A stretch of 64,000 bases of DNA. It comes from Solirubrobacteraceae bacterium (lineage in GTDB: Bacteria; Actinomycetota; Thermoleophilia; Solirubrobacterales; Solirubrobacteraceae). Position numbers and translations under genes: made by a program. Each line of letters opens with the position of its first letter. Within the stretch, counting starts at the first letter, position 1. Positions 1 to 64,000 of this stretch are shown here, piece after piece. Location of the stretch: positions 62,001 through 126,000 of the forward strand of contig JANWIP010000019.1 in the NCBI GenBank assembly GCA_025449845.1, read 5' to 3'. The notes under the pieces were generated by a model. That model was given only the letters and a program-made list of their open reading frames with translations. It did no database searches and was not told the origin of the DNA.

Positions 1-1
1 C

Positions 2-1186
2 GACAGTCAGGCGATGCTGATCGGCGCCCGCCTGATCCAGGGGATTGGCGGCGCGATCGCCTCAAGCGTAATCCTGGCGATCATCGTCACCGAGTTTCCG
101 CAGAAGGCCGAGCAGGCCAAGGCGATGGGCCTGTACGCGTTTGTGTCCGCCGGAGGTGGCTCCATTGGCCTGCTCGCCGGCGGCGCGCTCACGCAGTCGC
201 TGAACTGGCACTGGATCTTCTTCGTCAACGTGCCCATCGGCGCGGTTGCGCTGCTGCTTGGCTGGATGCTGATCGAGGAGAACGTGGGCATCGGCCTCGC
301 GGGAGGCGTCGATATTCTCGGCTCGGCCTTGATCACGCTTGCGACCATGTTTGGCGCGTTCGCGATCGTCAAGTCCAGCGAATACGGCCTGCTCTCGCCG
401 CGCACGCTCGGCGCGGGCGGGGTCTCACTGGCTCTGCTGGGCGCCTTCCTGGCGCTGGAGGCGCGAGTGGCCAACCCGATCATGCCGCTGCGCATCCTGC
501 GCCTGCGCACGCTGATGGGGTCGAGCCTCGTCCGCGGCCTGCTCGTCACGGGCATGTTCTCCGCGTTCTTCCTCGGCGCGCTGTACCTCGAGCGCGTGCT
601 CGGCTACGACGCGATCGACACGGGACTGGCGTTCATGCCTCTGACCCTCGCCATCGCGGCGATGTCGTTGGGCATATCGGCACGCGCGGTGGCGCGCTTC
701 GGCGCCGTGCAGACGCTGGCGGTCGGGCTGGGCGGCATCGTCGTCGGCCTGGTGCTACTGGCCCTGCAGGGTGTCCATGCAAGCTACTTCCCCGGCCTTT
801 TCTTCGCCTTCCTCGCACTCGGCCTCTGCGCGGGCGCATCCTTCCTGCCACTGCTGATGATCGGTATGGCCGACGCGCCCCCGCGCGACGCGGGTCTGGC
901 CTCGGGGATCATCAACGTCTCCGTGCAGCTGTTCGGCGCGATCGGCCTGGCCACGCTGGGCACGATCGCCACCGACCGCACCCAGGCGTTGAGTGCCGAC
1001 GGCAGCCCGTTGACCAGTGCGCTGACCGGCGGATACCACTTGGCGTATGTGGTCGCCTCGGTGTTCGTTGCGCTGGGGATTCTCGCGGCCTTCCTGTTGT
1101 TGCGCCCCCCGGCTTCCCAGCGGCAGGAGGTCGACCTGAGGCCGGAGGGAGTGAACGGCGAGCGCTTGGCAGCACAGGCCGCGTAA
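2..1186 (+). CDS. DHA2-type MFS drug exporter, 5' truncated
   Basis: C-terminal portion of a major facilitator superfamily proton antiporter of the 14-helix DHA2 (EmrB/QacA) group, which exports drugs or metabolites across the inner membrane. The reading frame is open to the left edge, so the start lies outside the window. The visible part begins at the LIGARLIQGIGGA segment of the N-terminal half and contains about ten hydrophobic helices, including WHWIFFVNVPIG, a typical DHA2 motif. The tail is a short polar stretch rich in Arg and Glu. Related DHA2 genes lie at 6565-7947 (minus) and 17648-19456. Substrate cannot be inferred. Confidence 0.88.
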   Translation, partial: DSQAMLIGARLIQGIGGAIASSVILAIIVTEFPQKAEQAKAMGLYAFVSAGGGSIGLLAGGALTQSLNWHWIFFVNVPIGAVALLLGWMLIEENVGIGLAGGVDILGSALITLATMFGAFAIVKSSEYGLLSPRTLGAGGVSLALLGAFLALEARVANPIMPLRILRLRTLMGSSLVRGLLVTGMFSAFFLGALYLERVLGYDAIDTGLAFMPLTLAIAAMSLGISARAVARFGAVQTLAVGLGGIVVGLVLLALQGVHASYFPGLFFAFLALGLCAGASFLPLLMIGMADAPPRDAGLASGIINVSVQLFGAIGLATLGTIATDRTQALSADGSPLTSALTGGYHLAYVVASVFVALGILAAFLLLRPPASQRQEVDLRPEGVNGERLAAQAA

Positions 1187-1304
1187 CCGAAAGCAGAGCA
1201 AGCGGATCTCCACAAATGATCGATTGACAGCGTAAGTCTCAGAATGTAGAACTCTTTGTCTACGGCGGACATCCGCCACCTCACGCCGGCGAAAGGACCA
1301 TTTC

Positions 1305-1997
1305 ATGGCTCCAGATCACGAAGTCCATAAGGCTCGCCTGCACGAGCAGCCGATGGCGGGCATGCGCCTGGGCCGCCACGTCGAGCACGATCCCCGCTCG
1401 CGCGAATTCACGGCCAAAAGGGCTCCCAAGATCGTCAGCGTCAAACACCAGGCCACCGGGCTCCCGCTCGACCAGGGAGAAATTGGATCCTGCACCGCCA
1501 ACGCCCTCTGCGGCGCGCTTGATTCCGCGCCTGATTTCACCGGCAGCACCACTCTCACCGAGCACGACGCCGTCCAGCTCTATGAACTGGAGACGAAAAT
1601 GGAGGGCGAGCCCTACCCTCCCAACGATCCCGGAGGCAGCGGACTGATGGTCTGCAAGGCCGCCAAGCAGCTCGGCCTAATCACCTCCTACCGGCACGCC
1701 TTCGGCGTTGAGCACGCGCTTCAGGCGCTCGTCCTGCGGCCTGTCATCACCGGCATCAGGTGGTTCACCAGCTTCGATACCCCCGACTCGAGTGGCCTCG
1801 TGCAGATCGCTCCCGGTGCCACCGTGCGCGGTGGCCACGAGGTCGTCGCCGATGAGATCGACGCTGAGAACAAGCTCGTCTGGTTCTGGAACAGCTGGGG
1901 CACCAAGTACGCGCAGGGCGGGCGCTTCTGCATGAGCTGGGACACCTGGAAGACGCTGCTTGAAGAACAGGGCGACGTTACCGTGCCTCTCAAATAA
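1305..1997 (+). CDS. Papain-like (C1 family) cysteine peptidase, no signal peptide
   Basis: A 230-residue papain-fold cysteine peptidase. The catalytic Cys63 sits in DQGEIGSCTANAL, His178 in RGGHEVV and Asn196 in WNSWGT, so the Cys-His-Asn triad is complete and in the right order. The Gln of the oxyanion hole is probably Gln57. There is no signal peptide and no long inhibitory propeptide, only about 50 polar residues ahead of the fold, so it appears to be cytosolic or non-classically exported. A GAAAGGA ribosome site at 1291-1297 supports the ATG. It stands alone between an MFS gene and a convergent sulfotransferase-family gene. Substrate unknown. Confidence 0.85.
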   Translation: MAPDHEVHKARLHEQPMAGMRLGRHVEHDPRSREFTAKRAPKIVSVKHQATGLPLDQGEIGSCTANALCGALDSAPDFTGSTTLTEHDAVQLYELETKMEGEPYPPNDPGGSGLMVCKAAKQLGLITSYRHAFGVEHALQALVLRPVITGIRWFTSFDTPDSSGLVQIAPGATVRGGHEVVADEIDAENKLVWFWNSWGTKYAQGGRFCMSWDTWKTLLEEQGDVTVPLK

Positions 1998-1999
1998 TC

Positions 2000-2043
2000 G
2001 CTGCCTGGGTGCGCTGGGCGGCTAGGCAGCGCCGCTTGGCGGC
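2000..2043. terminator. Tandem hairpins between convergent genes
   Basis: Two successive inverted repeats lie in the gap between the convergent peptidase and sulfotransferase genes: GCTGCCT (2000-2006) pairing with AGGCAGC (2024-2030), then GCCGC-TTG-GCGGC (2031-2043). There is no T tract. A bidirectional hairpin terminator is a reasonable reading but not proven. Confidence 0.4.
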
Positions 2044-2082
2044 GAGCTGCGTAGCGCAGGCCGGTGGGCGCTGTCGCGCTGT

Positions 2083-2778
2083 CTAGGCGCTCACCCGTGC
2101 AGCCTGCCAGGCCTGCAGTCCGGCAAGCGCGCCGTCGATCACTCGCGCGACGAACTCCTCGCTGTCATTGACATGCGGTACAGGCTCGCTCGGGATCGCC
2201 ACGTCCAGCGCGCTGCACAGCGGCTCCCAGCCATCCTTGGGCTCCCACACCAGCAGCCGCTCCGCCGGCACCGTGCGCTTGACCTCCTCATTGAACGCCA
2301 CCATGCCTGCTTCCAACTGCTCCAGCGTTTCATGACTGTTCGCGAGCGTGCCCTTGTCCTTCCACAGCAGCCCATCCACCATTTCTAGGAAGCCTCGCCA
2401 CTTCGGGTCCACCTCGCCCCACGCGCTTGAGAGCAGGCGCATCAGCGACTCGCCATGGCGCACGCTCCACACCGTGTCGTGTGCGCTCTTCGCCCACGCC
2501 TGCGGGTCGCGCACGCTCAGCAGTACCACCGCGTCCGGGTATACCTCCATCAGCTCCTTGTAGAAGTAGCCCCCCGGCCAATCCACCGTCGACTGAAAGC
2601 CCGCAAAGATCCTTTCCCACTGCGGTTCTCCGTTCAGCGCCGCCATCCACAGATCGACCTGATCGAGGTCTCCCAGCACGTTCACCATGTGGTAGCACGG
2701 GCCTACCCCCAGCAGCTCAAGCGCGGTCTTCTGTGTCAGCGTCGCCGTGCGCGGCAACCCAGCTCCTATCAGCTTCAT
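2083..2778 (-). CDS. Sulfotransferase-family P-loop protein (paralogue 1)
   Basis: A 231-residue protein of the sulfotransferase superfamily (PAPS-binding P-loop fold). The N-terminus GAGLPRTATLTQK is the 5'-phosphosulfate-binding loop, and LLSVRDPQAWAKS is the likely 3'-phosphate-binding segment. The DNA favours the second ATG (at 2778), preceded by AAAGGGAG, over an upstream ATG at 2799. It is closely similar along its whole length to the product of 21262-21966 (shared GLPRT-TLTQK, DWPGGYFYKELME, VPAERLLVW and EPLPHVND-like blocks), so the two are paralogues. The acceptor is unknown. This family is often annotated only generically, and sulfotransfer has not been shown here. Confidence 0.82.
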   Translation of the reverse strand: MKLIGAGLPRTATLTQKTALELLGVGPCYHMVNVLGDLDQVDLWMAALNGEPQWERIFAGFQSTVDWPGGYFYKELMEVYPDAVVLLSVRDPQAWAKSAHDTVWSVRHGESLMRLLSSAWGEVDPKWRGFLEMVDGLLWKDKGTLANSHETLEQLEAGMVAFNEEVKRTVPAERLLVWEPKDGWEPLCSALDVAIPSEPVPHVNDSEEFVARVIDGALAGLQAWQAARVSA

Positions 2779-2864
2779 CTCGGCTCCCTTTCGCCTCATC
2801 GCATAGCTTGCCGCGCAGCCTACCCGGCCTGCCTAGTCCACGTCTGACAGGATCTGGCACCGCT

Positions 2865-3791
2865 ATGACTGACTCGGCTATCTCTCTGCGCGGCGCCGTC
2901 AAGCGCTTTGGCGACATCACCGCCGTCGATGGGCTCGACCTGGAGGTGCCCACCGGCATCTGCTTCGGCCTGCTCGGGCCCAACGGTGCCGGCAAGTCCA
3001 CCACCATGCGCCTGCTCACCGCCCAGGCCCTTGCCGATGCGGGCGAGATCGAGGTGCTCGGTCACAGCCTGCCGGGCGAATCCAAGCAGGCGCGTATGGC
3101 GATGGGGGTCGTGCCTCAGCTCGACAATCTCGACGTCGAGCTCACCTGCCGCCAGATCCTCACGGTCTTTGCCCGCCTCTATCGCGTGCCTTCCGCTGGG
3201 CGTCCCGCCGCCGTACAGCGCGCGCTTGAGATTGCCAACCTCGTGCCGCGCGCCGACACCATCGTGCGCGAGCTCTCCGGTGGCATGCGCCGCCGGCTGC
3301 TCGTTGCCCGCGGGCTGATTCACAACCCGCGTCTTGTGCTGCTGGATGAGCCGACCGTCGGTCTTGATCCGCAGGTGCGCCAGGAGCTCTGGTCCTTGAT
3401 CGACACCTTGCGCTCAAGCGGCGTCACCGTGCTGATGTCCACGCACTACATCGAGGAGGCCGAGCGCCTCGCCGATATCGTCGCCGTCATGTCCTTCGGG
3501 CGCGTCATCGCTCAGGGCTCGCCTGCCGAGCTCGTACTCGCCCACGCCGGGCGCGAGGTGCTCGAAGTCTACGGGCCGCCGCCCGAGCTCGCCCGCATCG
3601 ACGAGTTGGCCACCGAGCGCGGCTGGTCGCATCGCCGTTCCGGGCCGGCCGTTGCGATCCTGCACGCTGAGTCCCTCAACGGTGAGGCCCGAAACGGCGA
3701 GTCCCTCACCGATGAGCTGCCTTCCGGGGTCACTCGTCCCGCCAATCTCGAGGACGCCTTCGTTGCGCTCACCGGGGAGCTGATCGAATGA
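2865..3791 (+). CDS. ABC exporter ATPase, DrrA/NodI type
   Basis: A 308-residue ATP-binding subunit of an ABC-2 type exporter. Walker A is GPNGAGKST near residue 35, the signature is LSGGMRRRL, Walker B is LVLLDEPTVGLDP and the switch His is in MSTHYIEEAERLAD. The C-terminal 80 residues match the extension of DrrA/NodI-like ATPases. The chosen ATG removes a spurious upstream extension that is antisense to the sulfotransferase gene. The stop overlaps the start of the permease gene (ATGA), so the two subunits are translationally coupled. It drives export of a lipid, polysaccharide or drug; the substrate is not evident. Confidence 0.92.
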   Translation: MTDSAISLRGAVKRFGDITAVDGLDLEVPTGICFGLLGPNGAGKSTTMRLLTAQALADAGEIEVLGHSLPGESKQARMAMGVVPQLDNLDVELTCRQILTVFARLYRVPSAGRPAAVQRALEIANLVPRADTIVRELSGGMRRRLLVARGLIHNPRLVLLDEPTVGLDPQVRQELWSLIDTLRSSGVTVLMSTHYIEEAERLADIVAVMSFGRVIAQGSPAELVLAHAGREVLEVYGPPPELARIDELATERGWSHRRSGPAVAILHAESLNGEARNGESLTDELPSGVTRPANLEDAFVALTGELIE

Positions 3792-4660
3792 GCGCCTCTT
3801 CGCCATCTCCTTCGCCTCCTCCATCACCCTCACCGCCCTCGCCATCCGCCTCCGGTGAGGGCGCACTGCCCGCCGCCGCGCCCCCGCGCCGCGTGCACCG
3901 CCTCGAACCTGCTGCCCTGGCTGCCGTCATGAGCCGCGACATCGTCATCTTCGGGCGCTATTGGCCCTCCACCACGTTCTCCTCCATTGTCCAGCCGACC
4001 ATCTACCTACTCGCGTTCGGTCTCGGCATCGGCTCGCTCGTCTCCCACGTCAACCACGTCGACTACGTCCAGTACGTCGCCACCGGCGTCGTCGCCACCG
4101 CCGTGCTCTTCGCCTCCGCCTTCCCCGGCATGTTCAACACCTTCGTGCGCTGGCAGTTCCAGCGCACCTACGACGCCATGCTTGCCACACCCCTGGACGT
4201 CGAGGAGCTGATCACCGCCGAAACGCTCTGGATCTCTCTGCGCGCCGGCGTTTACGGCATGGCGCCTCTGCTCGTCGGCATCGCTTTCGGGCTCTCCCCT
4301 TCCTGGGGCATGCTGCTCGTGCCCTTCATCGGCTTCATCACCGGCTTCGGCTTTGCCTCCTTCGGCGTCGTCATCGCCGCCGTCGCCAAGACCATCGACA
4401 ATTTCAACTACGTCACCTCCGCCGTGCTCACCCCCATGTTCCTTGTGGCTGGCACCTTCTTTCCCATCTCCACCTTTCCGCCTCTGCTGCACCTCATCGC
4501 CGAGCTCAACCCGCTCTACCACTGCGTCCAGCTCGTGCGCGACGCCGTTCTCGGCCCCCTCGGCGTCGCCGACATCGGGCACCTCGCCGTCCTCCTCGGC
4601 TGGGCGTTGCTCATGTGGCGCCTTGCCATCGTGCTGCTCGGGCGCCGGCTCATCGACTGA
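3788..4660 (+). CDS. ABC-2 type permease, NodJ/DrrB type
   Basis: The membrane partner of the preceding ATPase, 290 residues with six predicted transmembrane helices. The segment from GRYWPSTTFSSIVQPTIYLL onward is typical of the NodJ/DrrB/Wzm-like ABC-2 permeases, including the LTPMFLVAGTFFPI motif. The first 35 residues are almost entirely Ser and Pro, an unusual low-complexity cytosolic N-terminus that may reflect repeat expansion. It overlaps the ATPase gene by four bases and ends three bases from the convergent MlaE-type gene. Confidence 0.9.
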   Translation: MSASSPSPSPPPSPSPPSPSASGEGALPAAAPPRRVHRLEPAALAAVMSRDIVIFGRYWPSTTFSSIVQPTIYLLAFGLGIGSLVSHVNHVDYVQYVATGVVATAVLFASAFPGMFNTFVRWQFQRTYDAMLATPLDVEELITAETLWISLRAGVYGMAPLLVGIAFGLSPSWGMLLVPFIGFITGFGFASFGVVIAAVAKTIDNFNYVTSAVLTPMFLVAGTFFPISTFPPLLHLIAELNPLYHCVQLVRDAVLGPLGVADIGHLAVLLGWALLMWRLAIVLLGRRLID

Positions 4661-4663
4661 GCC

Positions 4664-5437
4664 CTATCGCGGCACCAATATCTGTGGGTGTGTCGCCAGC
4701 AGTGTCTGCGTGAACACGTAATAGAACGAGAACATCGCCAGCAGTGCAGTCACCACCGCCTGGTTCACGGCTCTCCCCACGCCCTCCGCACCGCCGCTCG
4801 CGCTCATGCCCTTGTAGCAGCACACGATCGCCACGATCGCCCCGCCGATCGTCGTCTTCAGCGTCGAGCCCCACAGATCGGTGGTGGTCGCGTTGGTGAA
4901 GAACGATCCCCAGAACGGCCCCAGGGGCTGGTGATAGACGATCGCCGCCATCATCCCGCCGTAGATCTCGAACAGCACCGCGTAGATTCCCAGTAGTCCC
5001 GTCGCCAGCATCAGCGCCAAGAAGCGCGGCACCACCAGATTCTTCACCGGGTCCACCCCCAGCACCTGAAGCGCATCGAGCTCCTCGCGGATCTTGCGCG
5101 CACCGAGGTCGGCGGTGATGGCGGTGCCCGCGACCCCCACCACGATCACCCCATCGATGAACGGTCCCGTTTCGCGCACCGCCGCCAGCACGAAGAAGCT
5201 CCCCAGGCGGTCCGGCGCGCCGATGATCGACAGGAAGTTCTCCGCCTGCAGGCCGGGGGCCTCATAGCCGAACACGAACGCCGAGATCAGCAGCGGAAAC
5301 CAGCACAGCCGCAGCGTGAAGAGGAACTGCGACACCAACTCCTCGCCATAGGGGTAGGGCGGGCGGATCGCGGAGGAGATCGTTCTGCCCGTGAGCAGCA
5401 TCATGTCCCCGATCTCCTCCACTGGGCCCCTGACCAT
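4664..5437 (-). CDS. MlaE/YrbE-type ABC permease (orphan)
   Basis: A 257-residue permease of the MlaE (YrbE) family, which moves phospholipids or other hydrophobic molecules together with Mce substrate-binding proteins and an Mkl-type ATPase. The family hallmark is visible in LGARKIREELDALQVLG, followed by conserved helices. The second ATG (5437), preceded by GAGAGG at good spacing, is preferred over the first (5452). No mce gene, second YrbE or MlaF ATPase lies in this window, so it is an orphan here. Its start abuts a repeated ACTAG array shared with the divergent GntR gene, which suggests regulation by that protein. Confidence 0.87.
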   Translation of the reverse strand: MVRGPVEEIGDMMLLTGRTISSAIRPPYPYGEELVSQFLFTLRLCWFPLLISAFVFGYEAPGLQAENFLSIIGAPDRLGSFFVLAAVRETGPFIDGVIVVGVAGTAITADLGARKIREELDALQVLGVDPVKNLVVPRFLALMLATGLLGIYAVLFEIYGGMMAAIVYHQPLGPFWGSFFTNATTTDLWGSTLKTTIGGAIVAIVCCYKGMSASGGAEGVGRAVNQAVVTALLAMFSFYYVFTQTLLATHPQILVPR

Positions 5438-5457
5438 GCTTAGGCCTCTCATCCTCT

Positions 5458-5478
5458 ACTAGTCTACTAGTTCACTAG
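5458..5478. promoter_or_regulatory. Iterated ACTAG array, candidate GntR operator
   Basis: Three ACTAG units begin at 5458, 5466 and 5474, an exact 8-bp period. Because ACTAGT is itself palindromic, the units also form inverted repeats (ACTAGT-CT-ACTAGT and CTAGT-TC-ACTAG). The array lies between the divergent MlaE-type permease and GntR genes, close to both starts. Inference: an autoregulatory operator. Confidence 0.5.
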
Positions 5479-5518
5479 AACACTGTCAATCTATCCGCGA
5501 TCGAGCTAATCTCGCGGT

Positions 5519-6307
5519 GTGACGCCTTCGTCCTCTGCGGCCCCCGCGACGGCCTCTTCTGCGGCCCCCGCGACGGCCTCTTCTGCGGCCCCCATGACGC
5601 CTATCTCCGAGCCCTCCCAGGCGCTGCTTCAGGAGCTTGTGCTCGACCGCAATGCCGAGGTTCCGCTCGGCGTGCAGCTGGCCTGGGCTCTGCGTGCCCG
5701 CATCGGCGATGGCAGGTTCGCGCCGGGCCAGCGTCTGCCGGGACTGCGCGACCTCGCAGAGGCTCTGCACATCAACGCCAACACCGTGCGCACCGTCTAC
5801 CAGCGCCTTGAGCACGAGGGGGTGCTTCTCAGCCGCCAGGGTTCGGGCACCTTCGTGGCCGATCAGCCCTCACAGACGCCGTCGGCCGTTGACACCATCG
5901 CCGCCAACGCCGCCCGCGAAGCTCACGACACCGGGGTGGACCCGCGCGCTGTCGCCGCCGCTCTCTACGTCGCGCCGGCGGGCGCCGGGCAGCCGCTGGA
6001 CGCCGAGGCGGCACGTCGCCACGAGCTGCGCACCCAGATCGCGGCGCTGCAGCGCACGCTCGGCGAGCTCGAAGCCAGGCATCCCGCGCTCGTCCCGCAG
6101 CCCGCCGGCGCCAAGTCCCGCGCCGCGCGCCCGCGCCTGCTCGATGTCCGCGAGCTGGAACGCGTTCAGGCCCAGCTCATATCTCGCCTCGCCGCACTGC
6201 ACGCCGCGATCGACGGGCTCGGAGCGAGCCCTGCCGTGCCGCCTCGCGGCAAGCCCCCGAGGCCGAAGACCAAGCGCAAGGTGCGCCCGGCGCCAGCGGG
6301 GGCCTGA
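5519..6307 (+). CDS. GntR-family transcriptional regulator with coiled-coil tail
   Basis: A 262-residue regulator whose GntR winged helix-turn-helix spans roughly residues 34-102 (PLGVQLAWALRARIGDGRF, LPGLRDLAEALHINANTVR, GSGTFVADQ). The C-terminal part is a charged, probably coiled-coil region (LQRTLGELEARH and RLAALHAAIDG) instead of a FCD, UTRA or aminotransferase effector domain, closest in layout to the YtrA subgroup. The N-terminus is built from a 24-bp DNA repeat (copies beginning at 5535, 5559 and 5583) encoding Ser/Ala/Pro. An internal ATG at 5594 just after the repeats could be the true start. It sits divergent from the MlaE-type gene and upstream of a small membrane protein gene. 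Confidence 0.85.
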   Translation: MTPSSSAAPATASSAAPATASSAAPMTPISEPSQALLQELVLDRNAEVPLGVQLAWALRARIGDGRFAPGQRLPGLRDLAEALHINANTVRTVYQRLEHEGVLLSRQGSGTFVADQPSQTPSAVDTIAANAAREAHDTGVDPRAVAAALYVAPAGAGQPLDAEAARRHELRTQIAALQRTLGELEARHPALVPQPAGAKSRAARPRLLDVRELERVQAQLISRLAALHAAIDGLGASPAVPPRGKPPRPKTKRKVRPAPAGA

Positions 6308-6312
6308 TTGGC

Positions 6313-6585
6313 ATGGGTATGCAGCTGTTCTTCGTCATCCTTGTCTTTGGTACGCCGCTGTTGCTTATCGCCGTTGCGATCCTGGGTGCGCACTTCTATC
6401 GCGGCGGTAATGAGGAGCTGCTCGATTGGACGCCCACCCGCTCGCCCGAGACCGAAGCGCGGCTCCAGAGCAGCGACATCGCGCAGATGCTCGCTGCCCA
6501 GAATCGCTACCGTCGCCAGCGCGGGGCTCCCGAGCGCACCCTCGATGAAGCGCTCGGGCACCCGTCAGACGGCTGGGACGGTTAG
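6313..6585 (+). CDS. Small single-pass membrane protein, unknown function
   Basis: A 90-residue protein with one N-terminal transmembrane helix (about residues 4-26, LFFVILVFGTPLLLIAVAIL) and a polar C-terminal tail containing SSDIAQMLAAQNRYRRQRG. It starts five bases after the GntR stop, so the two genes are probably co-transcribed. Its 3' end overlaps that of the convergent MFS gene by 21 bp. I do not recognise the family. The tail resembles the juxtamembrane part of short actinobacterial membrane proteins but gives no function. Confidence 0.65.
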   Translation: MGMQLFFVILVFGTPLLLIAVAILGAHFYRGGNEELLDWTPTRSPETEARLQSSDIAQMLAAQNRYRRQRGAPERTLDEALGHPSDGWDG

Positions 6586-7947
6586 CGGCGCTTCTCTGGC
6601 CGCACCTGCCGGCAGGCCTCCCACCGCCAGCAGGGCCATCCCCGCGAGCAGGCTGGCAATCAGCATGAAGCCCCAGGCATCGGTGAAGTCCTGCGCGGTG
6701 CTTGGTGTGCCGAGGACTGCGATCAGGATCGCGAATCCAAGCGCTGAGCCGAGCTGGCGGCCGGTGGTCTGCACCGCGATGCCGGTGGCGAGCCTGTCCG
6801 GCGGCAAGGTCGCCGCGACCGCCCCGGTCAGTGAAGGGATCACGAGCCCCACGCCCAGGCCGCCGATCAACATCCCAGGCAGGTAGTCCAGGGCGTAGTT
6901 GGCCTCGCTGCCCAGGTGCCCGATCCACCAGACGCCTCCGAGTGCGAACAGCACCGTTCCGAGCGCGCCCACGCGGCCGGGGCCGATGCGGCTGCCCAGA
7001 CGTGCGGCGGGCACCGCGGTGATCGCCGCCATCGCCGGTCCCGGCGAGATCATCAGTCCCGCGGTGAGGATCGGCTCGTGCCAGATGCCCGTCAGGAACA
7101 GCACGCTGGCCAGCAGCATCGCCGCGAAGGCCACGAAGAACAGCAGCGATCCGATCGTGGCGGCGCTGAAGGCGCGCACCGCCAGCAGCTCTGGCTCAAC
7201 GATCGGCGCGGGGTGGCGCACGATGCGCCGCGCCACGAGCGACAGGAGCACGGCTGAGAGCACCAACAGCCCCAGGATGCGCGCGCTCGTCCAGCCCCAC
7301 GAGCTGCCCTGAACGATCGCCACCACCAGCGTCGCCACGCCGGCCGTCAGCAGGCCCGCGCCGAGGAAGTCCGGGCGGGCGGTCTCGGGGTGGCGGATCT
7401 CGCGCAGCACGAACCATCCCGCCACCAGGCCCGCGAGCCCGACGGGCACGTTGACGACGAACACCCAGCGCCAGCCGGCCTCTACCAGCAGGCCCCCCAG
7501 CGGTGGCCCTGCGGCGGCCGCGATGCCACCGACCGCCGCCCATATCCCGATCGCCACATGGCGCTGCTCGGGTGGGAACTCCGGCAGCACCAGGCCCAGC
7601 GAGGCGGGCAGCAGCAGCGCGGCGCCGAGGCCCTGCACCGCGCGCGCGGCCACGAGGAAGGACACCGAGGGGGCTGCGGCGCAGGCCGCCGAGGCCGCCA
7701 CGAACAGGCCGATGCCCAGCAGGAAGGCGCGCTTACGCCCTACCGCGTCAGACCAGCGCCCGGCGACGATCAGGAAGGCCGCGAAGACGATCGTGTAGGA
7801 GCTCAGGATCCACGACAGCGAGCTAAGGCTCGTGCCGGGGTAGTCGTGCTGGATCTGCGGGAAGGCGATGTTGACGATGAACACGTCCAGGCCCGCCATG
7901 AACACCCCCACCACCACGACCAAGAGGACTCTCCATCTGCGCTCCAT
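6565..7947 (-). CDS. DHA2-type MFS exporter
   Basis: A 460-residue major facilitator of the DHA2 family with about 14 helices. Diagnostic segments are LDVFIVNIAFPQI in helix 1, GRWSDAVGRKRAF (motif A), ARAVQGLGAALLLPASLG (motif C region) and WRWVFVVNVPVG. An ATG at 7947 with GGAGGGAG upstream is preferred; an in-frame GTG at 7956 is the alternative. It is divergent from an HxlR-type regulator, with a large nested palindrome between the two genes, a classic arrangement for a drug-responsive exporter and its local regulator. Confidence 0.92.
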   Translation of the reverse strand: MERRWRVLLVVVVGVFMAGLDVFIVNIAFPQIQHDYPGTSLSSLSWILSSYTIVFAAFLIVAGRWSDAVGRKRAFLLGIGLFVAASAACAAAPSVSFLVAARAVQGLGAALLLPASLGLVLPEFPPEQRHVAIGIWAAVGGIAAAAGPPLGGLLVEAGWRWVFVVNVPVGLAGLVAGWFVLREIRHPETARPDFLGAGLLTAGVATLVVAIVQGSSWGWTSARILGLLVLSAVLLSLVARRIVRHPAPIVEPELLAVRAFSAATIGSLLFFVAFAAMLLASVLFLTGIWHEPILTAGLMISPGPAMAAITAVPAARLGSRIGPGRVGALGTVLFALGGVWWIGHLGSEANYALDYLPGMLIGGLGVGLVIPSLTGAVAATLPPDRLATGIAVQTTGRQLGSALGFAILIAVLGTPSTAQDFTDAWGFMLIASLLAGMALLAVGGLPAGAAREAPLTVPAV

Positions 7948-8001
7948 GATCTGCACTCCCTCCGCGCCGCTGCGCGTGTCGGTTGCGTGAAGGGACGCAC
8001 G

Positions 8002-8041
8002 CTAGCAGAGAGAGTTGCTTCAAGCAACTAATCTCTGCTAG
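8002..8041. promoter_or_regulatory. Nested 40-bp palindrome, candidate HxlR operator
   Basis: The outer arms CTAGCAGAGA (8002-8011) and TCTCTGCTAG (8032-8041) are perfect inverted repeats. Inside them AGTTGCTT (8013-8020) and AAGCAACT (8022-8029) form a second perfect pair around a single base. The element lies between the divergent MFS exporter and HxlR genes, ending 12 bp before the HxlR start. It most likely binds the dimeric HxlR protein and controls both promoters. Confidence 0.6.
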
Positions 8042-8053
8042 ATTGAGCTCGGG

Positions 8054-8536
8054 ATGCTGGGCAACGACTACAAACAGCAGAACTGCTCAATTGCGCGTGC
8101 ACTGGAGCTGGTGGGCGAGCGCTGGACGATCCTCGTGCTGCGCGACATCTTCCTCGGCGTGCGCCGCTTCGATGATCTGCAGCGCAATCTGGGGGTGGCC
8201 CGCAATGTGCTCGCCGCTCGCCTGGAGCGCCTCGTGGGGGAGGGCATCCTGGAGAAGGTCCCTTATCAGGAGCGCCCGCTGCGCCATGAGTACCTGCTGA
8301 GCGACAAGGGTCTGGATCTGTGGCCGGTGGTGGTCGAGCTGCTGCAGTGGGGCGATCGCTACGCGGCGCCGAGCGCGGGACCGCCGATCCTGCTCCGCCA
8401 CAAGGGCTGCGGCGGCGTGCTCGGTGAGCGCCGCATCTGCTCGGACTGCGCTCAGCCGCTCAGCGTGCGCGATGTGCGCGCCGAGCCTGGTCCCGGCGCT
8501 TCCGCTCGCCAGGCTTCATTGGCGCGCCACAGATAG
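8054..8536 (+). CDS. HxlR-family winged-helix regulator
   Basis: A 160-residue HxlR-type regulator. The HxlR domain (residues 10-105) includes CSIARALELVGERWTILVLR, FDDLQRNLGVARNVLAARL and YLLSDKGLDLWPVV. A short C-terminal module with Cys pairs (HKGCGG and ICSDC) resembles the zinc-ribbon-like tail of some family members. It is divergent from the exporter at 6565-7947, so an HxlR-controlled efflux pair is likely. The last 85 bp overlap, in antisense, the 3' end of the gene at 8452-8859; the final 15 residues may therefore be poorly conserved. Confidence 0.88.
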   Translation: MLGNDYKQQNCSIARALELVGERWTILVLRDIFLGVRRFDDLQRNLGVARNVLAARLERLVGEGILEKVPYQERPLRHEYLLSDKGLDLWPVVVELLQWGDRYAAPSAGPPILLRHKGCGGVLGERRICSDCAQPLSVRDVRAEPGPGASARQASLARHR

Positions 8537-8859
8537 ACCAGCGTGCCGAGCGCCAGCAGGATCGGCAGGAAGTGTGGCCAGTGGACAGCCAGCAGCGCAA
8601 GCGTCGTGTGCAGCGCCCCGCCGAGAGCGCCGCTGCCCGTCGCGTGATGCGCGCCCGAGATGCTGGCCGCCGAGCACCACCAGTGCGACCACCCGGGCGC
8701 GCTTGCGCCCAGACTCCTCACCAGCAGCGGCTCCAGGCCGACGACCAGCGCGGCCAGCGCCAGGGCGCAGTGGGTCGCCGTGCGGTTGAAGATGCGAGCG
8801 AGGACGCGGAGCGGCAGGCTGGCAATGCCTTTAGGCGGACCGGGGATGCCGGTTGGCAC
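8452..8859 (-). CDS. Small polytopic membrane protein downstream of TetR
   Basis: A 135-residue protein starting with GTG one base after the TetR stop codon, which indicates an operon. It has hydrophobic segments around residues 30-50 (ALALAALVVGLEPLLVRSL) and 85-115 (LGGALHTTLALLAVHWPHF then LPILLALGTLVYLW). The intervening WWCSAASISGAHH stretch carries a Cys and two His that could bind metal, loosely recalling MerC-like proteins, but I would not assign that family. The 3' end overlaps the convergent HxlR gene by 85 bp. Confidence 0.55.
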   Translation of the reverse strand: MPTGIPGPPKGIASLPLRVLARIFNRTATHCALALAALVVGLEPLLVRSLGASAPGWSHWWCSAASISGAHHATGSGALGGALHTTLALLAVHWPHFLPILLALGTLVYLWRANEAWRAEAPGPGSARTSRTLSG

Positions 8860-8860
8860 G

Positions 8861-9454
8861 TCAGCCCTCGCCCTCACGGCTTGACTCCAGCGCCGCGCGC
8901 ACGAGCGCCACCGCCGCGGCGCCCGCGGCGGCCATCGGCTCGGTGCTGCGCATCGCGCGGCAGAAGATGAAGGCGCCCTCCAGCAGCGAGAGCATCGAGA
9001 AGGCCAGTTCACGCGCGGGCACGCGCGCGATGCCGGCAAACACGAAGTACTCGGTGGCTCCGGCCATCCACTCCTCAAAAACATCGGCCGTGGCCTGGCG
9101 CAAGGTGTCGTTGGTGCTGGCCACCTCCAGCGCCACCGTGGCGATCGGGCAGGCGTCGGCGTAGTCGGTTTCGCGCAGCGTCTCGCCGGCGCCGCTGAAG
9201 AAGGCCTCGACCGCATCGAGCACCTCGGGGTTCTCGGCGATGACCTCCACGAAGATCTGCATGTAGAGGCGGCCACTGGTGCGGATCACCTCTGCGCCCA
9301 GCTCCTCCTTGCCGCCGGGGAAGAAGTGGTAGACCGAGCCGAAAGGCGCCGAGGCGTCGGCCGCGATCTGCTTCATACCCGTGGCCGTATAGCCCTGGCG
9401 ACGGAACAGCTCGGCGGTGCTGTCGAGGATGCGTTCCTTGGTGCTGCTGGGCAT
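8861..9454 (-). CDS. TetR-family regulator, LmrA/YxaF-like
   Basis: A 197-residue TetR regulator. The N-terminal helix-turn-helix covers ILDSTAELFRRQGYTATGM to SVYHFF (residues 9-45). The ligand-binding domain contains the ACPIATVALEVA segment characteristic of the LmrA/YxaF group, which controls multidrug exporters and oxidoreductases. It is divergent from the small membrane protein gene at 9590 and co-directional with the membrane protein gene directly downstream, so both are plausible targets. The ribosome site GAAGGA is 12 bases from the ATG, slightly distant. Confidence 0.9.
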   Translation of the reverse strand: MPSSTKERILDSTAELFRRQGYTATGMKQIAADASAPFGSVYHFFPGGKEELGAEVIRTSGRLYMQIFVEVIAENPEVLDAVEAFFSGAGETLRETDYADACPIATVALEVASTNDTLRQATADVFEEWMAGATEYFVFAGIARVPARELAFSMLSLLEGAFIFCRAMRSTEPMAAAGAAAVALVRAALESSREGEG

Positions 9455-9589
9455 GAGGGTTGAGATTCCTTCGCTTTGAGGTGCCGCGGTTTGTGCCTGG
9501 CGGCGGAGCGGTGCGCGGGCTTGCGCGCTGTCGTGGTTTCTGACAGAGTACCCTCTCTAGAACGATCTATCAACTCCGTGGAGGCCACC

Positions 9590-10015
9590 GTGCTAGCAGA
9601 CCAGCAGCGCAGACTCACTGTGCTGAAGACAATCCTCGCGGCCAGCATCCTTTCGACCGCGATCCACTACACCCACAACTTCATCGCCGTCGATCAGTAC
9701 CCAGGTCCCAAGGGCAGCTTCTACACAGTCGTGCGCGTGGCGATCGTCGTGGCCTGGCCGCTGCTCACCTGGATCGGCCTGATGGGCTACCGCCGCTACC
9801 GCGAAGGACGCTATCGCGAGGCACACGTATGCCTCGTGGTCTATTCCTTCACCGGCCTGGCCACCATGGGCCACTTTCTCTACGGCAATCCGCAGATACC
9901 TGGCTTCTTCTATGCCACCCTTTTCACCGACGCCATCGCTGGCCTGGCGGTGCTGGCCTTCGTCCTGTGGTCGGTGAACTCCATGCCACCTCACGCCGAA
10001 GGGGCCAGTGCGTAG
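9590..10015 (+). CDS. Four-helix membrane protein, unknown function
   Basis: A 141-residue membrane protein with four predicted helices (KTILAASILSTAIHYTHNF, VVRVAIVVAWPLLTWIGLM, VCLVVYSFTGLATMGHFLY and YATLFTDAIAGLAVLAFVLW). The GTG at 9590 is chosen because GGAGG lies five bases upstream; a longer in-frame form from 9476 would run into the TetR promoter region. Conserved-looking His residues (HYTHN, GHFLYG) sit at helix edges. It is divergent from the TetR gene and may be its target. The family is not recognised. Confidence 0.7.
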   Translation: MLADQQRRLTVLKTILAASILSTAIHYTHNFIAVDQYPGPKGSFYTVVRVAIVVAWPLLTWIGLMGYRRYREGRYREAHVCLVVYSFTGLATMGHFLYGNPQIPGFFYATLFTDAIAGLAVLAFVLWSVNSMPPHAEGASA

Positions 10016-10070
10016 CGGCATTTACGCCGAGCGAGCCTTGCTTGTGCTCGAAGGCCGGGCTTGAGGCGGA

Positions 10071-10892
10071 TTACGGCCCGCGAAGTCCGTGCCCGCCCGC
10101 GCCGAAGGGGCCGGTGCCGAGCATGCCGTGGCGCAGGCGCTGTACCTGGCGCAGCTCCTGCACATCCTCATCGATCGCCACCGGCCCAGCCCCACCGCCG
10201 AGCAGCTCGGGCTCCAGGCGCTTGCGCACGAGCTCGCCTGCGATCGCATCCACGCGCTGCGCCCCCGCGCCGGGCCGCGAGCTGACGATGCGCTGCAGGC
10301 GCTTGCCGCGAAAGACCAATCCCACGCCGTCGTCCACCGCCCAGCCTCCGGGCAAGGTCCCGCTGCGCACCGCCGCCAGCCACACCGGCAGGCGCTCGGG
10401 CTCGCCGTCGGCGTGCACCGTCAGCGAACCTTCGAGCAGCCCCAGGCCCGCAAAGGGCTCGGGCGGACCGCTGGAGCACGTGATGCCGCCTTCAAACCAG
10501 CACATCGCCCCCGCACTGAGGCCCGCGAGCACGACGCCCTGACGCCAGGCTCTGATCAAGAGCTCACCGAGACCGTGGGCCTGCCAGATGGCCAGCAGGT
10601 TGCGCATCGAGCCTCCGCCCACGTAGATGATGTCCTGCTCAAGCACCGTCTCCTCCAGCGAGCGCTGCATATCGCGCAGGTGAAACAGCGATAGGTGCTC
10701 CGGCACACAGGGGCGGCCCACGAAGCGCGCCTGGAAGGCGTTGATCTGCGCGTTGGGGTCGCCTGAGGCCGTAGGCAGGAAGAGGATCCGCGGCACCGTG
10801 ATGTCCGCGGGGGCGAGGCTGAGCACGAAGTCGTCAAGCAGCGGATTGCTCGGCTCCATCGTGAAGCCTCCGCCGCCCATCGCGAAGATCAC
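10071..10892 (-). CDS. Peptidase S51-like protein (PepE / cyanophycinase fold), copy 1
   Basis: A 273-residue protein of the class I glutamine-amidotransferase-like fold used by peptidase family S51 (dipeptidase E, cyanophycinase). Visible elements are the N-terminal AMGGGGFTMEPSNPLLDDF strand, RILFLPTASGD, DIIYVGGGSM and the nucleophile elbow GLSAGAMCWFEGG. The GTG at 10892 is preferred, because GAGGA lies 10 bases upstream. A longer frame back to a TTG at 11027 adds an Asp/Glu-rich stretch and overlaps the neighbouring gene. It is the second of two tandem S51-like genes. The substrate is probably a small Asp- or Glu-containing peptide, but that is inference. Confidence 0.82.
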   Translation of the reverse strand: MIFAMGGGGFTMEPSNPLLDDFVLSLAPADITVPRILFLPTASGDPNAQINAFQARFVGRPCVPEHLSLFHLRDMQRSLEETVLEQDIIYVGGGSMRNLLAIWQAHGLGELLIRAWRQGVVLAGLSAGAMCWFEGGITCSSGPPEPFAGLGLLEGSLTVHADGEPERLPVWLAAVRSGTLPGGWAVDDGVGLVFRGKRLQRIVSSRPGAGAQRVDAIAGELVRKRLEPELLGGGAGPVAIDEDVQELRQVQRLRHGMLGTGPFGAGGHGLRGP

Positions 10893-11002
10893 TCGCTGAT
10901 CGTCCTCGACCGCTGCGAGCCGCTGATCGTCCTCGCGCCCGTTGGTGTCGCGCTCGTTGGCGTGCTCGTCGTCCTCGCTCGCGTCGGGATCGGCAGCTGC
11001 GC

Positions 11003-11713
11003 TCACGCTGCGACCACTGACGCGCAAGGTCTGGAGGATTCGAAGTCATCTCCCAGATAGGCGACCTCCAGCGGAACCTCCACCACGCTATGTCCGCGTG
11101 GCTCGACCCTGTACGCCTTGGCCTGCGGACGCGAGCTGACCACCCGCATCAGCCGTCGCCCGCAGAAATGCAGCGCTGCGCCATCGTCGGTGGCGAAGCC
11201 TGCGCGCATGCCATCGCCTACGAAACGGTGATACTCCTCGCGCCGCTGGGGCTCGGCGTCGTAGTGCACGCAGTTGGAGTACGGCAAAAGCCCCAATCCC
11301 CGTACCCGTCGCGGCGGACCATGAAAGGCGCTCAGGGCCTCGCTGAACCAGCACAGCGAGCCCGCGGAAGGACCGCACATCACGATGCCCTGCTCCCATG
11401 CGCGATGCAGCACCTCATCCAGGCCGTGCGCGCGCCACACGCCCAGCATGCTCACCACATTGCCGCCGCCCACATAGATCACATCCTGGGAGAGCAGGTG
11501 CGAGGCCACGTCCTCCTCGACCCCGCCCGTGCCCTGGTCGCGGCGGAAGAGCGACACATGACTCGCCTCGCATTCCGCCGAGAAACGGCGGTAGAAGCGC
11601 ACCACGTAGTGGTCCGCATCGCCTGAGGCCGTCGGCAGGAAGCACACGCGTGGGCGCGCCACGCCGGCCAGCGAGAGCACGTAGTCATCGAGCAACGAAC
11701 TGTCCTTCTCCAT
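11003..11713 (-). CDS. Peptidase S51-like protein, copy 2, apparent 5' frameshift
   Basis: A 236-residue S51-like protein (RVCFLPTASGD, DVIYVGGGNVV, nucleophile elbow CGPSAGSLCWF), paralogous to the adjacent copy 1. As read, it starts at MEKDSS and lacks the first beta strand. In-frame translation upstream gives ILALGGGGFS, the missing conserved strand, but no ATG, GTG or TTG precedes it in that frame. An ATG at 11771 preceded by AGAGAGG lies one base out of frame. Removing one base from the C4 run (plus-strand G4 at 11748-11751) would fuse it to the conserved strand. It is therefore a frameshift, a sequencing error, or a rare start codon. Confidence 0.75.
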   Translation of the reverse strand: MEKDSSLLDDYVLSLAGVARPRVCFLPTASGDADHYVVRFYRRFSAECEASHVSLFRRDQGTGGVEEDVASHLLSQDVIYVGGGNVVSMLGVWRAHGLDEVLHRAWEQGIVMCGPSAGSLCWFSEALSAFHGPPRRVRGLGLLPYSNCVHYDAEPQRREEYHRFVGDGMRAGFATDDGAALHFCGRRLMRVVSSRPQAKAYRVEPRGHSVVEVPLEVAYLGDDFESSRPCASVVAA

Positions 11714-11950
11714 CGAGAAGCCGCCACCACCCAGGGCGAGTATCTGAGGGGTTGAGGGTCGCGTGGTTCATCACCTCTCTAGCTGACGGTCGTCGGGGGT
11801 CGCCGCGGAGCTGGCGCGGGTTGAGTTCGTAGCTAAGTGTCGCCGCGTGGGGTCACTGCGCCATATGGACGGCGGTTGGAATTTGTGCTGGGCTCTCTGG
11901 ACATCCGACTATCACCCCGGGAGGAGGGCGGTTCGCGCAACAATCCGCAC

Positions 11951-12649
11951 GTGAAGATCCTCGTGGTGGATGACGACCGCGCCGTGCGTGAGGCGCTCAG
12001 GCGCGCATTGCAACTGGCCGGTTATGAGGTGCAGGGCGCTGAGGATGGCACTCGCGCGCTGGACGCGATCGCCACCGATATCCCTGACGCCGTCGTACTG
12101 GACGTGGGGCTGCCGGGCATGGACGGCTTGGAGGTGTGCCGCCGCCTGCGCCGCCTGCAGAACCGCGTGCCGATCCTGATGCTGACCGCGCTTGACGCTG
12201 TGGAGGATCGCATCGACGGCCTGGATGCCGGCGCTGATGACTACATGACCAAGCCTTTTGACGTCGGCGAGTTGAAGGCTCGCCTGCGCGCGTTGCTGCG
12301 CCGCTCGGGCCAGGGGTCTGGTGAAGAAGGCAACGGTGAGGGCGAGGAGGACGTGCCGGTGTTCGCCGGCGTGCGCCTGGACGGCATCCGGCACGGCGCC
12401 GTGGTGGGGGACAAGCTCGTCGAGTTGACGCGCACCGAGTATCAGCTGCTTGAGCTCTTCATGCGCAATCCCCAGCGCGTGCTGGCCCACAACGTCATCT
12501 ACGAGCGTGTCTGGGGCTATGACTTCGGGCCCACCTCCAACGCCTTGCGCGTCTACATCGGATATCTGCGCCGCAAGCTGGAGGATGCCGGGGCTCCTCA
12601 TCTGATTCACACCGTGCGCGGTCTCGGCTACGTCTTGCGCGAGCCTTGA
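11951..12649 (+). CDS. OmpR-family response regulator (MprA-like)
   Basis: A 232-residue two-component response regulator. The receiver domain (1-115) has the acidic pocket VVDDD, phospho-acceptor Asp51 in VVLDVGLPGMDG, Thr in LMLTAL and Lys in MTKPFD. A winged-helix DNA-binding domain (about 135-230) contains VELTRTEYQLLELFMRNP and RRKLEDAG. The GTG at 11951 gives the normal family N-terminus; a longer frame from 11837 would add 38 unlikely residues. A GGGAGGAGG tract lies about 24 bases upstream, too far for a good ribosome site. The cognate kinase gene follows directly. Confidence 0.93.
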   Translation: MKILVVDDDRAVREALRRALQLAGYEVQGAEDGTRALDAIATDIPDAVVLDVGLPGMDGLEVCRRLRRLQNRVPILMLTALDAVEDRIDGLDAGADDYMTKPFDVGELKARLRALLRRSGQGSGEEGNGEGEEDVPVFAGVRLDGIRHGAVVGDKLVELTRTEYQLLELFMRNPQRVLAHNVIYERVWGYDFGPTSNALRVYIGYLRRKLEDAGAPHLIHTVRGLGYVLREP

Positions 12650-12651
12650 TC

Positions 12652-14199
12652 ATGATCATGAGCATGCGCGCGCGCATCGCCGCGACCGCGGGCGTATCCG
12701 TTGCGCTTGCCGTGCTCGTGGCTGCACTGGGGCTGTATCTCGGCGTGCGCTCGGATCTGCGCGGGGAAATCGACAAGTCGCTGCGCGCGCGGGCGAGTGT
12801 TCTCTCGGCACCTGCCTTCAGTGGGCGGCCCGGTCCGGGCCGCCCTCCCAGGCGCGCCGGGGGCGGGCTGCCTCCGGGGAACGGGGGTGGGCCGCCTCCG
12901 CGCGATGGAGACGCAGATGACGGCGGTCCGGCAGGTGCCCCCAGTGCGGGTAGTGCTCCGCGTGGCACCCCCGACGGCGGTGGTCCGGGTGGCGCGCCCG
13001 ACGGTTTTCCCGCCAATGTCCTGCCGGCTCCGTTTGGTGAGGCGCAGGGCTACGTGCAGTTCATCTCGCCTCAGGGGGCGCTGGTGGTGCCCGGCGGTCA
13101 GCGTTCCCCCGCGCGCATCGCTCCCACCGCGCAGGAGGCGCTGATTGCCAGCCGCGGCAGTGGCAGCGCATTCACCGATCGCACCGTCAGAGGCATCAGG
13201 CTGCGCATCCTCACGCTTGGCACCGGCGCTCGTGGCGCGGTGATGGTGGCCCGGCCGCTCACCGAGGTCGACCACGAGCTCAGCAGGCTGCTCCTCCTCC
13301 TGCTGGTGATCGGTGCGGCGGGAAGCGCGCTGGCGGTGTTGCTTGGGGCGCTGGTGGCGCGCACCGCGCTTGCGCCGATCGCGCGCTTCACCAGACGTAC
13401 CGAGAGCTTGAGCGACAACCTGGATCTCTCCCAGCGCCTGGATGTCAGTGGTCGCGACGAGCTGGCGCGGCTGGCGCAGAGCTTCAACGCCACGCTCGAT
13501 GCGCTTGAGCACTCCGTGCTTGCCCAGCGTCATCTGATCGCCGACGCCGGTCATGAGCTGCGCACTCCCATCGCCAGCCTGCGCGCCAATATCCAGGTGC
13601 TCCAGGAGGCGGATCGTCTGCCGCCCCACGAGCTGGAGAACTTGCGTCAGGACGTGCTGGCGGAGCTGGATGAGCTGACGGCGCTCGTCGCCGACGTCGT
13701 GGAGTTGGCCCGCGGCGGCGAACACGACGCGGGGGATGTGTCACTTGACGACGTGCGCCTGGATCACATCGTCGAACATGCCCTCACACGCGCGCGCCGC
13801 CGTGGTGACGTGCGCTTTGAGTCCCGGCTGCAGCCCACGCTCCTGCGCGGCCAGGGCCAGCGCATCGATCGCGCCGTCTCGAACCTGCTGGACAACGCTC
13901 TCAAGTTCACTCCGCCGCAGGGGCTTATCGAAGTCGAGCTGAAGGATGGCGAGCTGACCGTGCGCGACCATGGTCCCGGTTTCGCGGAGTCCGATCTGCC
14001 GTTTGTATTTGATCGCTTCTACCGCGCCGACGGTGCTCGTGGTCAGCCCGGCTCGGGGCTCGGGCTCGCGATCGTGCGTCAGACTGCGCTCGATGGCGGT
14101 GGCTATGCCAAGGCCGGGAACGCGCCCGGCGGCGGGGCGCTGCTGTGCGTCAGCTTCGGCTCATACACAGCTCCTACACAAGCCAAGGGCCTGACTTAG
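12652..14199 (+). CDS. Sensor histidine kinase (MprB-like)
   Basis: A 515-residue membrane sensor kinase paired with the preceding regulator. It has a first helix (ATAGVSVALAVLVAALGLYL), an extracytoplasmic region of about 170 residues rich in Gly and Pro, a second helix near residue 215 (LLLLLLVIGAAGSALAVLL), a HAMP domain, a HisKA domain with His301 in DAGHELRTP, and a HATPase domain (NLLDNALKFTPP, GSGLGLAIVR). Several starts are possible: a TTG at 12646 overlapping the regulator stop, and ATGs at 12652, 12658 and 12664. The Gly/Pro-rich sensor insert is low complexity and gives no ligand clue. Confidence 0.92.
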   Translation: MIMSMRARIAATAGVSVALAVLVAALGLYLGVRSDLRGEIDKSLRARASVLSAPAFSGRPGPGRPPRRAGGGLPPGNGGGPPPRDGDADDGGPAGAPSAGSAPRGTPDGGGPGGAPDGFPANVLPAPFGEAQGYVQFISPQGALVVPGGQRSPARIAPTAQEALIASRGSGSAFTDRTVRGIRLRILTLGTGARGAVMVARPLTEVDHELSRLLLLLLVIGAAGSALAVLLGALVARTALAPIARFTRRTESLSDNLDLSQRLDVSGRDELARLAQSFNATLDALEHSVLAQRHLIADAGHELRTPIASLRANIQVLQEADRLPPHELENLRQDVLAELDELTALVADVVELARGGEHDAGDVSLDDVRLDHIVEHALTRARRRGDVRFESRLQPTLLRGQGQRIDRAVSNLLDNALKFTPPQGLIEVELKDGELTVRDHGPGFAESDLPFVFDRFYRADGARGQPGSGLGLAIVRQTALDGGGYAKAGNAPGGGALLCVSFGSYTAPTQAKGLT

Positions 14200-14267
14200 C
14201 CGCCCGGCGCAGGATGGCAGTGCAAGGCGAGGGGCGTAAACCAATCCCCTCAACCCAGGAGGTCTCA

Positions 14268-14612
14268 ATGAAGCGATCGAACATGCTCAGGGCGGTGCTT
14301 GTCACCGCCGCGCTGGGCGCGGGAGGTGCGGCGGCCGGCATTGCCGGTGCTGCGGCCGCGCCTAGCGGATCGGGCAGCACGCCCCCCAGCACGAGCAGCA
14401 CTCCTAGTACCAGCACTGCTCCCAACACGAGCACTGCTCCCAACACGAACACCAACCCATCGACCCCATCGCCGAAATCCCCGATGCCTAACGGCAACTG
14501 CCCGCATATGGGCTCCGGTTCGGGCTCTGGCTCGGGCTCCGGTTCGGGTTCGGGATCGCATTCGGGCTCCTACCCGGGTGGCGGTCCTGGTCCCGCGGTG
14601 ACCTACCAGTAG
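14268..14612 (+). CDS. Exported Ser/Thr/Gly-rich low-complexity protein
   Basis: A 114-residue protein with a clear signal peptide (MKRSNMLRAVLVTAALGAGG through AAAAP). After it comes a Ser/Thr/Pro/Asn-rich stretch built on TSTAPN repeats, a CPHM motif and a (GS)n tract. The start is supported by CAGGAGG six bases upstream. It follows the two-component pair and may be a target of it, as small exported proteins often are next to such systems. The Cys-Pro-His-Met motif could bind a metal. Simple repeats make length variation between strains likely. Confidence 0.75.
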   Translation: MKRSNMLRAVLVTAALGAGGAAAGIAGAAAAPSGSGSTPPSTSSTPSTSTAPNTSTAPNTNTNPSTPSPKSPMPNGNCPHMGSGSGSGSGSGSGSGSHSGSYPGGGPGPAVTYQ

Positions 14613-14633
14613 ACGATTGACGCCAACTCCACC

Positions 14634-14690
14634 CCACGCCCCGGCGATCCGCGAGCGCGGTCAAGCGCGGCGGGAACGCCCGGGGCGTGG
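14634..14690 (+). terminator. Inverted repeat after the exported-protein gene
   Basis: An 11-bp perfect inverted repeat, CCACGCCCCGG (14634-14644) with CCGGGGCGTGG (14680-14690), encloses a GC-rich loop that can itself fold. It lies downstream of the exported protein and about 60 bp before the PHP gene. No T tract follows, so a GC-hairpin terminator or a 5' leader structure are both possible. Confidence 0.45.
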
Positions 14691-14752
14691 AGCGGGCGTC
14701 GCAGTGGGCCTGCCGAGGAGGGCTGGCCGATAAGATCGCTCCTCACCTTTGT

Positions 14753-15643
14753 ATGAGTAATCCCTGGCCGGCATTTGAACTGCAGTCTCACTCGCTGTAC
14801 TCCGACGGCGAACTGCCCGTCGCCGGGGTCATCGAGCACGCCGCGCGCGCGGGCGTTGAGCTGTTGGCGCTGACCGACCACGACACGGTCGACGGCGTCT
14901 CCGAGGCGCTCAGCGCGGCGGCTTCGCACGGCATCGCGCTGCTGCCCGCCACCGAGATCTCCGCGGTCGATGGCTCATACGAGGACCTGCACCTGCTGGG
15001 CTATGGCATTCGCCACGACGATCCCGTGCTGCGCGACCGCCTCGCCGGCGCGCGCGGGGATCGTGAGGCGCGTGCCGGGCGCATGACGCAGAAGCTCGAA
15101 GAGCTGGGCTTCGAGGTCGATCAGGCTCCCTTGCAGGCGCGGCTTGACGCGGGCAAGCCGCTTGGGCGCCCTCACCTTTCAGCGGCGGTGCTGTCGCATC
15201 CGGCCAACGCCGCCCGGCTGGCCGAGGAAGGCCACGACGATGTCGCCTCCTTCTTGCCTGCCTACCTGATCCCCGGCACCCCCGCCTACTCGGGGCGCAC
15301 CGAGCCCACGGTGGGGGAGGCGATCGATTGGATCCACGAGGCCGGCGGCGTGGCGGTATGGGCGCACCCGTTCTGGGACATCGATTCTCCTGGAGAGGTG
15401 CTTGAGGCGATCGATCGCTTCGTGGCCTTGGGCGTCGATGGCGTGGAGTGCTTCTACGTGACCTACGACGGCCCTCAGACGCAGCTCCTGGCCGATCGTT
15501 GCGAGGAGCTGGGGTTGCTCACAACGGGCTCCTCGGATTTCCACGGGCCGGCGCATCGGCTCTTCAGCCGCTTCCTCGCCCACAAGCTGCACGGCCACCA
15601 ACCCAATCTCGGCCCCCTCGCCGACGCTGTAGTGGCGGTCTAA
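14753..15643 (+). CDS. PHP-domain phosphoesterase (YciV / pAp phosphatase-like)
   Basis: A 296-residue PHP-superfamily metal-dependent phosphoesterase. Metal-binding motifs are visible: HSLYSDGE (His13, Asp18), LTDHDT (Asp42, His43), TEIS (Glu68), WAHPFW and SSDFHG. This layout matches the YciV/RNase AM and 3',5'-nucleoside bisphosphate phosphatase group, which can hydrolyse pAp, the by-product of PAPS-dependent sulfotransfer. The ATG at 14753 gives the canonical N-terminus. It is the first gene of a tight run with two arylsulfotransferases and an exporter (gap of 10 bp to the next gene), so a role in pAp recycling is attractive but inferred. Confidence 0.87.
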   Translation: MSNPWPAFELQSHSLYSDGELPVAGVIEHAARAGVELLALTDHDTVDGVSEALSAAASHGIALLPATEISAVDGSYEDLHLLGYGIRHDDPVLRDRLAGARGDREARAGRMTQKLEELGFEVDQAPLQARLDAGKPLGRPHLSAAVLSHPANAARLAEEGHDDVASFLPAYLIPGTPAYSGRTEPTVGEAIDWIHEAGGVAVWAHPFWDIDSPGEVLEAIDRFVALGVDGVECFYVTYDGPQTQLLADRCEELGLLTTGSSDFHGPAHRLFSRFLAHKLHGHQPNLGPLADAVVAV

Positions 15644-15653
15644 GGGGCGCAGC

Positions 15654-17633
15654 GTGGGCGGCAAGCTGAAGTTTGGTCTGCTGATCCTGCCGCTCGCCGG
15701 GCTCGCCTGGGTGGTCGTTGCCGTCGTGCTCGGCACCGGCTCTTTCTCCGGCGCGCACACCGTCGTCGGGCCTAGTGGGCCTTCGCCCGTGTGCTTACCC
15801 GCCACGCTCGAACACAACGCCACGCTGCCGAGCCCGGTAGACACTGGCTCCGCTCGCATCCCCGTTTCGGCCAGCAGCAAGGTCTCGGTCTCACCCGCGC
15901 CTGACACGGACACCGCCAACCCCAAGACGCAGATCAGCTTCCTCGGCACCTCCGTCAGCAACATCCAGGACGTCTCCGTCACCGGCTCGCGCTCGGGCTA
16001 CCACTATGGCCACGTCTACGGCTACTTCCAGGGCGACGGCGGCAGCTTCGTGCCCAACACGCCTTTCACCGAAGGCGAGCGCGTGGTGGTGCGCGCCGTG
16101 CTCGACGGCGCCTCCGGCGCGGGGCAGCGCATCGGTTTCAGCTTCCGCGTCGCCACTCCTTTCCCCACCGACGGCATTCCCGAGTTCCCCAACCCGCCCG
16201 CGCCGGCCTCCGCCTACCAGAGCTTCGTCTCACAGCCCGGCGTGCAGCCGCCCGTGATGTCGGTCACGGTGCCCGACCGCGATCCTGCCGCGGGGGACAT
16301 CCTCACCACGGTCGGCCCCGGCCCCGGCCAGTTCGGGCCGCTCATCTACACCCCGCAGGGGCGCATCGTCTGGTTCGACCCGCTCTCCGGTGGCGTCAAC
16401 GCTGAGAACCTCAGCCTGCAGAGCTACGAGGGCCGCCAGGATCTGACCTGGTGGCAGGGCGATGTGCTGATGCTCGGCTTCGGCCAGGGTGAAGACATCG
16501 TGATGGATGACAACTACCAGACCGTTGCCCGCGTGCGTGCCGGCAATGGCTTCCAGGCCGACCTGCACGACTTCCAGCTGGCGGGCGATCAGGTCGCCTA
16601 CATCACCGTCTACAACCCGATGCGCTGCGACCTCACCCCGATCGATGGGCCGCGCAACGGCACCGTCGTGGACACCGCCGTGCAGGAGATCGACGTCAAG
16701 ACCGGTCTCGTGCGCTGGGAATGGCACAGCCTCGATCACGTCGGCGTGGGCGAGTCGCACGCGCCGGTGCCCGACAAGGAAAAGCCCACGCCTTGGGACT
16801 ACTTCCATCTGAACTCCGTCGACCCCGAGTCCGACGGCAATCTGCTCATCTCCGGGCGCTCCACCTGGGCCGCCTACCAGCTCCAGCAGGGCTCCGGCGC
16901 GATTCAGTGGCGGCTGGGGGGGACCAAGAGCAGCTTCACCATGGGGCCCGGCAGTGAAACCGCCTGGCAGCACGATGCGCGCATGCACTCCGACGGCGCC
17001 GTCACCTTCTTCGATGATGGCTCCAACCCGCGCATTCACTATCAGTCGCGCAGCGTCCGCGTGGCCATCGACATCCCGCACCATCGCGCTACGCTCGCGC
17101 GCGTCTATACGCACCCGAACGCGCTGATGGCTGACTCGCAGGGTAACTCGCAGACGCTTGCCGATGAAAGCGTCGTCGTCGGATGGGGCGCCGTGCCCGA
17201 GATCACGGAGTTCGCCCAGGATGGGCATCTGCTGTTCGACGCTCACCTGCCGCCTGGCATGTCCTCCTACCGTGCTTTCCGCTTCCCTTGGCATGGGCAT
17301 CCGCTGGCGACGCCCGCGGTCAGCGCCGCCATTCTCACCACCGGCGATTCCACCGCTGTCTTCGCCAGCTGGAATGGCGCCACCGACGTCGCCTCCTGGC
17401 GCGTGCTCGCGGGCGCCGATCCCGACTCGCTCAAGCCCGTCGCCACGATGCCCGACAGTGGCTTTGAGAGCTCCATCACGCTGCCCGAGAACTACGGCTC
17501 GCATCCCGGCAAGAGCGAATCCGGCGACAACGGTTACCTCGCCGTGCAGGCGCTCGACTCTGCCGGGCAGTTGCTCAGCACCTCCGCCACCTTCGCCGTG
17601 CTCCCGCCCCCTGCCGCCAAGCCCGCGGGCTGA
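15654..17633 (+). CDS. Arylsulfotransferase (ASST-like), membrane-anchored
   Basis: A 659-residue PAPS-independent arylsulfotransferase-like protein. It has an N-terminal signal or anchor helix (LLILPLAGLAWVVVAVVL), a small domain around TQISFLGTSVSNIQDVSVTG, then a beta-propeller. The four catalytic positions known from E. coli ASST have candidates in the right order: His305 (DLHDF), His385 (DYFHLNS), Arg402 (ISGRST) and His440 (WQHDA). ASST moves sulfate between phenolic esters outside the cytoplasm through a sulfo-histidine. GTG start with AAGGGG upstream. It is co-transcribed with the PHP gene upstream and the MFS gene downstream. Confidence 0.87.
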   Translation: MGGKLKFGLLILPLAGLAWVVVAVVLGTGSFSGAHTVVGPSGPSPVCLPATLEHNATLPSPVDTGSARIPVSASSKVSVSPAPDTDTANPKTQISFLGTSVSNIQDVSVTGSRSGYHYGHVYGYFQGDGGSFVPNTPFTEGERVVVRAVLDGASGAGQRIGFSFRVATPFPTDGIPEFPNPPAPASAYQSFVSQPGVQPPVMSVTVPDRDPAAGDILTTVGPGPGQFGPLIYTPQGRIVWFDPLSGGVNAENLSLQSYEGRQDLTWWQGDVLMLGFGQGEDIVMDDNYQTVARVRAGNGFQADLHDFQLAGDQVAYITVYNPMRCDLTPIDGPRNGTVVDTAVQEIDVKTGLVRWEWHSLDHVGVGESHAPVPDKEKPTPWDYFHLNSVDPESDGNLLISGRSTWAAYQLQQGSGAIQWRLGGTKSSFTMGPGSETAWQHDARMHSDGAVTFFDDGSNPRIHYQSRSVRVAIDIPHHRATLARVYTHPNALMADSQGNSQTLADESVVVGWGAVPEITEFAQDGHLLFDAHLPPGMSSYRAFRFPWHGHPLATPAVSAAILTTGDSTAVFASWNGATDVASWRVLAGADPDSLKPVATMPDSGFESSITLPENYGSHPGKSESGDNGYLAVQALDSAGQLLSTSATFAVLPPPAAKPAG

Positions 17634-17647
17634 CTACCCTCATCGTT

Positions 17648-19456
17648 GTGAGCACCGCCACCGTCCGCGCGCCTGCCGCTACCGCCATCGCCGAGGACAA
17701 AGCGAGCGCGCCTTCGCGTCACGCGTTGCTGCTGGCCGTCTGCTGCACCGCGCAGTTCATGGTCATCCTCGACGTCTCCATCGTCAACGTTGCCTTGCCT
17801 TCGATCCGCGTCAGCCTCGGCTTTGCCGAAAACGATCTGCAGTGGATCGTCAACGCGTACACGATCGCCTTTGCCGGCTTCCTGATGCTGGGCGGGCGGG
17901 CCGCCGACCTGATCGGCCAGCGCCGCGTCTTCGCCTCGGGCCTCCTGCTGTTCGCTTTCGCCTCGCTCCTTGGGGGGCTCGCGGGCAGCCAGGAGATGCT
18001 GATCGGCGCCCGTGGCCTGCAGGGTCTTGGTGGGGCGATCATGGCGCCGGCCTCGCTCTCGATCATCAACTCCTCCTTCGCCCCCGGCGCTGAAAGGCTG
18101 CGCGCGATCGGCATGTGGGGGGCCATGAACGGGGCCGGTGGCGCCGCCGGCGTGCTGTTCGGCGGCATCATCACGCAGAGCCTCGGCTGGCGCTGGATCC
18201 TGCTGATCAACATCCCGATCGGCATTGCCGCCGCGCTTGTCGCGCGCGTCGCCGTGCCCGAACGGCGTCCGCAGGGCAAGCAGGGCGGCTTTGACCTTGG
18301 CGGTGCTCTGACCATCACCGGCGGACTCCTGGCGCTGGTGTTCGGCATCGTCAGAGCCGGTGTGGCCGGTTGGGGCTCGGCGGAAGCGCTCGGGCCGATC
18401 GTGCTCGGCATCACACTGCTGAGCGCCTTCTTTCTGATCGAGGCGCGCTTTGCCTCCGCGCCGCTCGTGCCGCTGCGCGTGCTCTCGATCAAGCTGCTGC
18501 GCTCCGCCAACCTGATCGTCTTCCTCTTCAGCGCCGCGCTCTTTCCGATGTGGTACTTCCTCTCGCTCTATCTCCAGTTGGTGCTGAAGATGCCGCCGAT
18601 CGGCGCCGGTCTGGCCTTCCTGCCGATGGCGCTCACGATCATGGCCTGCGCCGCGCGCTCCGGACGGCTCGTCGCACGCTACGGCGCCGGGCCCGTCTTG
18701 GGGGGTGGGCTCACACTGATGGCCTTTGGCCTTGCGATCTTCGGCGCGCGCGTCGCCGTCAACGGCGGCTACGTCTCGGATCTGCTCCTGCCCGGTCTGC
18801 TCGTCTCGGTGGGACTTGGCTATTCGGTCGTGCCTTCCACGATCGCCGCCACCGCCGGCGTCGCTCCGCGCGAGGCCGGGCTGGCCTCGGGTCTTGTCAA
18901 CACCTCGCGCCAGATGGGTGGCGCGCTCGGGCTGGCCGTGCTCACCTCGCTGGCCTTTCAGTACACCACCCACCTCGTCAAGGTGGACTACCGCGCGCCG
19001 CTGCTCGCGCTCACTGACGGCTTTCGCCTCGCCTTCCTGCTGGCCGCCGCCTTAGCTTTCATCGGCGCCGTCGCTGCCTTCAGGCTGATCCCGCGCGTGC
19101 GCCCCGGGGCGCCTGCGGCGGGTCCTGCGCCTGTGCCGGCGGCGGCTCCCGCATCCGTGCCGGCGTCCGCTCCTGCTTCTGTTGCGCCTGAGGCTGCTGC
19201 TCCGCTCGCCTCGCAGGCAACCGTGCATCCGCTTCCTCTGCCTGTGAGCCAGCCGGCTCCCAGCGCGCGGCCCGCGCCTTCTTCAGGGACCCCCGTGGTC
19301 TTCCCGGCACCGGCTCCGGCTGCGCAACACGCAACCCCAACCCCTCCTCCCCATACCCCTACTTACGCCCCGCCCGCGGTTGTCGTCTTCCGCCTCGGGG
19401 GTGGACAGTCTTGGCCCACCGGCGGCTGCTTCACCGCGGGAGGGCTGCGGGGCTGA
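17648..19456 (+). CDS. DHA2-type MFS exporter with long Pro/Ala tail
   Basis: A 602-residue DHA2-family exporter with about 14 helices (LDVSIVNVALPSI in helix 1, GGRAADLIGQRRVF motif A, RGLQGLGGAIMAPASL, WRWILLINIPIG). It starts with GTG 14 bp after the arylsulfotransferase stop. The last 115 or so residues form a Pro/Ala/Ser-rich cytosolic tail unusual for the family; its final codons overlap the start of the lipoprotein arylsulfotransferase gene (TGATG). Placement between two ASST genes suggests it exports the donor or acceptor of extracellular sulfotransfer. Confidence 0.9.
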   Translation: MSTATVRAPAATAIAEDKASAPSRHALLLAVCCTAQFMVILDVSIVNVALPSIRVSLGFAENDLQWIVNAYTIAFAGFLMLGGRAADLIGQRRVFASGLLLFAFASLLGGLAGSQEMLIGARGLQGLGGAIMAPASLSIINSSFAPGAERLRAIGMWGAMNGAGGAAGVLFGGIITQSLGWRWILLINIPIGIAAALVARVAVPERRPQGKQGGFDLGGALTITGGLLALVFGIVRAGVAGWGSAEALGPIVLGITLLSAFFLIEARFASAPLVPLRVLSIKLLRSANLIVFLFSAALFPMWYFLSLYLQLVLKMPPIGAGLAFLPMALTIMACAARSGRLVARYGAGPVLGGGLTLMAFGLAIFGARVAVNGGYVSDLLLPGLLVSVGLGYSVVPSTIAATAGVAPREAGLASGLVNTSRQMGGALGLAVLTSLAFQYTTHLVKVDYRAPLLALTDGFRLAFLLAAALAFIGAVAAFRLIPRVRPGAPAAGPAPVPAAAPASVPASAPASVAPEAAAPLASQATVHPLPLPVSQPAPSARPAPSSGTPVVFPAPAPAAQHATPTPPPHTPTYAPPAVVVFRLGGGQSWPTGGCFTAGGLRG

Positions 19457-21258
19457 TGCGCTTGCGGGGGGGAGGGCGACTGGCTGGGCTGCCCCTGGGC
19501 GCTGCCGTTCTGGCCGTGCTGCTGTCCGCCTGCGGGGGTTCCTCGCCGGCTGCTTCCAAAGCATCGCTGTCTGATCCCGTCGCGGTCTCGCCTTTTGCCG
19601 GCACGCCCGACGCTTCGCCGACCACGCAGATCAGCTTCCTCGGGTCGGCCGGTACTCATGTGCAGTCGATTACTGTCACTGGTTCGCGCAGTGGCGCTCA
19701 CAGTGGGCACTTGGCGGCTTATTCCACTGGTACGGGTGAAAGTTTTCTGCCCGCGCATCCTTTCCTTGCTGGCGAGAAGGTGACGGTCACTGCGCAGGTG
19801 TTGGCGGCTGGGTCCACTCGGGCCACCACAACCACTTTCACCATCGCTCACCAGGCGGCAGTAAGTCACAGTGAATTTCCCACCAGTCCCGGCGATCCTC
19901 ATGCCGTGCAGCATTACCGCTCGGCGCCTGCGCTCACGCCTTCTAGTTTGAAGCTGACCGTGCCCGCTCGCCCCGGCGCGGCGCCCGGGGACCTCTTTCT
20001 CGCTCCGTATCAGGGTCAGGGTTCGCCTGGGCCTGAGATCGTCGACCAGCAGGGGCGGCTTGTCTGGTTTCACCCTTTGCCCGCGCATCAGATTGCCACC
20101 AACTTTCAGGTGCAGAGCTACCAGGGGCGCCCCGCTCTCACCTGGTGGCAGGGCCATGTGCTGCAGGTTGGCTTCGGCGAGGGTGAAGATGAGATCTATG
20201 ACTCCTCCTATCACCCCTTGGCCACGGTTCGCGCCGGCAACGGCTACCACGCGGACTTGCACGAGATCCGCCTTACTCCGCAGGGCACCGCCTGGATCGA
20301 TGCCTTCGACCCGATTCACCTCAGCCTCAGCTCTGTGCAGGGTGCCGCGGGTGGTGTCCTCACCGATTCCGTCGTCCAGCAGATCGACATCAAGACCGGG
20401 CTCGTCATGTGGGAGTGGCACGCGCTTGGCCATGTCGCCTTGAGTGAGTCCTACGACCTGCCCGTGCCTCACAACAGCTATCCCTGGGATTACATTCACA
20501 TCAACTCCATCGATCCCGGCGCGGGTAATGATGTGCTGCTTTCCGGGCGCAGCACCTGGGCGCTCTATGACGTGGATCTGGGCAGCGGTGCCATCAACTG
20601 GCGCCTCGGTGGCGCGCACAGCGATTTTCATCTCGGTTCCGGCGTGCGCTTCTACTGGCAGCACGACGCCGAGTTCCAGGCCGGTGGGCTCATCTCCGTG
20701 TTTGATAACGGCTCCACGCCGCCTAAGGAGCGCCAATCGCGCGGGTTGTTGCTGCTGCCCAATCTTTCAAGTCACACCGTCACCTTGCAGAAGGCCTTCG
20801 TCAATCCTGCCAAGACGCTGCTGGCCTCAAGTCAGGGCAATACCTTGGCGCTGCCCGGCGGCGATTGGCTGATGGGCTATGGCGGCTTGCCCAACCTCAC
20901 CGAGTACGACGCCTCCGGGCATGTGCTGCTTGACGCCTCGCTTGGCAAGAATGTGCAGAACTTTCGCTCCTACTTGTCGCCTTGGAGCGGGCAGCCAACC
21001 ACTGCGCCTGCGCTGGCTGTGCAGTCTGCCGGTGCCGGCAAGCTCAGCGTTTTCGCCAGCTGGAATGGCGCCACCGCTGTTGCCTCCTGGCGCGTGCTTG
21101 CTGGTTCATCCGCGGGGGCGCTTGCGCCGGTTGGCGCTGCACCTCGGGCGGGTTTTGAGACCTCCATTCAGATCTCCAGCAGCGCTGCTTATGTGGCCGT
21201 GCAGGCGCTCGACGGTTCTGGCGCGGTGCTGGGCACCTCGCCCACCGTCAAGAGCTGA
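19456..21258 (+). CDS. Arylsulfotransferase (ASST-like) lipoprotein
   Basis: A 600-residue second ASST-like protein with a lipoprotein signal peptide (LAVLLSACGGSS, lipidated Cys26), so it is tethered outside the membrane. It parallels the protein encoded at 15654: TQISFLGSAGTHVQSITVTG-type domain, then propeller with DLHEI, DYIHINSID, LSGRSTWAL and YWQHDA, keeping all four catalytic positions. The start ATG overlaps the MFS stop (TGATG), indicating translational coupling. The two ASST paralogues differ in anchoring and may act in series or on different acceptors. Confidence 0.88.
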   Translation: MRLRGGGRLAGLPLGAAVLAVLLSACGGSSPAASKASLSDPVAVSPFAGTPDASPTTQISFLGSAGTHVQSITVTGSRSGAHSGHLAAYSTGTGESFLPAHPFLAGEKVTVTAQVLAAGSTRATTTTFTIAHQAAVSHSEFPTSPGDPHAVQHYRSAPALTPSSLKLTVPARPGAAPGDLFLAPYQGQGSPGPEIVDQQGRLVWFHPLPAHQIATNFQVQSYQGRPALTWWQGHVLQVGFGEGEDEIYDSSYHPLATVRAGNGYHADLHEIRLTPQGTAWIDAFDPIHLSLSSVQGAAGGVLTDSVVQQIDIKTGLVMWEWHALGHVALSESYDLPVPHNSYPWDYIHINSIDPGAGNDVLLSGRSTWALYDVDLGSGAINWRLGGAHSDFHLGSGVRFYWQHDAEFQAGGLISVFDNGSTPPKERQSRGLLLLPNLSSHTVTLQKAFVNPAKTLLASSQGNTLALPGGDWLMGYGGLPNLTEYDASGHVLLDASLGKNVQNFRSYLSPWSGQPTTAPALAVQSAGAGKLSVFASWNGATAVASWRVLAGSSAGALAPVGAAPRAGFETSIQISSSAAYVAVQALDGSGAVLGTSPTVKS

Positions 21259-21261
21259 TCT

Positions 21262-21966
21262 TTAGGCCACGACTCCACTGCTCTGGCGCTCGCGCCATGT
21301 CGCCAGTGTGGCGATCGCACCGTCGGCCACTCTGCCCAGGAATGTCTCGCGGTCGTTCACGTGCGGCAGCGGCTCTGGCGGCACCTCCACTTCCATGAAC
21401 TCACACAGCGGCTCCCATCCGTCCGTTACCTGCCACACCAGCAGGCGCTCCGCGGGCACGGTCTGCTTTACCTCCTCGTTGTGGCGCTCCATCTCCGCCA
21501 TCAACTCGCCTGGGGTCGCGTGGCCGTTGGCGAAGGTGCCTTCCGGGCCCCAGAACATCCGCTGTACCAGCGCCAGATAATCCTGCCACTGCGGATCCAC
21601 CTGCGCGCGGGCACTTGACAGCAGTCGCAGCAGCGACTCGCCGTGGCCCATATTCCAGATCGTCTCGCGGAAGCTGGGCTCCCACTTCTCTGCGTTGCGC
21701 ACACTCAGCAGCACCTTGGCGTCGGGGTAGGCCTCCATCAGCTCCTTGTAGAAGTAGCCCCCCGGCCAGTCCACGCTTGAGTCAAAGCCGGCGAAGATTT
21801 CCTGCCATGGTCCCTCGCCGTCCATCGCGCGCTGCCACTGATCGACCCTGCGCAGGTCGGCCAGCACGTCCACCCAGTGGTAGCAAGGCCCCAGGCCCAG
21901 CATCTCGACTGCCACTTTCTGCGTCAGCGTGCCCGTGCGGGGCAGGCCCGCGCCGATTAATCTCAT
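21262..21966 (-). CDS. Sulfotransferase-family P-loop protein (paralogue 2)
   Basis: A 234-residue cytosolic sulfotransferase-family protein. The phosphosulfate-binding loop is GLPRTGTLTQK, with a likely 3'-phosphate segment LLSVRNAEKWEPSF. It closely resembles the product of 2083-2778. The start ATG has GGAG six bases upstream. Its stop lies three bases from the stop of the convergent ASST lipoprotein gene, and its start is 89 bp from the divergent type III PKS gene, so it may share control with the PKS. Inference: a PAPS-dependent enzyme that could sulfate the PKS product and generate the pAp removed by the PHP enzyme. Confidence 0.83.
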   Translation of the reverse strand: MRLIGAGLPRTGTLTQKVAVEMLGLGPCYHWVDVLADLRRVDQWQRAMDGEGPWQEIFAGFDSSVDWPGGYFYKELMEAYPDAKVLLSVRNAEKWEPSFRETIWNMGHGESLLRLLSSARAQVDPQWQDYLALVQRMFWGPEGTFANGHATPGELMAEMERHNEEVKQTVPAERLLVWQVTDGWEPLCEFMEVEVPPEPLPHVNDRETFLGRVADGAIATLATWRERQSSGVVA

Positions 21967-22055
21967 CCGCCGCTCCTTTTGTGCTCTCCGGGGGTTGCTC
22001 CGGTATCGTCTCGCCCTTGGCCTGACGCTTTGCTCATCTGATTCAGGGGGACCGT

Positions 22056-23180
22056 TTGCAGTTGAAGGTTACCGGCGCACCGCAGCTTGACTCGCCTCGC
22101 ACCGCCTTGCGGGGGCCGCGCATCACCGCTCTGGAGTTGGCTGACGCCGAGATGTCCTTCTCGCAAGAGGAGGTCCTCACGATGCTCGACATGAAAGGCG
22201 ACGAGTTCGCCGAGCGCATCTTCAGCCGCTGTGGCGTGCAGCGCCGTCACCTCAATCTCAGCGGCGACTCGCTGGCTACCACGCTGCAGGGTCGCACCTC
22301 GCAGATCGAGGAGGAGCTGTTTGGCTTTGCCGTGCAGGCCGTCGATCGCCTGCAGGTCGATCCGCTTGAAATCGGCACCGTCGTGACGGCCACGCTCTAC
22401 TCGCTCGGTGGACCCACCTTGGCTCATCGTCTGGTGGACCACTACGACATGGATCCTTCCACCGACAAGTACCACGTGCTGGGCGTCGGCTGTGCCAGCG
22501 CCGTGCCGCTGATGCGCCTCACGGCGCAGTCGATGCGCGACCATCCCGGCAAGAAGGGACTGGTCGTCGCCGCCGAGAGCATGGCCGGCATTCTCATGCG
22601 CTCCGCCGAGGATGACTCGCGCGCCAAGATCGTGGGCTCCTCGATCTTTGGCGATGGCTGTGCCGCGGCGCTGCTCGATGGGGACCCTCTGCCTGAGGGG
22701 GAGGATGACTCTGGTCTTGGCGCCGGCTGCGGTGGCGTGGGGGTCGGTCCGACGATCGTCGCTTCCAAGGTTCACCAGATCGGCCGCACGCTGGGGGCCG
22801 TCAAGCTTGAGCTCGCCGCGCAGGACAGCTATCTGCACCTCGACCGCGATCTGCCGGACCGCGCCGGTGAGGGCCTTCAGGAGCTCGCCGAAGATTTCCT
22901 TGACGCTTATGGGCTCTCGCGCGCCGCGATTGATCACTGGGTGGTTCACCCTGGCGGGCGACGCATCATCGAGACCGTGCAGGAGGCGCTTGATCTTTCG
23001 CGCGAGCAGGTCGAGATTAGCTATGAGGTGCTTGCCAACCACGGCAACGTCGGCACTCCCTCGATCCTCTACGTGTTGAAGAAGACGATCGAGCAGCGCG
23101 AGCCTCAGGCGGGCGAGTACGGGCTGATGATCACCATCGGCCCCGGCATCACCGTCGGGCTGATGCTCCTGCAGTGGTAG
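22056..23180 (+). CDS. Type III polyketide synthase
   Basis: A 374-residue chalcone/stilbene-synthase-like enzyme that condenses a starter acyl-CoA with malonyl-CoA into pyrones, resorcinols or other phenolics. The catalytic triad is complete: Cys146 in LGVGCASAVPL, His298 in WVVHPGG and Asn331 in HGNVGTPS. The TTG start is supported by GGGGGA five bases upstream. The gene is divergent from the sulfotransferase-family gene and close to the arylsulfotransferase operon, an association that suggests a sulfated phenolic product. It has no methyltransferase or oxidase partner next to it, unlike the srs and ars-type clusters. Confidence 0.92.
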   Translation: MQLKVTGAPQLDSPRTALRGPRITALELADAEMSFSQEEVLTMLDMKGDEFAERIFSRCGVQRRHLNLSGDSLATTLQGRTSQIEEELFGFAVQAVDRLQVDPLEIGTVVTATLYSLGGPTLAHRLVDHYDMDPSTDKYHVLGVGCASAVPLMRLTAQSMRDHPGKKGLVVAAESMAGILMRSAEDDSRAKIVGSSIFGDGCAAALLDGDPLPEGEDDSGLGAGCGGVGVGPTIVASKVHQIGRTLGAVKLELAAQDSYLHLDRDLPDRAGEGLQELAEDFLDAYGLSRAAIDHWVVHPGGRRIIETVQEALDLSREQVEISYEVLANHGNVGTPSILYVLKKTIEQREPQAGEYGLMITIGPGITVGLMLLQW

Positions 23181-23248
23181 ATCGTTCGCGGGAGGTTAGA
23201 AGGAGCGGAATCGGGGTATAGACCTTCTGTCTAATAGGGAGGTTTGGG

Positions 23249-26200
23249 ATGAGGTTCCCCGTTCGCGTATCGCTCCTCGCGCTGCTGCTCAGCGGTGCGC
23301 TCTTGGCTGTCTCGGCGTCTGCTGCGCTGGCCGCACCGGAATTCGGGCTTGAAAGCTTCTTCGCGTCCAACTGCAAGGTCGCCACCTGCAACAAGGCCGC
23401 GACCCCCGCCGAAGAAAAGGCCAAGGCCGAAGCGGAAGCCTATACCCAGGCTGCTGGGCATCCTCCGTTCGGTGTCAGCGATTTCAAGCTTAATCGCAAG
23501 GTGATACAGACGGTGCCTTTCACGACGCTTGGTCCCGTGGCCAGTGTCAAGAGCCTGCGCATCGACGTCGCCCCCGGCGTGAGCACCAATCCCGAGGCCG
23601 TCGCGAAGTGCTCGGTGAAGAACTTCGAATCCACAGAAGTGGAACCCGTCAAGCATATCTTCCTGGCGCCCAACTGCGTCGAAACTGGTGCTGGCAACAC
23701 CATCATCGGCGAAAACCACATCACCACAGTGCTTGAAGTGGCGGCCGGTGTGTTCGCCGACGTACCGCTGTCGGGCAAGGTCTACAACCTCGAACAGCCC
23801 TCCGGCATGTCCTCCTATTTCGGTGTGGCCCTGGGGGTGCCCGGATCCCCCGGAGCCTTCGTGCACACATTTATCGAGGGGCACGTCGAATGGGCCAGCA
23901 ATTACCACGATCTCTTTGAAATTCACAACATCCCGCCCGGGCTGCTCGAATCGCGCCTGATCTTCAACGGCAACAACGGCCCGCTTGAAAATGGCGCCTT
24001 CCTGAGCAACCCCAGCAACTGCGCGGGCCCTGGCCCGTCCACCACCACGGGTTGGAGCGGCGAATCCTACGAAGGAGCCAGGGCAACCAGCTCCTACACG
24101 GTGCCGATCGGCACCGAAGGCTGCAACGGTCTGCCGCCTTTCGCGCTCGCTCCCTTCGCGCCGACCTTCTCGCTGGCACCGGAAACGACGCAGTCCGACC
24201 AGCCCGACGGCGTCACCACCGAACTTGTGCTGCCCCACGATCCCAATCCCGCGCACCTGGACTCCGCGCAGCTCAAGTCGGCCAGTGTTCTGCTGCCCGA
24301 AGGCATGACGCTCAATCCCTCGGCGGCGCATGGGCTTGAAGCTTGCTCGCCCGCGCAGATCGGCATTCATACGCGCGAACCTGTCACCTGCCCCGGCGGC
24401 TCGAAGGTGGCCGACGCGACCTTGAACGTGCCCGGCCTACCCGCGGGCTCCCTCGTGGGAAGCGTCTTTCTGGGCGGGCCTGCGGTTGGGAACAGCTCTG
24501 CGGCCGGACCCATCGGTGGGCCTCCCTTCGTCGTCTATCTCGACGCCGAGTCTGCTCGCTATGGCATCTCCGTGCGCCTCGCGGGCGAAGTGGTGCCCGA
24601 TGAAGGTACCGGGCGGCTGACGGTCGTCTTCCCCGACAACCCCGAACAGCCCTTCAGCGATCTGATCCTGAAGTTCACCCCGGGTGCGCTGGCGCCTGTG
24701 GCGAACCCGCTGGTGTGCGGCAGCGCAACGACCAGCACTGTGCTCAGCCCCTACACCGGCCAGCCCGCCGCCACGCCGTTCAGCTCATTCACGGTGGACA
24801 GTAACGGCCACGGCGGCGCCTGTCCTTCGCCGCTGCCTTTCTCGCTCAGCCAGTCCACGCAAGTGGCCCCTGCCACGGCCGGCTCGCCGAGCTCCTTCAC
24901 GTTCAACCTCGGGCGCGCCGATGGCCAGCAGTACCTGTCGCATGTCTCGGCCAAGCTGCCCGCGGGCCTCGTGGGCCTGATCCCCTCGGTGCCGCTGTGC
25001 GGTGAACCGCAGGCTGCCACCGGCGCCTGCTCCGCGGCCAGCCAGATCGGCACCGCCACGACGACCGCCGGCTCAGGGCCCACGCCTACGCAGTTCTCCG
25101 GTCCCGTTTATCTCACCGGTCCTGTCGGCCGCTCGCCCTACGGCATGGTCGTGGCGATTCCCGCCACCGCTGGGCCGTTCGCGCTTGGCACCGTGGTCGT
25201 GCGCACCAGCATCGACGTCGATTCCTTCACTGGACGCATCACCGTCAGCGGCAACGTGCCCACGATCTTCAAGGGCATCCCGCTGCGTCTGCGCTCCTTG
25301 AGCATGGCCATCAACCGTCAGGGCTTCCTCGTCAATCCCACCAACTGCGGTGTCCTGGCGACCGAAACCGCGCTCGGCTCCAGCATGGGTGCCAGCCAGA
25401 GCCTCTCGACGCCCTTCCAGGTCAGCAACTGCGGCGCCTTGGGCTTCAAGCCGAAGTTCACGGCCGCTTCGAACGCTGGCAGCGCCTCCAAGAAGAACGG
25501 CTTCGGCCTGGTCGTGAAGATCGGCTATCCGAAGGGTCCCCAGTCCAACCTGCGCTCGGTCGTGGCGCAGCTGCCCAAGCAGCTGCCTTCGCGCCTGACC
25601 ACCTTGCAGAAGGCCTGTCCGGAAGCGACCTTCAACGCCAATCCCTTCGCCTGCCCCTCGAACTCGCGCGTCGGTGGGGCGACCGTCTTCACGCCGGTCC
25701 TGTCGGGGAAGCTGACCGGCCCCGCCTTCTTCGTCTCGCACGGAGGCGCGGCCTTCCCCGACCTCGACCTCGTGCTCAGCGACGGCGGTGTGGAGGTGAT
25801 CCTGGTGGGCAACACCAACATCACCAAGGGCATCACCACCTCCACCTTCGCCGCCATCCCCGATGTGCCGGTGTCGAGCTTTGAACTCAACCTGCCCATC
25901 GGTCCCAACTCGGCGCTTACCTCCAACGGGGTCAACCTCTGCGGTCAGTCGCTGACGATGCCCACCACGCTCACCGCGCAGAGCGGCCCCGTGATCAAGC
26001 AGAACACCAAGATCACGCTTACCGGCTGTGGCGTAAAGGTTGCCTCGCACAAGACCAGCGGGCATACCGCGATCCTCACCGTCAACGCGCCTGAAGCGGG
26101 GCGCGTCAGCGGCAGCGGCTCGAACCTCAAGACCACCTACAAGCACACCGCCAAGGCGCAGAAGATCACGCTCAAGGTGCCGCTCACAAGCGGTGGCGTG

Positions 26201-26311
26201 AAGGCTCTGCACCGCAGTGGCAAGCTGAAGATCAAGCTGCGGGTGGGCTTTATCCCGCTCAAGAAGGGCCCTACCTCCAAGACGTTCGTGACGGTCACCT
26301 TCCACGGGTAA
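23249..26311 (+). CDS. Giant exported protein of a Solirubrobacterales-type family
   Basis: A 1020-residue protein with a signal peptide (MRFPVRVSLLALLLSGALLA through ALAAPEF) and no membrane anchor or sorting signal visible. It is built from beta-rich modules, with recurrent elements such as LPEGMTLNPSAAHGLEAC, PANPLVCGS-like, LPKQLPSRLTTLQKACPEA and GPAFFVSHGGAAFPDL. The C-terminal 600 residues or so match the product of 37253-40618. Cys pairs recur and probably form disulfides. GGGAGG precedes the ATG. Glutamate is encoded almost only by GAA (about 36 of 40), unlike adjacent genes. The function is not known; a cell-surface or matrix protein is likely. Confidence 0.85.
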   Translation: MRFPVRVSLLALLLSGALLAVSASAALAAPEFGLESFFASNCKVATCNKAATPAEEKAKAEAEAYTQAAGHPPFGVSDFKLNRKVIQTVPFTTLGPVASVKSLRIDVAPGVSTNPEAVAKCSVKNFESTEVEPVKHIFLAPNCVETGAGNTIIGENHITTVLEVAAGVFADVPLSGKVYNLEQPSGMSSYFGVALGVPGSPGAFVHTFIEGHVEWASNYHDLFEIHNIPPGLLESRLIFNGNNGPLENGAFLSNPSNCAGPGPSTTTGWSGESYEGARATSSYTVPIGTEGCNGLPPFALAPFAPTFSLAPETTQSDQPDGVTTELVLPHDPNPAHLDSAQLKSASVLLPEGMTLNPSAAHGLEACSPAQIGIHTREPVTCPGGSKVADATLNVPGLPAGSLVGSVFLGGPAVGNSSAAGPIGGPPFVVYLDAESARYGISVRLAGEVVPDEGTGRLTVVFPDNPEQPFSDLILKFTPGALAPVANPLVCGSATTSTVLSPYTGQPAATPFSSFTVDSNGHGGACPSPLPFSLSQSTQVAPATAGSPSSFTFNLGRADGQQYLSHVSAKLPAGLVGLIPSVPLCGEPQAATGACSAASQIGTATTTAGSGPTPTQFSGPVYLTGPVGRSPYGMVVAIPATAGPFALGTVVVRTSIDVDSFTGRITVSGNVPTIFKGIPLRLRSLSMAINRQGFLVNPTNCGVLATETALGSSMGASQSLSTPFQVSNCGALGFKPKFTAASNAGSASKKNGFGLVVKIGYPKGPQSNLRSVVAQLPKQLPSRLTTLQKACPEATFNANPFACPSNSRVGGATVFTPVLSGKLTGPAFFVSHGGAAFPDLDLVLSDGGVEVILVGNTNITKGITTSTFAAIPDVPVSSFELNLPIGPNSALTSNGVNLCGQSLTMPTTLTAQSGPVIKQNTKITLTGCGVKVASHKTSGHTAILTVNAPEAGRVSGSGSNLKTTYKHTAKAQKITLKVPLTSGGVKALHRSGKLKIKLRVGFIPLKKGPTSKTFVTVTFHG

Positions 26312-26335
26312 CAGCGCCGAGGGTGGACTTGCGCC

Positions 26336-27400
26336 GTGCCATCTCCTACATTGCAGGGGATGGCACGCGCGGGTATGGACACCTTGCTGGCTGGCGTGCG
26401 ACGCCTCAGCCACGTTGCGGACAGCGCCGGTGAACCCCGCGAGATCTTTCGTTCGCTGGCCGATGAGCTGTTCGCCGAGCTTGGGGTCGCGGAGGTGCAG
26501 GTGCATCATCTCGCCGATACCGCGGACACCGTCGTCGTCTACATGTTCGGCGGCGAGGGGCGCCTCAGCTACCTGGCGCCTCCTGGCGATCGCCCTCACG
26601 GGGTGGCATGGGTGGTGGACTCGGGCAAGCACGTGGTAGCCCACGGGGCGCGGGAGCTGGCCGCTGCCGTGCCGCGCATGGCCTCCAGCGGGGGCGTGGG
26701 CTGCGCATTGCTGCTGCCTCTGGCTGTGCGCGGCGACGTGGAGGCCGTCGTGATCCTCGCCCGCGAGCGTGCGGATGGAGGTTCTGTAGAGCCCTTTGTG
26801 GAGCACGGTGACTTAAGGCCCTTTGATGAGCGCGCCGTGCAGAGCGCCGCAACGCTGGTCGATCAAGCTGCCACTGCTTTGGCTCTCTTGCGCGCGCGTG
26901 CCGAGGCTGGCACGGATCCCGTGACGGGCTGTATGAACCATCGCGCCATGCGTTGGCGCCTGAATGAAGAGATCGGCCGTGCGATGCGCACCGACGGCCG
27001 CCTGGCCTGTCTGCTGATCGACCTCGACAACTTCAAGCTCGTCAACGACCGCCACGGGCATTCGGCGGGCGATGCGCTGCTGCGCGAGGTGGCTCAGGCG
27101 CTGATGGGGGAGTTCCGTGCCTTTGACCGCGTCGCCCGCTATGGCGGCGATGAGTTCGTGGTCATCCTGGCCGGCGCCGATCTGGAGAGCGCCGCGATCG
27201 CCGCCGAACGCGCGCGTGTGCGCATGCTGGAGATCCCCTCCTTTGATGTGAACCCTGGCGTGGCCGCCTCCATCGGGGTCGCCCAGTGGCGCGTGCCGAT
27301 GAGCACCGACATGCTGCTCGACGCCTGTGACGCGGCGCTACTGCAGGGCAAGCGTGAGGGCAAGGGGCGCATCACGCGCGCCGTGACACACGCGGCTTGA
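26336..27400 (+). CDS. GAF-GGDEF diguanylate cyclase
   Basis: A 354-residue cytosolic signalling enzyme. A GAF-like sensor domain covers about residues 30-185. The GGDEF domain (195-350) contains an intact active site at about 270-274 (RYGGDEFVVI), and an RxxD product-inhibition site (RAFD) five residues before it, so it should make c-di-GMP and be feedback regulated. The GTG start has GAGGGTGGA upstream; ATGs at 26360 and 26375 are alternatives. It lies 24 bp after the giant exported protein gene, so it may be co-transcribed with it and link c-di-GMP to surface protein output. Confidence 0.88.
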   Translation: MPSPTLQGMARAGMDTLLAGVRRLSHVADSAGEPREIFRSLADELFAELGVAEVQVHHLADTADTVVVYMFGGEGRLSYLAPPGDRPHGVAWVVDSGKHVVAHGARELAAAVPRMASSGGVGCALLLPLAVRGDVEAVVILARERADGGSVEPFVEHGDLRPFDERAVQSAATLVDQAATALALLRARAEAGTDPVTGCMNHRAMRWRLNEEIGRAMRTDGRLACLLIDLDNFKLVNDRHGHSAGDALLREVAQALMGEFRAFDRVARYGGDEFVVILAGADLESAAIAAERARVRMLEIPSFDVNPGVAASIGVAQWRVPMSTDMLLDACDAALLQGKREGKGRITRAVTHAA

Positions 27401-27408
27401 GGGGTCCC

Positions 27409-27467
27409 TGATTCACGGACGGGGGGGTCGCTGATCCACGGGTGGACGGCAGGCGGGTGATCCGTGC
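27409..27467 (+). repeat. Three imperfect direct repeats upstream of ferritin-like genes
   Basis: TGATTCACGG (27409), TGATCCACGG (27432) and TGATCCGTGC (27458) are spaced 23 and 26 bp apart in the 126-bp gap before the ferritin-like pair. They could be regulator binding sites on one face of the helix. No regulator gene is adjacent, so this is speculative. Confidence 0.3.
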
Positions 27468-27526
27468 GCGGGGCTCGCGCGCAGTATCCGCGAATAAGAA
27501 CCGGCCCCCGAAAATGGAGGTATGTG

Positions 27527-28198
27527 ATGTCAGTCGAGTCCCCCGGGATCGTCGAGCGCTTGGTGCGCGACGACACCGATCGCAAGCGATTTCTCAAGAT
27601 GGTCGGAGGCGCCGGCGCTGCCAGCTTTGGAGCGTTCGTACTGGCTGCCTGCGGCAGCAGCAGCAAGAGCGGCTCCACCGCCGCAACCAGTGCCGCCGCG
27701 ACGGCAACCTCGGCAGCGGCTCCCGCCGGCGGTGACGTGGGCATCCTCAACTATGCCTTGACACTTGAGTATCTGGAGACCGAGTTCTACAGCAAGGTGC
27801 TTGCCGCCAATCTGTTCAAGGGCAAGGTGCTGTCGGTGATCAAGGACTTTGGTGCGCAGGAGCAGGCGCATGTCACCGCGCTCAAGGGCGCCGTCAGCAA
27901 GCTTGGCGGTACTCCGGTGACCAAGCCCGCAGGTAAGTTCCCGATCGAAAACGCCACGCAGGTCGCCGAACTGGCCTACACCGTCGAGAACCTCGGCGCC
28001 GCGGCCTACCTCGGGCAGGCCGCCAACATCCAGAGCCCCGAAGTATTGGCCTCGGCTTTGGCGATCCATTCCGTCGAGGCGCGTCACGCCGCGACGCTCG
28101 GCACGCTCGTGAAGAAGCCGATCCTCCCCAACGGGGCCTTCGCGGTCCCGGCCGACATGTCCACCGTCCTGACGGCTGTCAAGCCGTTTCTGGGCTAG
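27527..28198 (+). CDS. Exported ferritin-like lipoprotein (Ferritin_2 type), 1
   Basis: A 223-residue ferritin-like four-helix protein. The N-terminus has a Tat-like DRKRFLKM motif (Arg-Lys in place of twin Arg) and a lipobox (VLAACGSSS), so it is probably a lipoprotein exported folded. The helical domain has [27 protein letters not shown] and SVEARHAATLGTL, the Glu/His pattern of the Ferritin_2 family (PF13668). GGAGG precedes the ATG at 27527. The next gene, 21 bp downstream, encodes a paralogue, so the pair may act as a hetero-oligomer. Iron or oxidative-stress roles are inferred from the fold. Confidence 0.87.
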   Translation: MSVESPGIVERLVRDDTDRKRFLKMVGGAGAASFGAFVLAACGSSSKSGSTAATSAAATATSAAAPAGGDVGILNYALTLEYLETEFYSKVLAANLFKGKVLSVIKDFGAQEQAHVTALKGAVSKLGGTPVTKPAGKFPIENATQVAELAYTVENLGAAAYLGQAANIQSPEVLASALAIHSVEARHAATLGTLVKKPILPNGAFAVPADMSTVLTAVKPFLG

Positions 28199-28219
28199 AC
28201 GCGGAAAGGAATCTTGACT

Positions 28220-28915
28220 ATGTCTTTCAACAACACAACTGCCGATCCAGAGCTCAGCGAGGGCCATGCGGAGCTGACCGCGGCCCAGGCGCAGATGGGC
28301 GCGATCGAGGTGCACGGCATGACGCGCGGAAGCTTCCTCGTGCGCGGCACGCTGGCGGCCGGTGCGGTATACGGGGCTTCGGCGGTCGCGCCGTTCGTCT
28401 CTCAGGCGCTGGGGAGTTCCAGCACCACTGCATCGGGCTCTACAGGCGACGTGGAAATCCTCAACTTCGCGCTCACCTTGGAGTATCTGGAGACGGCCTT
28501 CTACAAGGAAAAGGCCAAGCAGGTTGGGCTCAGCGGGCAGGCCAAGGCCTACGCCGCGCAGTTCGCCGAAGAGGAGGCCCAGCACGTGGCCGCGCTGATG
28601 GGCGCCATCAAGGAAATGGGTGGCACACCGGTGGCCAAGCCTGAATTCGTGTTCCCCGTGAGCAACGAAAAGACGTTCCTCGCTTTGGCCTCGGTGCTGG
28701 AGAACACCGGTGTCGGCGCCTACAACGGGGCCGCGCCGTCATTGCACAGCAAGGCCGTGCTGGGCGTTGCCGGCTCGATCGTCCAGGTCGAGGCGCGTCA
28801 CGCTGCCGCCATCAACCTCCTGATCGAAAAGAGCCCCACGCCGGATGGCGCCTTTGACCCGCCGCAGACGATGCAGCAGGTGCTCGCCAAGGCCGGGCCG
28901 CTGATCAAGAGCTGA
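28220..28915 (+). CDS. Exported ferritin-like protein (Ferritin_2 type), 2
   Basis: A 231-residue paralogue of the preceding protein: [37 protein letters not shown] and [16 protein letters not shown] carry the ferritin-like Glu and His positions. The N-terminus has [20 protein letters not shown] followed by a hydrophobic run, a Tat-like signal with only one Arg and no lipobox. The ATG at 28220 fits AAAGGA better than the TTG at 28214. It forms an operon with the preceding gene. A function in iron handling or redox chemistry outside the membrane is inferred. Confidence 0.85.
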
Positions 28916-28991
28916 CAGGGCCGTCTCCTCGGCGGCTTTGAGAGACTGGCAGGCGAGTCGCCGTCCAGCCGCTGATACCGTCGAGGAGACC

Positions 28992-31796
28992 ATGTCGCAG
29001 AACAGCTTTGGCGCACAGAACACGCTCGCCGTGGGCGGGCGCGAGTATGAGATCTTCCGCCTCGATGCCTTGCAGGCGCGCTTTGACGTTGCGCGGCTGC
29101 CTTTTTCGCTGAAGGTTTTGCTGGAGAACCTGCTGCGCAACGAGGACGGCGAGGGGATTCGCGCGCAGGATGTGGAGGCGCTGGCCAGCTGGGACGCCAC
29201 GGCACAGCCGAGCCAGGAGATTGCCTTCACGCCGGCGCGCGTGGTCATGCAGGACTTCACCGGCGTGCCCGCGATCGTGGACCTGGCGGCGATGCGCGAT
29301 GCCATGGCCGCCATGGGCGGAGACCCCGCCAAGATCAATCCGCTGGTGCCTGCCGAGCTGGTGATTGACCACTCAGTGCAGGTCGATGAGTTCGGCACGC
29401 GCTATGCCTTTGACACCAACGCCCGGCTTGAGTTCGAGCGCAACCGCGAGCGCTATGCCTTTCTGCGCTGGGGGCAGCAGGGGTTCGACAACTTCAAGGT
29501 CGTGCCGCCGGATACCGGCATCGTGCATCAGGTCAACCTTGAGTACCTCGCGCGCGTCGTGTTCGTGCAGGACGCTGGCGGTGCGGGCGTGAGTGCGGCT
29601 GCGGATGCGGGTGATGGGGGGGCAGCGGCTACCGGTGCGGGATCGCGCCTGCCGCGCGCCTACCCCGACACGCTGGTGGGCACCGATTCGCACACCACGA
29701 TGGTCAATGGGCTCGGCGTGCTCGGCTGGGGCGTCGGCGGCATTGAGGCCGAGGCGGCCATGCTGGGCCAGCCGATGTCGATGCTCATCCCGCAGGTGCT
29801 CGGTTTTGAGCTCGTCGGCGAGCTGCGCGAGGGCGCCACGGCCACCGACCTCGTGCTGACCGTCACGGAGCGCCTGCGCGAGCACGGCGTGGTGGGCAAG
29901 TTCGTGGAGTTCTACGGGGCTGGTATCGCCAAGCTGCCCTTGGCTGACAGGGCCACGATTGGCAACATGTCCCCGGAGTTCGGCTCCACTTGCGCGATCT
30001 TCCCGATCGATGCGGAGACCTTGCGCTACCTGGAGTTCACCGGGCGCCCTGCCGAGCAGATCGAGCTGGTGGAGGTCTACGCCAAGGCCCAGGGCTTGTG
30101 GCATGACGAGCACAGCGAGCAGGCCACCTTCAGCGAGACGCTCACGCTTGATCTCGGGGAGGTCGTGCCGAGCATCGCCGGCCCCAAGCGCCCGCAGGAT
30201 CGCATCTCGCTGAGCGATTCCCAGCATGCCTTTCGACGGGTGCTGGGGGACTATGTGCAGACCAATGGCGCGGATTCATATCCGGCCTCAGATCCTCCGG
30301 CCAACGGTGCGCCTGGACATGCGGGGCCCGTTGCCACCGCGGTGCCCTTGACGCTCGCCGATGGCACGCAGACGTCGCTCGATCATGGCCGCGTGGTGAT
30401 CGCGGCCATTACCAGCTGCACCAACACCTCCAATCCCTCCGTGATGCTGGGCGCCGGTCTGCTGGCGCGCAATGCCGTCGCTAAGGGCCTGCGGAGCAAG
30501 CCGTGGGTGAAGACCTCGCTGGCGCCCGGCTCCAAGGTCGTGACCGAGTACTACGAACGCGCCAACCTCATCGAGCCGCTGGAGGCGCTGGGGTTCAATC
30601 TCGTCGGTTATGGCTGCACCACTTGCATCGGTAACTCCGGGCCGCTGCCCGAGGAGGTGTCCAAGGCGGTGAGCGACGCCGATCTGGCGGTGTGCTCAGT
30701 GCTCTCGGGCAATCGCAACTTCGAGGGGCGCATCAACCCCGACGTGAAGATGAACTACCTCGCTTCGCCGCCGCTCGTGGTCGCCTATGCCTTGGCGGGG
30801 ACCATGGATATCGACCTGCTCGGCGATCCGCTGGGCGAGGATGCTGAGGGCGAGCCTGTGTTCCTACGCGATATCTGGCCCTCTGCCAGGGAGGTCGCCG
30901 AGACGATCGAGCAGGCGGTGCAGTCGGACATGTTCCGGCGCAGCTACGACGGTGTCTATGCCGGCGATGAGCGCTGGCGCACGCTGCCGGTGCCTAGTGG
31001 CGACAGCTTTGCTTGGGACGCGGAGTCGACCTACGTGCGCAATCCGCCTTACTTCTATGGTCTGCCGCGCGAGCCGGAGCCGGTGCGCGACATCGAAGGC
31101 GCTCGCGTGCTTGCGCTGCTGGGCGACAGCGTCACCACCGACCACATCTCCCCGGCCGGTTCCATCAAGCGCGACAGCCCGGCTGGGCTCTACCTGCAGG
31201 AGCACGGGGTGCAGCCGCGCGACTTCAACAGCTATGGCTCACGGCGCGGCAATCACGAGGTGATGATGCGCGGGACCTTTGCCAACATTCGCCTGCGTAA
31301 TCAGTTGGCGGGTGAGCGGGGGGCTCTTCCCGAAGGTGGGGTGACGCTGCACCTGCCCGACGGGGAGTCGATGTCGATCTATGACGCCGCCATGCGCTAC
31401 GCGCAGGAGGGCGTGCCGCTGATGGTGCTCGCCGGCAAGGAGTACGGCTCGGGCTCCTCGCGCGACTGGGCTGCCAAGGGGACCAAGCTGTTGGGGGTGC
31501 GCGCTGTGATCGCTGAGAGCTTTGAGCGCATCCACCGTTCCAATCTTGTGGGGATGGGCGTGCTGCCTTTGCAGTTCAAGCCCGGCGATTCGGTTGCCTC
31601 GCTGGGGTTGAGTGGGCATGAGACGTTCTCGATCGCTGGTCTTGCGGACGGCGAGGAGGTGCCGCGCGAGGTGACCGTGCAGGCTGGGGAGCGAGAGTTT
31701 GCGGTGACCGTGCGTATCGATACGCCCAAGGAGCAGCGCTACTACCGCCATGGCGGGATTCTTCAGTATGTGCTGCGCGGGCTGCTTGCATCGTGA
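28992..31796 (+). CDS. acnA: Aconitate hydratase A
   Basis: A 934-residue aconitase that interconverts citrate and isocitrate in the TCA cycle using a [4Fe-4S] cluster. Cluster cysteines are in [11 protein letters not shown] and [12 protein letters not shown]. Substrate-binding stretches are [21 protein letters not shown] and, in the swivel domain, [15 protein letters not shown]. The start ATG has GAGGAG three bases upstream. Two low-complexity loops (Ala/Gly-rich around 29570-29650 and Pro/Ala-rich around 30270-30350) are insertions relative to the usual enzyme. It overlaps the M42 peptidase gene by four bases. Confidence 0.95.
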
Positions 31797-32953
31797 GTCC
31801 CGCGGGGCGTAAGGGCAACGCCGCCGCCGGGGGCAGGTCGGCGGGGAAGGACAGCGGCTTCCCGGTCGTGCTGCGCGAGCTGCTGGCGGCGCGCGGACCC
31901 TCGGGGTATGAGACGGCGCCTGCGGCGGTTTGGCGTGAGGCTGCCGCGGCTTTTGGTGCGCAGGTCAGCACCGATGTTGTGGGTACGCCCTCGGCGCGGG
32001 TGCCGGCGCGCGGAGGGTCCGGGGCACGTGGCGCTGGTGGTGGGGGCGGCAAGGGGCAGGCTCGGCGGTTGATGGTGATGGGGCACATCGATGAGATCGG
32101 GCTGATCGTCACCCACATCGATGACGAAGGCTTTCTCTGGTTCCGCGAGGTCGGAGGCTGGGATGCGCAGATCCTCGTCGGGCAGCGCGTGGTCTTGGCG
32201 ACCCGTGAGGGTGACCTTGCCGGCGTGATCGGCAAGAAGCCGATCCACCTGCTGCGCGACGATGATCGCAAGAAGGTTGCCGAGGTACGCGATCTGCATA
32301 TCGATATTGGCGCCAAGGACGGCAAGGAGGCGCGCAGGCTTGTGCGGGTGGGTGATGTGGCGGTGATCGACGGCGATCCTTTGGAGTTGCCCAATGGTCG
32401 GCTGGCCTCGCGTGCGCTTGACAATCGCCTTGGCTCGTTTGTGGCGCTCGAGGCTGCCCGGATTGTGGCTGAGGCCGGGGGTGGGGAGTGGGAGCTTGTG
32501 GCTGTTGCGGCGGCGCAGGAGGAGACCACCTTTGGCGGCTCGCGTACCAGTGCCTTCTCGCTGGAGCCGCATGCGGCGATTGTCGTGGACGTGACGCACG
32601 CGACTGATGCCCCGGGGATCGATGTGAAGGAGGCCGGCAAGCATGAGTTGGGGTCGGGGCCCGTCATTAGCCGGGGCTCCACGCTCAATCCGCGGCTCTT
32701 CGAGTTGTTGCATGAGGCTGCTGAGCGGGAGGGCATTCCGTTTACCGTCGAGGCTTCTGGGCGCAACACGGGGACCGACGCCGATGCTGTGCACCTGAGT
32801 CGCGGCGGGGTGGCCACGGGGCTGGTGTCGATCCCACTGCGCTACATGCACTCGCCGGTCGAGCTCGTGGAGTTGCGCGACGTGCATGCTTGCGCGCGCC
32901 TCATCGCGGCCGTGGCTTTGGGGTTGGACGGGGAGACTTCGCTGTCGCGCTGA
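31793..32953 (+). CDS. M42-family metalloaminopeptidase
   Basis: A 386-residue zinc or cobalt aminopeptidase of family M42 (tetrahedral TET-type or CelM-like). The metal and catalytic motifs are present: [29 protein letters not shown] (catalytic Glu pair), [12 protein letters not shown] and the final metal His in YMHSPVE. A Gly-rich insert (about residues 68-88) lies just ahead of the GHIDE motif. The GTG start overlaps the aconitase stop (GTGA), so the pair is translationally coupled. It degrades peptides in the cytosol. Confidence 0.92.
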
Positions 32954-33303
32954 GGGGCTTGTGGGGCGGTAGGGAGTAGTTTTCTCCTAGACAAATCTGG
33001 GCGTTTGTTTCCGATTATTCGTGGGTTTGGGGTCGATCGGGCCTTGCTCCATAAGGGATCTTGGGTGGAGGATTGAAGTATGGCCCGTTCTCCTTTCGAA
33101 TAGCTTGAGATAGTCCACTGGAGTCCCATACGCTGTGTAGGCCTCCTCGCAAACCGGCCCGCTTGGCGGAGATCGCGGGGGCGCAGCAAAGACATCTGTT
33201 GGCCGGCCTGCATGCTTAGGTCAGCCGGGGTGTCGCCTTATCCAAGAAGCGACTACCCAATCATCATCCCGGCCGTTGGCCGGAGGAAAGGAACGCAGAT
33301 CAT
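32954..33303. other. 350-bp gene-free leader upstream of the exported-protein island
   Basis: No gene is supported in this stretch. It marks the change from GC-rich housekeeping genes to the A/T-richer island. It holds the promoter-like block at 33095-33134, then a leader of about 170 nt. Directly before the ribosome site AGGAAAGG is a perfect hairpin CCGGCC-GTT-GGCCGG (33269-33283), which could mask translation. I looked for a known riboswitch class and saw none. Confidence 0.5.
33095..33134 (+). promoter_or_regulatory. Promoter-like block shared with the block at 40620
   Basis: TTCGAATAGC followed by TTGAGA (33105-33110), an 18-bp spacer and TACGCT (33129-33134). The same layout, with TTGACA and TACTCG and the same spacing, precedes the paralogous gene at 40711. 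Conservation of the block between duplicates while flanks differ argues that it is functional; a sigma-70-type -35/-10 pair is likely. Confidence 0.5.
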
Positions 33304-34011
33304 ATGTTCAAGGTAAGACTCGCCATACTTGGCGCGCTTGCTCTCTTCATTGTCAGTGGGATCTCGGCGTCGGCAGCTTCGGCGTCTGGTCCGTTTTGGC
33401 ATGTGGGGGGGACTTCGCTGAATGGCACGCGACAAATTAAATTACAATCTAAAGGTCCTCTATTCCTCAAAGTCCCGGGGACTCTGGAAATCAGATGCGA
33501 GAACAGCATCTCAGAAGGTGGGACTATCGAAGGCAATACAACAACTCAAGGTCAAGGTAAAGGCCGTACGCTTTACTCGAGCTGCAAAGTACTCGTACCT
33601 GGAGAAGAAAAATGCCTAGTGGGCGACACGCTGACCAATCGAGGTCAAATCAAAACCAGTCCAATCAAATCGTATCTGGCTAAAGCCGGCCAAACGGGTA
33701 TTGTAGAGGTCTTTGAACCAGGGCAAGGAAACATATTTACGCAATTCAACCTCGTAACCGGCAAATCAGCATGTGCGTTCAAAGAAGTAGGGGCGATTGG
33801 TTCTGCCGTTGCTGAAGTGATACCAGCGAGGGTGGAAGGTCAAGAAGGTTTAATTTCATTCCCAGAAAAAGCGATCCTCAAAGTCATACATGAAGAAACT
33901 GAAGTAACGCTCCCCTCATTGAAAACTGTAGGCGCCGTGGGAACTTTTAGTGGTGTCTATGCTGCTAGGCTGGCGACGTTCCCCGAAAATTTTGGGGCGT
34001 TTGAAACCTGA
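33304..34011 (+). CDS. Exported 235-residue family protein, copy A
   Basis: A 235-residue protein with a signal peptide (LAILGALALFIVSGISASAA, cleavage before SGPFWH). The mature part is a predicted beta-rich domain with recurring blocks GPFWH, QIKLQSKGP, ENSISEGGTIEG, SYLAKAGQTGIVEVFEPGQG and a C-terminal PENFGAFET. Four Cys probably form disulfides. It is clearly paralogous to the product of 40711-41418, with identical length, and to the pseudogene at 34139. The DNA is visibly more A/T-rich than the surrounding genome, suggesting a recent or foreign origin. The function is unknown; a surface or envelope protein is likely. Confidence 0.8.
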   Translation: MFKVRLAILGALALFIVSGISASAASASGPFWHVGGTSLNGTRQIKLQSKGPLFLKVPGTLEIRCENSISEGGTIEGNTTTQGQGKGRTLYSSCKVLVPGEEKCLVGDTLTNRGQIKTSPIKSYLAKAGQTGIVEVFEPGQGNIFTQFNLVTGKSACAFKEVGAIGSAVAEVIPARVEGQEGLISFPEKAILKVIHEETEVTLPSLKTVGAVGTFSGVYAARLATFPENFGAFET

Positions 34012-34055
34012 TAGATCGCTAATATAAGGGCCACTCGCAAGAGTGCCTGCATTTC

Positions 34056-34096
34056 ACCGTGCCCCCGGCGGCATATGAAGCTGCCAGGGGCACGGT
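34056..34096 (+). terminator. Strong hairpin between copy A and the pseudogene
   Basis: Perfect 10-bp arms ACCGTGCCCC (34056-34065) and GGGGCACGGT (34087-34096) with a further GC-rich inner stem. It lies 45 bp after the copy A stop and before the pseudogene, as expected of a terminator, although no T run follows. Confidence 0.55.
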
Positions 34097-34138
34097 CATA
34101 GATATCGACCAATCCGTAAACCACAAAGGAGTTGGTTT

Positions 34139-34798
34139 ATATTGATAAGACTCGGTGTCCTTGCTCTCTTCATCGCGGATGGTATCCGGCATCGACGGCA
34201 TCGGCGTCTGGTCCGTTCTGGCATGTGAATGAAAAAAAGTTGGCATCGAGCGAAACGAGACAACTTAAACTATAAAATAAAGGTCCTATGATACTCAATC
34301 TGCCGGGTACGCGGGAAATCGCGTGCCAAAGAAGCATCTCCGAAGGTGCAACTATCGAAGGCAGCACAGTAACCCCAAGGTCAAGATAAAGGCCGTACCG
34401 TCTATACGAGCTGCACGGTACCTGGGCCGACAGGGGAAGATGTAAGGTAGCTGAAGGCCAAATAAAAAACCAATCAAACCAAATCCTACGTGGCCGAAGC
34501 CGAAACCCAAATAAAGATCGTGGACGTCTTGAACCATCACAAAGGTCCACAATTTCAGTCTTTTCGCTAGAAAATGGTCCAGGAAATAGCTGCATATTTA
34601 ATGAAATAGGGGTCGCGGGATCAATTGTTGCCAAAGTTATACCATCAGGGCAAGAAGGTATAATGGTTTTTCCCCTCGACGGCTATGTCTTAAAGTCAAA
34701 CATGAAGGTACAGAAGCTATCTCCATCCCCAAATCATCGGGATTGTATCAACTTTCCCAATTACCTACGGTGTAAGACTGCGGAGTATTGAAACCTGA
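34139..34798 (+). pseudogene. Decayed copy of the 235-residue exported family
   Basis: The region aligns along its length with copies A and B but is broken. A ribosome site AAAGGAG precedes a start-like TTGATAAGA. A frameshift follows the signal-peptide segment. The family block then reads in one frame as ASASGPFWHVNEKKLASSE up to a TAA at 34273-34275, where copy A has CAA. ISEGATIEGSTV follows, then an extra C in a C4 run causes another shift, and later stretches (SIVAKVIPSGQEG, then the ending near TGA at 34796) lie in other frames. At least three disabling changes show that it is not expressed as a full protein. Confidence 0.8.
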
Positions 34799-35033
34799 TT
34801 CTGATGTTGACGTATGCTAAAGCGAAAGAATGATGGTCTACCGTTTGTCGTTGCCTTTATCTGTTCCTAGAGATACACGTCCATATGTGGAAATCTCACA
34901 AGGGTTGGAGACACCCAAGCAAGGGGTCAAACAGATCGCTTATGCTCTACCGGTCGCAGCGTGGCCGGCGCCATTCATCCGGACGTAGTATCGAAAGATG
35001 GGCTCTTGGGGTCCGTCTGGGGAGGGATCGGAG

Positions 35034-37256
35034 TTGGCGACCAAGCGAACAAATGGGCAGCATATCACTGTCGTGATGCTTGTATTGCTGCTGCTGGCCA
35101 CCGGCATGCTCGGCATCGCGGGATTCGCGGAGGGGTCTGTTGGGTGTCCCAATCGAACACTGACGGGCTTCCAGGCGTCCCTTCCAGGTTGCAGGGCCTA
35201 TGAGATGGTCACGCCCCCTTACAAGGAGGGCTTTCAGTTCGGGGCTGGTCCAATGTCTGAAGATGGCTCGCAGATTCAGGCCGAATCGCTTGGTAACTTC
35301 CTGGATCCTGGAGGTGCGATCCCCGAAGGCTCAGGTACGCTTGGGCACTTCTACCGTCTTGTGCGAGCCGAAGCGGGATGGGAGTCTATTCCCCTGGATG
35401 CGCCATTCTCCAGATTTCCTAACCTCCACGAAGTTCCGAGCCTGAGCCCAGATTTTCGCAGCAGTCTTTGGTTCGCTAGTGTGCCAGGGCAGTCGTCTGA
35501 AGATATCTACGTGGACATGTCCGGTGGCGTGGTGACGCGGGTGGGTCCTGGTGCACCGCCCGCAGCGCACCAGACGGCACTTCACTTTGCGGGGGCATCT
35601 GTAGATCTGCGTTACTTGCTTTTCAACGCGCACTCGGCAAACGGGGCGGAAGAGAATCCGCTTTGGCCAGGAGATACAACTCTCGGTGGGGGCCTACCTT
35701 CGCTCTATGAGTATGCTGGGACGGGCAACTCCGAACCGGGCCTGGTGGGCGTCAGCGATGAAGGCAGGCTAGCAAGTGTCAGTGAATCGCACCTGATCAG
35801 CGACTGCGGCACTGTTCTTGGTGGAGGTGGCGGTCCCGAAGAAGAGGCCTACAACGCGGTCTCGGCGAGTGGCGTGACGGTCTTCTTCACGGCTATGCAC
35901 TGTGGTGGCGCTCCATCGGCGGATGAATTGTATGCACGGATTAATCGGGAAAAAACGATTGCGATCTCTGAGCCACCTCTCCTGTCCGTACCTGGCCGCA
36001 TATGCACGGGAGCGTGTGCGACAGCCGAGAGTGTTCCTGGAAACCGCAAGGCCGGTAACTTCGCTGGTGCATCGCTGGATGGGTCGCGGGTGTTCTTCTT
36101 GACGAGTCAGCCTTTGGTGGATGCGGATACGGATAACGGTGTCGATCTCTATGCAGCGGACATAGGTGAAGGTCGGCTAACGAGGCTGGTCCAAGTATCG
36201 CGCGGCGGAGAAGGCGATCCAACTCCAGGCACGGGGGCTGACGTACTGGGGGTAGCGCGGGTCTCCGAGGACGGATCGCATGTCTACTTCGTTGCACAGG
36301 GCGCGCTGACCGGCACGAACAGGGAAGGAAGGGCTCCGGTGGCGGGCGAACCGAATTTGTACGTATCGGTGGAGGAATGTCCCGGTGGGGAAGGCTCCTG
36401 CGGGAGCCCTGTGGACCGTACGTCGTTTGTGGCCACCTTATCCGGCGCCGATGGCGCGGATTGGGGTTCGGCAGATTCGCGGCCCGTGCAGGCAACTCCT
36501 GATGGGCGCTACTTAGTGTTTCAGAGCACGGCGGACTTGACGCCCGATCAGGAAGGGTTGCCAGAGGCCGGTCAGGTGTTCGAGTATAACGCTCAGGCCG
36601 AAACACTTGCCCGTGTCTCGCATGGACAAAACGGCTACAACGGAAATGGAAATTCCAAGATGTATCCTGCAACCATCCCCAGTCAGTATTACAGAGTCGC
36701 TGGGTCCGATACACGCTTCACAGGACTGGCGGTATCTGCCGACGGCTCTCGTGTCTTCTTCTCCAGTGCAGCTGCTTTGACGCCGCGTGCGCTGGAGGGC
36801 TTCTCTAGCGTATATGAATATCATCGCGGAGAAGTATCATTGATAGCTGGTGGGCATGATGTTGCTGCCGTCAATGCGACAAGCTTGATCGGGACCGATG
36901 AGTCGGGTCGTGACGTATTCTTCATGACTACGGATCAGCTGATCCCGCAGGATCGAGACGCTTCGGCCGACCTGTATGACGCGCGTATCGATGGTGGTTT
37001 TGCGCCACCGGTGGAATCGGCGCCGTGTGCGGGCGACTCCTGCCAGGGCGCTGCGAGGACACCCCCGCCTCTGCTCATGCCAGGGGTGTCCTCAGGTGTG
37101 AAGGAAGAATCGCCGGTTGAGGTCACATCGTCGGCTGGAGTCAAGCAGAAAGCGAAGGTCACGAAGAAAGCCAAGAAGCCCAGGAAGCGCAGGCGAAGCA
37201 CGTCGAAGCGCGGGCGCCGCAAGGCTCCAAGGTCGCGGGAGGGAAGTAAATCATGA
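35034..37256 (+). CDS. Exported beta-propeller-like protein with basic tail
   Basis: A protein of about 740 residues with an N-terminal hydrophobic signal (VVMLVLLLLATGMLGIAGF) and repeated PD40/WD40-like blades, e.g. SLDGSRVFFLTSQPLVDADT, VSEDGSHVYFVAQGAL, ATPDGRYLVFQSTADLTPD and VSADGSRVFFSSAAAL. The last 45 residues are Lys/Arg-rich (KKAKKPRKRRRSTSKRGRR), possibly binding polyanions or the wall. The TTG at 35034 has GGGAGGG at good spacing; an ATG at 34998 is the alternative. Its stop overlaps the start of the 1121-residue gene (ATGA), so the two are coupled. The ligand is unknown. Confidence 0.8.
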   Translation: MATKRTNGQHITVVMLVLLLLATGMLGIAGFAEGSVGCPNRTLTGFQASLPGCRAYEMVTPPYKEGFQFGAGPMSEDGSQIQAESLGNFLDPGGAIPEGSGTLGHFYRLVRAEAGWESIPLDAPFSRFPNLHEVPSLSPDFRSSLWFASVPGQSSEDIYVDMSGGVVTRVGPGAPPAAHQTALHFAGASVDLRYLLFNAHSANGAEENPLWPGDTTLGGGLPSLYEYAGTGNSEPGLVGVSDEGRLASVSESHLISDCGTVLGGGGGPEEEAYNAVSASGVTVFFTAMHCGGAPSADELYARINREKTIAISEPPLLSVPGRICTGACATAESVPGNRKAGNFAGASLDGSRVFFLTSQPLVDADTDNGVDLYAADIGEGRLTRLVQVSRGGEGDPTPGTGADVLGVARVSEDGSHVYFVAQGALTGTNREGRAPVAGEPNLYVSVEECPGGEGSCGSPVDRTSFVATLSGADGADWGSADSRPVQATPDGRYLVFQSTADLTPDQEGLPEAGQVFEYNAQAETLARVSHGQNGYNGNGNSKMYPATIPSQYYRVAGSDTRFTGLAVSADGSRVFFSSAAALTPRALEGFSSVYEYHRGEVSLIAGGHDVAAVNATSLIGTDESGRDVFFMTTDQLIPQDRDASADLYDARIDGGFAPPVESAPCAGDSCQGAARTPPPLLMPGVSSGVKEESPVEVTSSAGVKQKAKVTKKAKKPRKRRRSTSKRGRRKAPRSREGSKS

Positions 37257-40200
37257 CCTCAGATTTGAGATTACGGTCGTCATCCAAATTGTGGTTGCTA
37301 TCGGGTTATCGACGCACTAGCATCGCAAGAACGATGACGATAACCGTTGTGGTTGTGGTCATGGCAACGGCCGGCGCGGTGTCCCCCTTCACCGCATCGG
37401 CCGTTTCACCTGCTCCAAGGTGGGTGATCTCTTCGGTTGCTCAGCCAACGAACTTCTCCACCAGCGATACCGCGCTGTGTAGCAGAAGCGAATTCTTCCT
37501 ATGCGATCAGTATGTCGTGACGCTCACGAATGTGGGAGATGGGTCGACGACAGGGCCTGTGGTTATCGCCGACACGTTGCCAGCGGGACTCAAGGCAGTC
37601 GGGATGGGAGGTTATAATATGGAGGAGAATCTGGAGCTGGAAAGTCATGGCCCGCACATGACATGCAGCTTGCATGTCACCACCTGCACGTACGTGGGAC
37701 AGGCGGACCCCGGCACGACGCTGGTTGTCTATTTGGAAGTTGAGGTGACCTCGGCGAATGGTATAGTCACCAACACAGCGCGGGTCTCGGGTGGGGGTGC
37801 TCCACAGGTCACCACGAGCGAGCCGCTGACCTCGCCGAACACCGTAGATCTGCTGCCAGCTCCGTTTGATATCTCGGACTTCGGTTTTGAAGCACACGAT
37901 GCGTACGGTTTGTCGGATCCTGAGGCCGGCGGTCATCCATATGGAGTGACGAGCACGGTGAACTTCAACACCGCTATCACGGCTGAGCCGTCGGGAACCC
38001 TTGTTCCAGGGAGCGTCGAGCCTCCAAAGAATCTGGCTGTATATCCGCCGCTCGGCTTTCTCGGCGACCCCACCGCTGCCGCCCAGTGCACCGGAACTGA
38101 GCTGGGGGGCGGTGGGAACGTGAATTCCGAATGCCCACCCACGAGCCGGGTGGGCACGTTCATCTTCTTCGAGGAGAATGTCGTCTCAGGGACCGTTGCG
38201 CCCGCAAACGTCGGTGGCGCGGAGTCGGCGGTCTACAACATGGTGCCGCAGCACGGTTATCCGGCGCAGTTCGGCTTCAAGGTATCCGGAATCTCGGTAC
38301 CGCTCTATGTGAGTCTGGTGCATACGCCTTCCGGATATGGATTGCGCGTGGCCACCCCAGGCTTGCCCACAACACTCCATGTCGAGGGCGCCGCACTCAC
38401 CTTCTTCGGCGATCCCAAGGCGGCCGATGGCGAACCGAACGTCTCACGGGCCTTCTTTACGAACCCCGATAACTGCAGTGCCGGCCCGCTGACGGCTAAG
38501 GTCCAGGCTGATTCCTGGGTTCACCCTGGTCAGTGGGTCACGGGCGAATCGGTCGCGTATCCTCAGATGGCCGGCTGCAACCTGCTGCAGTTTGAACCGA
38601 TGGTCGAAATGCAGCCGGAAGTAACCCAGGCCGAAGCGCCTTCGGGGTATGAGATCAAGCTCAAGGTTCCGCAGAACCCCGAGCGCTTCCCTGTGCTGGC
38701 GACGCCGCAGCTCAAGGATGTGACCATGACTCTTCCAGAAGGCATGGCGATCTCTCCTGGCGGGGGAGATGGGCTGGCTGGCTGCGAAGCGTCTGGGCCG
38801 CATGGGATCGACATGCCTACGGGTGGCAGCAATCCCTTCGATGTTGGTGCCGGTGCTCCAGGTGAACGGGGCGAAGAACTCGGGCAGGAAGGCATGACCC
38901 AGCTTGTTGCTGGGCATTGTCCTGCGGCTTCGCAGGTCGGCACCGTGCAGATCGTGACCCCCGTGCTGAAGAAGCCTCTCATGGGTCATCTTTACATAGC
39001 GCAGCCCAAGTGCGGCGGCGCAGGCCAGCCGGTATGCACGGCGGCGGATGCGACGAATGGGAATCTCTTCGGCTTATATCTTGAAGCTGGTAGCGAAGAA
39101 GCTGCTGCCGTAGTGAAGCTGGCCGGTAGCGTGTCTATCGATCCTGCGACGGGCCGGGTGACGGCCAAGTTCAAGGAAAATCCGCAGTTGCCTGTCAGCG
39201 AAGTGGATATTCAGCTCAATGGTGGGGCGCGGGCGCCTTTGGCCAACCCGCGGCAGTGCGGTGCTGCTTCTGCCGAAGCGGACCTTTCGCCTTGGAGCTC
39301 GCCTGTGACACCTGATGCTCTCGTAAAGAGCCCGTCGTTTGGGGTCGATTGGGATGGCAACGGGGCGCCGTGCCCCGCGACGCCCTTTACGCCGAGCCTC
39401 TCGGCGGGGCCGACGAGGGTGGCGGCGGGGCATTTCAGTCCCTTTACGCTCACCCTCAATCGTGGCGATCGCCAGCAGGATCTCTCAAGGCTTCAGGTCA
39501 GAATGCCTCCCGGGCTCTTGGGGATGCTCTCCAAGGTGCCGCTCTGTGATGAACCTGCAGCGGCGCTGGGTGAATGCGGAGAAGCCAGCAACATCGGGAG
39601 CGTCAATGTCGCCGCGGGCTCTGGCTCGCATCCCTTGTGGGTTACCGGCAAGGTCTTCCTCACCGGACCCTATGGCGGTGCCCCCTTCGGTCTCTCCGTC
39701 GTCGTGCCGGCTGTTGCCGGCCCCTTCAATCTGGGGAACGTCATCGTGCGCTCGCGCATCGATATCGACCCGACCACCAGCGCCGTGATTATCACAAGCG
39801 ATCCTCTGCCGCAGTCCCGCGATGGGATTCCCTTGCGAATTCAGACGCTCAATGTGGCGGTCACGCGCAATGAATTCACTTTCAATCCCACCCACTGTTC
39901 GGGTCTGCAGGTCTCCGCTACTGCTGAATCCGCCCAGGGTGCTCAGGCGAGCCTCAGCTCGCCCGTCTCCGTGGAAGGGTGCAGTGGGCTACCTTTCACG
40001 CCTGGCTTCAAGGTTTCCACCGGTGCCGCCACCTCCAAGGCCCTCGGTGCCAGTCTCGATGTCAAGGTCACCTCCGCTGCTGGTCAGGCGAACATCGCGG
40101 GTGTCGCCGTGAAGTTGCCCAAGCAGTTGCCTGCGCGCTTGAGCACCTTGCAGCATGCCTGTCTGGCGGAAGTCTTTGCGAGCAACCCCGCGCTGTGCGA

Positions 40201-40618
40201 TCCCAAGTCACTCGTGGGGGTCGTGCAGGCAAGCACCCCCGTTCTTCCCGTCAAGCTGAGCGGCCCTGCCTATCTCGTCTCTCACGGTGGCGCCGCCTTC
40301 CCTGACCTCGTCGTGGTCCTACAGGGCGACGGTGTGCGGATCAACCTCACGGGGAACACCAACATCACCAAGGGCATCACCAGCAGCACCTTCGCGAGCG
40401 TTCCCGACGCCCCGATCGAAAGCTTCGAGCTGCAGCTACCCAGAGGGCCTCATAGTGCGTTGACCTCCAACGTCAAGGCGCTCTGCGGCCAGAAGCTCGC
40501 GATGCCCATTACCATCACCGGTCAGAATGGCGCGCAGATCAAGCAGACCACAAAGATCGCCGTCACCGGGTGCCCCAAGGCCAAGAAGCGGCCGGCCGCC
40601 AAGAAGCGCACCCACTGA
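37253..40618 (+). CDS. Giant exported protein with DUF11-like N-terminal domain
   Basis: A 1121-residue exported protein. The signal is TITVVVVVMATAGAVSPFTA (an internal ATG at 37334 is an alternative start). Next comes a DUF11-like domain (YVVTLTNVGDGSTTGPVVIA, then LPAGL and NTARVSGGG), and then about 900 residues related to the protein at 23249-26311: LPEGMAISPGGGDGLAGCEA, LPKQLPARLSTLQHACLAE and GPAYLVSHGGAAFPDL. It ends Lys/Arg-rich. Glutamate codons are mainly GAG in the first third and almost only GAA from about 38.4 kb on. It is coupled to the propeller gene, so the two may assemble. The function is unknown. Confidence 0.84.
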   Translation: MTSDLRLRSSSKLWLLSGYRRTSIARTMTITVVVVVMATAGAVSPFTASAVSPAPRWVISSVAQPTNFSTSDTALCSRSEFFLCDQYVVTLTNVGDGSTTGPVVIADTLPAGLKAVGMGGYNMEENLELESHGPHMTCSLHVTTCTYVGQADPGTTLVVYLEVEVTSANGIVTNTARVSGGGAPQVTTSEPLTSPNTVDLLPAPFDISDFGFEAHDAYGLSDPEAGGHPYGVTSTVNFNTAITAEPSGTLVPGSVEPPKNLAVYPPLGFLGDPTAAAQCTGTELGGGGNVNSECPPTSRVGTFIFFEENVVSGTVAPANVGGAESAVYNMVPQHGYPAQFGFKVSGISVPLYVSLVHTPSGYGLRVATPGLPTTLHVEGAALTFFGDPKAADGEPNVSRAFFTNPDNCSAGPLTAKVQADSWVHPGQWVTGESVAYPQMAGCNLLQFEPMVEMQPEVTQAEAPSGYEIKLKVPQNPERFPVLATPQLKDVTMTLPEGMAISPGGGDGLAGCEASGPHGIDMPTGGSNPFDVGAGAPGERGEELGQEGMTQLVAGHCPAASQVGTVQIVTPVLKKPLMGHLYIAQPKCGGAGQPVCTAADATNGNLFGLYLEAGSEEAAAVVKLAGSVSIDPATGRVTAKFKENPQLPVSEVDIQLNGGARAPLANPRQCGAASAEADLSPWSSPVTPDALVKSPSFGVDWDGNGAPCPATPFTPSLSAGPTRVAAGHFSPFTLTLNRGDRQQDLSRLQVRMPPGLLGMLSKVPLCDEPAAALGECGEASNIGSVNVAAGSGSHPLWVTGKVFLTGPYGGAPFGLSVVVPAVAGPFNLGNVIVRSRIDIDPTTSAVIITSDPLPQSRDGIPLRIQTLNVAVTRNEFTFNPTHCSGLQVSATAESAQGAQASLSSPVSVEGCSGLPFTPGFKVSTGAATSKALGASLDVKVTSAAGQANIAGVAVKLPKQLPARLSTLQHACLAEVFASNPALCDPKSLVGVVQASTPVLPVKLSGPAYLVSHGGAAFPDLVVVLQGDGVRINLTGNTNITKGITSSTFASVPDAPIESFELQLPRGPHSALTSNVKALCGQKLAMPITITGQNGAQIKQTTKIAVTGCPKAKKRPAAKKRTH

Positions 40619-40619
40619 C

Positions 40620-40659
40620 TTCGAATAGCTTGACATAGTTCGTTTAGCTGGCATACTCG
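40620..40659 (+). promoter_or_regulatory. Promoter-like block shared with the block at 33095
   Basis: TTCGAATAGC, TTGACA (40630-40635), an 18-bp spacer and TACTCG (40654-40659). It begins two bases after the giant-protein stop and ends 51 bp before the copy B start. It keeps the sequence and spacing of the block upstream of copy A. Confidence 0.5.
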
Positions 40660-40710
40660 ATGGATGCCCTTGCGGGTATTTATCGAGCTATGACATAAAG
40701 GAGTCGCCTT

Positions 40711-41418
40711 ATGCTCAAGATAGGGTGCGCTGTGCTGGGCGCGCTTACTCTCTTGGTCGCCAGCGGGATCTCGGCATCGGTTGCCTCGGCCACTGGCGGT
40801 CCATTCTGGCACGCGGCTGGGACAAAGCTATTTCTAAACGAAGCACGACAAATAAAACTGCAGTCTAAAGGTGCCTTAGTGTTCAAAGCGCAGGCTGGGC
40901 TGGAAATAGAATGCAGGAACAGCATCTCCGAAGGTGGAGTTCTCGAAGGCAGCACCACCTCTCAAGGTCAAGCTAAAGGCCGTCTGCTTTTTTCAAGCTG
41001 CACGGTGCCCATACCGGCAGGTGCCAAGTGCATCGTAGGTGGCACTGCCCAAATCAAAACCAATCCACTCAAATCATATCTGGCTAAAGCCGGGCAAACA
41101 AATATTGTGGAGGTGTTTGAACCAGGGCAAGGAATGGTTATCGCCGTCGTTCAACTTGCCAATGGCTCGGGAGGCACGTGCCCGTTTAAAGAAGTGGGAA
41201 TCGATGGGTCGACCGTCGCCGAGGTTATACCGGCGGAAAAGGAAGAGCAAGAAAACCTCATTTCATTTCCAAGCACCGCCATTCTCAAAGTCGTACATGA
41301 AGGAACGGAAGTCAGTCTTGCGCCACTGAAAATTATAGGATTCACCGCAGTCTTCACCGGCGCCTACGCCGCGAGGTTGGCGAATTTCCCCGAAAAATTT
41401 GGGGCCTTTGAAACCTGA
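40711..41418 (+). CDS. Exported 235-residue family protein, copy B
   Basis: A 235-residue paralogue of copy A. It has a signal peptide (LGALTLLVASGISASVASA) and the same blocks: GPFWH, RQIKLQSKGALVF, RNSISEGGVLEGSTT, YLAKAGQTNIVEVFEPGQG and PEKFGAFET. AAAGGAG precedes the ATG. Its own promoter-like block lies directly upstream, so it is probably transcribed independently of the giant gene. A strong hairpin follows the stop. The function is unknown; conservation of length and Cys positions suggests a compact disulfide-stabilised exported domain. Confidence 0.82.
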   Translation: MLKIGCAVLGALTLLVASGISASVASATGGPFWHAAGTKLFLNEARQIKLQSKGALVFKAQAGLEIECRNSISEGGVLEGSTTSQGQAKGRLLFSSCTVPIPAGAKCIVGGTAQIKTNPLKSYLAKAGQTNIVEVFEPGQGMVIAVVQLANGSGGTCPFKEVGIDGSTVAEVIPAEKEEQENLISFPSTAILKVVHEGTEVSLAPLKIIGFTAVFTGAYAARLANFPEKFGAFET

Positions 41419-41469
41419 ATGTGTTGAGCTGGCCTCTCGCTGAGGGCGCCAGCGCAACAAGAGCGCAAA

Positions 41470-41513
41470 CCCAGGCGGGCCAAGGGCCGCTAGGCCAAGT
41501 CGGCCCGCCTGGG
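41470..41513. terminator. 12-bp-stem hairpin between convergent genes
   Basis: CCCAGGCGGGCC (41470-41481) and GGCCCGCCTGGG (41502-41513) are perfect inverted repeats around a 20-base loop, positioned between the convergent copy B and cupin genes. A bidirectional terminator is likely. Confidence 0.6.
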
Positions 41514-41522
41514 GGCCGCTCG

Positions 41523-41906
41523 CTAGGCCGTCGCTGCGTCCAGCTCGGTGAAGGGCTTGACCTCGTATGCCGCCCCTGGGGTGCCGCCCAGGGCGATCAG
41601 GCGTAGGCCTTCGGGGCCGGCGTAGACCTTGCGCTTGGCGGCTGCGCCGATGCGCACAACCACGTCCGGGTTGATCTCCACGCGCTCGCCTTCGACATCG
41701 AAGTGCCCCGAGCCGCGCAGGGCCGCGAAGACCTCCTCCTGGGACTCCTCCGCATGGTCGTGTTCGGGGTAGTCCGCGTAGTTGGGTGGCAGATCCACGA
41801 TCTGCATTCCGAAGGAGCTCGCGCCTACTTCGGCTCGGCACTTCTTCAGGCCGCCGCCGAAGGCGCCCTCCATGTCATCGATGCGCTTCGAGGTGTAGTC
41901 AGCCAT
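41523..41906 (-). CDS. Cupin-domain protein
   Basis: A 127-residue single-domain cupin. The first cupin motif is visible as EHDHAEESQEEVFAALRGSG (metal-binding His and Glu) and the second as INPDVVVRIGAAAKRKVYAG. The second motif lacks the usual His, so metal binding may be incomplete. The ATG at 41906 has GAGG seven bases upstream and is preferred over the ATG at 41918. Such small cupins act as isomerases, dioxygenases or sensors; the function here is not determinable. Confidence 0.8.
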   Translation of the reverse strand: MADYTSKRIDDMEGAFGGGLKKCRAEVGASSFGMQIVDLPPNYADYPEHDHAEESQEEVFAALRGSGHFDVEGERVEINPDVVVRIGAAAKRKVYAGPEGLRLIALGGTPGAAYEVKPFTELDAATA

Positions 41907-41967
41907 GGCAATCCTCATCTCTATCGTCGTCTGAAAGGGGAGCTGCGGAGAGATATCTTAGCGACTA

Positions 41968-42909
41968 CTAAGAAGCGTCGGCAGGGGCGGCCTCGCGCGC
42001 GGGCGCGGGCTCGCGTGCTTCCTCTGCTTCGGGCTTGAGCACGGGGTTGTCCGTGGGCAGGATCAGGCCCAGCTGGCGCGAGTTCACGAGGACCGTTCCA
42101 TCGGGCGCCCAGATGACGCCGTCCTCCTCGAAGAAGCCTTCGCGTAGTAGACGTGTCGTGAAGATGCCCAGGCACATGCCATCGAGCGCCCCTGTTTGGG
42201 GCGGTGGCGGCTGGCGGAAGTGGATCGTCAGGTCGACCGTGGGGCTGATCGCCGGCTCGGACAGGCCGATGAATGAGGGCGGAAACCAAGCATCTGCGAA
42301 CAGCGCCAGCGACAGCGCATCTAGTGGCCGCGGCTCGGGCAATGCCGTCCAGCCGCCGATTTCCATCGGATGGTCCGCGCCGATGAAGGGCATCGCGCCG
42401 ACTCGTACCTGCATTACAAGCTGCTTCGTGAACTCTGGTGCGCCTTTGAACAGCGGCGGTGTCGCGCGCTGCTCCAGGTCCGGCGGCGCCACCTCCGGCG
42501 GTGGCATCTCCCCCGCCCGCGGCGCCTGCCAGGGGACGGAGAAGGCCGCCAGTGCCAGTGCCTTGACCGAGCCTTCCTGCTCCAGGCGCGCTGACAGCGT
42601 GCTCAGCGAGTTGCCTTGGCGCTCGATCGTCGTGTGAATCACGGCCGGGCCCGCTTCGGGTGCCGAGGCGTAATGGATCGTCAGCGAGCGCGGCGAGCGC
42701 CTGGGGTCCGCGACTGCTTCTGTCAGCGCGCGCAGCAGCATTGCTGCGAGGTAGCCCCCGTGGGGTCCGCGTCCCGCGCGCCAGCCTGGTGCGATCTCAG
42801 CTGCGAAGGAAGCGCTTGCCGCCGGCTTTGCGCCGTCTCTCAGGGGCGGATCGATGCGGTGCACCGCCGTATCGCGGTCGAAGCGTGTTTCCATATCCGG
42901 CGCGAGCAT
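41968..42909 (-). CDS. Double-hotdog acyl-CoA thioesterase-like protein
   Basis: A 313-residue thioesterase-superfamily protein of the TesB/4HBT_3 type. The N-terminal hotdog includes WRAGRGPHGGYLAAMLLRAL and SLTIHYASAPEAGPAVIHT; the C-terminal hotdog includes PTVDLTIHFRQPPP and FEEDGVIWAPDGTVLVNSRQ. It would hydrolyse acyl-CoA to free acid and CoA. The ATGs at 42909 and 42894 both lack a good ribosome site. The last 25 residues are an Ala/Glu/Pro tail. It is separate from the EttA gene by about 70 bp on the same strand side. Confidence 0.84.
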   Translation of the reverse strand: MLAPDMETRFDRDTAVHRIDPPLRDGAKPAASASFAAEIAPGWRAGRGPHGGYLAAMLLRALTEAVADPRRSPRSLTIHYASAPEAGPAVIHTTIERQGNSLSTLSARLEQEGSVKALALAAFSVPWQAPRAGEMPPPEVAPPDLEQRATPPLFKGAPEFTKQLVMQVRVGAMPFIGADHPMEIGGWTALPEPRPLDALSLALFADAWFPPSFIGLSEPAISPTVDLTIHFRQPPPPQTGALDGMCLGIFTTRLLREGFFEEDGVIWAPDGTVLVNSRQLGLILPTDNPVLKPEAEEAREPAPAREAAPADAS

Positions 42910-42981
42910 ACTGGCTGGGCGGCCAGTCGGGTCCGCTCAGTCGCGCACATGGCGCTTGGCGAACGCGGAAGCTTGTGGCGC

Positions 42982-44637
42982 TCAGCTGCGCACAAGCCGC
43001 TTGTAGGTGATGCGATGCGGGCGGTCTGCCGCGGCGCCCAGGCGCGCGTGGCGGTTCTCCTCATAAGCATCGAAGTTGCCCTCGAACCACGTCACCTGCG
43101 AGTCGCCCTCGAAGGCCAGCACATGCGTGCATATCCGGTCCAGGAACCAGCGATCGTGGGAGATGATCACCGCGCAGCCGGGGAAGCCGAGCAATGCGTC
43201 CTCCAGCGCGCGCAGCGTATCCACGTCGAGATCGTTCGTAGGCTCGTCCAGCAGCAGCAGATTGCCGCCGCTGCGCAGCAGCTTCGCCAGGTGCACCCGG
43301 TTGCGCTCGCCGCCTGAGAGCTTGCCGATGCGCTGCTGCTGGGAGGTGCCCTTGAAGTTGAAGCCTGCCGTGTACTGGCGGCTATTGACCACGCGCTCTC
43401 CCACTTCCAGGTGATCCAGGCCGTCGCTGATCTCCTCCCACACCGTCTTCTCCGGGTCCAGTGCATCGCGCGACTGATCCACGTAGGCCAGCTGCACCGT
43501 GTCGCCCAGCTCCAGGCTGCCTTCATCGGGGGTGTCCTGGCCGGTGATCATGCGGAAGAGGGTTGTCTTGCCAGCGCCATTGGCGCCGATCACGCCCACG
43601 ATGCCTGCGCGCGGCAGATCGAAGGAGAGGTCCTCGATCAGCAGGCGCTCGCCGAAGCCCTTGCGCAGATGCGACACCGTCAGCACCTGCGAGCCCAGGC
43701 GTGGGCCGGGCGGGATGTGGATCTGCACGTCCTCCAGCTTCACCTGGCGCTCCTGCGCCACCAGCTCCTCATAGCGCGCCAGACGTGCCTTTGACTTCGT
43801 GCGCCTGCCCTTTGGGTTCGTCCGCACCCATTCGAGCTCTGCCGCGATCGTGCGCTGACGCCCTTTCTCGCTGCGCTCTTCCTGTGCCAGGCGCGCCCCC
43901 TTCTGCTCCAGCCACGAGGAGTAGTTGCCCTCGTAGGGGATGCCTCGGCCGCGGTCGAGCTCGAGGATCCAGCCTGCCACGTTGTCCAGGAAGTAGCGGT
44001 CGTGTGTGACCGCCACGATCGTGCCCGCGTACTCCGCCAGGTGCTGCTCCAGCCATGCCACCGACTCCGCGTCGAGGTGGTTTGTTGGCTCGTCCAGCAG
44101 CAGCAGATTCGGCGCGCTCAGCAGCAGCCGGCACAGCGCCACGCGGCGGCGCTCGCCGCCCGAGAGGCTGGCGACCTCTGCCTCCGGCGGGGGCAGGCGC
44201 AGGGCGTCCATCGCTTGGTCAAGGCGCGTGTCGAGATTCCATGCGTCGGCGGCGTCGATCTTGGCCTGGATATCGCCGAACTCCTGCGCTGTCTCATCGG
44301 AGTAGTTCGCTGCCAGCTCATTGAAGCGCTCGAGCAGCGCCTTGGTCTCGGAAACACCTTCCTCCACGTTGCCGCGCACGTCCTTGCTCTCATTCAGCTG
44401 CGGCTCCTGTGCGAGCATCCCCACTGTGGCCCCCGGCGCCAGCATCGCCTCGCCGCGGTAGTCCTGATCGATGCCGGCCATGATCTTCAGCAGCGTCGAC
44501 TTGCCCGCGCCGTTGTAGCCGAGTACGCCGATCTTCGCGCCTGGATAGAACGCCAGCGTGATGTCGCTCAGCACCGTCTTATCCGGCGGGTGCAGCTTGG
44601 ACAGGCGGTGCATCGTGAAGATGTACTGAGAGGACAT
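42982..44637 (-). CDS. ettA: Energy-dependent translational throttle protein EttA (ABC-F)
   Basis: A 551-residue ABC-F protein that binds the ribosomal E site and gates entry into elongation according to ATP/ADP. Two ATPase domains are complete: Walker A GYNGAGKST and GANGAGKTT, signatures LSGGERRRVAL and LSGGERNRVHL, Walker B LLLLDEPTNHLD and LLLLDEPTNDLD. The linker includes WVRTNPKGRRTKSKARLARY, as in EttA. The ATG at 44637 gives the standard N-terminus (MSSQYIFTMHRLSK). A longer frame upstream is antisense to the divergent J-domain gene and is not used. Confidence 0.95.
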   Translation of the reverse strand: MSSQYIFTMHRLSKLHPPDKTVLSDITLAFYPGAKIGVLGYNGAGKSTLLKIMAGIDQDYRGEAMLAPGATVGMLAQEPQLNESKDVRGNVEEGVSETKALLERFNELAANYSDETAQEFGDIQAKIDAADAWNLDTRLDQAMDALRLPPPEAEVASLSGGERRRVALCRLLLSAPNLLLLDEPTNHLDAESVAWLEQHLAEYAGTIVAVTHDRYFLDNVAGWILELDRGRGIPYEGNYSSWLEQKGARLAQEERSEKGRQRTIAAELEWVRTNPKGRRTKSKARLARYEELVAQERQVKLEDVQIHIPPGPRLGSQVLTVSHLRKGFGERLLIEDLSFDLPRAGIVGVIGANGAGKTTLFRMITGQDTPDEGSLELGDTVQLAYVDQSRDALDPEKTVWEEISDGLDHLEVGERVVNSRQYTAGFNFKGTSQQQRIGKLSGGERNRVHLAKLLRSGGNLLLLDEPTNDLDVDTLRALEDALLGFPGCAVIISHDRWFLDRICTHVLAFEGDSQVTWFEGNFDAYEENRHARLGAAADRPHRITYKRLVRS

Positions 44638-44671
44638 GAAAGGCAGGATAGGGCGATAACGTAAGCGGGGT

Positions 44672-45727
44672 ATGCCCGCGGCCATCCTCGACATCGAGCA
44701 GCAGCTGCTGCTGCTGGAGCTCCAGGCGCCTTTCGACAAGCGCGAGGTGCAGCTCGCGCGCCGGCGCATGGCCAAGCGCTGGCACCCCGACGTCGCGCCT
44801 GCTGGGCGCCAGTATGAGCACGAGCGCCATCTGAAGGCCATCAACGAGGCCGCCGACCAGCTGGAGCGCCTCGCCGAGGGCAGTCGTGGCGGCAAGGTCT
44901 CGCGCAACGCCGTCAAGGTCAGCGCTGCCGCCGCGCGTCGCGCGCGCGAGGAGGCTGGTCGCCGCGCCTACGAAGAGGAGCAGCGCGCCCGCGAGCATGC
45001 CCACGAGCAGGCCGTGCACGATCCTTTCGGCAGTCGCGTGCCCGACCACTCCGTCGTGCACCGCTACGCGCGCTGCGAGTCCTATCCCGAGTGGGGGGTC
45101 GGCACCGTGGCGGGCATCTACTTCACCGGCGATCCCACCGGCGATGATGAGGTCCAGCAGTGGGCCCGTGTGCGCTTCAGCCACGGCGTGCGCACCGTCC
45201 CAGCCGGCAGCATGAGCTTCGTCGACTTCTCCAAGCCCGATCCTGCCGGGGCCCGCGTTGCGCGCTTCATGACCGCCGCGCAGCGCGCCATGGCTGAAGG
45301 CGACTACGCCCTCGCCGCGCAGCGGCTCGTCTATGCGCGCGATGCCGAGCCTAAGAACGTCGGCGTGCTGCGCTTGATGACCTTGGCCTTCTGGCAGGCC
45401 GGCAACCTGGAGGCCGCCGCGCGCTCCGTGCGTGACTGGGCGCGCGTAGATGGCGAGCGGCCTGCGGCGCATCGCTTCGCCGCCCGCATCTATGAAGACG
45501 TCGGCGCTCTGGATCTCGCCGAGGAAGCCGCTCACCGCGCTGCCGAGCGCGGTCCCACCGATGCCGGCGCCTGGGAGCGTCTGGGTCGCTTGCGCTTGCA
45601 GCTGCTTGACCGCGAGGGAGCCTTGGAGGCGCTTGAGCGCGCGCTCGGCCTGGGTGCGGGTGGGGATGTGAAGGCGCTGCTCGTGCAGGCCTTGGCGCTT
45701 GAGCCGCGCGCCGTACCTGTGGTTTGA
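44672..45727 (+). CDS. J-domain protein with C-terminal TPR-like helices
   Basis: A 351-residue protein combining an N-terminal J domain (HPD at residues 38-40, KRWHPDVAP) with a charged helix, a central domain (YPEWGVGTVAGIYFTGD through VRFSHGVRTV) and C-terminal TPR-like repeats (EGDYALAAQRLVYARDAEP, QAGNLEAAARSVRDW, LDREGALEALERALGL). The J domain stimulates DnaK-type ATPases, and the TPRs would bring in a client. It is divergent from ettA with only 34 bp between, so they may share a promoter region. No dnaK gene lies in the window. Confidence 0.82.
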   Translation: MPAAILDIEQQLLLLELQAPFDKREVQLARRRMAKRWHPDVAPAGRQYEHERHLKAINEAADQLERLAEGSRGGKVSRNAVKVSAAAARRAREEAGRRAYEEEQRAREHAHEQAVHDPFGSRVPDHSVVHRYARCESYPEWGVGTVAGIYFTGDPTGDDEVQQWARVRFSHGVRTVPAGSMSFVDFSKPDPAGARVARFMTAAQRAMAEGDYALAAQRLVYARDAEPKNVGVLRLMTLAFWQAGNLEAAARSVRDWARVDGERPAAHRFAARIYEDVGALDLAEEAAHRAAERGPTDAGAWERLGRLRLQLLDREGALEALERALGLGAGGDVKALLVQALALEPRAVPVV

Positions 45728-45730
45728 GTC

Positions 45731-47440
45731 TTAGCGCGCTAGGCGGCGCCTCGCCGTAGCCAGCAGCAGGAACTCGACAGCCAGTATCGCCAGCGCCAGC
45801 CCCGTTAGCAGGCGGCCGGCCACGATCGCCGTGTGATCCGCGGGGCTGACGGAAATCTTCACCGCAGTGCTCGTCGCATGGGCGTATGGTGTGATTTCGA
45901 GCACATCATTGGCTTCTTCGTCGGTTCCGACGATCTCTGCGCCGCTGATATGCACAAATTCCGAGCGACTCCTGATATTGGTGTCCACGCGCTGGCCTGG
46001 TGCCTCATGGACCACCAGTGACGCACGATCATTGTGCACTGATTCTGGGGGAAAGGTCACGCGAGGTAGCTGCGTGCTGATCGGACGCACCGGGTCATAA
46101 ACATAATTCAACAGCCCTTCCTGCTCGTATATCGGTTTCAGATACGAGCTCAGTGCGATGCTGCGGCTTCGTCCCTGGGGATGGGCGCCCGTCTGCTGTA
46201 CCGCTCCGATAACTGCTATCGCGAGAATCGGCACCAGCGCCCAGGCCCAATATCTGCTCTCGCTGCCCCCATCGCGGTTCGCTACCAGCACGGCGAGCAC
46301 CGCGCCGCTGATTCCGAGTAGCACATAGCTCTCAAGGCGAAAGCTGAACTGCAACGTCGAATACACGCGCGGAAGCGCAAGAATGATTCCCACGTGCGTC
46401 ATCACGATCAGCAGCAGGGCAGTGGCTGCGCAGATGACAAGCAGGATCCTCATCCATGCTCCGCTCCTGCGTGCTCGCAGTGAGATTGCGATGCCCGCGA
46501 AAATCCACACCATGGCCAGTATCGGGAGCGATGTCGTCAGTATGGTGCCTGACGCCTGCTTGCGCGATAACGTAAATAGGTGCCGCGCGGCGACTGGATA
46601 TGTGCTTTCCCTCAGTAGCTGCCGAAAGTGGGGATAGGACTGTGCGATAACTGTCTTTGACTCATATGCTGCCGTCGGCAGCAGAAACCAGGCACTCACC
46701 AACAGCGCCGGAATCATGATGCCTGCGACGCGCAGGATATTTGACCAGCCGATGTTGTCTCGCGCCTCCGGTACGCACGCCAGCAGCGCCAGGCCCACGA
46801 TCAGCAGTATCGTCGAGCCCCAGATCACCGTCAGCAGGTGGCTGCCAAAAAAGACGATGCTGCTCCCTGCCAGGGCCGCCGCTGGGAGCAGGCGCAGCTG
46901 TTTTGCTCGTATCACCTCCAGCCCCGACGCGATCATCAACGGCATCACCGACACCGCTATAAACTCCGGCCAATCGCCGAGCGCATACACGATCGTCAGA
47001 TATGACGCCGAGGTGACGAAGATGATCCCGGGAACGTGCGCCAGCCAGCGGCCCAGGCCGAAGATGCGCGCTGTCCAATACCAGCCTGCGTATGCCGCAA
47101 TGAAGCCCAGCACATATGTCAGCACATATGCGTCCAGCGGAGCATCGCCCAGCGCCAGCGACAGGACGCCCGTCAACGTATAGATCGTTCCGCCATAAAA
47201 GGCATACAGCGGATAGAAAACGCCGTGTGAATAGTTGAGGAACAGGCTTGGCGAGTGATTGTCACGGATCGCTACGCTCTGGTGCCACATGTACCACAGG
47301 TGATTCAGCCAGTCTTCATTGAACGTCGCATCGGTGAGGAGCAGCGGCCACGCCAGTGCCCCTATCAGGCAAAGGGGCGCGGCGATGCCCAAAGCTCGGG
47401 CAGCATAAGAACGCGCCTGCGTGTATGGCCGCTGGCTCAC
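45731..47440 (-). CDS. GT-C-like polytopic membrane protein
   Basis: A 569-residue integral membrane protein with about 12 helices. After the first helix comes a loop with acidic residues (TFNEDWLNHLWYMWHQ), the place where GT-C glycosyltransferases carry catalytic Asp or Glu. A large extracytoplasmic domain near the C-terminus (residues about 420-540) precedes a last helix and an Arg-rich end. The layout suits a YfhO- or PMT-like lipid-linked sugar transferase, but no specific family is recognised. GTG start without a clear ribosome site. Confidence 0.65.
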   Translation of the reverse strand: MSQRPYTQARSYAARALGIAAPLCLIGALAWPLLLTDATFNEDWLNHLWYMWHQSVAIRDNHSPSLFLNYSHGVFYPLYAFYGGTIYTLTGVLSLALGDAPLDAYVLTYVLGFIAAYAGWYWTARIFGLGRWLAHVPGIIFVTSASYLTIVYALGDWPEFIAVSVMPLMIASGLEVIRAKQLRLLPAAALAGSSIVFFGSHLLTVIWGSTILLIVGLALLACVPEARDNIGWSNILRVAGIMIPALLVSAWFLLPTAAYESKTVIAQSYPHFRQLLRESTYPVAARHLFTLSRKQASGTILTTSLPILAMVWIFAGIAISLRARRSGAWMRILLVICAATALLLIVMTHVGIILALPRVYSTLQFSFRLESYVLLGISGAVLAVLVANRDGGSESRYWAWALVPILAIAVIGAVQQTGAHPQGRSRSIALSSYLKPIYEQEGLLNYVYDPVRPISTQLPRVTFPPESVHNDRASLVVHEAPGQRVDTNIRSRSEFVHISGAEIVGTDEEANDVLEITPYAHATSTAVKISVSPADHTAIVAGRLLTGLALAILAVEFLLLATARRRLAR

Positions 47441-47546
47441 GGCCCAGCATGGTTGCGCGTTCTACGTCAAATGGCACCTCTGTGCCGTGGCGCGGGGATT
47501 GCCAAGCTTTTTGGCGAAGGCTACGTCTCTGACTCTTGCGCTTGAG

Positions 47547-48230
47547 TCAACTCAGGATGTTGACGGCGCGCGAGACGATCAGGCCGATCGTCACCAGCGA
47601 CACCAGCGACTGCACCCCCATCACCATCTTGGCCATCGGCGTCAGCGGCATCGTGTCCGTGGGGGAGAACGCCGTCGCATTGGTGAGCGATACATACAGG
47701 TAGTCAATGAACTTCGGCCGCCAATTGCGCGGCTCGATGCGATCGTCGCTCATCTGCGGGAACAGGAAGTCGGGTTGGCCATCGTGTCCGGCGGCGCGCC
47801 GTCCCGGTCCGCCGCGATCGACCTCCCAGTACCACAGGCCGAAGATCAGGAAGTTGGTCGACCAGATCAGCACGCCGGAGACGATAAGCTCGCGTCCGTT
47901 GTAGATGTGACTGTGCAGCAGATAGTGGGTTAGGGCGCCTAGCGAGTAGATGTTCGCGACGCTCACGAACGCCGTCAGGCTGAGCGCCACGCGCCGGCGG
48001 CGGGGATGCTCGTGCTCAAGCTGGTTCGGTGTGGCCAGGAACATGCCCAGCAGCAGCAGCGCCTCCAGTGAGGGGATCAGCCAGAACGGACCTACCACCA
48101 GCCGCGAGGGCAGCGCGAACTGCAGCGCGATCGCGGCCAGGATCGTTGCCTGTGCTGGCCAGAACGCCTCGGGCTCGGGCGGTGGTGGATATGGCCGTCC
48201 GGGCTGGGCCGCGTATTGCTGGGACGCCAT
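47547..48230 (-). CDS. Membrane protein with ion-channel-like C-terminus
   Basis: A 227-residue protein with a Pro-rich N-terminus and about five helices. The C-terminal section FIDYLYVSLTNATAFSPTDT, then MPLTPMAKMVMGVQSLVSL and a final helix, has the two-helix plus re-entrant loop form of small potassium-channel-like proteins, although the TVGYG filter is replaced by a Thr/Ala/Ser/Asp sequence. DUF1345-type proteins are an alternative. No function is assigned. Confidence 0.6.
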   Translation of the reverse strand: MASQQYAAQPGRPYPPPPEPEAFWPAQATILAAIALQFALPSRLVVGPFWLIPSLEALLLLGMFLATPNQLEHEHPRRRRVALSLTAFVSVANIYSLGALTHYLLHSHIYNGRELIVSGVLIWSTNFLIFGLWYWEVDRGGPGRRAAGHDGQPDFLFPQMSDDRIEPRNWRPKFIDYLYVSLTNATAFSPTDTMPLTPMAKMVMGVQSLVSLVTIGLIVSRAVNILS

Positions 48231-48283
48231 GTCTGAGAGCGTAAGGACCGCTCCGGCGGTGCTTGGCGCTAGCCTGGAAGACA

Positions 48284-48466
48284 GTGGGAATTGAGAACCC
48301 CGTCCACCTCGTCTTTCTCGCTGTCGTCGCGCTTCTCGTGCTCGGCCCCAAGCGCCTGCCTGAGATGGCCCGCGCGCTCGGCAAGGGCATGCGCGAGTTC
48401 CGCCAGGCCATGAGCGGTGAGACCTCGGATGAGTCGGACAAACTTGGACCGCCGGCAGGCAGTTAG
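48284..48466 (+). CDS. tatA: Twin-arginine translocase subunit TatA-like
   Basis: A 60-residue TatA/TatB-family protein: one N-terminal helix (VHLVFLAVVALLVLGPKRLP, with the family FGPKRLP-like hinge) followed by an amphipathic helix (EMARALGKGMREFRQAM). It forms the pore part of the Tat system that exports folded proteins. The GTG at 48284 has GGAAG three bases upstream; a TTG at 48263 is an alternative. tatC is not in the window. Likely Tat substrates in the window include the ferritin-like proteins at 27.5-28.9 kb. Confidence 0.82.
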   Translation: MGIENPVHLVFLAVVALLVLGPKRLPEMARALGKGMREFRQAMSGETSDESDKLGPPAGS

Positions 48467-49113
48467 GCCACAGCCGCTTGGGAGACCGCCCGGGTCTGCC
48501 GGCGACGGTTGCCCATCCAGGTGATCAGCCCGATCAAGGCGATCATCCCCACCCCAATTGCCAGGACGCCGCCGAGCACCGCCAGGTACCCGCCCGCGTG
48601 GTGGGGGTTCACGAAGAAGTATGGGTACCAGTTCACGATCGCCCCGCGGGTCACCGTGTAGGCGATGTACAGCAGCGGGAAGCTCAGCCACAGCAGCGTC
48701 TTGCGCAGCGGCAGCTCTGTCTGTGGCGGGTCGATCGCCCAATCCGCGATCATCACCAGCGGCATGATCTGATGGATGATCGCGTTCGCCCATGGCGTGC
48801 TCTCCTTGTGGCCCGACAGCAGTACCTCGAAGACGATGCCCGTTGTCAGCATGTACATCACCGCCGCGCCGCGCAGCAGATCGGTGGTTCTCGATCGTGG
48901 TCCCGGACCACGTAGCGCTCCTGCCAGCAGGATGCCCGCCGCGAACAGGTTGCTCAGGATGGTGAAGTAGCTGAAGTAGTCGGTCGTGCTCCAGCCTCGC
49001 CCGCCCAGGCCCTTGGCCAGCTGGTAGATGACCGCCGTCAGGATCGCCCCTGCTCCAATGGCGCGGTAGCTGCGGATCGCGGCTGCGGGCATCGTCTGAA
49101 CTCTACGCCGCAT
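48463..49113 (-). CDS. Pr6Pr-type integral membrane protein
   Basis: A 216-residue protein with six predicted helices. Segments match the actinobacterial Pr6Pr membrane family: TTDYFSYFTILSNLFAAGIL, RGAAVMYMLTTGIVFEVLL, HQIMPLVMIADWAIDPP and RGAIVNWYPYFFVNP. The first ATG (49113) and a second ATG (49092) are both possible. The 3' end overlaps the convergent tatA gene by four bases. A much longer open frame upstream on this strand is antisense to nucS and the crotonase gene and is disregarded. The function is unknown. Confidence 0.75.
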   Translation of the reverse strand: MRRRVQTMPAAAIRSYRAIGAGAILTAVIYQLAKGLGGRGWSTTDYFSYFTILSNLFAAGILLAGALRGPGPRSRTTDLLRGAAVMYMLTTGIVFEVLLSGHKESTPWANAIIHQIMPLVMIADWAIDPPQTELPLRKTLLWLSFPLLYIAYTVTRGAIVNWYPYFFVNPHHAGGYLAVLGGVLAIGVGMIALIGLITWMGNRRRQTRAVSQAAVA

Positions 49114-49164
49114 CGGGGTGATTGTCCTGGGCGAGCGATCCGATGCTGGCTGTACCTTGCTCCG

Positions 49165-49857
49165 GTGCGCCTGATCGTTGCTCGCTGCGAGGTGTCCTAT
49201 ATCGGCCGTGTCACCACCGTGCTGCCCGAGGCCGTGCGGCTGCTGATGCTCAAGGCCGATGGGACGTTCATGGTTTGGGCCGACGGCGGTGGGCCGAACG
49301 TCAAGCCGCTGAACTGGATGACGCCGCCCACCGTGCTTGAAGAGGAGCACGATGCGGACGGCGTGCTCGCGCGGCTTGTGGTGCGCAAGCAGCGCCAGGA
49401 GGATCGCGTCGAGATCGTGCTTGCTGAGGTGCTCTCGGATATCGAGCATCAGCTCGACGTGCTCGCCTCGCTTGAGAAGGAGGGGCTTGAGCGCGAACTG
49501 CAAGAGCTGCTCGCGGCCGCGCCGCAGTGGTGCGGTGAGGGCTTTCGGCTCGTGCGGCGCGAGTGGCCTACCGACATCGGGCCTGTCGATCTCATGTGCC
49601 GCGACGTCCAGGATGAGTGGATCGCCGTGGAGATCAAGCGGATCGGCAGCATCGACGCGGTCGAGCAGCTCACGCGCTACCTGGAGCGCATCCGCCTCGA
49701 TCCCGCGCTTGGCTGCTGCCGCGGCGTACTTGCCGCGCAGCGCATCAAGCCGCAGGCGCGCGTGCTTGCCCAGGCGCGCGGGATCGACTGTGTGGAGGTC
49801 GATCTGCAAGTGCTGCGTGGCGAGCGTGAGCCGGAGCTGACGCTGTTTGCGGCCTAG
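49165..49857 (+). CDS. nucS: Mismatch-specific endonuclease NucS (EndoMS)
   Basis: A 230-residue NucS/EndoMS nuclease, the core of the non-canonical mismatch repair of actinobacteria and archaea, which cuts both strands at mismatches and works with the sliding clamp. The N-terminal domain has MRLIVARCEVSYIGR and KPLNWMTPP. The RecB-like nuclease core has WPTDIGPVDLMCRD (catalytic Asp) and WIAVEIKRIG (Glu, Lys). The C-terminal PELTLFAA resembles a clamp-binding tail. GTG start. No mutS or mutL lies in this window, as expected. Confidence 0.94.
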   Translation: MRLIVARCEVSYIGRVTTVLPEAVRLLMLKADGTFMVWADGGGPNVKPLNWMTPPTVLEEEHDADGVLARLVVRKQRQEDRVEIVLAEVLSDIEHQLDVLASLEKEGLERELQELLAAAPQWCGEGFRLVRREWPTDIGPVDLMCRDVQDEWIAVEIKRIGSIDAVEQLTRYLERIRLDPALGCCRGVLAAQRIKPQARVLAQARGIDCVEVDLQVLRGEREPELTLFAA

Positions 49858-49869
49858 TAGTCTGCGCGC

Positions 49870-50685
49870 ATGACCAACGACACCGCTGCCCCCACTGATG
49901 CGGCCGCCACCGCCGCCGCTGATAGCCCAGCGGTTCGCACCGAGCGCCGCGAGAACGTTCTGCTTATCACCATCGACCGCCCTGAGGTTCGCAACGCCGT
50001 CAACGCCGCCGTCGCCGCTGGCATCGCCGGGGCGCTTGAGGAGCTCGATGGCGACGATGCTCTCTCCGTCGGCGTGCTCACCGGCGCCGGCGGCTTCTTC
50101 TGCGCGGGCATGGACCTCGGAGCGTTCGTCAAGGGGGAGTCGCCTTGGTTCGGCGACCGTGGTTTTGCCGGTATCGCCCAGCGCGCCTCGCGCAAGCCGC
50201 TGATCGCCGCCATCGAGGGCTTTGCCGTGGCCGGCGGCATGGAGATCGCGCTGGCCTGTGATCTCATCGTCGCCGCCAAAGGCGCCAAGATGGGCATCCC
50301 TGAGGCCAAGCGCTCGCTCGTCGCTGCTGGCGGTGCGCTCTTGCGCCTGCCGCGTCGCATGCCTTACCACGTCGTCATGGAGCTCGCGCTCACGGGCGAC
50401 CTGCTGCCCGCCGAGCGTTTTCACGAGTTTGGGGTCGTCAACAGTCTGGCTGAGCCTGGTGAGGCCGTTGCGGGGGCGCTTTTACTGGCTGCGCGCCTGG
50501 CCGCCAATGGCCCGCTGGCACTGATCGCCTCCAAGCGCATTCTGCAGGAGCAGTACGACTGGTCCGCGCAGGAGATGTGGGAACGTCAGGGCGCCATCTC
50601 CGGGCCGGTCTTCGCTTCCGAGGATGCCAAGGAGGGCGCCTCCGCCTTCAAGGAGAAGCGCCCTCCGGCCTGGCAGGGACGTTAG
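49870..50685 (+). CDS. Enoyl-CoA hydratase/isomerase family protein
   Basis: A 271-residue crotonase-fold enzyme. The oxyanion-hole elements are GAGGFFCAGMDLGAF and EGFAVAGGMEIALACDLIVAA. The usual second catalytic Glu is replaced by Ala/Gly-type residues near IPEAKRSLVAAGGAL, so it may be an isomerase or another crotonase activity and not a true hydratase. The N-terminus has about 20 extra Ala/Thr residues. The gene lies 12 bp after nucS, which is probably a shared transcript without shared function. Confidence 0.85.
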   Translation: MTNDTAAPTDAAATAAADSPAVRTERRENVLLITIDRPEVRNAVNAAVAAGIAGALEELDGDDALSVGVLTGAGGFFCAGMDLGAFVKGESPWFGDRGFAGIAQRASRKPLIAAIEGFAVAGGMEIALACDLIVAAKGAKMGIPEAKRSLVAAGGALLRLPRRMPYHVVMELALTGDLLPAERFHEFGVVNSLAEPGEAVAGALLLAARLAANGPLALIASKRILQEQYDWSAQEMWERQGAISGPVFASEDAKEGASAFKEKRPPAWQGR

Positions 50686-50763
50686 GTACGGCACGCTTGG
50701 CATTGGCCTTGCGGGTATCGACTGCGCCTTGCCTGAATATTCAGAGACAAGGCTTGCGACCTA

Positions 50764-52185
50764 TTGAACAGCTCGCCTAGTCTGGATCTTGCCTTGGGTT
50801 GCCATCTTCTTTTACGCCGCCGCCGCAAAGCTTGCTCCCGGGTGTGGTGGGCGCTGCCATTTGCCTCGCTCCTGACTGTCGCCCTCTCGCTCGGCTTGGC
50901 CGCGAGCGCGCTGGCAGCGAGCGGCAGCGGAGAAATCTCGGGCACCGTCATCGATGCGCTCAGCAAGTCTCCGATCAAGGGCATCGAAGTCTGTGCCTTC
51001 CCGCATAGTTCGGGAAATGAAAGCTTTGCATGTGCCAAGACCCACGCCAACGGTGAATACACCATCGAAGGGTTGGCCAGCGATGAATACGAAGTGGAAT
51101 TCTTCTCTCCCCCCGAAAGCGCGCTCAACTACGTCACCCAGTACTACAACGGCAAGGCCAATTTCACTGAATCCAATCTGGTATCGGTCGTCTCGCCCGG
51201 CGCCACCCCGGGCATCGATGCGGAACTCAGCGAAGGCGGGCGCATCAGCGGCAGGGTCACCGATGCCAGCACGGGTGCCGGCATAAGTGCCCTGGTGTGT
51301 TTTTTCAGGCTGAATGCAACGTTTGTCGGCTGTGGGGAAGCTGGCGCGAACGGCGAATACATCTCGCCCCCGCTCGCTAACGGGGAATACAGCGTCGAAT
51401 TCTTCGCGGGTCGCAACTATGTCGCTCAGGTCTACAACGGTCACTCCGCGCTCAGCGAAGCCAATCCGGTGTTGGTGACCGTGCCCAACACCACTACCGG
51501 CATCAACGTTGCCCTGCAGCCCGCCATCGTTCCCGCGCCGCCCGTCAACGTCACGCCGCCCGCTATCTCCGGAGCTCCTGCCGTTGGTGCCACGCTCGCC
51601 TGTGCCAACGGCCTCTGGACGGGGACTCCCCCGCCGAGCTTCACCTACCGCTGGCTACGCGACGGCACGCCGATACCTGGTGCCACCGAAAGCTCCTACA
51701 AGATTCAGGGGGCCGACGAAGGGCATACCCTCTCCTGCGAAGTCACCGCCAGGAACTCCAACGGTGGCAAGAGCGCCGCCAGTGCTGGTGTCGCCGTTCC
51801 CGCGCCGCCGCCACCTCCTCCTCCGCCGCCACCCCCCAGTCCGCTCGTGAAGATCCTTGGGTCCAAGCTGGTCGTGTCTGGCAAGACCCTGCCGGTGCAC
51901 ATCCAGTGCACCAACGCCACTTGTCAGGGGACCATCGAGTTGACCTTGCAGCTTGTGATCAAGCACCACCGAGGACACCGGACGACCTCACGGCACGAGA
52001 CGCTTGTGCTCGCCAAGGGGGCCTACAACCTCACGCAGGGCACGAGCGCGAACGTCAAGCTGCGTCTCACCTCCACCGGGCGTAAGCGGCTCGCCCATGT
52101 CAGCAAGCGCCATCCCTTCACCGGCAAGCTCGTCCTGACCTTGCAGGGCGGCGCAGCGAGCACCGCCTCGGTGCGGGTGAGCTAG
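50764..52185 (+). CDS. Exported protein with carboxypeptidase-regulatory-like repeats
   Basis: A 473-residue exported protein. A signal segment (WWALPFASLLTVALSLGLAA) is followed by two SdrD/carboxypeptidase-regulatory-like beta repeats (GEISGTVIDALSKSPIKGIE and RISGRVTDASTGAGISALV), an Ig-like module (ATLACANGLWTGTPPPSFTY, then RWLRDGTPIPGA), a poly-Pro linker and a C-terminal beta domain. The TTG start is weak; a GTG nearer the signal is possible. All 20 Glu codons before the poly-Pro linker are GAA and both after it are GAG, suggesting that the C-terminal domain has a different history. It is a likely surface protein. Confidence 0.8.
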   Translation: MNSSPSLDLALGCHLLLRRRRKACSRVWWALPFASLLTVALSLGLAASALAASGSGEISGTVIDALSKSPIKGIEVCAFPHSSGNESFACAKTHANGEYTIEGLASDEYEVEFFSPPESALNYVTQYYNGKANFTESNLVSVVSPGATPGIDAELSEGGRISGRVTDASTGAGISALVCFFRLNATFVGCGEAGANGEYISPPLANGEYSVEFFAGRNYVAQVYNGHSALSEANPVLVTVPNTTTGINVALQPAIVPAPPVNVTPPAISGAPAVGATLACANGLWTGTPPPSFTYRWLRDGTPIPGATESSYKIQGADEGHTLSCEVTARNSNGGKSAASAGVAVPAPPPPPPPPPPPSPLVKILGSKLVVSGKTLPVHIQCTNATCQGTIELTLQLVIKHHRGHRTTSRHETLVLAKGAYNLTQGTSANVKLRLTSTGRKRLAHVSKRHPFTGKLVLTLQGGAASTASVRVS

Positions 52186-52253
52186 CCGCGTCGCGCGCGG
52201 CGCCTGCGACGGCGCTGGCGCCAGATCAGCTTGAAGCGTCGCCACAGCATCGC

Positions 52254-55200
52254 TCAGCGCTCTCCGGGGGTCTTGCGTGGATACTGGCTCGTGGGCACCT
52301 GCACGTTGATCGCCGTGCTCACGATGCGGCTCTGTTCGCTGATGTGCGCTGCCGGATAGCCCTCGCCCGGGCTTGCGCGCTCGGGGCGGCCGATGTAGCC
52401 GAAGTGCATCTCCTCGGGCATGATCTGCATCAGGCGCGGGAACATATGGGCGCGCGCGCCCATATTGCGCGGCTCCTCCTGCACCCATACGACCTCCTGC
52501 AGGTTCGGATAGCTATTCATCAGCTTCAGCACCTGGCCCTCCGGGAAGGGGTAGAGCAGCTCGATCCTGCCTACTGCCAAGCCTGGGTTCTCCGGGCGCG
52601 CCGGGTGGCCTACCAGGTCGTAGTAGATCTTGCCCGTGCACAGCACGAGTCTTGTGACCTTCTCCGGGTCCACGCCCGGCTCCGCCAGCACCGGCTGAAA
52701 GCGCGTCTCCTCCGCCATCTCCTCCACCGTGCTCGCCGCCTGTGGCAGGCGCAGCAGCGACTTCGGCGTCATGATGATCAGCGGGCGCTCCTTGGCGATC
52801 CGCGCCTGGCGGCGCAGCATGTGGAAGTACTGCGCCGGAGTCGTCAGGTTCGCTACGCGGATGTTGCCCTCCGCTGCGAGTGCGAGGAAGCGCTCCAGGC
52901 GGGCGCTTGAGTGCTCGGGGCCTGAGCCCTCGTAGCCGTGGGGCAGCAGCAGTGTCAGTCTTGAGGTCTGGCCCCACTTCGCCAGGCCCGAGACGATGAA
53001 CTGGTCCACGATTACCTGCGCGCTGTTCACGAAGTCGCCGAACTGCGCCTCCCACAGCACTAGCGTCTCGGGGGCTTCCTGGCTGTAGCCATACTCGAAG
53101 CCCATGCACGCCAGCTCGGACAGCGGGCTGTTGTGCAGCTCCAGCGGCGCCAGTGCCTCCGGCAGGCTCTGGATCGGGCACACCGTCTGGCCCGTCTTTG
53201 CATCGTGCAGCACCATATGGCGCTGGCTGAACGTGCCGCGCTCGGTGTCCTGGCCCGTCAGGCGGATCGGCGTGCCCTCGGTCAGCAGCGAGGCGAAGGC
53301 CAGTGCCTCCGCGTGCGCCCAGTCCACGCTTGCGTTGGGGGCGTCCGCGCCCGCCGGGCCATTGGCGCCGGCAGCGGCGGATGCGCCTCCCGCAGAGCCG
53401 TTCGTGCTTGCGTCTACCGCCGCCAAAGCCGCGCGTCGGCGCTCCAGCTGCTTCACCAACTTGGGATGCACCGTGAAGCCCTCGGGCACTCGCAGCAGCT
53501 GCTCGCCCAGCTCGCGCAGCTGCGCCGCCGGTACCGCCGTGCTCACATCCGGGCTTTGCGTGCGGTCCAGCTGATGTTCGCCTGTGCTCTGATCGTCCTC
53601 GTGCTCCGCCGCCTCCGCGATCTTGCTCTTCAGGCGCTGATGCAGCAGCGTCAGGTTGTCCCATACTCCCTGCGCCAGTCGATCCGTCTCCTCCTTGCTC
53701 ACCACGCCATCGGCCGTCAGGCGCTCTGCCCACAGCTCCGCAACGCGCTTCTTGCCTTTCACCGTCGCATACATCTCCGGCTGCGTATACGCCGGCTCGT
53801 CGCTCTCGTTATGGCCGAAGCGGCGGTAGCCGATCAGGTCGATCAGCACGTCGTGGCCGAACTCCAGGCGGAATGCGAACGCCAGTCTTACCGCGCTCAT
53901 GCACGCTTCCACGTCGTCCGCGTTCACGTGGATGATCGGCACGTCGAAGCCCTTCGCCAGATCCGAGGCCCAGCGTGTGCTGCGCGCGTCGTCCGGGTCT
54001 GTCGTGAAGCCGATCTGGTTGTTCGTGATCAGGTGTACCGTGCCGCCGACCTTGTAGCCGTCCAGGGCCTGTAGGTTCAGCGTCTCTGCCACCACGCCCT
54101 GTGCCGGGAACGCCGCATCGCCGTGGATTGCGATCGGCACCGCCGCGTTCGTATCCTGGTGGGCGTGTGGTCCCTGGCGCGTCGTCTGTGCCGCGCGCGT
54201 CGCGCCCACTACTACTGCTGAGACGTACTCCAGGTGGCTTGGGTTTGACTCCAGGTTGACCTTGATCGTGTTGCCGTCCGGCAGCGCGTACTCACCGAAC
54301 GTGCCGTGGTGGTACTTCACATCGCCCGTGCCGCCCTGCGGGATCGTCGTCACCGCCTCCAGCGTTGACGCTCCCTCGAACTCCGCGAAAATCGTGTCGT
54401 AGCTGCGGCCTAGGTTGTGTGCCAGCACGTTCAAGCGGCCGCGATGGGCCATCCCGATCACCACCTCGCGCCCGCCGTGCACCGCCGAGAGCTGGATCAG
54501 CTCATCGAGCATCGGCACCGTCATGTCCAGGCCCTCGATCGAGAACTGATGCTGGCCGAGGTACGCCTTGTGCATAAAGCGCTCCAGCGCGTCCACCTCG
54601 ATCAGCCGCTTCAGCAGCGTCTGCTGCTCGTCTTTGGTCAGCGGCTGACGGAAGGTGCCGGACTCGATCTGCTCGCGCAGCCACACCCGCTGGCGGTGGC
54701 TTGAGATGTGCTCGATCTCGTAAGCGATCGTGCCGCAGTACGTTTCGCGCAAGTGCGGCAAGGCGTCGGCCAGCGTCGCCCCCGGCACGTACATGCGCAG
54801 GATTTTTGCCGGTATCTGCGCCATCAGCTCTGGCGTCAGCCCGAGCGGTTCGGGGTCGAGTGTCGGGTCGCCTTCGGGCTCCACGCCTAGTGGGTCCAGG
54901 CGCGCCGCCAGGTGGCCGTGCGTGCGGAAGGCTTTCAGCAGCGCCGTCGCCGCCTGCACTGCCTGCAGCAGCTCCTCGTCCACCGCGCCCTTCGGTGCCT
55001 CGCGCGCTGCCTGCGCGGCCGCCGCGGGGGCGGGAACGGCGGGTGTGGGCCCGAGCTCGACTCCAAGCGAGGCGAACACGCCGTCATAGAAGCCGCGCTC
55101 GCCTTGCAGATATTCCTCTATGCGCGCCAGGAAGCGGCCCGACTCTGCTCCCTGGATGATGCGATGGTCGTAGGTGGACGTCATCGTCATCACCTTCTCC

Positions 55201-56309
55201 GCGCCGATCATCGAGCCTACGTTGTTTAGGCCCGGCGGGTAGGCGATCGAGCCTGTCGCTACGATCGTGCCCTGGCCTGCCATCAGCCTCGGCACCGAGG
55301 CGATCGTGCCTAGGCCGCCTGGGTTCGTCAGCGTGATGTTGCCGCCTACCAGGTCCTCGGCCGTCAGCGTGTTCGTGCGTGCCTTCTCTACTAGCTCGTT
55401 GTATGCAGCTAGGAATTCTTTGAACGGCAGCCGCCCCGCGTTGCGGATCACCGGCACCATCAGCGTTCTGCTCCCGTCCTTCTTCTCCACATCCACAGCT
55501 AGACCTAGGTTTACCTGGCCGTCGTCGATGCGGTGGGGCTTGCCTTCGATCGCTTCGTAGTGGTGGGCCATCACCTGCATGTCATCTGCCGCGCGCGCGA
55601 TCGCGTAGGCGATCAGGTGTGTGAAGGAGACCTTCTTCTCGGCCGCCTTCAGCTCCTGGCGGCGCGCATCCAGGAAGGTCACCGTCAGCGTCCTGAAGCT
55701 CGTCGCCGTCGGCACCTGCAGCGACTGCTCCATGTACCGCGCCAGTGCCGCCGCCCCGCCCTTCATCTGCTGGGCTCCGGGCTGCTCGGTGCTGGTTGCG
55801 TTGCCGCTGGTCGGTGTGCCGTTGCCTGCTGCCTCCAGCACGTCGGCCTTCACGATCCGTCCTGCCGGACCGCTCCCGGCTACGCCGCTCAGATCCACGC
55901 CCTCAACCGCTGCCACTCGCGCTGCCACCGGCGATACGCGCTTGCCGTCCGTATCCGCCGTGCTCGTGCCATTGCCGGAGGTGGGCTCCTGTGTGGCTTC
56001 GGTGGCTTCGGGTGCGTCGCCGGAGGGGGCCTGCGCGGGCGCCGCGCCGTTGGCCGACAGCCGCGCGATCACCTGGCCTACCGTCACCGTATCGCCCTCC
56101 TGCGCCAGGATCTCAACGACTGTTCCGCTTGCCGGCGAAGGCAGCTCTACATCGACCTTATCGGTCGAGATCTCGACGATCGTCTCGTCGACCTTGATGA
56201 AGTCGCCCACCTTCACGTGCCATTCGAGCACCGTACCCTCGGTGACCGACTCCCCCGCGGCCGGCGTTACGACATCTATCGTCTCCGAGGTCGTTGTGCC
56301 CGTGGCCAT
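52254..56309 (-). CDS. kgd: Fused lipoyl-E2-E1 2-oxoglutarate dehydrogenase (Kgd type)
   Basis: A 1351-residue multifunctional 2-oxoglutarate metabolism enzyme. Order: lipoyl domain (about 10-85, lipoylated Lys51 in ISTDKVDVELPSPASG), peripheral-subunit-binding domain (123-160), E2 acyltransferase domain (about 180-410, ending TYDHRIIQGAESG), then the E1 thiamine-diphosphate dehydrogenase (HGDAAFPAQGVVAETLNLQA and LITNNQ in the cofactor site). It converts 2-oxoglutarate to succinyl-CoA or succinic semialdehyde in the TCA cycle. Mycobacterial Kgd and corynebacterial OdhA lack the lipoyl and E3-binding domains present here. The ribosome site GAAGGGAAG supports the ATG. Confidence 0.93.
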   Translation of the reverse strand: MATGTTTSETIDVVTPAAGESVTEGTVLEWHVKVGDFIKVDETIVEISTDKVDVELPSPASGTVVEILAQEGDTVTVGQVIARLSANGAAPAQAPSGDAPEATEATQEPTSGNGTSTADTDGKRVSPVAARVAAVEGVDLSGVAGSGPAGRIVKADVLEAAGNGTPTSGNATSTEQPGAQQMKGGAAALARYMEQSLQVPTATSFRTLTVTFLDARRQELKAAEKKVSFTHLIAYAIARAADDMQVMAHHYEAIEGKPHRIDDGQVNLGLAVDVEKKDGSRTLMVPVIRNAGRLPFKEFLAAYNELVEKARTNTLTAEDLVGGNITLTNPGGLGTIASVPRLMAGQGTIVATGSIAYPPGLNNVGSMIGAEKVMTMTSTYDHRIIQGAESGRFLARIEEYLQGERGFYDGVFASLGVELGPTPAVPAPAAAAQAAREAPKGAVDEELLQAVQAATALLKAFRTHGHLAARLDPLGVEPEGDPTLDPEPLGLTPELMAQIPAKILRMYVPGATLADALPHLRETYCGTIAYEIEHISSHRQRVWLREQIESGTFRQPLTKDEQQTLLKRLIEVDALERFMHKAYLGQHQFSIEGLDMTVPMLDELIQLSAVHGGREVVIGMAHRGRLNVLAHNLGRSYDTIFAEFEGASTLEAVTTIPQGGTGDVKYHHGTFGEYALPDGNTIKVNLESNPSHLEYVSAVVVGATRAAQTTRQGPHAHQDTNAAVPIAIHGDAAFPAQGVVAETLNLQALDGYKVGGTVHLITNNQIGFTTDPDDARSTRWASDLAKGFDVPIIHVNADDVEACMSAVRLAFAFRLEFGHDVLIDLIGYRRFGHNESDEPAYTQPEMYATVKGKKRVAELWAERLTADGVVSKEETDRLAQGVWDNLTLLHQRLKSKIAEAAEHEDDQSTGEHQLDRTQSPDVSTAVPAAQLRELGEQLLRVPEGFTVHPKLVKQLERRRAALAAVDASTNGSAGGASAAAGANGPAGADAPNASVDWAHAEALAFASLLTEGTPIRLTGQDTERGTFSQRHMVLHDAKTGQTVCPIQSLPEALAPLELHNSPLSELACMGFEYGYSQEAPETLVLWEAQFGDFVNSAQVIVDQFIVSGLAKWGQTSRLTLLLPHGYEGSGPEHSSARLERFLALAAEGNIRVANLTTPAQYFHMLRRQARIAKERPLIIMTPKSLLRLPQAASTVEEMAEETRFQPVLAEPGVDPEKVTRLVLCTGKIYYDLVGHPARPENPGLAVGRIELLYPFPEGQVLKLMNSYPNLQEVVWVQEEPRNMGARAHMFPRLMQIMPEEMHFGYIGRPERASPGEGYPAAHISEQSRIVSTAINVQVPTSQYPRKTPGER

Positions 56310-56341
56310 CTCTTCCCTTCACTCTAGCGCTCCCGGTGGGC

Positions 56342-56356
56342 GGACCGTCGCGGTCC
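56342..56356 (-). terminator. Short perfect hairpin upstream of kgd
   Basis: GGACCG-TCG-CGGTCC is a perfect 6-bp stem in the 60-bp gap between the DUF3817 gene and kgd on the minus strand. It may end the upstream operon or sit in the kgd leader. Confidence 0.3.
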
Positions 56357-56369
56357 ACCGACCATTTCA

Positions 56370-56666
56370 TTAATTGCAACTCGCCTCTCGCGTGCGCTCT
56401 TCGCGCGTGAACTCGTAGCTGCCGAAGAATGGTCCGATCCCGCCCAGCACCGCCACCGCTACCGCCAGGCGCAGCGACACGATGCGCGCGCGTGCTGCCG
56501 CTATGCACGCCAGCGACATCGCGATCCACAGGATGCCGTGCGTGAAGCCCAGCACGGTCGTCGTCGGCTCCGGCTTGCCGATTGCGAACGCGCACACCAG
56601 CAGGGCCAGATAGATGCACGAGTGCGTGAACGACGTCCACTTCAGGACGCCGAACGCCGGGCTCAC
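56370..56666 (-). CDS. DUF3817 membrane protein
   Basis: A 98-residue integral membrane protein of the DUF3817 family: three helices including KWTSFTHSCIYLALLVCAFA, LGFTHGILWIAMSLACIAAA and LRLAVAVAVLGGIGPFFGSY. The HGxL helix with the GPF-containing last helix is typical. The GTG start overlaps the Nudix stop (GTGA), so the gene is translationally coupled to it. The function of the family is unknown. Confidence 0.8.
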   Translation of the reverse strand: MSPAFGVLKWTSFTHSCIYLALLVCAFAIGKPEPTTTVLGFTHGILWIAMSLACIAAARARIVSLRLAVAVAVLGGIGPFFGSYEFTREERTREASCN

Positions 56667-57340
56667 TCCGCCAGCCAGCGCGCCATCCGGCGCAGGCTTT
56701 CCTCGGCCTCCTCGGGCCATTCCTCGATCTCGCTTGGCCACCATGCGTGTTCGTCGTGCTCGGGATCGCGCACCACCTCTGCGCCTGGTGGCAGCCACGC
56801 CTGGCCCACGAACATCACCATGCCGTGGGGCAGCCTGATCAGCGCCTCGCCTTGTACGCGCTGTGGCGTCACCGACCACTCCTCCCACAGCTCTCGCGTG
56901 AGCGTGTCCGCCGGGTTCTCGCCCAGGTCCACCGCGCCGCCTGCGCCTAGTGCCCAGCGGCCTGCCCATGAGCTCAGCCACGGCGCGCGACGGCCTGCCA
57001 GCCAGCGGCCGTCCGCGCTGCGCGTTACGCACAGCGCCGCCACACTATGTGATGCGTCGCCTTCCACCAGCCTCAGCGCCCACCGCAGCGGCTGCAGGTC
57101 CATCTCGATGCCTTCTGGGCCCTCCCTGTAATCCACCAGGCGTGCGCTCACGCCATCATGGCTCGGGCTCCCGCGCTCGCGCAGCGCCGCGATCGCCGCG
57201 TCCGCTGCCTCCGCGTGTGCTTGTGGGGGCTCAAAGCGCTCGTCCAGCCAGTTCACCTGCACCTGCTCCAGCGGCCACGGGCCGCGCGCCAGGATCTCTG
57301 GCTGCTCAGTTGTCTCGGTGGGGCGGGGGGTGGTGGACAT
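56663..57340 (-). CDS. Nudix hydrolase
   Basis: A 225-residue Nudix-domain hydrolase. The Nudix box reads GAVDLGENPADTLTRELWEE, with all catalytic Glu residues; a Trp occupies the usual Gly near its end. The domain lies in the C-terminal half, after an N-terminal segment of about 85 residues (WPLEQVQVNWLDERFEPP) that may bind a nucleic or nucleotide partner. It hydrolyses a nucleoside diphosphate linked to some other moiety. The ATG at 57340 is chosen; upstream starts at 57349 and 57397 are possible. It is divergent from the FAD oxidase and coupled to the DUF3817 gene. Confidence 0.85.
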   Translation of the reverse strand: MSTTPRPTETTEQPEILARGPWPLEQVQVNWLDERFEPPQAHAEAADAAIAALRERGSPSHDGVSARLVDYREGPEGIEMDLQPLRWALRLVEGDASHSVAALCVTRSADGRWLAGRRAPWLSSWAGRWALGAGGAVDLGENPADTLTRELWEEWSVTPQRVQGEALIRLPHGMVMFVGQAWLPPGAEVVRDPEHDEHAWWPSEIEEWPEEAEESLRRMARWLAE

Positions 57341-57377
57341 GCAGCTCATAAGGCTAGTGGGCATAGACTCGGAATTC

Positions 57378-59165
57378 GTGACCAACCGTGCGCACAAGCA
57401 TTGGGGCTGGGGTTTTGCCGACCAGCAGCCTGGGCCGTTGGAGTTGCGTGCCGCGGCATCCGGTGTGGCCGCGCATCTTGGCTTTGGAGCGCTTGAGGTC
57501 GAGGACCCTTTGCTGCTTGCCGATGTGCGCCTTGCGCCTGTGCGGCTGCCGATCCCCGCTGCGCTTGCCGAGTTCTGTGCCGCTGATGTTCATGCTCGCG
57601 CCTCGCACGCCTTGGGTAAGTCCTACCCCGAGGTCGTGCTTGGATTTCGTGGGCATTTCGACCATCCGCCTGACTTCGTTGCCTATCCACGCTCGGATGC
57701 TGAGATCGAGCGCGTGCTTGAGTGGTGCTCGGCTGAGCGCGTCGCCGTGATTCCCTTTGGCGGTGGCACCAGTGTCGTCGGTGGTGTTCGCCCGGAAGTG
57801 CCTTCCTACTGCAACGGTGCCATCTCGCTTGACCTGCGCCGGCTCGATCGCCTGCTTGAGCTCGACCCTGTTTCTCGCTCCGCGCGCATCCAGGCCGGTG
57901 CCTGCGGGCCTCGCCTGGAGGAGCAGTTGGCAGAGCACGGTTTCACCTTGCGTCACTTTCCTCAGTCTTTTGAGTACGCCACGCTCGGTGGCTGGCTTGC
58001 CACGCGTGCCGCCGGGCATTTCGCCACGCTCTGGACTCACATCGAGGACATGACCGAGTCTGTCCGCGCTTTGACTCCGCTTGGTGTCTGGGAGTCTCGG
58101 CGGCTCCCCGGCTCCGGTGCCGGAATCAGCCCCGATCGCATGCTCTGCGGCTCGGAGGGGACGCTCGGGGTTATTGCCGACGCTTGGCTGCGTGTCTTGC
58201 CTCGGCCGCTGCATAAGCGCTCCGCCGCGGTTGCCTTTGATTGTTTCTCAACTGGCGTCGATTGCGTACGTGCGCTTTCCCAGTCTGGTCTGCATCCTGC
58301 CAACTGCCGCCTCATCGATCCGCGCGAGGCGCGTCTCACGATGGCTGGTGATGGCTCCCGCGCGTTGCTTCTTCTCGGCTTCGAGTCCGCCGATCATCCA
58401 GTTGACCATTACATGGATCGCGCGCTTGAATTGTGCCGCGCGCATGGGGGGGAGGTGTCGGAGCGATCAAAGCGGCGCCGGGAGGGCGGCGTTGGTGCTG
58501 GCGGCGATGGGGCTGGCGGCGATGGGGCTGGCGGCGATGGGGCGGATGCCGTTGGCTCCTGGCGTCAGGCATTTCTTGGCGCTCCCTACATGCGGGATCT
58601 CTTCGTGGCCACCGGCGTTCTCAGCGAAACCTTCGAGACTGCCATCACCTGGGAGCGCTTCTCCGCTTTTCACGAGCGCGTCACCGCTGCCGCCGAGGAG
58701 GCTTTGCGCGAGGTGTGCCAGGGGGGCAGCGCGGGAGTCGGGGGTCGTGGACCTGCTGCTGGGCAGGTCTCCTGCCGCTTCACTCACGTCTACCCTGACG
58801 GCCCCGCCGCCTACTTCACCGTAATTGCCCCGGCCTCGCGTGGCGAGGAGGTCGAGCAGTGGTGGGCGATCAAGCGCGCCGTCTCCGATGCCATCATCGA
58901 CGCCGGTGGCACCATCACTCACCATCACGCCGTCGGGCGCGATCACCGGCCTTGGTATGACCGCCAGCGGCCTGAGCCCTTCGCTGCCGCTCTGCGCGGG
59001 GCCAAGGCTGCCGTCGATCCGCACGGCATCATGAATCCCGGCGTGCTCATCGATCCGCTTCCCGGTCCTCTCGATCCGCCTCCTGGTCCGCTTCTCGATC
59101 CGCTTTCCGATCCGCCTCCTAGTCCGCTTCTCGATCCGCCCGGCTCTTTGGGTTCCCCAGCGTGA
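57378..59165 (+). CDS. FAD-linked oxidase, alkyl-DHAP synthase-like
   Basis: A 595-residue FAD-binding oxidoreductase of the VAO/PCMH group, most like alkyldihydroxyacetone-phosphate synthase or D-lactate dehydrogenase-like enzymes. Visible: RSDAEIERVLEWCSAERVAV and the FAD pyrophosphate loop PFGGGTSVVGGV, SPDRMLCGSEGTLG, and a His-rich active-site segment ITHHHAVGRDHRPWY. A GDGAGGDGA-type tandem repeat (around 58500-58550) and a Pro/Leu/Asp tail repeat (about 59050-59145) are in-frame expansions. GTG start at 57378. The next gene overlaps its stop (GTGA). Substrate uncertain; an ether-lipid role is possible but not established. Confidence 0.85.
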   Translation: MTNRAHKHWGWGFADQQPGPLELRAAASGVAAHLGFGALEVEDPLLLADVRLAPVRLPIPAALAEFCAADVHARASHALGKSYPEVVLGFRGHFDHPPDFVAYPRSDAEIERVLEWCSAERVAVIPFGGGTSVVGGVRPEVPSYCNGAISLDLRRLDRLLELDPVSRSARIQAGACGPRLEEQLAEHGFTLRHFPQSFEYATLGGWLATRAAGHFATLWTHIEDMTESVRALTPLGVWESRRLPGSGAGISPDRMLCGSEGTLGVIADAWLRVLPRPLHKRSAAVAFDCFSTGVDCVRALSQSGLHPANCRLIDPREARLTMAGDGSRALLLLGFESADHPVDHYMDRALELCRAHGGEVSERSKRRREGGVGAGGDGAGGDGAGGDGADAVGSWRQAFLGAPYMRDLFVATGVLSETFETAITWERFSAFHERVTAAAEEALREVCQGGSAGVGGRGPAAGQVSCRFTHVYPDGPAAYFTVIAPASRGEEVEQWWAIKRAVSDAIIDAGGTITHHHAVGRDHRPWYDRQRPEPFAAALRGAKAAVDPHGIMNPGVLIDPLPGPLDPPPGPLLDPLSDPPPSPLLDPPGSLGSPA

Positions 59166-60055
59166 CTCCGTCCATCGCCGTGCTTGGACCCGGGGGCGTC
59201 GGGGGGCTCATCGCGGCCGCGCTCGACTGCGCTGGTGTGCCCGTCACCATCGTCGCCAGGGACTCCACCGCGGCTGTCATCGATGAAGTCGGGCTGCGTG
59301 TCAGCAGCGTGCGCCTTGGTGAGCTCGTTGCCCATCCCCGCGTGGTCGGCCGTCTGGAGGAGCCGGTTGATGTGCTTGTTGTGGCTACTAAGGCGATCGG
59401 GCTCGATCGGGCCTTGGAGCGCATCGCCGCTGCGCCTGCGCTGGTCTTGCCGCTGCTCAACGGTCTCGATCATCTGCCTCTGCTGCGCGCGCGCTTTGGT
59501 AATGAGACCGTAGTTGCTGGCACCATCCGTGTTGAGGCCGACCGGCCTGAGCCGGGGGTCGTGGTGCACACAAGTCCCTTCCTGCGTGTGGATATGGCAA
59601 GTCGCTATGCCAGCGCCAGCGAGGGCATGGGGGTGCTTGCACAGACTCTCACCGACGCCGGCATCCCCGCGCGCGTCGGAGACTCTGAGCCGCAGGTCAT
59701 GTGGTCCAAGCTGGTGCGCCTCAACGCTCTTGCCTGCACCACCAGCGCCTTCGACAAGCTGCTCGGAGAGATCCGCGATACGCCCGAGTTGCGCGATCAG
59801 CTCGTTGGTGCCATCGAGGAGGGCTGCGCCGTTGCTCTTGCTGAAGGGGCCGTCATGGACTCCGGCGATCCTCTCGGGGAACTCAATCAGGCCCATGCCA
59901 CGCTCGGCAGCTCCATGCAGCGCGACATCGCCGCGGGTCGTACCCCCGAGCTCGATGCCATCCCCGGGGCCGTCCTGCGTGCCGGGGCTCGTCATGGCGT
60001 GGATTGCCCCACGATCCAGCGCCTCGTGGCGATGATCGCCGCGCGTGTCAGCTAG
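59162..60055 (+). CDS. panE: 2-dehydropantoate 2-reductase family protein
   Basis: A 297-residue NADPH-dependent ketopantoate reductase-like enzyme. The Rossmann loop is VLGPGGVGGLIAAAL; a VVATKA segment and the C-terminal active-site helix VMWSKLVRLNALACTTSAF carry the catalytic Lys and Asn positions. It would reduce 2-dehydropantoate to pantoate for coenzyme A synthesis, although many members act on other 2-oxo acids. The GTG start overlaps the oxidase stop (GTGA), so the pair is coupled, which could mean a shared non-pantoate pathway. Confidence 0.83.
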   Translation: MTPSIAVLGPGGVGGLIAAALDCAGVPVTIVARDSTAAVIDEVGLRVSSVRLGELVAHPRVVGRLEEPVDVLVVATKAIGLDRALERIAAAPALVLPLLNGLDHLPLLRARFGNETVVAGTIRVEADRPEPGVVVHTSPFLRVDMASRYASASEGMGVLAQTLTDAGIPARVGDSEPQVMWSKLVRLNALACTTSAFDKLLGEIRDTPELRDQLVGAIEEGCAVALAEGAVMDSGDPLGELNQAHATLGSSMQRDIAAGRTPELDAIPGAVLRAGARHGVDCPTIQRLVAMIAARVS

Positions 60056-60063
60056 GTAGGGGG

Positions 60064-60093
60064 AGATAAAGGGCGGGGGAAGATAAAGGGCGG
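60064..60093. repeat. Short 17-bp-period tandem repeat
   Basis: Two copies of AGATAAAGGGCGG begin at 60064 and 60081, just after the panE-like stop. They lie in the convergent gap ahead of the palindrome at 60117. Confidence 0.5.
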
Positions 60094-60102
60094 TGGATAG
60101 GT

Positions 60103-60140
60103 AGAGAAAAAACGGTGGATGTGCGCATATGCGCACATCC
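60103..60140 (-). terminator. Intrinsic terminator with 24-bp perfect palindrome
   Basis: GGATGTGCGCAT (60117-60128) and its exact complement (60129-60140) form a perfect 24-bp palindrome. On the minus strand it is followed after four bases by T6 (plus A6, 60107-60112). This is a canonical intrinsic terminator for the leftward gene at 60197-60529, and the hairpin may also stop the rightward panE-like transcript. Confidence 0.7.
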
Positions 60141-60196
60141 GGCGCAAATGAAGTGGCTCTTCGCGGCGTGGTCCTTCGGAGGTTGATCCGAATGGC

Positions 60197-60529
60197 CTAC
60201 CGCTCGTAAGGCGGAAACGGAGACACGACAGGTGCGCCGGCCGGAATCGCTTCGGTGGCGATTGCCTCCACTGCCTGCTCCTCTGCCTCCGTCAGCTCCT
60301 CATCGTGCTGGCCGTCGCACAGCACGCGGAAGTTGCCCGTCACGCCACTGTCGGCGTGAATCGTGATGCCGGGCAGGATCTCCTCACCCTCCTCGAAGCC
60401 CAGGCGCTCCATGTCGAAGTGCGCCAGGCCGATGCCGTGGGCGTTGTGAGTCGGGTTCTCGCGGTCGTGTGACGCCACGGCCTGCGCGAAGCGCTCCAGG
60501 TTCTTGGCGATCTTGCCTGTGTCCGCCAT
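60197..60529 (-). CDS. Conserved-looking hypothetical protein
   Basis: A 110-residue acidic soluble protein (MADTGKIAKNLERFAQAVAS, GIGLAHFDMERLGFEEGEEI, PFPPYER at the end). GGGAG lies directly before the ATG, closer than usual. It is transcribed alone and ends in a clear intrinsic terminator, which supports its being a real gene. I do not recognise a family; the EExLTEAEEQAVEAIA helix suggests a small regulatory or binding domain. Confidence 0.65.
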   Translation of the reverse strand: MADTGKIAKNLERFAQAVASHDRENPTHNAHGIGLAHFDMERLGFEEGEEILPGITIHADSGVTGNFRVLCDGQHDEELTEAEEQAVEAIATEAIPAGAPVVSPFPPYER

Positions 60530-60616
60530 CTCCCTTGGAGGTTAGCTGTCAGCCGGCCTCGGGCGTACCATGCCGAGACCACCACACGACCCACGGCGAC
60601 CTAGGGGGAAACCACG

Positions 60617-61285
60617 ATGGACATCTTTGATCTTCTCGATGCGGCACGCATTCACACCAACGTGCTTGAGCATCCGTTTTATCAGCGCTGGAACGCGGGG
60701 GCGCTGGCGCCGCAGGAGCTCAGCTTCTACGCCGGCGAGTATCGCCACGCGGTCGTCGCGCTCGCCGATGCCTCCCAGCTGGCCGCTACCAAGGCTGGTC
60801 CTGAGCATGCCGCAACGCTCAATAGGCACGCCGCCGAGGAGGTCAGTCACATCGAGCTCTGGGACGACTTCGCTCGGGCCGTTGGGGCCGAGGGGCTTGG
60901 AGTTGAGGGACTCGGACCTGAAGGACTGGGCCGGGAGCCGCTGGCGCAGACGCGCGAGTGCGCCGTGTCCTGGACCGCCGGTGCGGATCTGCTTGAGCAC
61001 CTTGCAGTGCTCTACACCGTCGAGGCTTCCCAGCCGGCAATCTCCACCACCAAGCTGCACGGCCTTAGGACTCACTACGGGGTTGCCGAGGACTCCACCG
61101 GACTCGATTACTTCAAGCTGCATGCCACGCTCGATGTCGAGCACGCGCGCCAGGCACGCGGATTGATCTCCGAGCTGGCCGAGGACTCAGACGTCGAGCG
61201 GATGCTTGCTCGGGCCGAGGCTGCGCTGCGGGGGAACTGGACGCTGCTTGACGGCGTCGAGGAGCGCCGGCTGGTTACGGCGTAA
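60617..61285 (+). CDS. Heme-oxygenase-like diiron oxidase candidate (PqqC/CADD/TenA fold)
   Basis: A 222-residue all-helical protein of the PqqC/TenA/CADD superfamily. Metal-ligand-like positions are EYRH (Glu41/His44), EEVSH (Glu75/His78), Glu136 (YTVEAS) and His169-x3-Asp173-x2-His176 (HATLDVEH). The last spacing equals that of the CADD diiron site. That set fits the heme-oxygenase-like diiron oxidases (HDO), which do oxidative C-C or N-oxygenation chemistry. A GLGVEGLGPEGLG repeat (residues about 93-106) is an in-frame expansion. GGGGG precedes the ATG. The substrate is unknown. Confidence 0.8.
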   Translation: MDIFDLLDAARIHTNVLEHPFYQRWNAGALAPQELSFYAGEYRHAVVALADASQLAATKAGPEHAATLNRHAAEEVSHIELWDDFARAVGAEGLGVEGLGPEGLGREPLAQTRECAVSWTAGADLLEHLAVLYTVEASQPAISTTKLHGLRTHYGVAEDSTGLDYFKLHATLDVEHARQARGLISELAEDSDVERMLARAEAALRGNWTLLDGVEERRLVTA

Positions 61286-61374
61286 GCGCCGCTGCTGCTG
61301 GCGCGCTGCTGCTGGTTACGGCGTAAGCGCCGCTGCTGCTGGCGCGCTGCTGCTGGCTACGGCGTAAGCGCCGC
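61271..61374. repeat. 41-bp tandem repeat across convergent stop codons
   Basis: Copies of CTGGTTACGGCGTAAG begin at 61271 and 61312, with a variant CTGGCTACGG at 61353, giving an exact 41-bp period for about 2.5 copies. The first copy encodes the last residues and stop of the HDO-like gene. The last encodes the C-terminal residues and stop of the luciferase-like gene on the other strand. GGCG-TAAG-CGCC in each copy can form a small stem. Confidence 0.75.
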
Positions 61375-62463
61375 TCGTACGATCGGCGCTACCTCGTTCG
61401 CGAACAGCTCCGTCGCTCGCATCACCTTGTCGTGGGCCAGCGTGCCCACGCTGAGCTGCGCCAGGAAGCGGTCGTGGTTGAACAGCTCGTGCTCGGCCAG
61501 GATCTTCTCGGCCACCTGCTGGGGGCTTCCCACTAGCAGGTGGCCTTCCGGGCCGCATGAGCGGTCGAACTGCTCGCGCGTCAGCGGCTGCCAGCCACGC
61601 TCGCGGCCGATCCGGTTCATCATCGGCGCATAGGCCGGGAAGTACTCGTCTCGCGCCTGCTGTGAGGTGGCTGCCACGTAGGTGTGGGAATTGATGCCGA
61701 CTGCCACCTCGGAGGGCTTGGCCACCGCTACCTCAGAGGGCCTTGCGTCGGCCTCGCCAGCTGGGGATGTCTCCCCTGCTTGAGTTTCCCCTGCTTGACG
61801 GGCCGCCCCCTGCTTGACGGCCTCCCGATACAGGTCGATCAGCGGTGTAAAACGCGCCGGGGACCCGCCGATTATTGCCAGCATCAAGGGGAGGCCCAGC
61901 GCGCCCGCGCGCATGATCGATCCGGGTGAGCCGCCCACCGCGATCCACACCGGCAACGGGTTCTGCAATGGACGGGGGTAGATGCCTACGTCCCGCAGCG
62001 CTGCGCGGTGCTTGCCCGACCACGTAACTCGCTCGGACTTGCGCAGGGCCAGCAGCAGTTCCAGCTTCTCGGAGAACAGCTCGTCGTAATCTTCGAGGTC
62101 GTATCCGAACAGCGGGAAGGACTCGGTGAACGAGCCGCGGCCCGCCATGATCTCCGCGCGGCCGTCTGAGATCAGGTCGAGCGTTGAGAAGTCCTGGAAC
62201 ACCTTCACGGGGTCCGCCGAGCTGAGGACAGTCACGGCGCTGCTCAGGCGTATGTTCTTCGTGCGGGCTGCCGCTGCCGCCAGGGCCACCGGCGGTGAGG
62301 ACACCGCGTAGTCGGGGCGATGGTGCTCGCCGAGACCGAAAACTTCCAGCCCCAGTTCGTCTGCCAGCTCGATCTCCTCCAGCAGCTCGCGTAGGCGCTC
62401 GGCGGTGCGCTCTGCTCCCGCGCCGGGGGCGAGATCGGCGAATGTGCACAAGCCCAGTTCCAC
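61357..62463 (-). CDS. Luciferase-like (LLM class) flavin oxidoreductase
   Basis: A 368-residue TIM-barrel monooxygenase or F420-type oxidoreductase of the bacterial luciferase family. Characteristic stretches are [60 protein letters not shown] and [16 protein letters not shown]. Together these bind FMN or F420. An in-frame repetitive insert ([15 protein letters not shown] and [15 protein letters not shown]) sits at about residues 220-255. GTG start. Its stop lies inside the 41-bp tandem repeat. The substrate cannot be inferred. Confidence 0.9.
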
Positions 62464-62546
62464 GAGGCGCCCACTATAGGTGTTGGCGCCTCGCGCTTAT
62501 TTGGGTGGGCCGGATCTTGGGTGGGCCGGATCTCTCGTCGGTTTCT

Positions 62547-62843
62547 CTAAACCGAGGCTGCCTCTGGATCGGGACGGACAATCACCGTATCTGCCACGGG
62601 AATGATCTCGTCAACGGGCAGGTCGGCACGGGAGGCATGCTCGCGGATCGCCTCGGGGCTGCTTGCCTGATAGATGCAGACCGTCCCGACCGATCCTCCG
62701 TTCTCCTCCAGGACGTAGCTGCGAATCCAACGGATGTCCTCGGACATCTCCTCATCGCCGACCTGTTTCGAGCGCCCGGCTGCCTCCTGCAAGTCCTGCG
62801 GTGATCGCCATCCGCTGCGTCGCAGGATCACATACGTGTTCAT
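62547..62843 (-). CDS. DUF4242 (SCO4226-type) protein
   Basis: A 98-residue ferredoxin-like-fold protein of the DUF4242 family. Family blocks are MNTYVILRRSGWRSPQDLQ, IRWIRSYVLEENGGSVGTVC, IYQASSPEAIREHA and PDPEA near the end. A Streptomyces homologue, SCO4226, binds nickel, so metal binding is possible. GGAGG lies six bases before the ATG. It is a single gene on the minus strand. Confidence 0.85.
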   Translation of the reverse strand: MNTYVILRRSGWRSPQDLQEAAGRSKQVGDEEMSEDIRWIRSYVLEENGGSVGTVCIYQASSPEAIREHASRADLPVDEIIPVADTVIVRPDPEAASV

Positions 62844-62895
62844 CTTCGCCTCCTCGAGGGTTGGGATGCCTGCGAATTCTACGCCTTTCGCATCC

Positions 62896-63081
62896 TCAGT
62901 CGCCTGAGTTTCGCCAGTTCAGCGTGAGGCGCCATGCGCGCATCATGAAAAGGCCCGCCGCTACGGACGCGAGGCTGCTGTGGCGTCGCCAGATGTCTTC
63001 CCCGCGCGTAAGTTCGATCAGCGTGCCGAGGACTCCGAGGACTACGAACAGGACCCCAAGGAAGAACGCCGCACGACGCAT
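62896..63081 (-). CDS. Small two-helix membrane protein
   Basis: A 61-residue protein with a strong first helix (AFFLGVLFVVLGVLGTLIEL), a short polar loop and a second hydrophobic segment (LASVAAGLFMMRAWRL). The ribosome site is weak. Other frames here look like shadows. The family is not recognised; a real small membrane protein is more likely than not. Confidence 0.5.
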   Translation of the reverse strand: MRRAAFFLGVLFVVLGVLGTLIELTRGEDIWRRHSSLASVAAGLFMMRAWRLTLNWRNSGD

Positions 63082-63206
63082 GCCTATCCATCGGCGGGCC
63101 GCGCGGTGCGCTTAAGGGGCGTCGGCGGGCGGATTGGAGTCCCATCCCTGAGCCGCGCTACCCTCCCGCGATCTACGTGCGCTGATAGTTCAGCACGCGA
63201 ACGCCC

Positions 63207-63243
63207 CTACATCTCGAGGATCTCAATTCTGTAGCCATCGAGC
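63207..63243 (-). pseudogene. 3' remnant of a glyoxalase/VOC gene
   Basis: Read on the minus strand, 63243-63207 encodes LDGYRIEILEM and a stop, almost the same as the DGYRVEILEMLG end of the glyoxalase gene at 63789-64000. Only this end is present; the rest of the gene is missing. It lies just beyond the HicAB-like pair, on the other side from the intact copy. Confidence 0.6.
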
Positions 63244-63286
63244 TACCGTACGGTTTGCAACTCGTCGCCGACGCGCCTGACGGCGT

Positions 63287-63532
63287 TCAGGCGTACACGA
63301 GTTCGGCGCTTGCTGTCGTCGCAACCGGCTCCGGGTGCAGTGGCGCCAGCGTCACGGTTGGCGGCGCCTCTCCTGGGCCGGCGAGGGCAAGTGAGATTCC
63401 TTCCTGGAGGCTCTCCCGCAGCTCATCCAAATTGTCGCCCGTGGCGAACACGCCAGGGTGCTCATCCACCGTTGCCCAAAGGGACCCATCCTCGAGTCGT
63501 ACGTTGACGTGCAGTTGCTGAGGCTCAGGCAT
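63287..63532 (-). CDS. hicB: HicB-like antitoxin
   Basis: An 81-residue HicB-family antitoxin-like protein: LHVNVRLEDGSLWATVDEHP followed by GVFATGDNLDELRESLQEGI is the partially degraded RNase H fold of HicB. The C-terminal 30 residues are Pro/Ala-rich and lack an obvious DNA-binding domain, as in the shorter HicB class. The ATG at 63532 has GGAG seven bases upstream and is preferred over the start at 63577. It follows the toxin gene by 25 bp, the usual order. Confidence 0.8.
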   Translation of the reverse strand: MPEPQQLHVNVRLEDGSLWATVDEHPGVFATGDNLDELRESLQEGISLALAGPGEAPPTVTLAPLHPEPVATTASAELVYA

Positions 63533-63557
63533 CGTGCTCTCCTTTAAGGATATCGGC

Positions 63558-63758
63558 TCAACCGCGCTTGTCCTCAAGACCTGCCTCGCGCCGCAGTTGT
63601 GCCTCGAAGCCCTTCGAGTATGCGCGCCGCTTGTTCTCGGGAAGCGTAATCGGCCTGTATCCGGGCTTCGTCATCTTGGCCTGGTGCTTGCCGCCACGGT
63701 CGAGCGTCCAGCCCTCCCGCTGGAGACGCTTGATCCATTCCTTCTGAGTTGCCGGCAT
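63558..63758 (-). CDS. hicA: HicA-like mRNA interferase toxin
   Basis: A 66-residue HicA-family toxin, a double-stranded RNA-binding-like fold that cleaves mRNA: KRLQREGWTLDRGGKHQAKM, with the catalytic His in GGKHQ in place of the more common GSHH, then TKPGYRPITLP. It is the first gene of the toxin-antitoxin pair. The pair is bracketed by the intact glyoxalase gene and a glyoxalase remnant, suggesting past insertion or deletion. Confidence 0.8.
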   Translation of the reverse strand: MPATQKEWIKRLQREGWTLDRGGKHQAKMTKPGYRPITLPENKRRAYSKGFEAQLRREAGLEDKRG

Positions 63759-63788
63759 GACTTCACGATCGTGGCAGCCGGTCCGGCG

Positions 63789-64000
63789 TTATCCCAACAT
63801 CTCCAATATCTCGACTCTATAGCCATCCGGATCACGCACAAAGCAGAGTCGGGAGCCGCCCTCGCGGATCGTGTAAGGCGGCTTCTCGGGCTCGATGCCC
63901 AGGACTGCAAGCTGCGCCAGCATGTCATCCAGATCGGGGGCGGTGATGGCAATGTGGCCGTATGCCGTCCCTATCTCATAGGACTCCACGCCGAAGTTGT
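63789..64000 (-). CDS. gloA: Glyoxalase (VOC superfamily), 5' truncated by window edge
   Basis: The C-terminal 70 residues of a glyoxalase I-like metalloenzyme. NFGVESYEIGTAYGHIAITA, the metal-binding His/Glu region, is followed by RLCFVRDPDGYRVEILEMLG, with the second metal Glu in VEILE. It detoxifies methylglyoxal as its thiol adduct. The start lies beyond 64000. An actinobacterial enzyme may use a thiol other than glutathione. Confidence 0.85.
   Translation of the reverse strand, partial: NFGVESYEIGTAYGHIAITAPDLDDMLAQLAVLGIEPEKPPYTIREGGSRLCFVRDPDGYRVEILEMLG

What the first reader, a model, noticed from the sequence alone, without database searches (positions are those of the whole stretch)
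14753..23180. Candidate sulfated-phenolic biosynthesis, transfer and export cluster
Six neighbouring genes fit one logic not usually seen together: a PHP phosphoesterase of the group that includes pAp phosphatases, an anchored arylsulfotransferase, a DHA2 exporter, a lipoprotein arylsulfotransferase, a PAPS-type sulfotransferase-family protein and a type III PKS. The first four are tightly spaced or overlapping; the sulfotransferase is divergent from the PKS by 89 bp. Proposed flow (inference): the PKS makes a phenol, the cytosolic enzyme sulfates it with PAPS, the PHP enzyme removes pAp, the MFS exports the ester, and the extracellular ASST pair pass the sulfate to other acceptors. Active-site residues are intact in the PKS (Cys146, His298, Asn331) and the ASSTs (e.g. 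His440).
Basis: partly seen in the sequence, partly recalled or inferred. Interest (0 to 1): 0.75.

Follow-up and report, generated by a model that had tools for sequence, protein, structure and literature searches.

The report
Polyketide-carried sulfate relay to cell surface
A soil bacterium carries a gene set that probably makes a small sulfated molecule, exports it and uses it to put sulfate on something outside the cell, a trick known from antibiotic making that here may serve as a general surface-sulfation system.

Summary
The logic is largely right but not new in principle: PAPS sulfotransferase (ST) + type III PKS + ASST is the published two-step sulfation relay of caprazamycin (Cpz8/Cpz6/Cpz4). 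Tight ASST-PKS-ST operons also occur in 5 of 26 fetched Streptomyces-like ASST loci. New is its form in Solirubrobacterales. A PF17784 ST lies beside or fused to the PKS in 23 of 24 loci of this PKS clade, but in 0 of 56 more distant type III PKS loci. Two natural fusions join neighbouring steps: ST-PKS (7 of 24 loci) and MFS exporter-ASST (9 species), with an extra hydrophobic segment. APS kinase, which makes PAPS, lies beside an ASST in 5 species. Both ASSTs look extracytoplasmic, so a donor must be outside. PHP is nearly family-wide (54 of 61 genomes), so a weak member. Against: the two cores are on different contigs in 5 of 8 close genomes, and all six genes in this order were seen only here. 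Product, donor and acceptor are unknown; no chemistry was tested.

The parts
14753..15643 (+). PHP-family phosphoesterase, probable 3'-phosphoadenosine-5'-phosphate (pAp) or nucleoside-bisphosphate phosphatase; nearly family-wide gene
   Evidence: PF02811; NF041577 155 bits, below its cut-off of 400; best PDB 2yb1, 90 bits; upstream of ASST1 in 3 of 7 other genomes of the two closest genera; orthologue divergent from APS kinase in 3 of 3 genus-g22 genomes; present in 54 of 61 family genomes
15654..17633 (+). ASST1, PAPS-independent arylsulfate sulfotransferase with an N-terminal hydrophobic anchor
   Evidence: PF14269 1.6e-46, PF05935; anchor read from the sequence; His440 invariant in 13 of 13; ASST1 beside the MFS in this genome and in 7 of 7 other genomes of the two closest genera
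17648..19456 (+). MFS (DHA2-like) exporter with a 120-aa Pro/Ala-rich tail; in relatives the same transporter is fused to an ASST domain
   Evidence: PF07690 1.1e-47; TIGR00711 222.4 bits against a cut-off of 230.2; MFS-ASST fusions in 9 species, Pfam-confirmed in the 6 scanned; these fused transporters are the best match in 7 of 7 other genomes of the two closest genera
19456..21258 (+). ASST2, lipoprotein arylsulfate sulfotransferase (lipobox LSAC), translationally coupled to the MFS by TGATG overlap
   Evidence: PF14269 9.2e-51; start and lipobox from the sequence; best PDB 9kf4, 329 bits
21262..21966 (-). PAPS-type sulfotransferase, PF17784 (Sulfotransfer_4)
   Evidence: PF17784 2.6e-61; R10/T11/T13, R90 and S98 invariant in 18 of 18; best PDB 9kf1, 158 bits
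22056..23180 (+). type III polyketide synthase, divergent from the sulfotransferase
   Evidence: PF02797, PF00195, PF08392; C146/H298/N331 invariant in 11 of 11; best PDB Pks11 alpha-pyrone synthase 4jao, 109 bits

Best explanation
The locus encodes a two-step sulfation relay that carries activated sulfate across the membrane. Cytosolic APS kinase (elsewhere in this genome) makes PAPS. The type III PKS makes a small hydroxypyrone or phenol. The PF17784 sulfotransferase moves sulfate from PAPS to it. A pAp phosphatase (possibly the PHP protein) clears the by-product. The MFS transporter exports the sulfate ester. The anchored and lipoprotein ASSTs outside take the sulfate onto a histidine and pass it to an extracytoplasmic acceptor, so the polyketide acts as a sulfate carrier. 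Shown here: gene content, family membership, intact catalytic residues, clade-wide PKS-ST linkage, ST-PKS and MFS-ASST single-ORF fusions, and APS kinase beside an ASST in some relatives. Inferred: every chemical step, the direction of flow, the exported species, the topology and the acceptor.
For: PKS-ST linkage: 23 of 24 loci in the PKS clade against 0 of 56 more distant type III PKS loci. ST-PKS single-ORF fusions in 7 of 24 clade loci (Pfam in the 2 scanned). MFS-ASST single-ORF fusions in 9 species (Pfam in the 6 scanned), with one more hydrophobic segment than the window MFS before the ASST domain in 6 of 6 examined in the right frame. In 2 of 3 g22 genomes (G022, G040) the genome's best MFS match lies 3-6 kb from its ASST. 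ASST in the fetched PKS locus in 7 of 23 clade loci that have an ST, about 1.1 expected from ASST density, simulated P 6.5e-5, species not independent. APS kinase in 11 of 11 genomes tested, and beside an ASST in 5 species (L057, L064, L074, L079, L159). In 3 of 3 g22 genomes APS kinase is divergent from the PHP orthologue. The same three families form a tight operon in 5 of 26 fetched Streptomyces-like ASST loci. Published precedent for PKS, then PAPS-ST, then ASST flow (passages in PMC4257720, PMC6731281, PMC4924298).
Against: No biochemistry. In 5 of 8 genomes of the two closest genera the ASST-MFS core and the ST-PKS core are on different contigs. 17 of 24 PKS-clade loci show no ASST in the fetched stretch, though some stretches are short. 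21 of 26 Streptomyces-like ASST loci show neither the PKS-ST operon nor any PKS or ST, so ASSTs often work without this partner. This genome has neither fusion, and its APS kinase is on another contig. Of the 11 genomes with APS kinase located, only 3 (G043, G050, G057) have it beside an ASST (some stretches end near it). PF17784 members elsewhere are not tied to PKS (0 of 20 loci from 14 genomes). PHP is nearly family-wide, below its model cut-off and lacks one His of the HxH motif.
Confidence: 0.55

Rival explanations
1. Two separate systems that merely neighbour each other: (a) PKS plus sulfotransferase make and secrete a sulfated small metabolite as an end product; (b) MFS plus ASSTs handle environmental phenolics or phenol sulfates (detoxification or salvage), with donors from outside.
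For: The two cores lie on different contigs in 5 of 8 close genomes. g22 genomes have the PKS-ST pair, with their ASST elsewhere in the genome. ASSTs are numerous, 3 to 13 matches per genome in the two closest genera, fragments included. 7 of 24 clade records have palsa, fen or bog in their isolate name, habitats rich in phenolics (recalled).
Against: ASST enrichment near the PKS. APS kinase beside an ASST in 5 species, which ASSTs fed by outside donors would not need. Separate ASST-PKS-ST operons in Streptomyces-like genomes.
Confidence: 0.28
2. Part of an antibiotic-type (caprazamycin-like) biosynthetic cluster in which the relay sulfates one dedicated natural product made nearby.
For: The only characterised example of the relay that I met serves a liponucleoside antibiotic (passages).
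Against: No biosynthetic cluster is evident among the 24 neighbouring window ORFs scanned (not all ORFs were): MFS, MlaE, ABC transporter, Peptidase_S51, two-component system, GGDEF, ferritin-like, aconitase, M42 peptidase, acyl-CoA thioesterase, a second PF17784 sulfotransferase and unmatched proteins. Several ASSTs per genome suggest more than one acceptor.
Confidence: 0.1
3. The PF17784 protein is not a sulfotransferase on the PKS product, or the fused ST domain is a structural relic.
For: PF17784 members are poorly characterised (recalled). The fused ST domains of four species sit on a long branch (0.91 changes per column).
Against: The putative PAPS-binding residues are invariant in 18 of 18, fused domains included. 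Solved relatives are mostly named sulfotransferases.
Confidence: 0.07

Closest known systems
Caprazamycin two-step sulfation relay, Cpz6 (type III PKS), Cpz8 (PAPS sulfotransferase), Cpz4 (ASST), Streptomyces sp. MK730-62F2 (Tang et al. 2013; original not read, passages citing it read)
   Same: The same three enzyme kinds. There the PKS makes triketide hydroxypyrones, the PAPS enzyme sulfates them, and the ASST transfers the sulfate onward.
   Different: Here the ASSTs carry a membrane anchor or lipobox, an MFS exporter is translationally coupled to an ASST (fused in relatives), no antibiotic cluster is evident beside it, ST and PKS are fused in 7 of 24 clade loci, and APS kinase lies beside an ASST in some species. 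Whether Cpz4 is exported was not checked. The PKS shares only about 25-28% with the Streptomyces-like operon PKSs found here; common origin of the two PKS groups is neither shown nor rejected (p-AU 0.168). The Cpz sequences themselves were not available for comparison.
Stand-alone ASST-PKS-ST operons of Streptomyces-like genomes (L259, L260, L261, L263, L264; found here)
   Same: Same three families in one tight operon, by profile search.
   Different: Order ASST-PKS-ST on one strand; no MFS-ASST fusion seen. In L263 histidine-kinase-like and ATP-binding genes are near, in L260 a histidine-kinase-like gene and a P450.
E. coli AssT (EcAST, PDB 3ELQ) and other PAPS-independent ASTs
   Same: EcAST His252/His356/Asn358/Arg374/His436 (quoted in PMC13426309) match the pattern H305/H385/N387/R402/H440 here.
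   Different: The match is by motif and spacing, not by alignment or structure; no counterpart of EcAST Thr501 was identified. Natural substrates of most ASTs are described as unknown.

Membership tests
Cpz6/Cpz8/Cpz4-type two-step sulfation relay | type III PKS, PAPS-type sulfotransferase and ASST encoded together | tested here: met
   window genes; relatives together in some, apart in others
Cpz6/Cpz8/Cpz4-type two-step sulfation relay | PAPS supply in the cell | tested here: met
   APS kinase in 11 of 11 genomes, own genome at C3:39674-40126
Cpz6/Cpz8/Cpz4-type two-step sulfation relay | sulfated PKS product is the donor used by the ASST | not testable with these tools
   needs biochemistry
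Cpz6/Cpz8/Cpz4-type two-step sulfation relay | enzymes homologous to Cpz6, Cpz8, Cpz4 themselves | not tested
   Cpz sequences not in hand; solved chains 9kf1 and 9kf4 match ST and ASST but their origin could not be looked up
Cpz6/Cpz8/Cpz4-type two-step sulfation relay | acceptor made by an adjacent liponucleoside antibiotic cluster | tested here: inconclusive
   no sign of one among the 24 neighbouring ORFs scanned; not all ORFs were scanned
Type III polyketide synthase | Cys-His-Asn catalytic triad and the chalcone/stilbene synthase domains | tested here: met
PF17784 sulfotransferase | PAPS-binding residues (5' loop RT.T, 3' R and S eight apart; function of the positions recalled) | tested here: met
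   R10, T11, T13, R90, S98 invariant in 18 of 18; E 2.6e-61
PAPS-independent ASST (PF14269/PF05935) | catalytic His and sulfuryl-binding His/Asn/Arg | tested here: met
   H305, H362, H385, N387, R402, H440 invariant in 13 of 13
DHA2 drug:H+ antiporter | score over the curated cut-off of TIGR00711 | tested here: not met
   222.4 against 230.2 bits, close to the cut-off; MFS_1 met
3',5'-nucleoside bisphosphate phosphatase (NF041577) | score over cut-off 400 | tested here: not met
   155 bits; first His of HxH is Gln in 7 of 7. It may still work like one.

The most novel reading that the evidence does not exclude
The polyketide is a dedicated, possibly recyclable carrier of sulfate across the cytoplasmic membrane: a general bacterial answer to how PAPS-derived sulfate reaches the outside, with exporter and ASST evolved into one 'export-and-transfer' protein in relatives and the loading enzyme fused to the carrier synthase. 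Several ASST paralogues would then sulfate different surface acceptors from the same carrier.
Probability: 0.4. Interest if true: 0.85.

Novelty: new variant of a known kind. Interest (0 to 1): 0.62.

Why it matters
The natural substrates and roles of most bacterial ASSTs are unknown (stated in the 2026 review PMC13426309, passages read). Here genome evidence names a specific candidate donor pathway for apparently extracytoplasmic ASSTs outside antibiotic biosynthesis, in a lineage that includes cultured Conexibacter (L095), so the question becomes directly testable. ST-PKS and MFS-ASST fusions may also be useful enzymes for making and transferring sulfate esters.

Tried and rejected
Considered and dropped: 'six-gene cluster conserved as such' (none of the related loci examined shows all six in order). 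'PHP is a dedicated cluster gene' (54 of 61 family genomes have it at E 1e-60 or better). 'PF17784 is generally linked to type III PKS' (0 of 20 loci from 14 genomes outside the clade; the three Streptomyces plasmid neighbourhoods viewed, of 15 plasmid records hit, list no type III PKS, though that gene table is incomplete). 'ASST and ST co-occur phylum-wide': of 396 genomes 33 have the ST, 35 an ASST match (25 after I set aside 10 weak ones), 15 both; all of the 15 except the own genome lie in one other family, so this is not independent evidence. 'Solirubrobacterales and Streptomyces-like modules share one origin': their PKSs fall apart in the tree, yet one clade is not rejected, p-AU 0.168 (24 of the 56 distant PKSs and 20 of the 24 clade loci plus the window were put in this tree). 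'Nannocystis PKS has another sulfotransferase beside it': no, 6 neighbouring ORFs scanned.

Full report
Observation. The window lies at G000:C19:62001-126000 of a 3.27-Mb genome. The closest named relatives found are mostly Solirubrobacterales/Solirubrobacteraceae metagenome-assembled genomes, 7 of 24 with palsa, fen or bog in the isolate name, plus cultured Conexibacter. All six genes are present at the stated coordinates with the stated spacing and families. The lipoprotein ASST starts at 19456, overlapping the MFS stop by one base (TGATG). Active-site residues are conserved: PKS C146, H298, N331 in 11 of 11 sequences; ASST H305, H362, H385, N387, R402, H440 in 13 of 13; sulfotransferase R10, T11, T13, R90, S98 in 18 of 18.

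Conservation of the ST-PKS pair. I scanned a collection of one genome for each of 84,980 species with an 11-sequence PKS alignment, by two conserved peptide patterns. 296 relatives were found and the best 80 kept. Of these 80, 24 fall in the window PKS's own clade (46% identity or more) and 56 are distant type III PKSs (24-31%). A PF17784 gene or domain lies beside the PKS in 23 of 24 clade loci and nowhere in the 56 distant loci, by tblastn and again by profile search. The exception is Nannocystis. Eighteen of the 23 have the divergent ST seen in the window, with 185-1037 bp between the ST and PKS matches (the larger values include a fused ST domain), four have PKS then ST on one strand, and one has only the fused form. 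The window genome itself is an additional case. The Fisher P of 3.5e-19 ignores relatedness.

Fusions. In 7 of 24 clade loci an ST domain and the PKS share one open reading frame of 561-650 codons; Pfam confirms both domains in the two that I scanned. In nine species (L054, L057, L058, L060, L062, L064, L066, L074, L079) the MFS and an ASST share one frame of 986-1179 codons; Pfam confirms both domains in the six that I scanned. In those six there is one more hydrophobic segment before the ASST domain than in the window MFS, e.g. residues 491-509 of the L057 protein. DHA2 transporters are taken to have both ends inside (recalled), so this segment would place the ASST outside; but the simple hydropathy scan found only 10-13 segments per protein, fewer than the 14 of a DHA2 transporter (recalled), so topology is inferred. 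The window genome has neither fusion; its MFS ends in a Pro/Ala-rich tail and is coupled to the separate lipoprotein ASST2. A sulfotransferase tree puts the fused domains with the same-strand Conexibacter-type partners, apart from the divergent stand-alone enzyme kept in the window.

Link of the two cores. Counting the window genome, ASST beside MFS is found in 8 of 8 genomes searched of the two closest genera, and ST-PKS in 8 of 8. Both lie together in 3 of 8 (G000, G035, G043) and on different contigs of draft assemblies in 5 of 8. PHP lies directly upstream of ASST1 in G000 and in 3 of the 7 others. The fused transporters are the best MFS match in 7 of 7 other genomes; in G022 and G040 of genus g22 the best match lies 3-6 kb from the ASST, in G054 not. 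An ASST lies in 7 of 23 clade loci that have an ST, against about 1.1 expected from ASST density (simulated P 6.5e-5, species not independent).

PAPS supply. APS kinase is in 11 of 11 genomes tested. It lies beside an ASST in L057, L064, L074, L079 and L159 (in L074 beside the PKS of the same 10-kb cluster); that is 3 of the 11 genomes (G043, G050, G057) plus two further species, and not in the window genome. L074 holds ASST2, the ASST-MFS fusion, ASST1, ST, PKS and APS kinase within 10 kb. In L064 a PHO4-type transporter gene is also near. In 3 of 3 g22 genomes APS kinase is divergent from the PHP orthologue, but not in the stretches seen of the 8 closer genomes. This supports a PAPS/pAp role for PHP only modestly, since PHP is in 54 of 61 family genomes and scores under the model cut-off.

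Precedent and separate occurrence. The relay logic is published: in caprazamycin biosynthesis a type III PKS (Cpz6) makes triketide pyrones, Cpz8 sulfates them with PAPS and Cpz4, an ASST, transfers the sulfate (passages in PMC4257720, PMC6731281, PMC4924298; Tang et al. 2013 itself not read). In 392 genomes of the genus of G250 (Streptomyces by my inference: one of its contigs has the length of a Streptomyces plasmid record) 21 have an ASST2 homologue at E 1e-30 or better, with at most three candidates per genome scored. All 26 listed ASST places were fetched; 5 carry a tight ASST-PKS-ST operon and 21 show only the ASST, some on short stretches. PKSs of these operons and of the window clade fall apart in the tree, but a single clade is not rejected (p-AU 0.168), so convergent assembly is suggested, not shown.

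Mechanism. Best reading: PAPS, then ST, then sulfated polyketide, then MFS, then extracytoplasmic ASST, then an unknown acceptor. The anchor and lipobox on the ASSTs and the MFS-ASST fusion imply a donor outside; the ST-PKS fusion implies loading at the synthase. The product may well be a hydroxypyrone rather than a phenol: best solved homologue by sequence is Pks11, an alpha-pyrone synthase, at 109 bits, which is distant. Main rival: two unrelated neighbours, given that the cores are often apart.

Literature. Searches for ASST with type III PKS and fusion (one fungal paper that only cites the Cpz relay), Solirubrobacter with sulfotransferase (none) and ASST with MFS and sulfate donor (none) found no description of this variant in the held open-access library; most subscription papers are not held. 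The review PMC13426309 says natural substrates and roles of ASTs remain poorly understood (passages).

Limits. No structure model finished; the Cpz sequences and the origin of PDB 9kf1/9kf4 could not be checked; most relatives are metagenome-assembled genomes with short contigs; all function is inferred.

Noticed in passing
window 2083-2799 (-): A second PF17784 sulfotransferase, 60% identical to the one in the finding; an MFS gene lies at 14-1186.
   Followed up: partly
window 11837-14199 (+): Two-component system (response regulator and sensor kinase, overlapping) upstream of the PHP gene; a possible regulator of the locus.
   Followed up: no
window 23249-26311 (+): 1020-aa predicted secreted protein without Pfam match, 68 bp after the PKS; related stretches elsewhere in the genome in L073 (44%) and, near APS kinase, in L158 (38%). 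Not found in the other related loci searched; a conceivable sulfation acceptor.
   Followed up: partly
G000:C19:23476-25266: Third ASST of the genome, about 52 kb upstream of ASST1 on the same contig; ASSTs are numerous in the two closest genera, 3 to 13 matches per genome, fragments included.
   Followed up: partly
L087: A contig labelled Chlamydiae carries the Solirubrobacterales module with a sulfotransferase very close to that of L088; probably a binning error.
   Followed up: no
L096 10001-11011: Nannocystis (Myxococcota) has a PKS of this clade (47%) without the sulfotransferase, suggesting horizontal transfer.
   Followed up: partly
window 32001-42000: Stretch of lower G+C (0.53-0.63) with two large proteins (34998-40618) with no Pfam match except DUF11.
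   Followed up: no
window 10071-11713 (-) and 27464-28915 (+): Tandem Peptidase_S51 pair and tandem Ferritin_2 pair flank the region.
   Followed up: no
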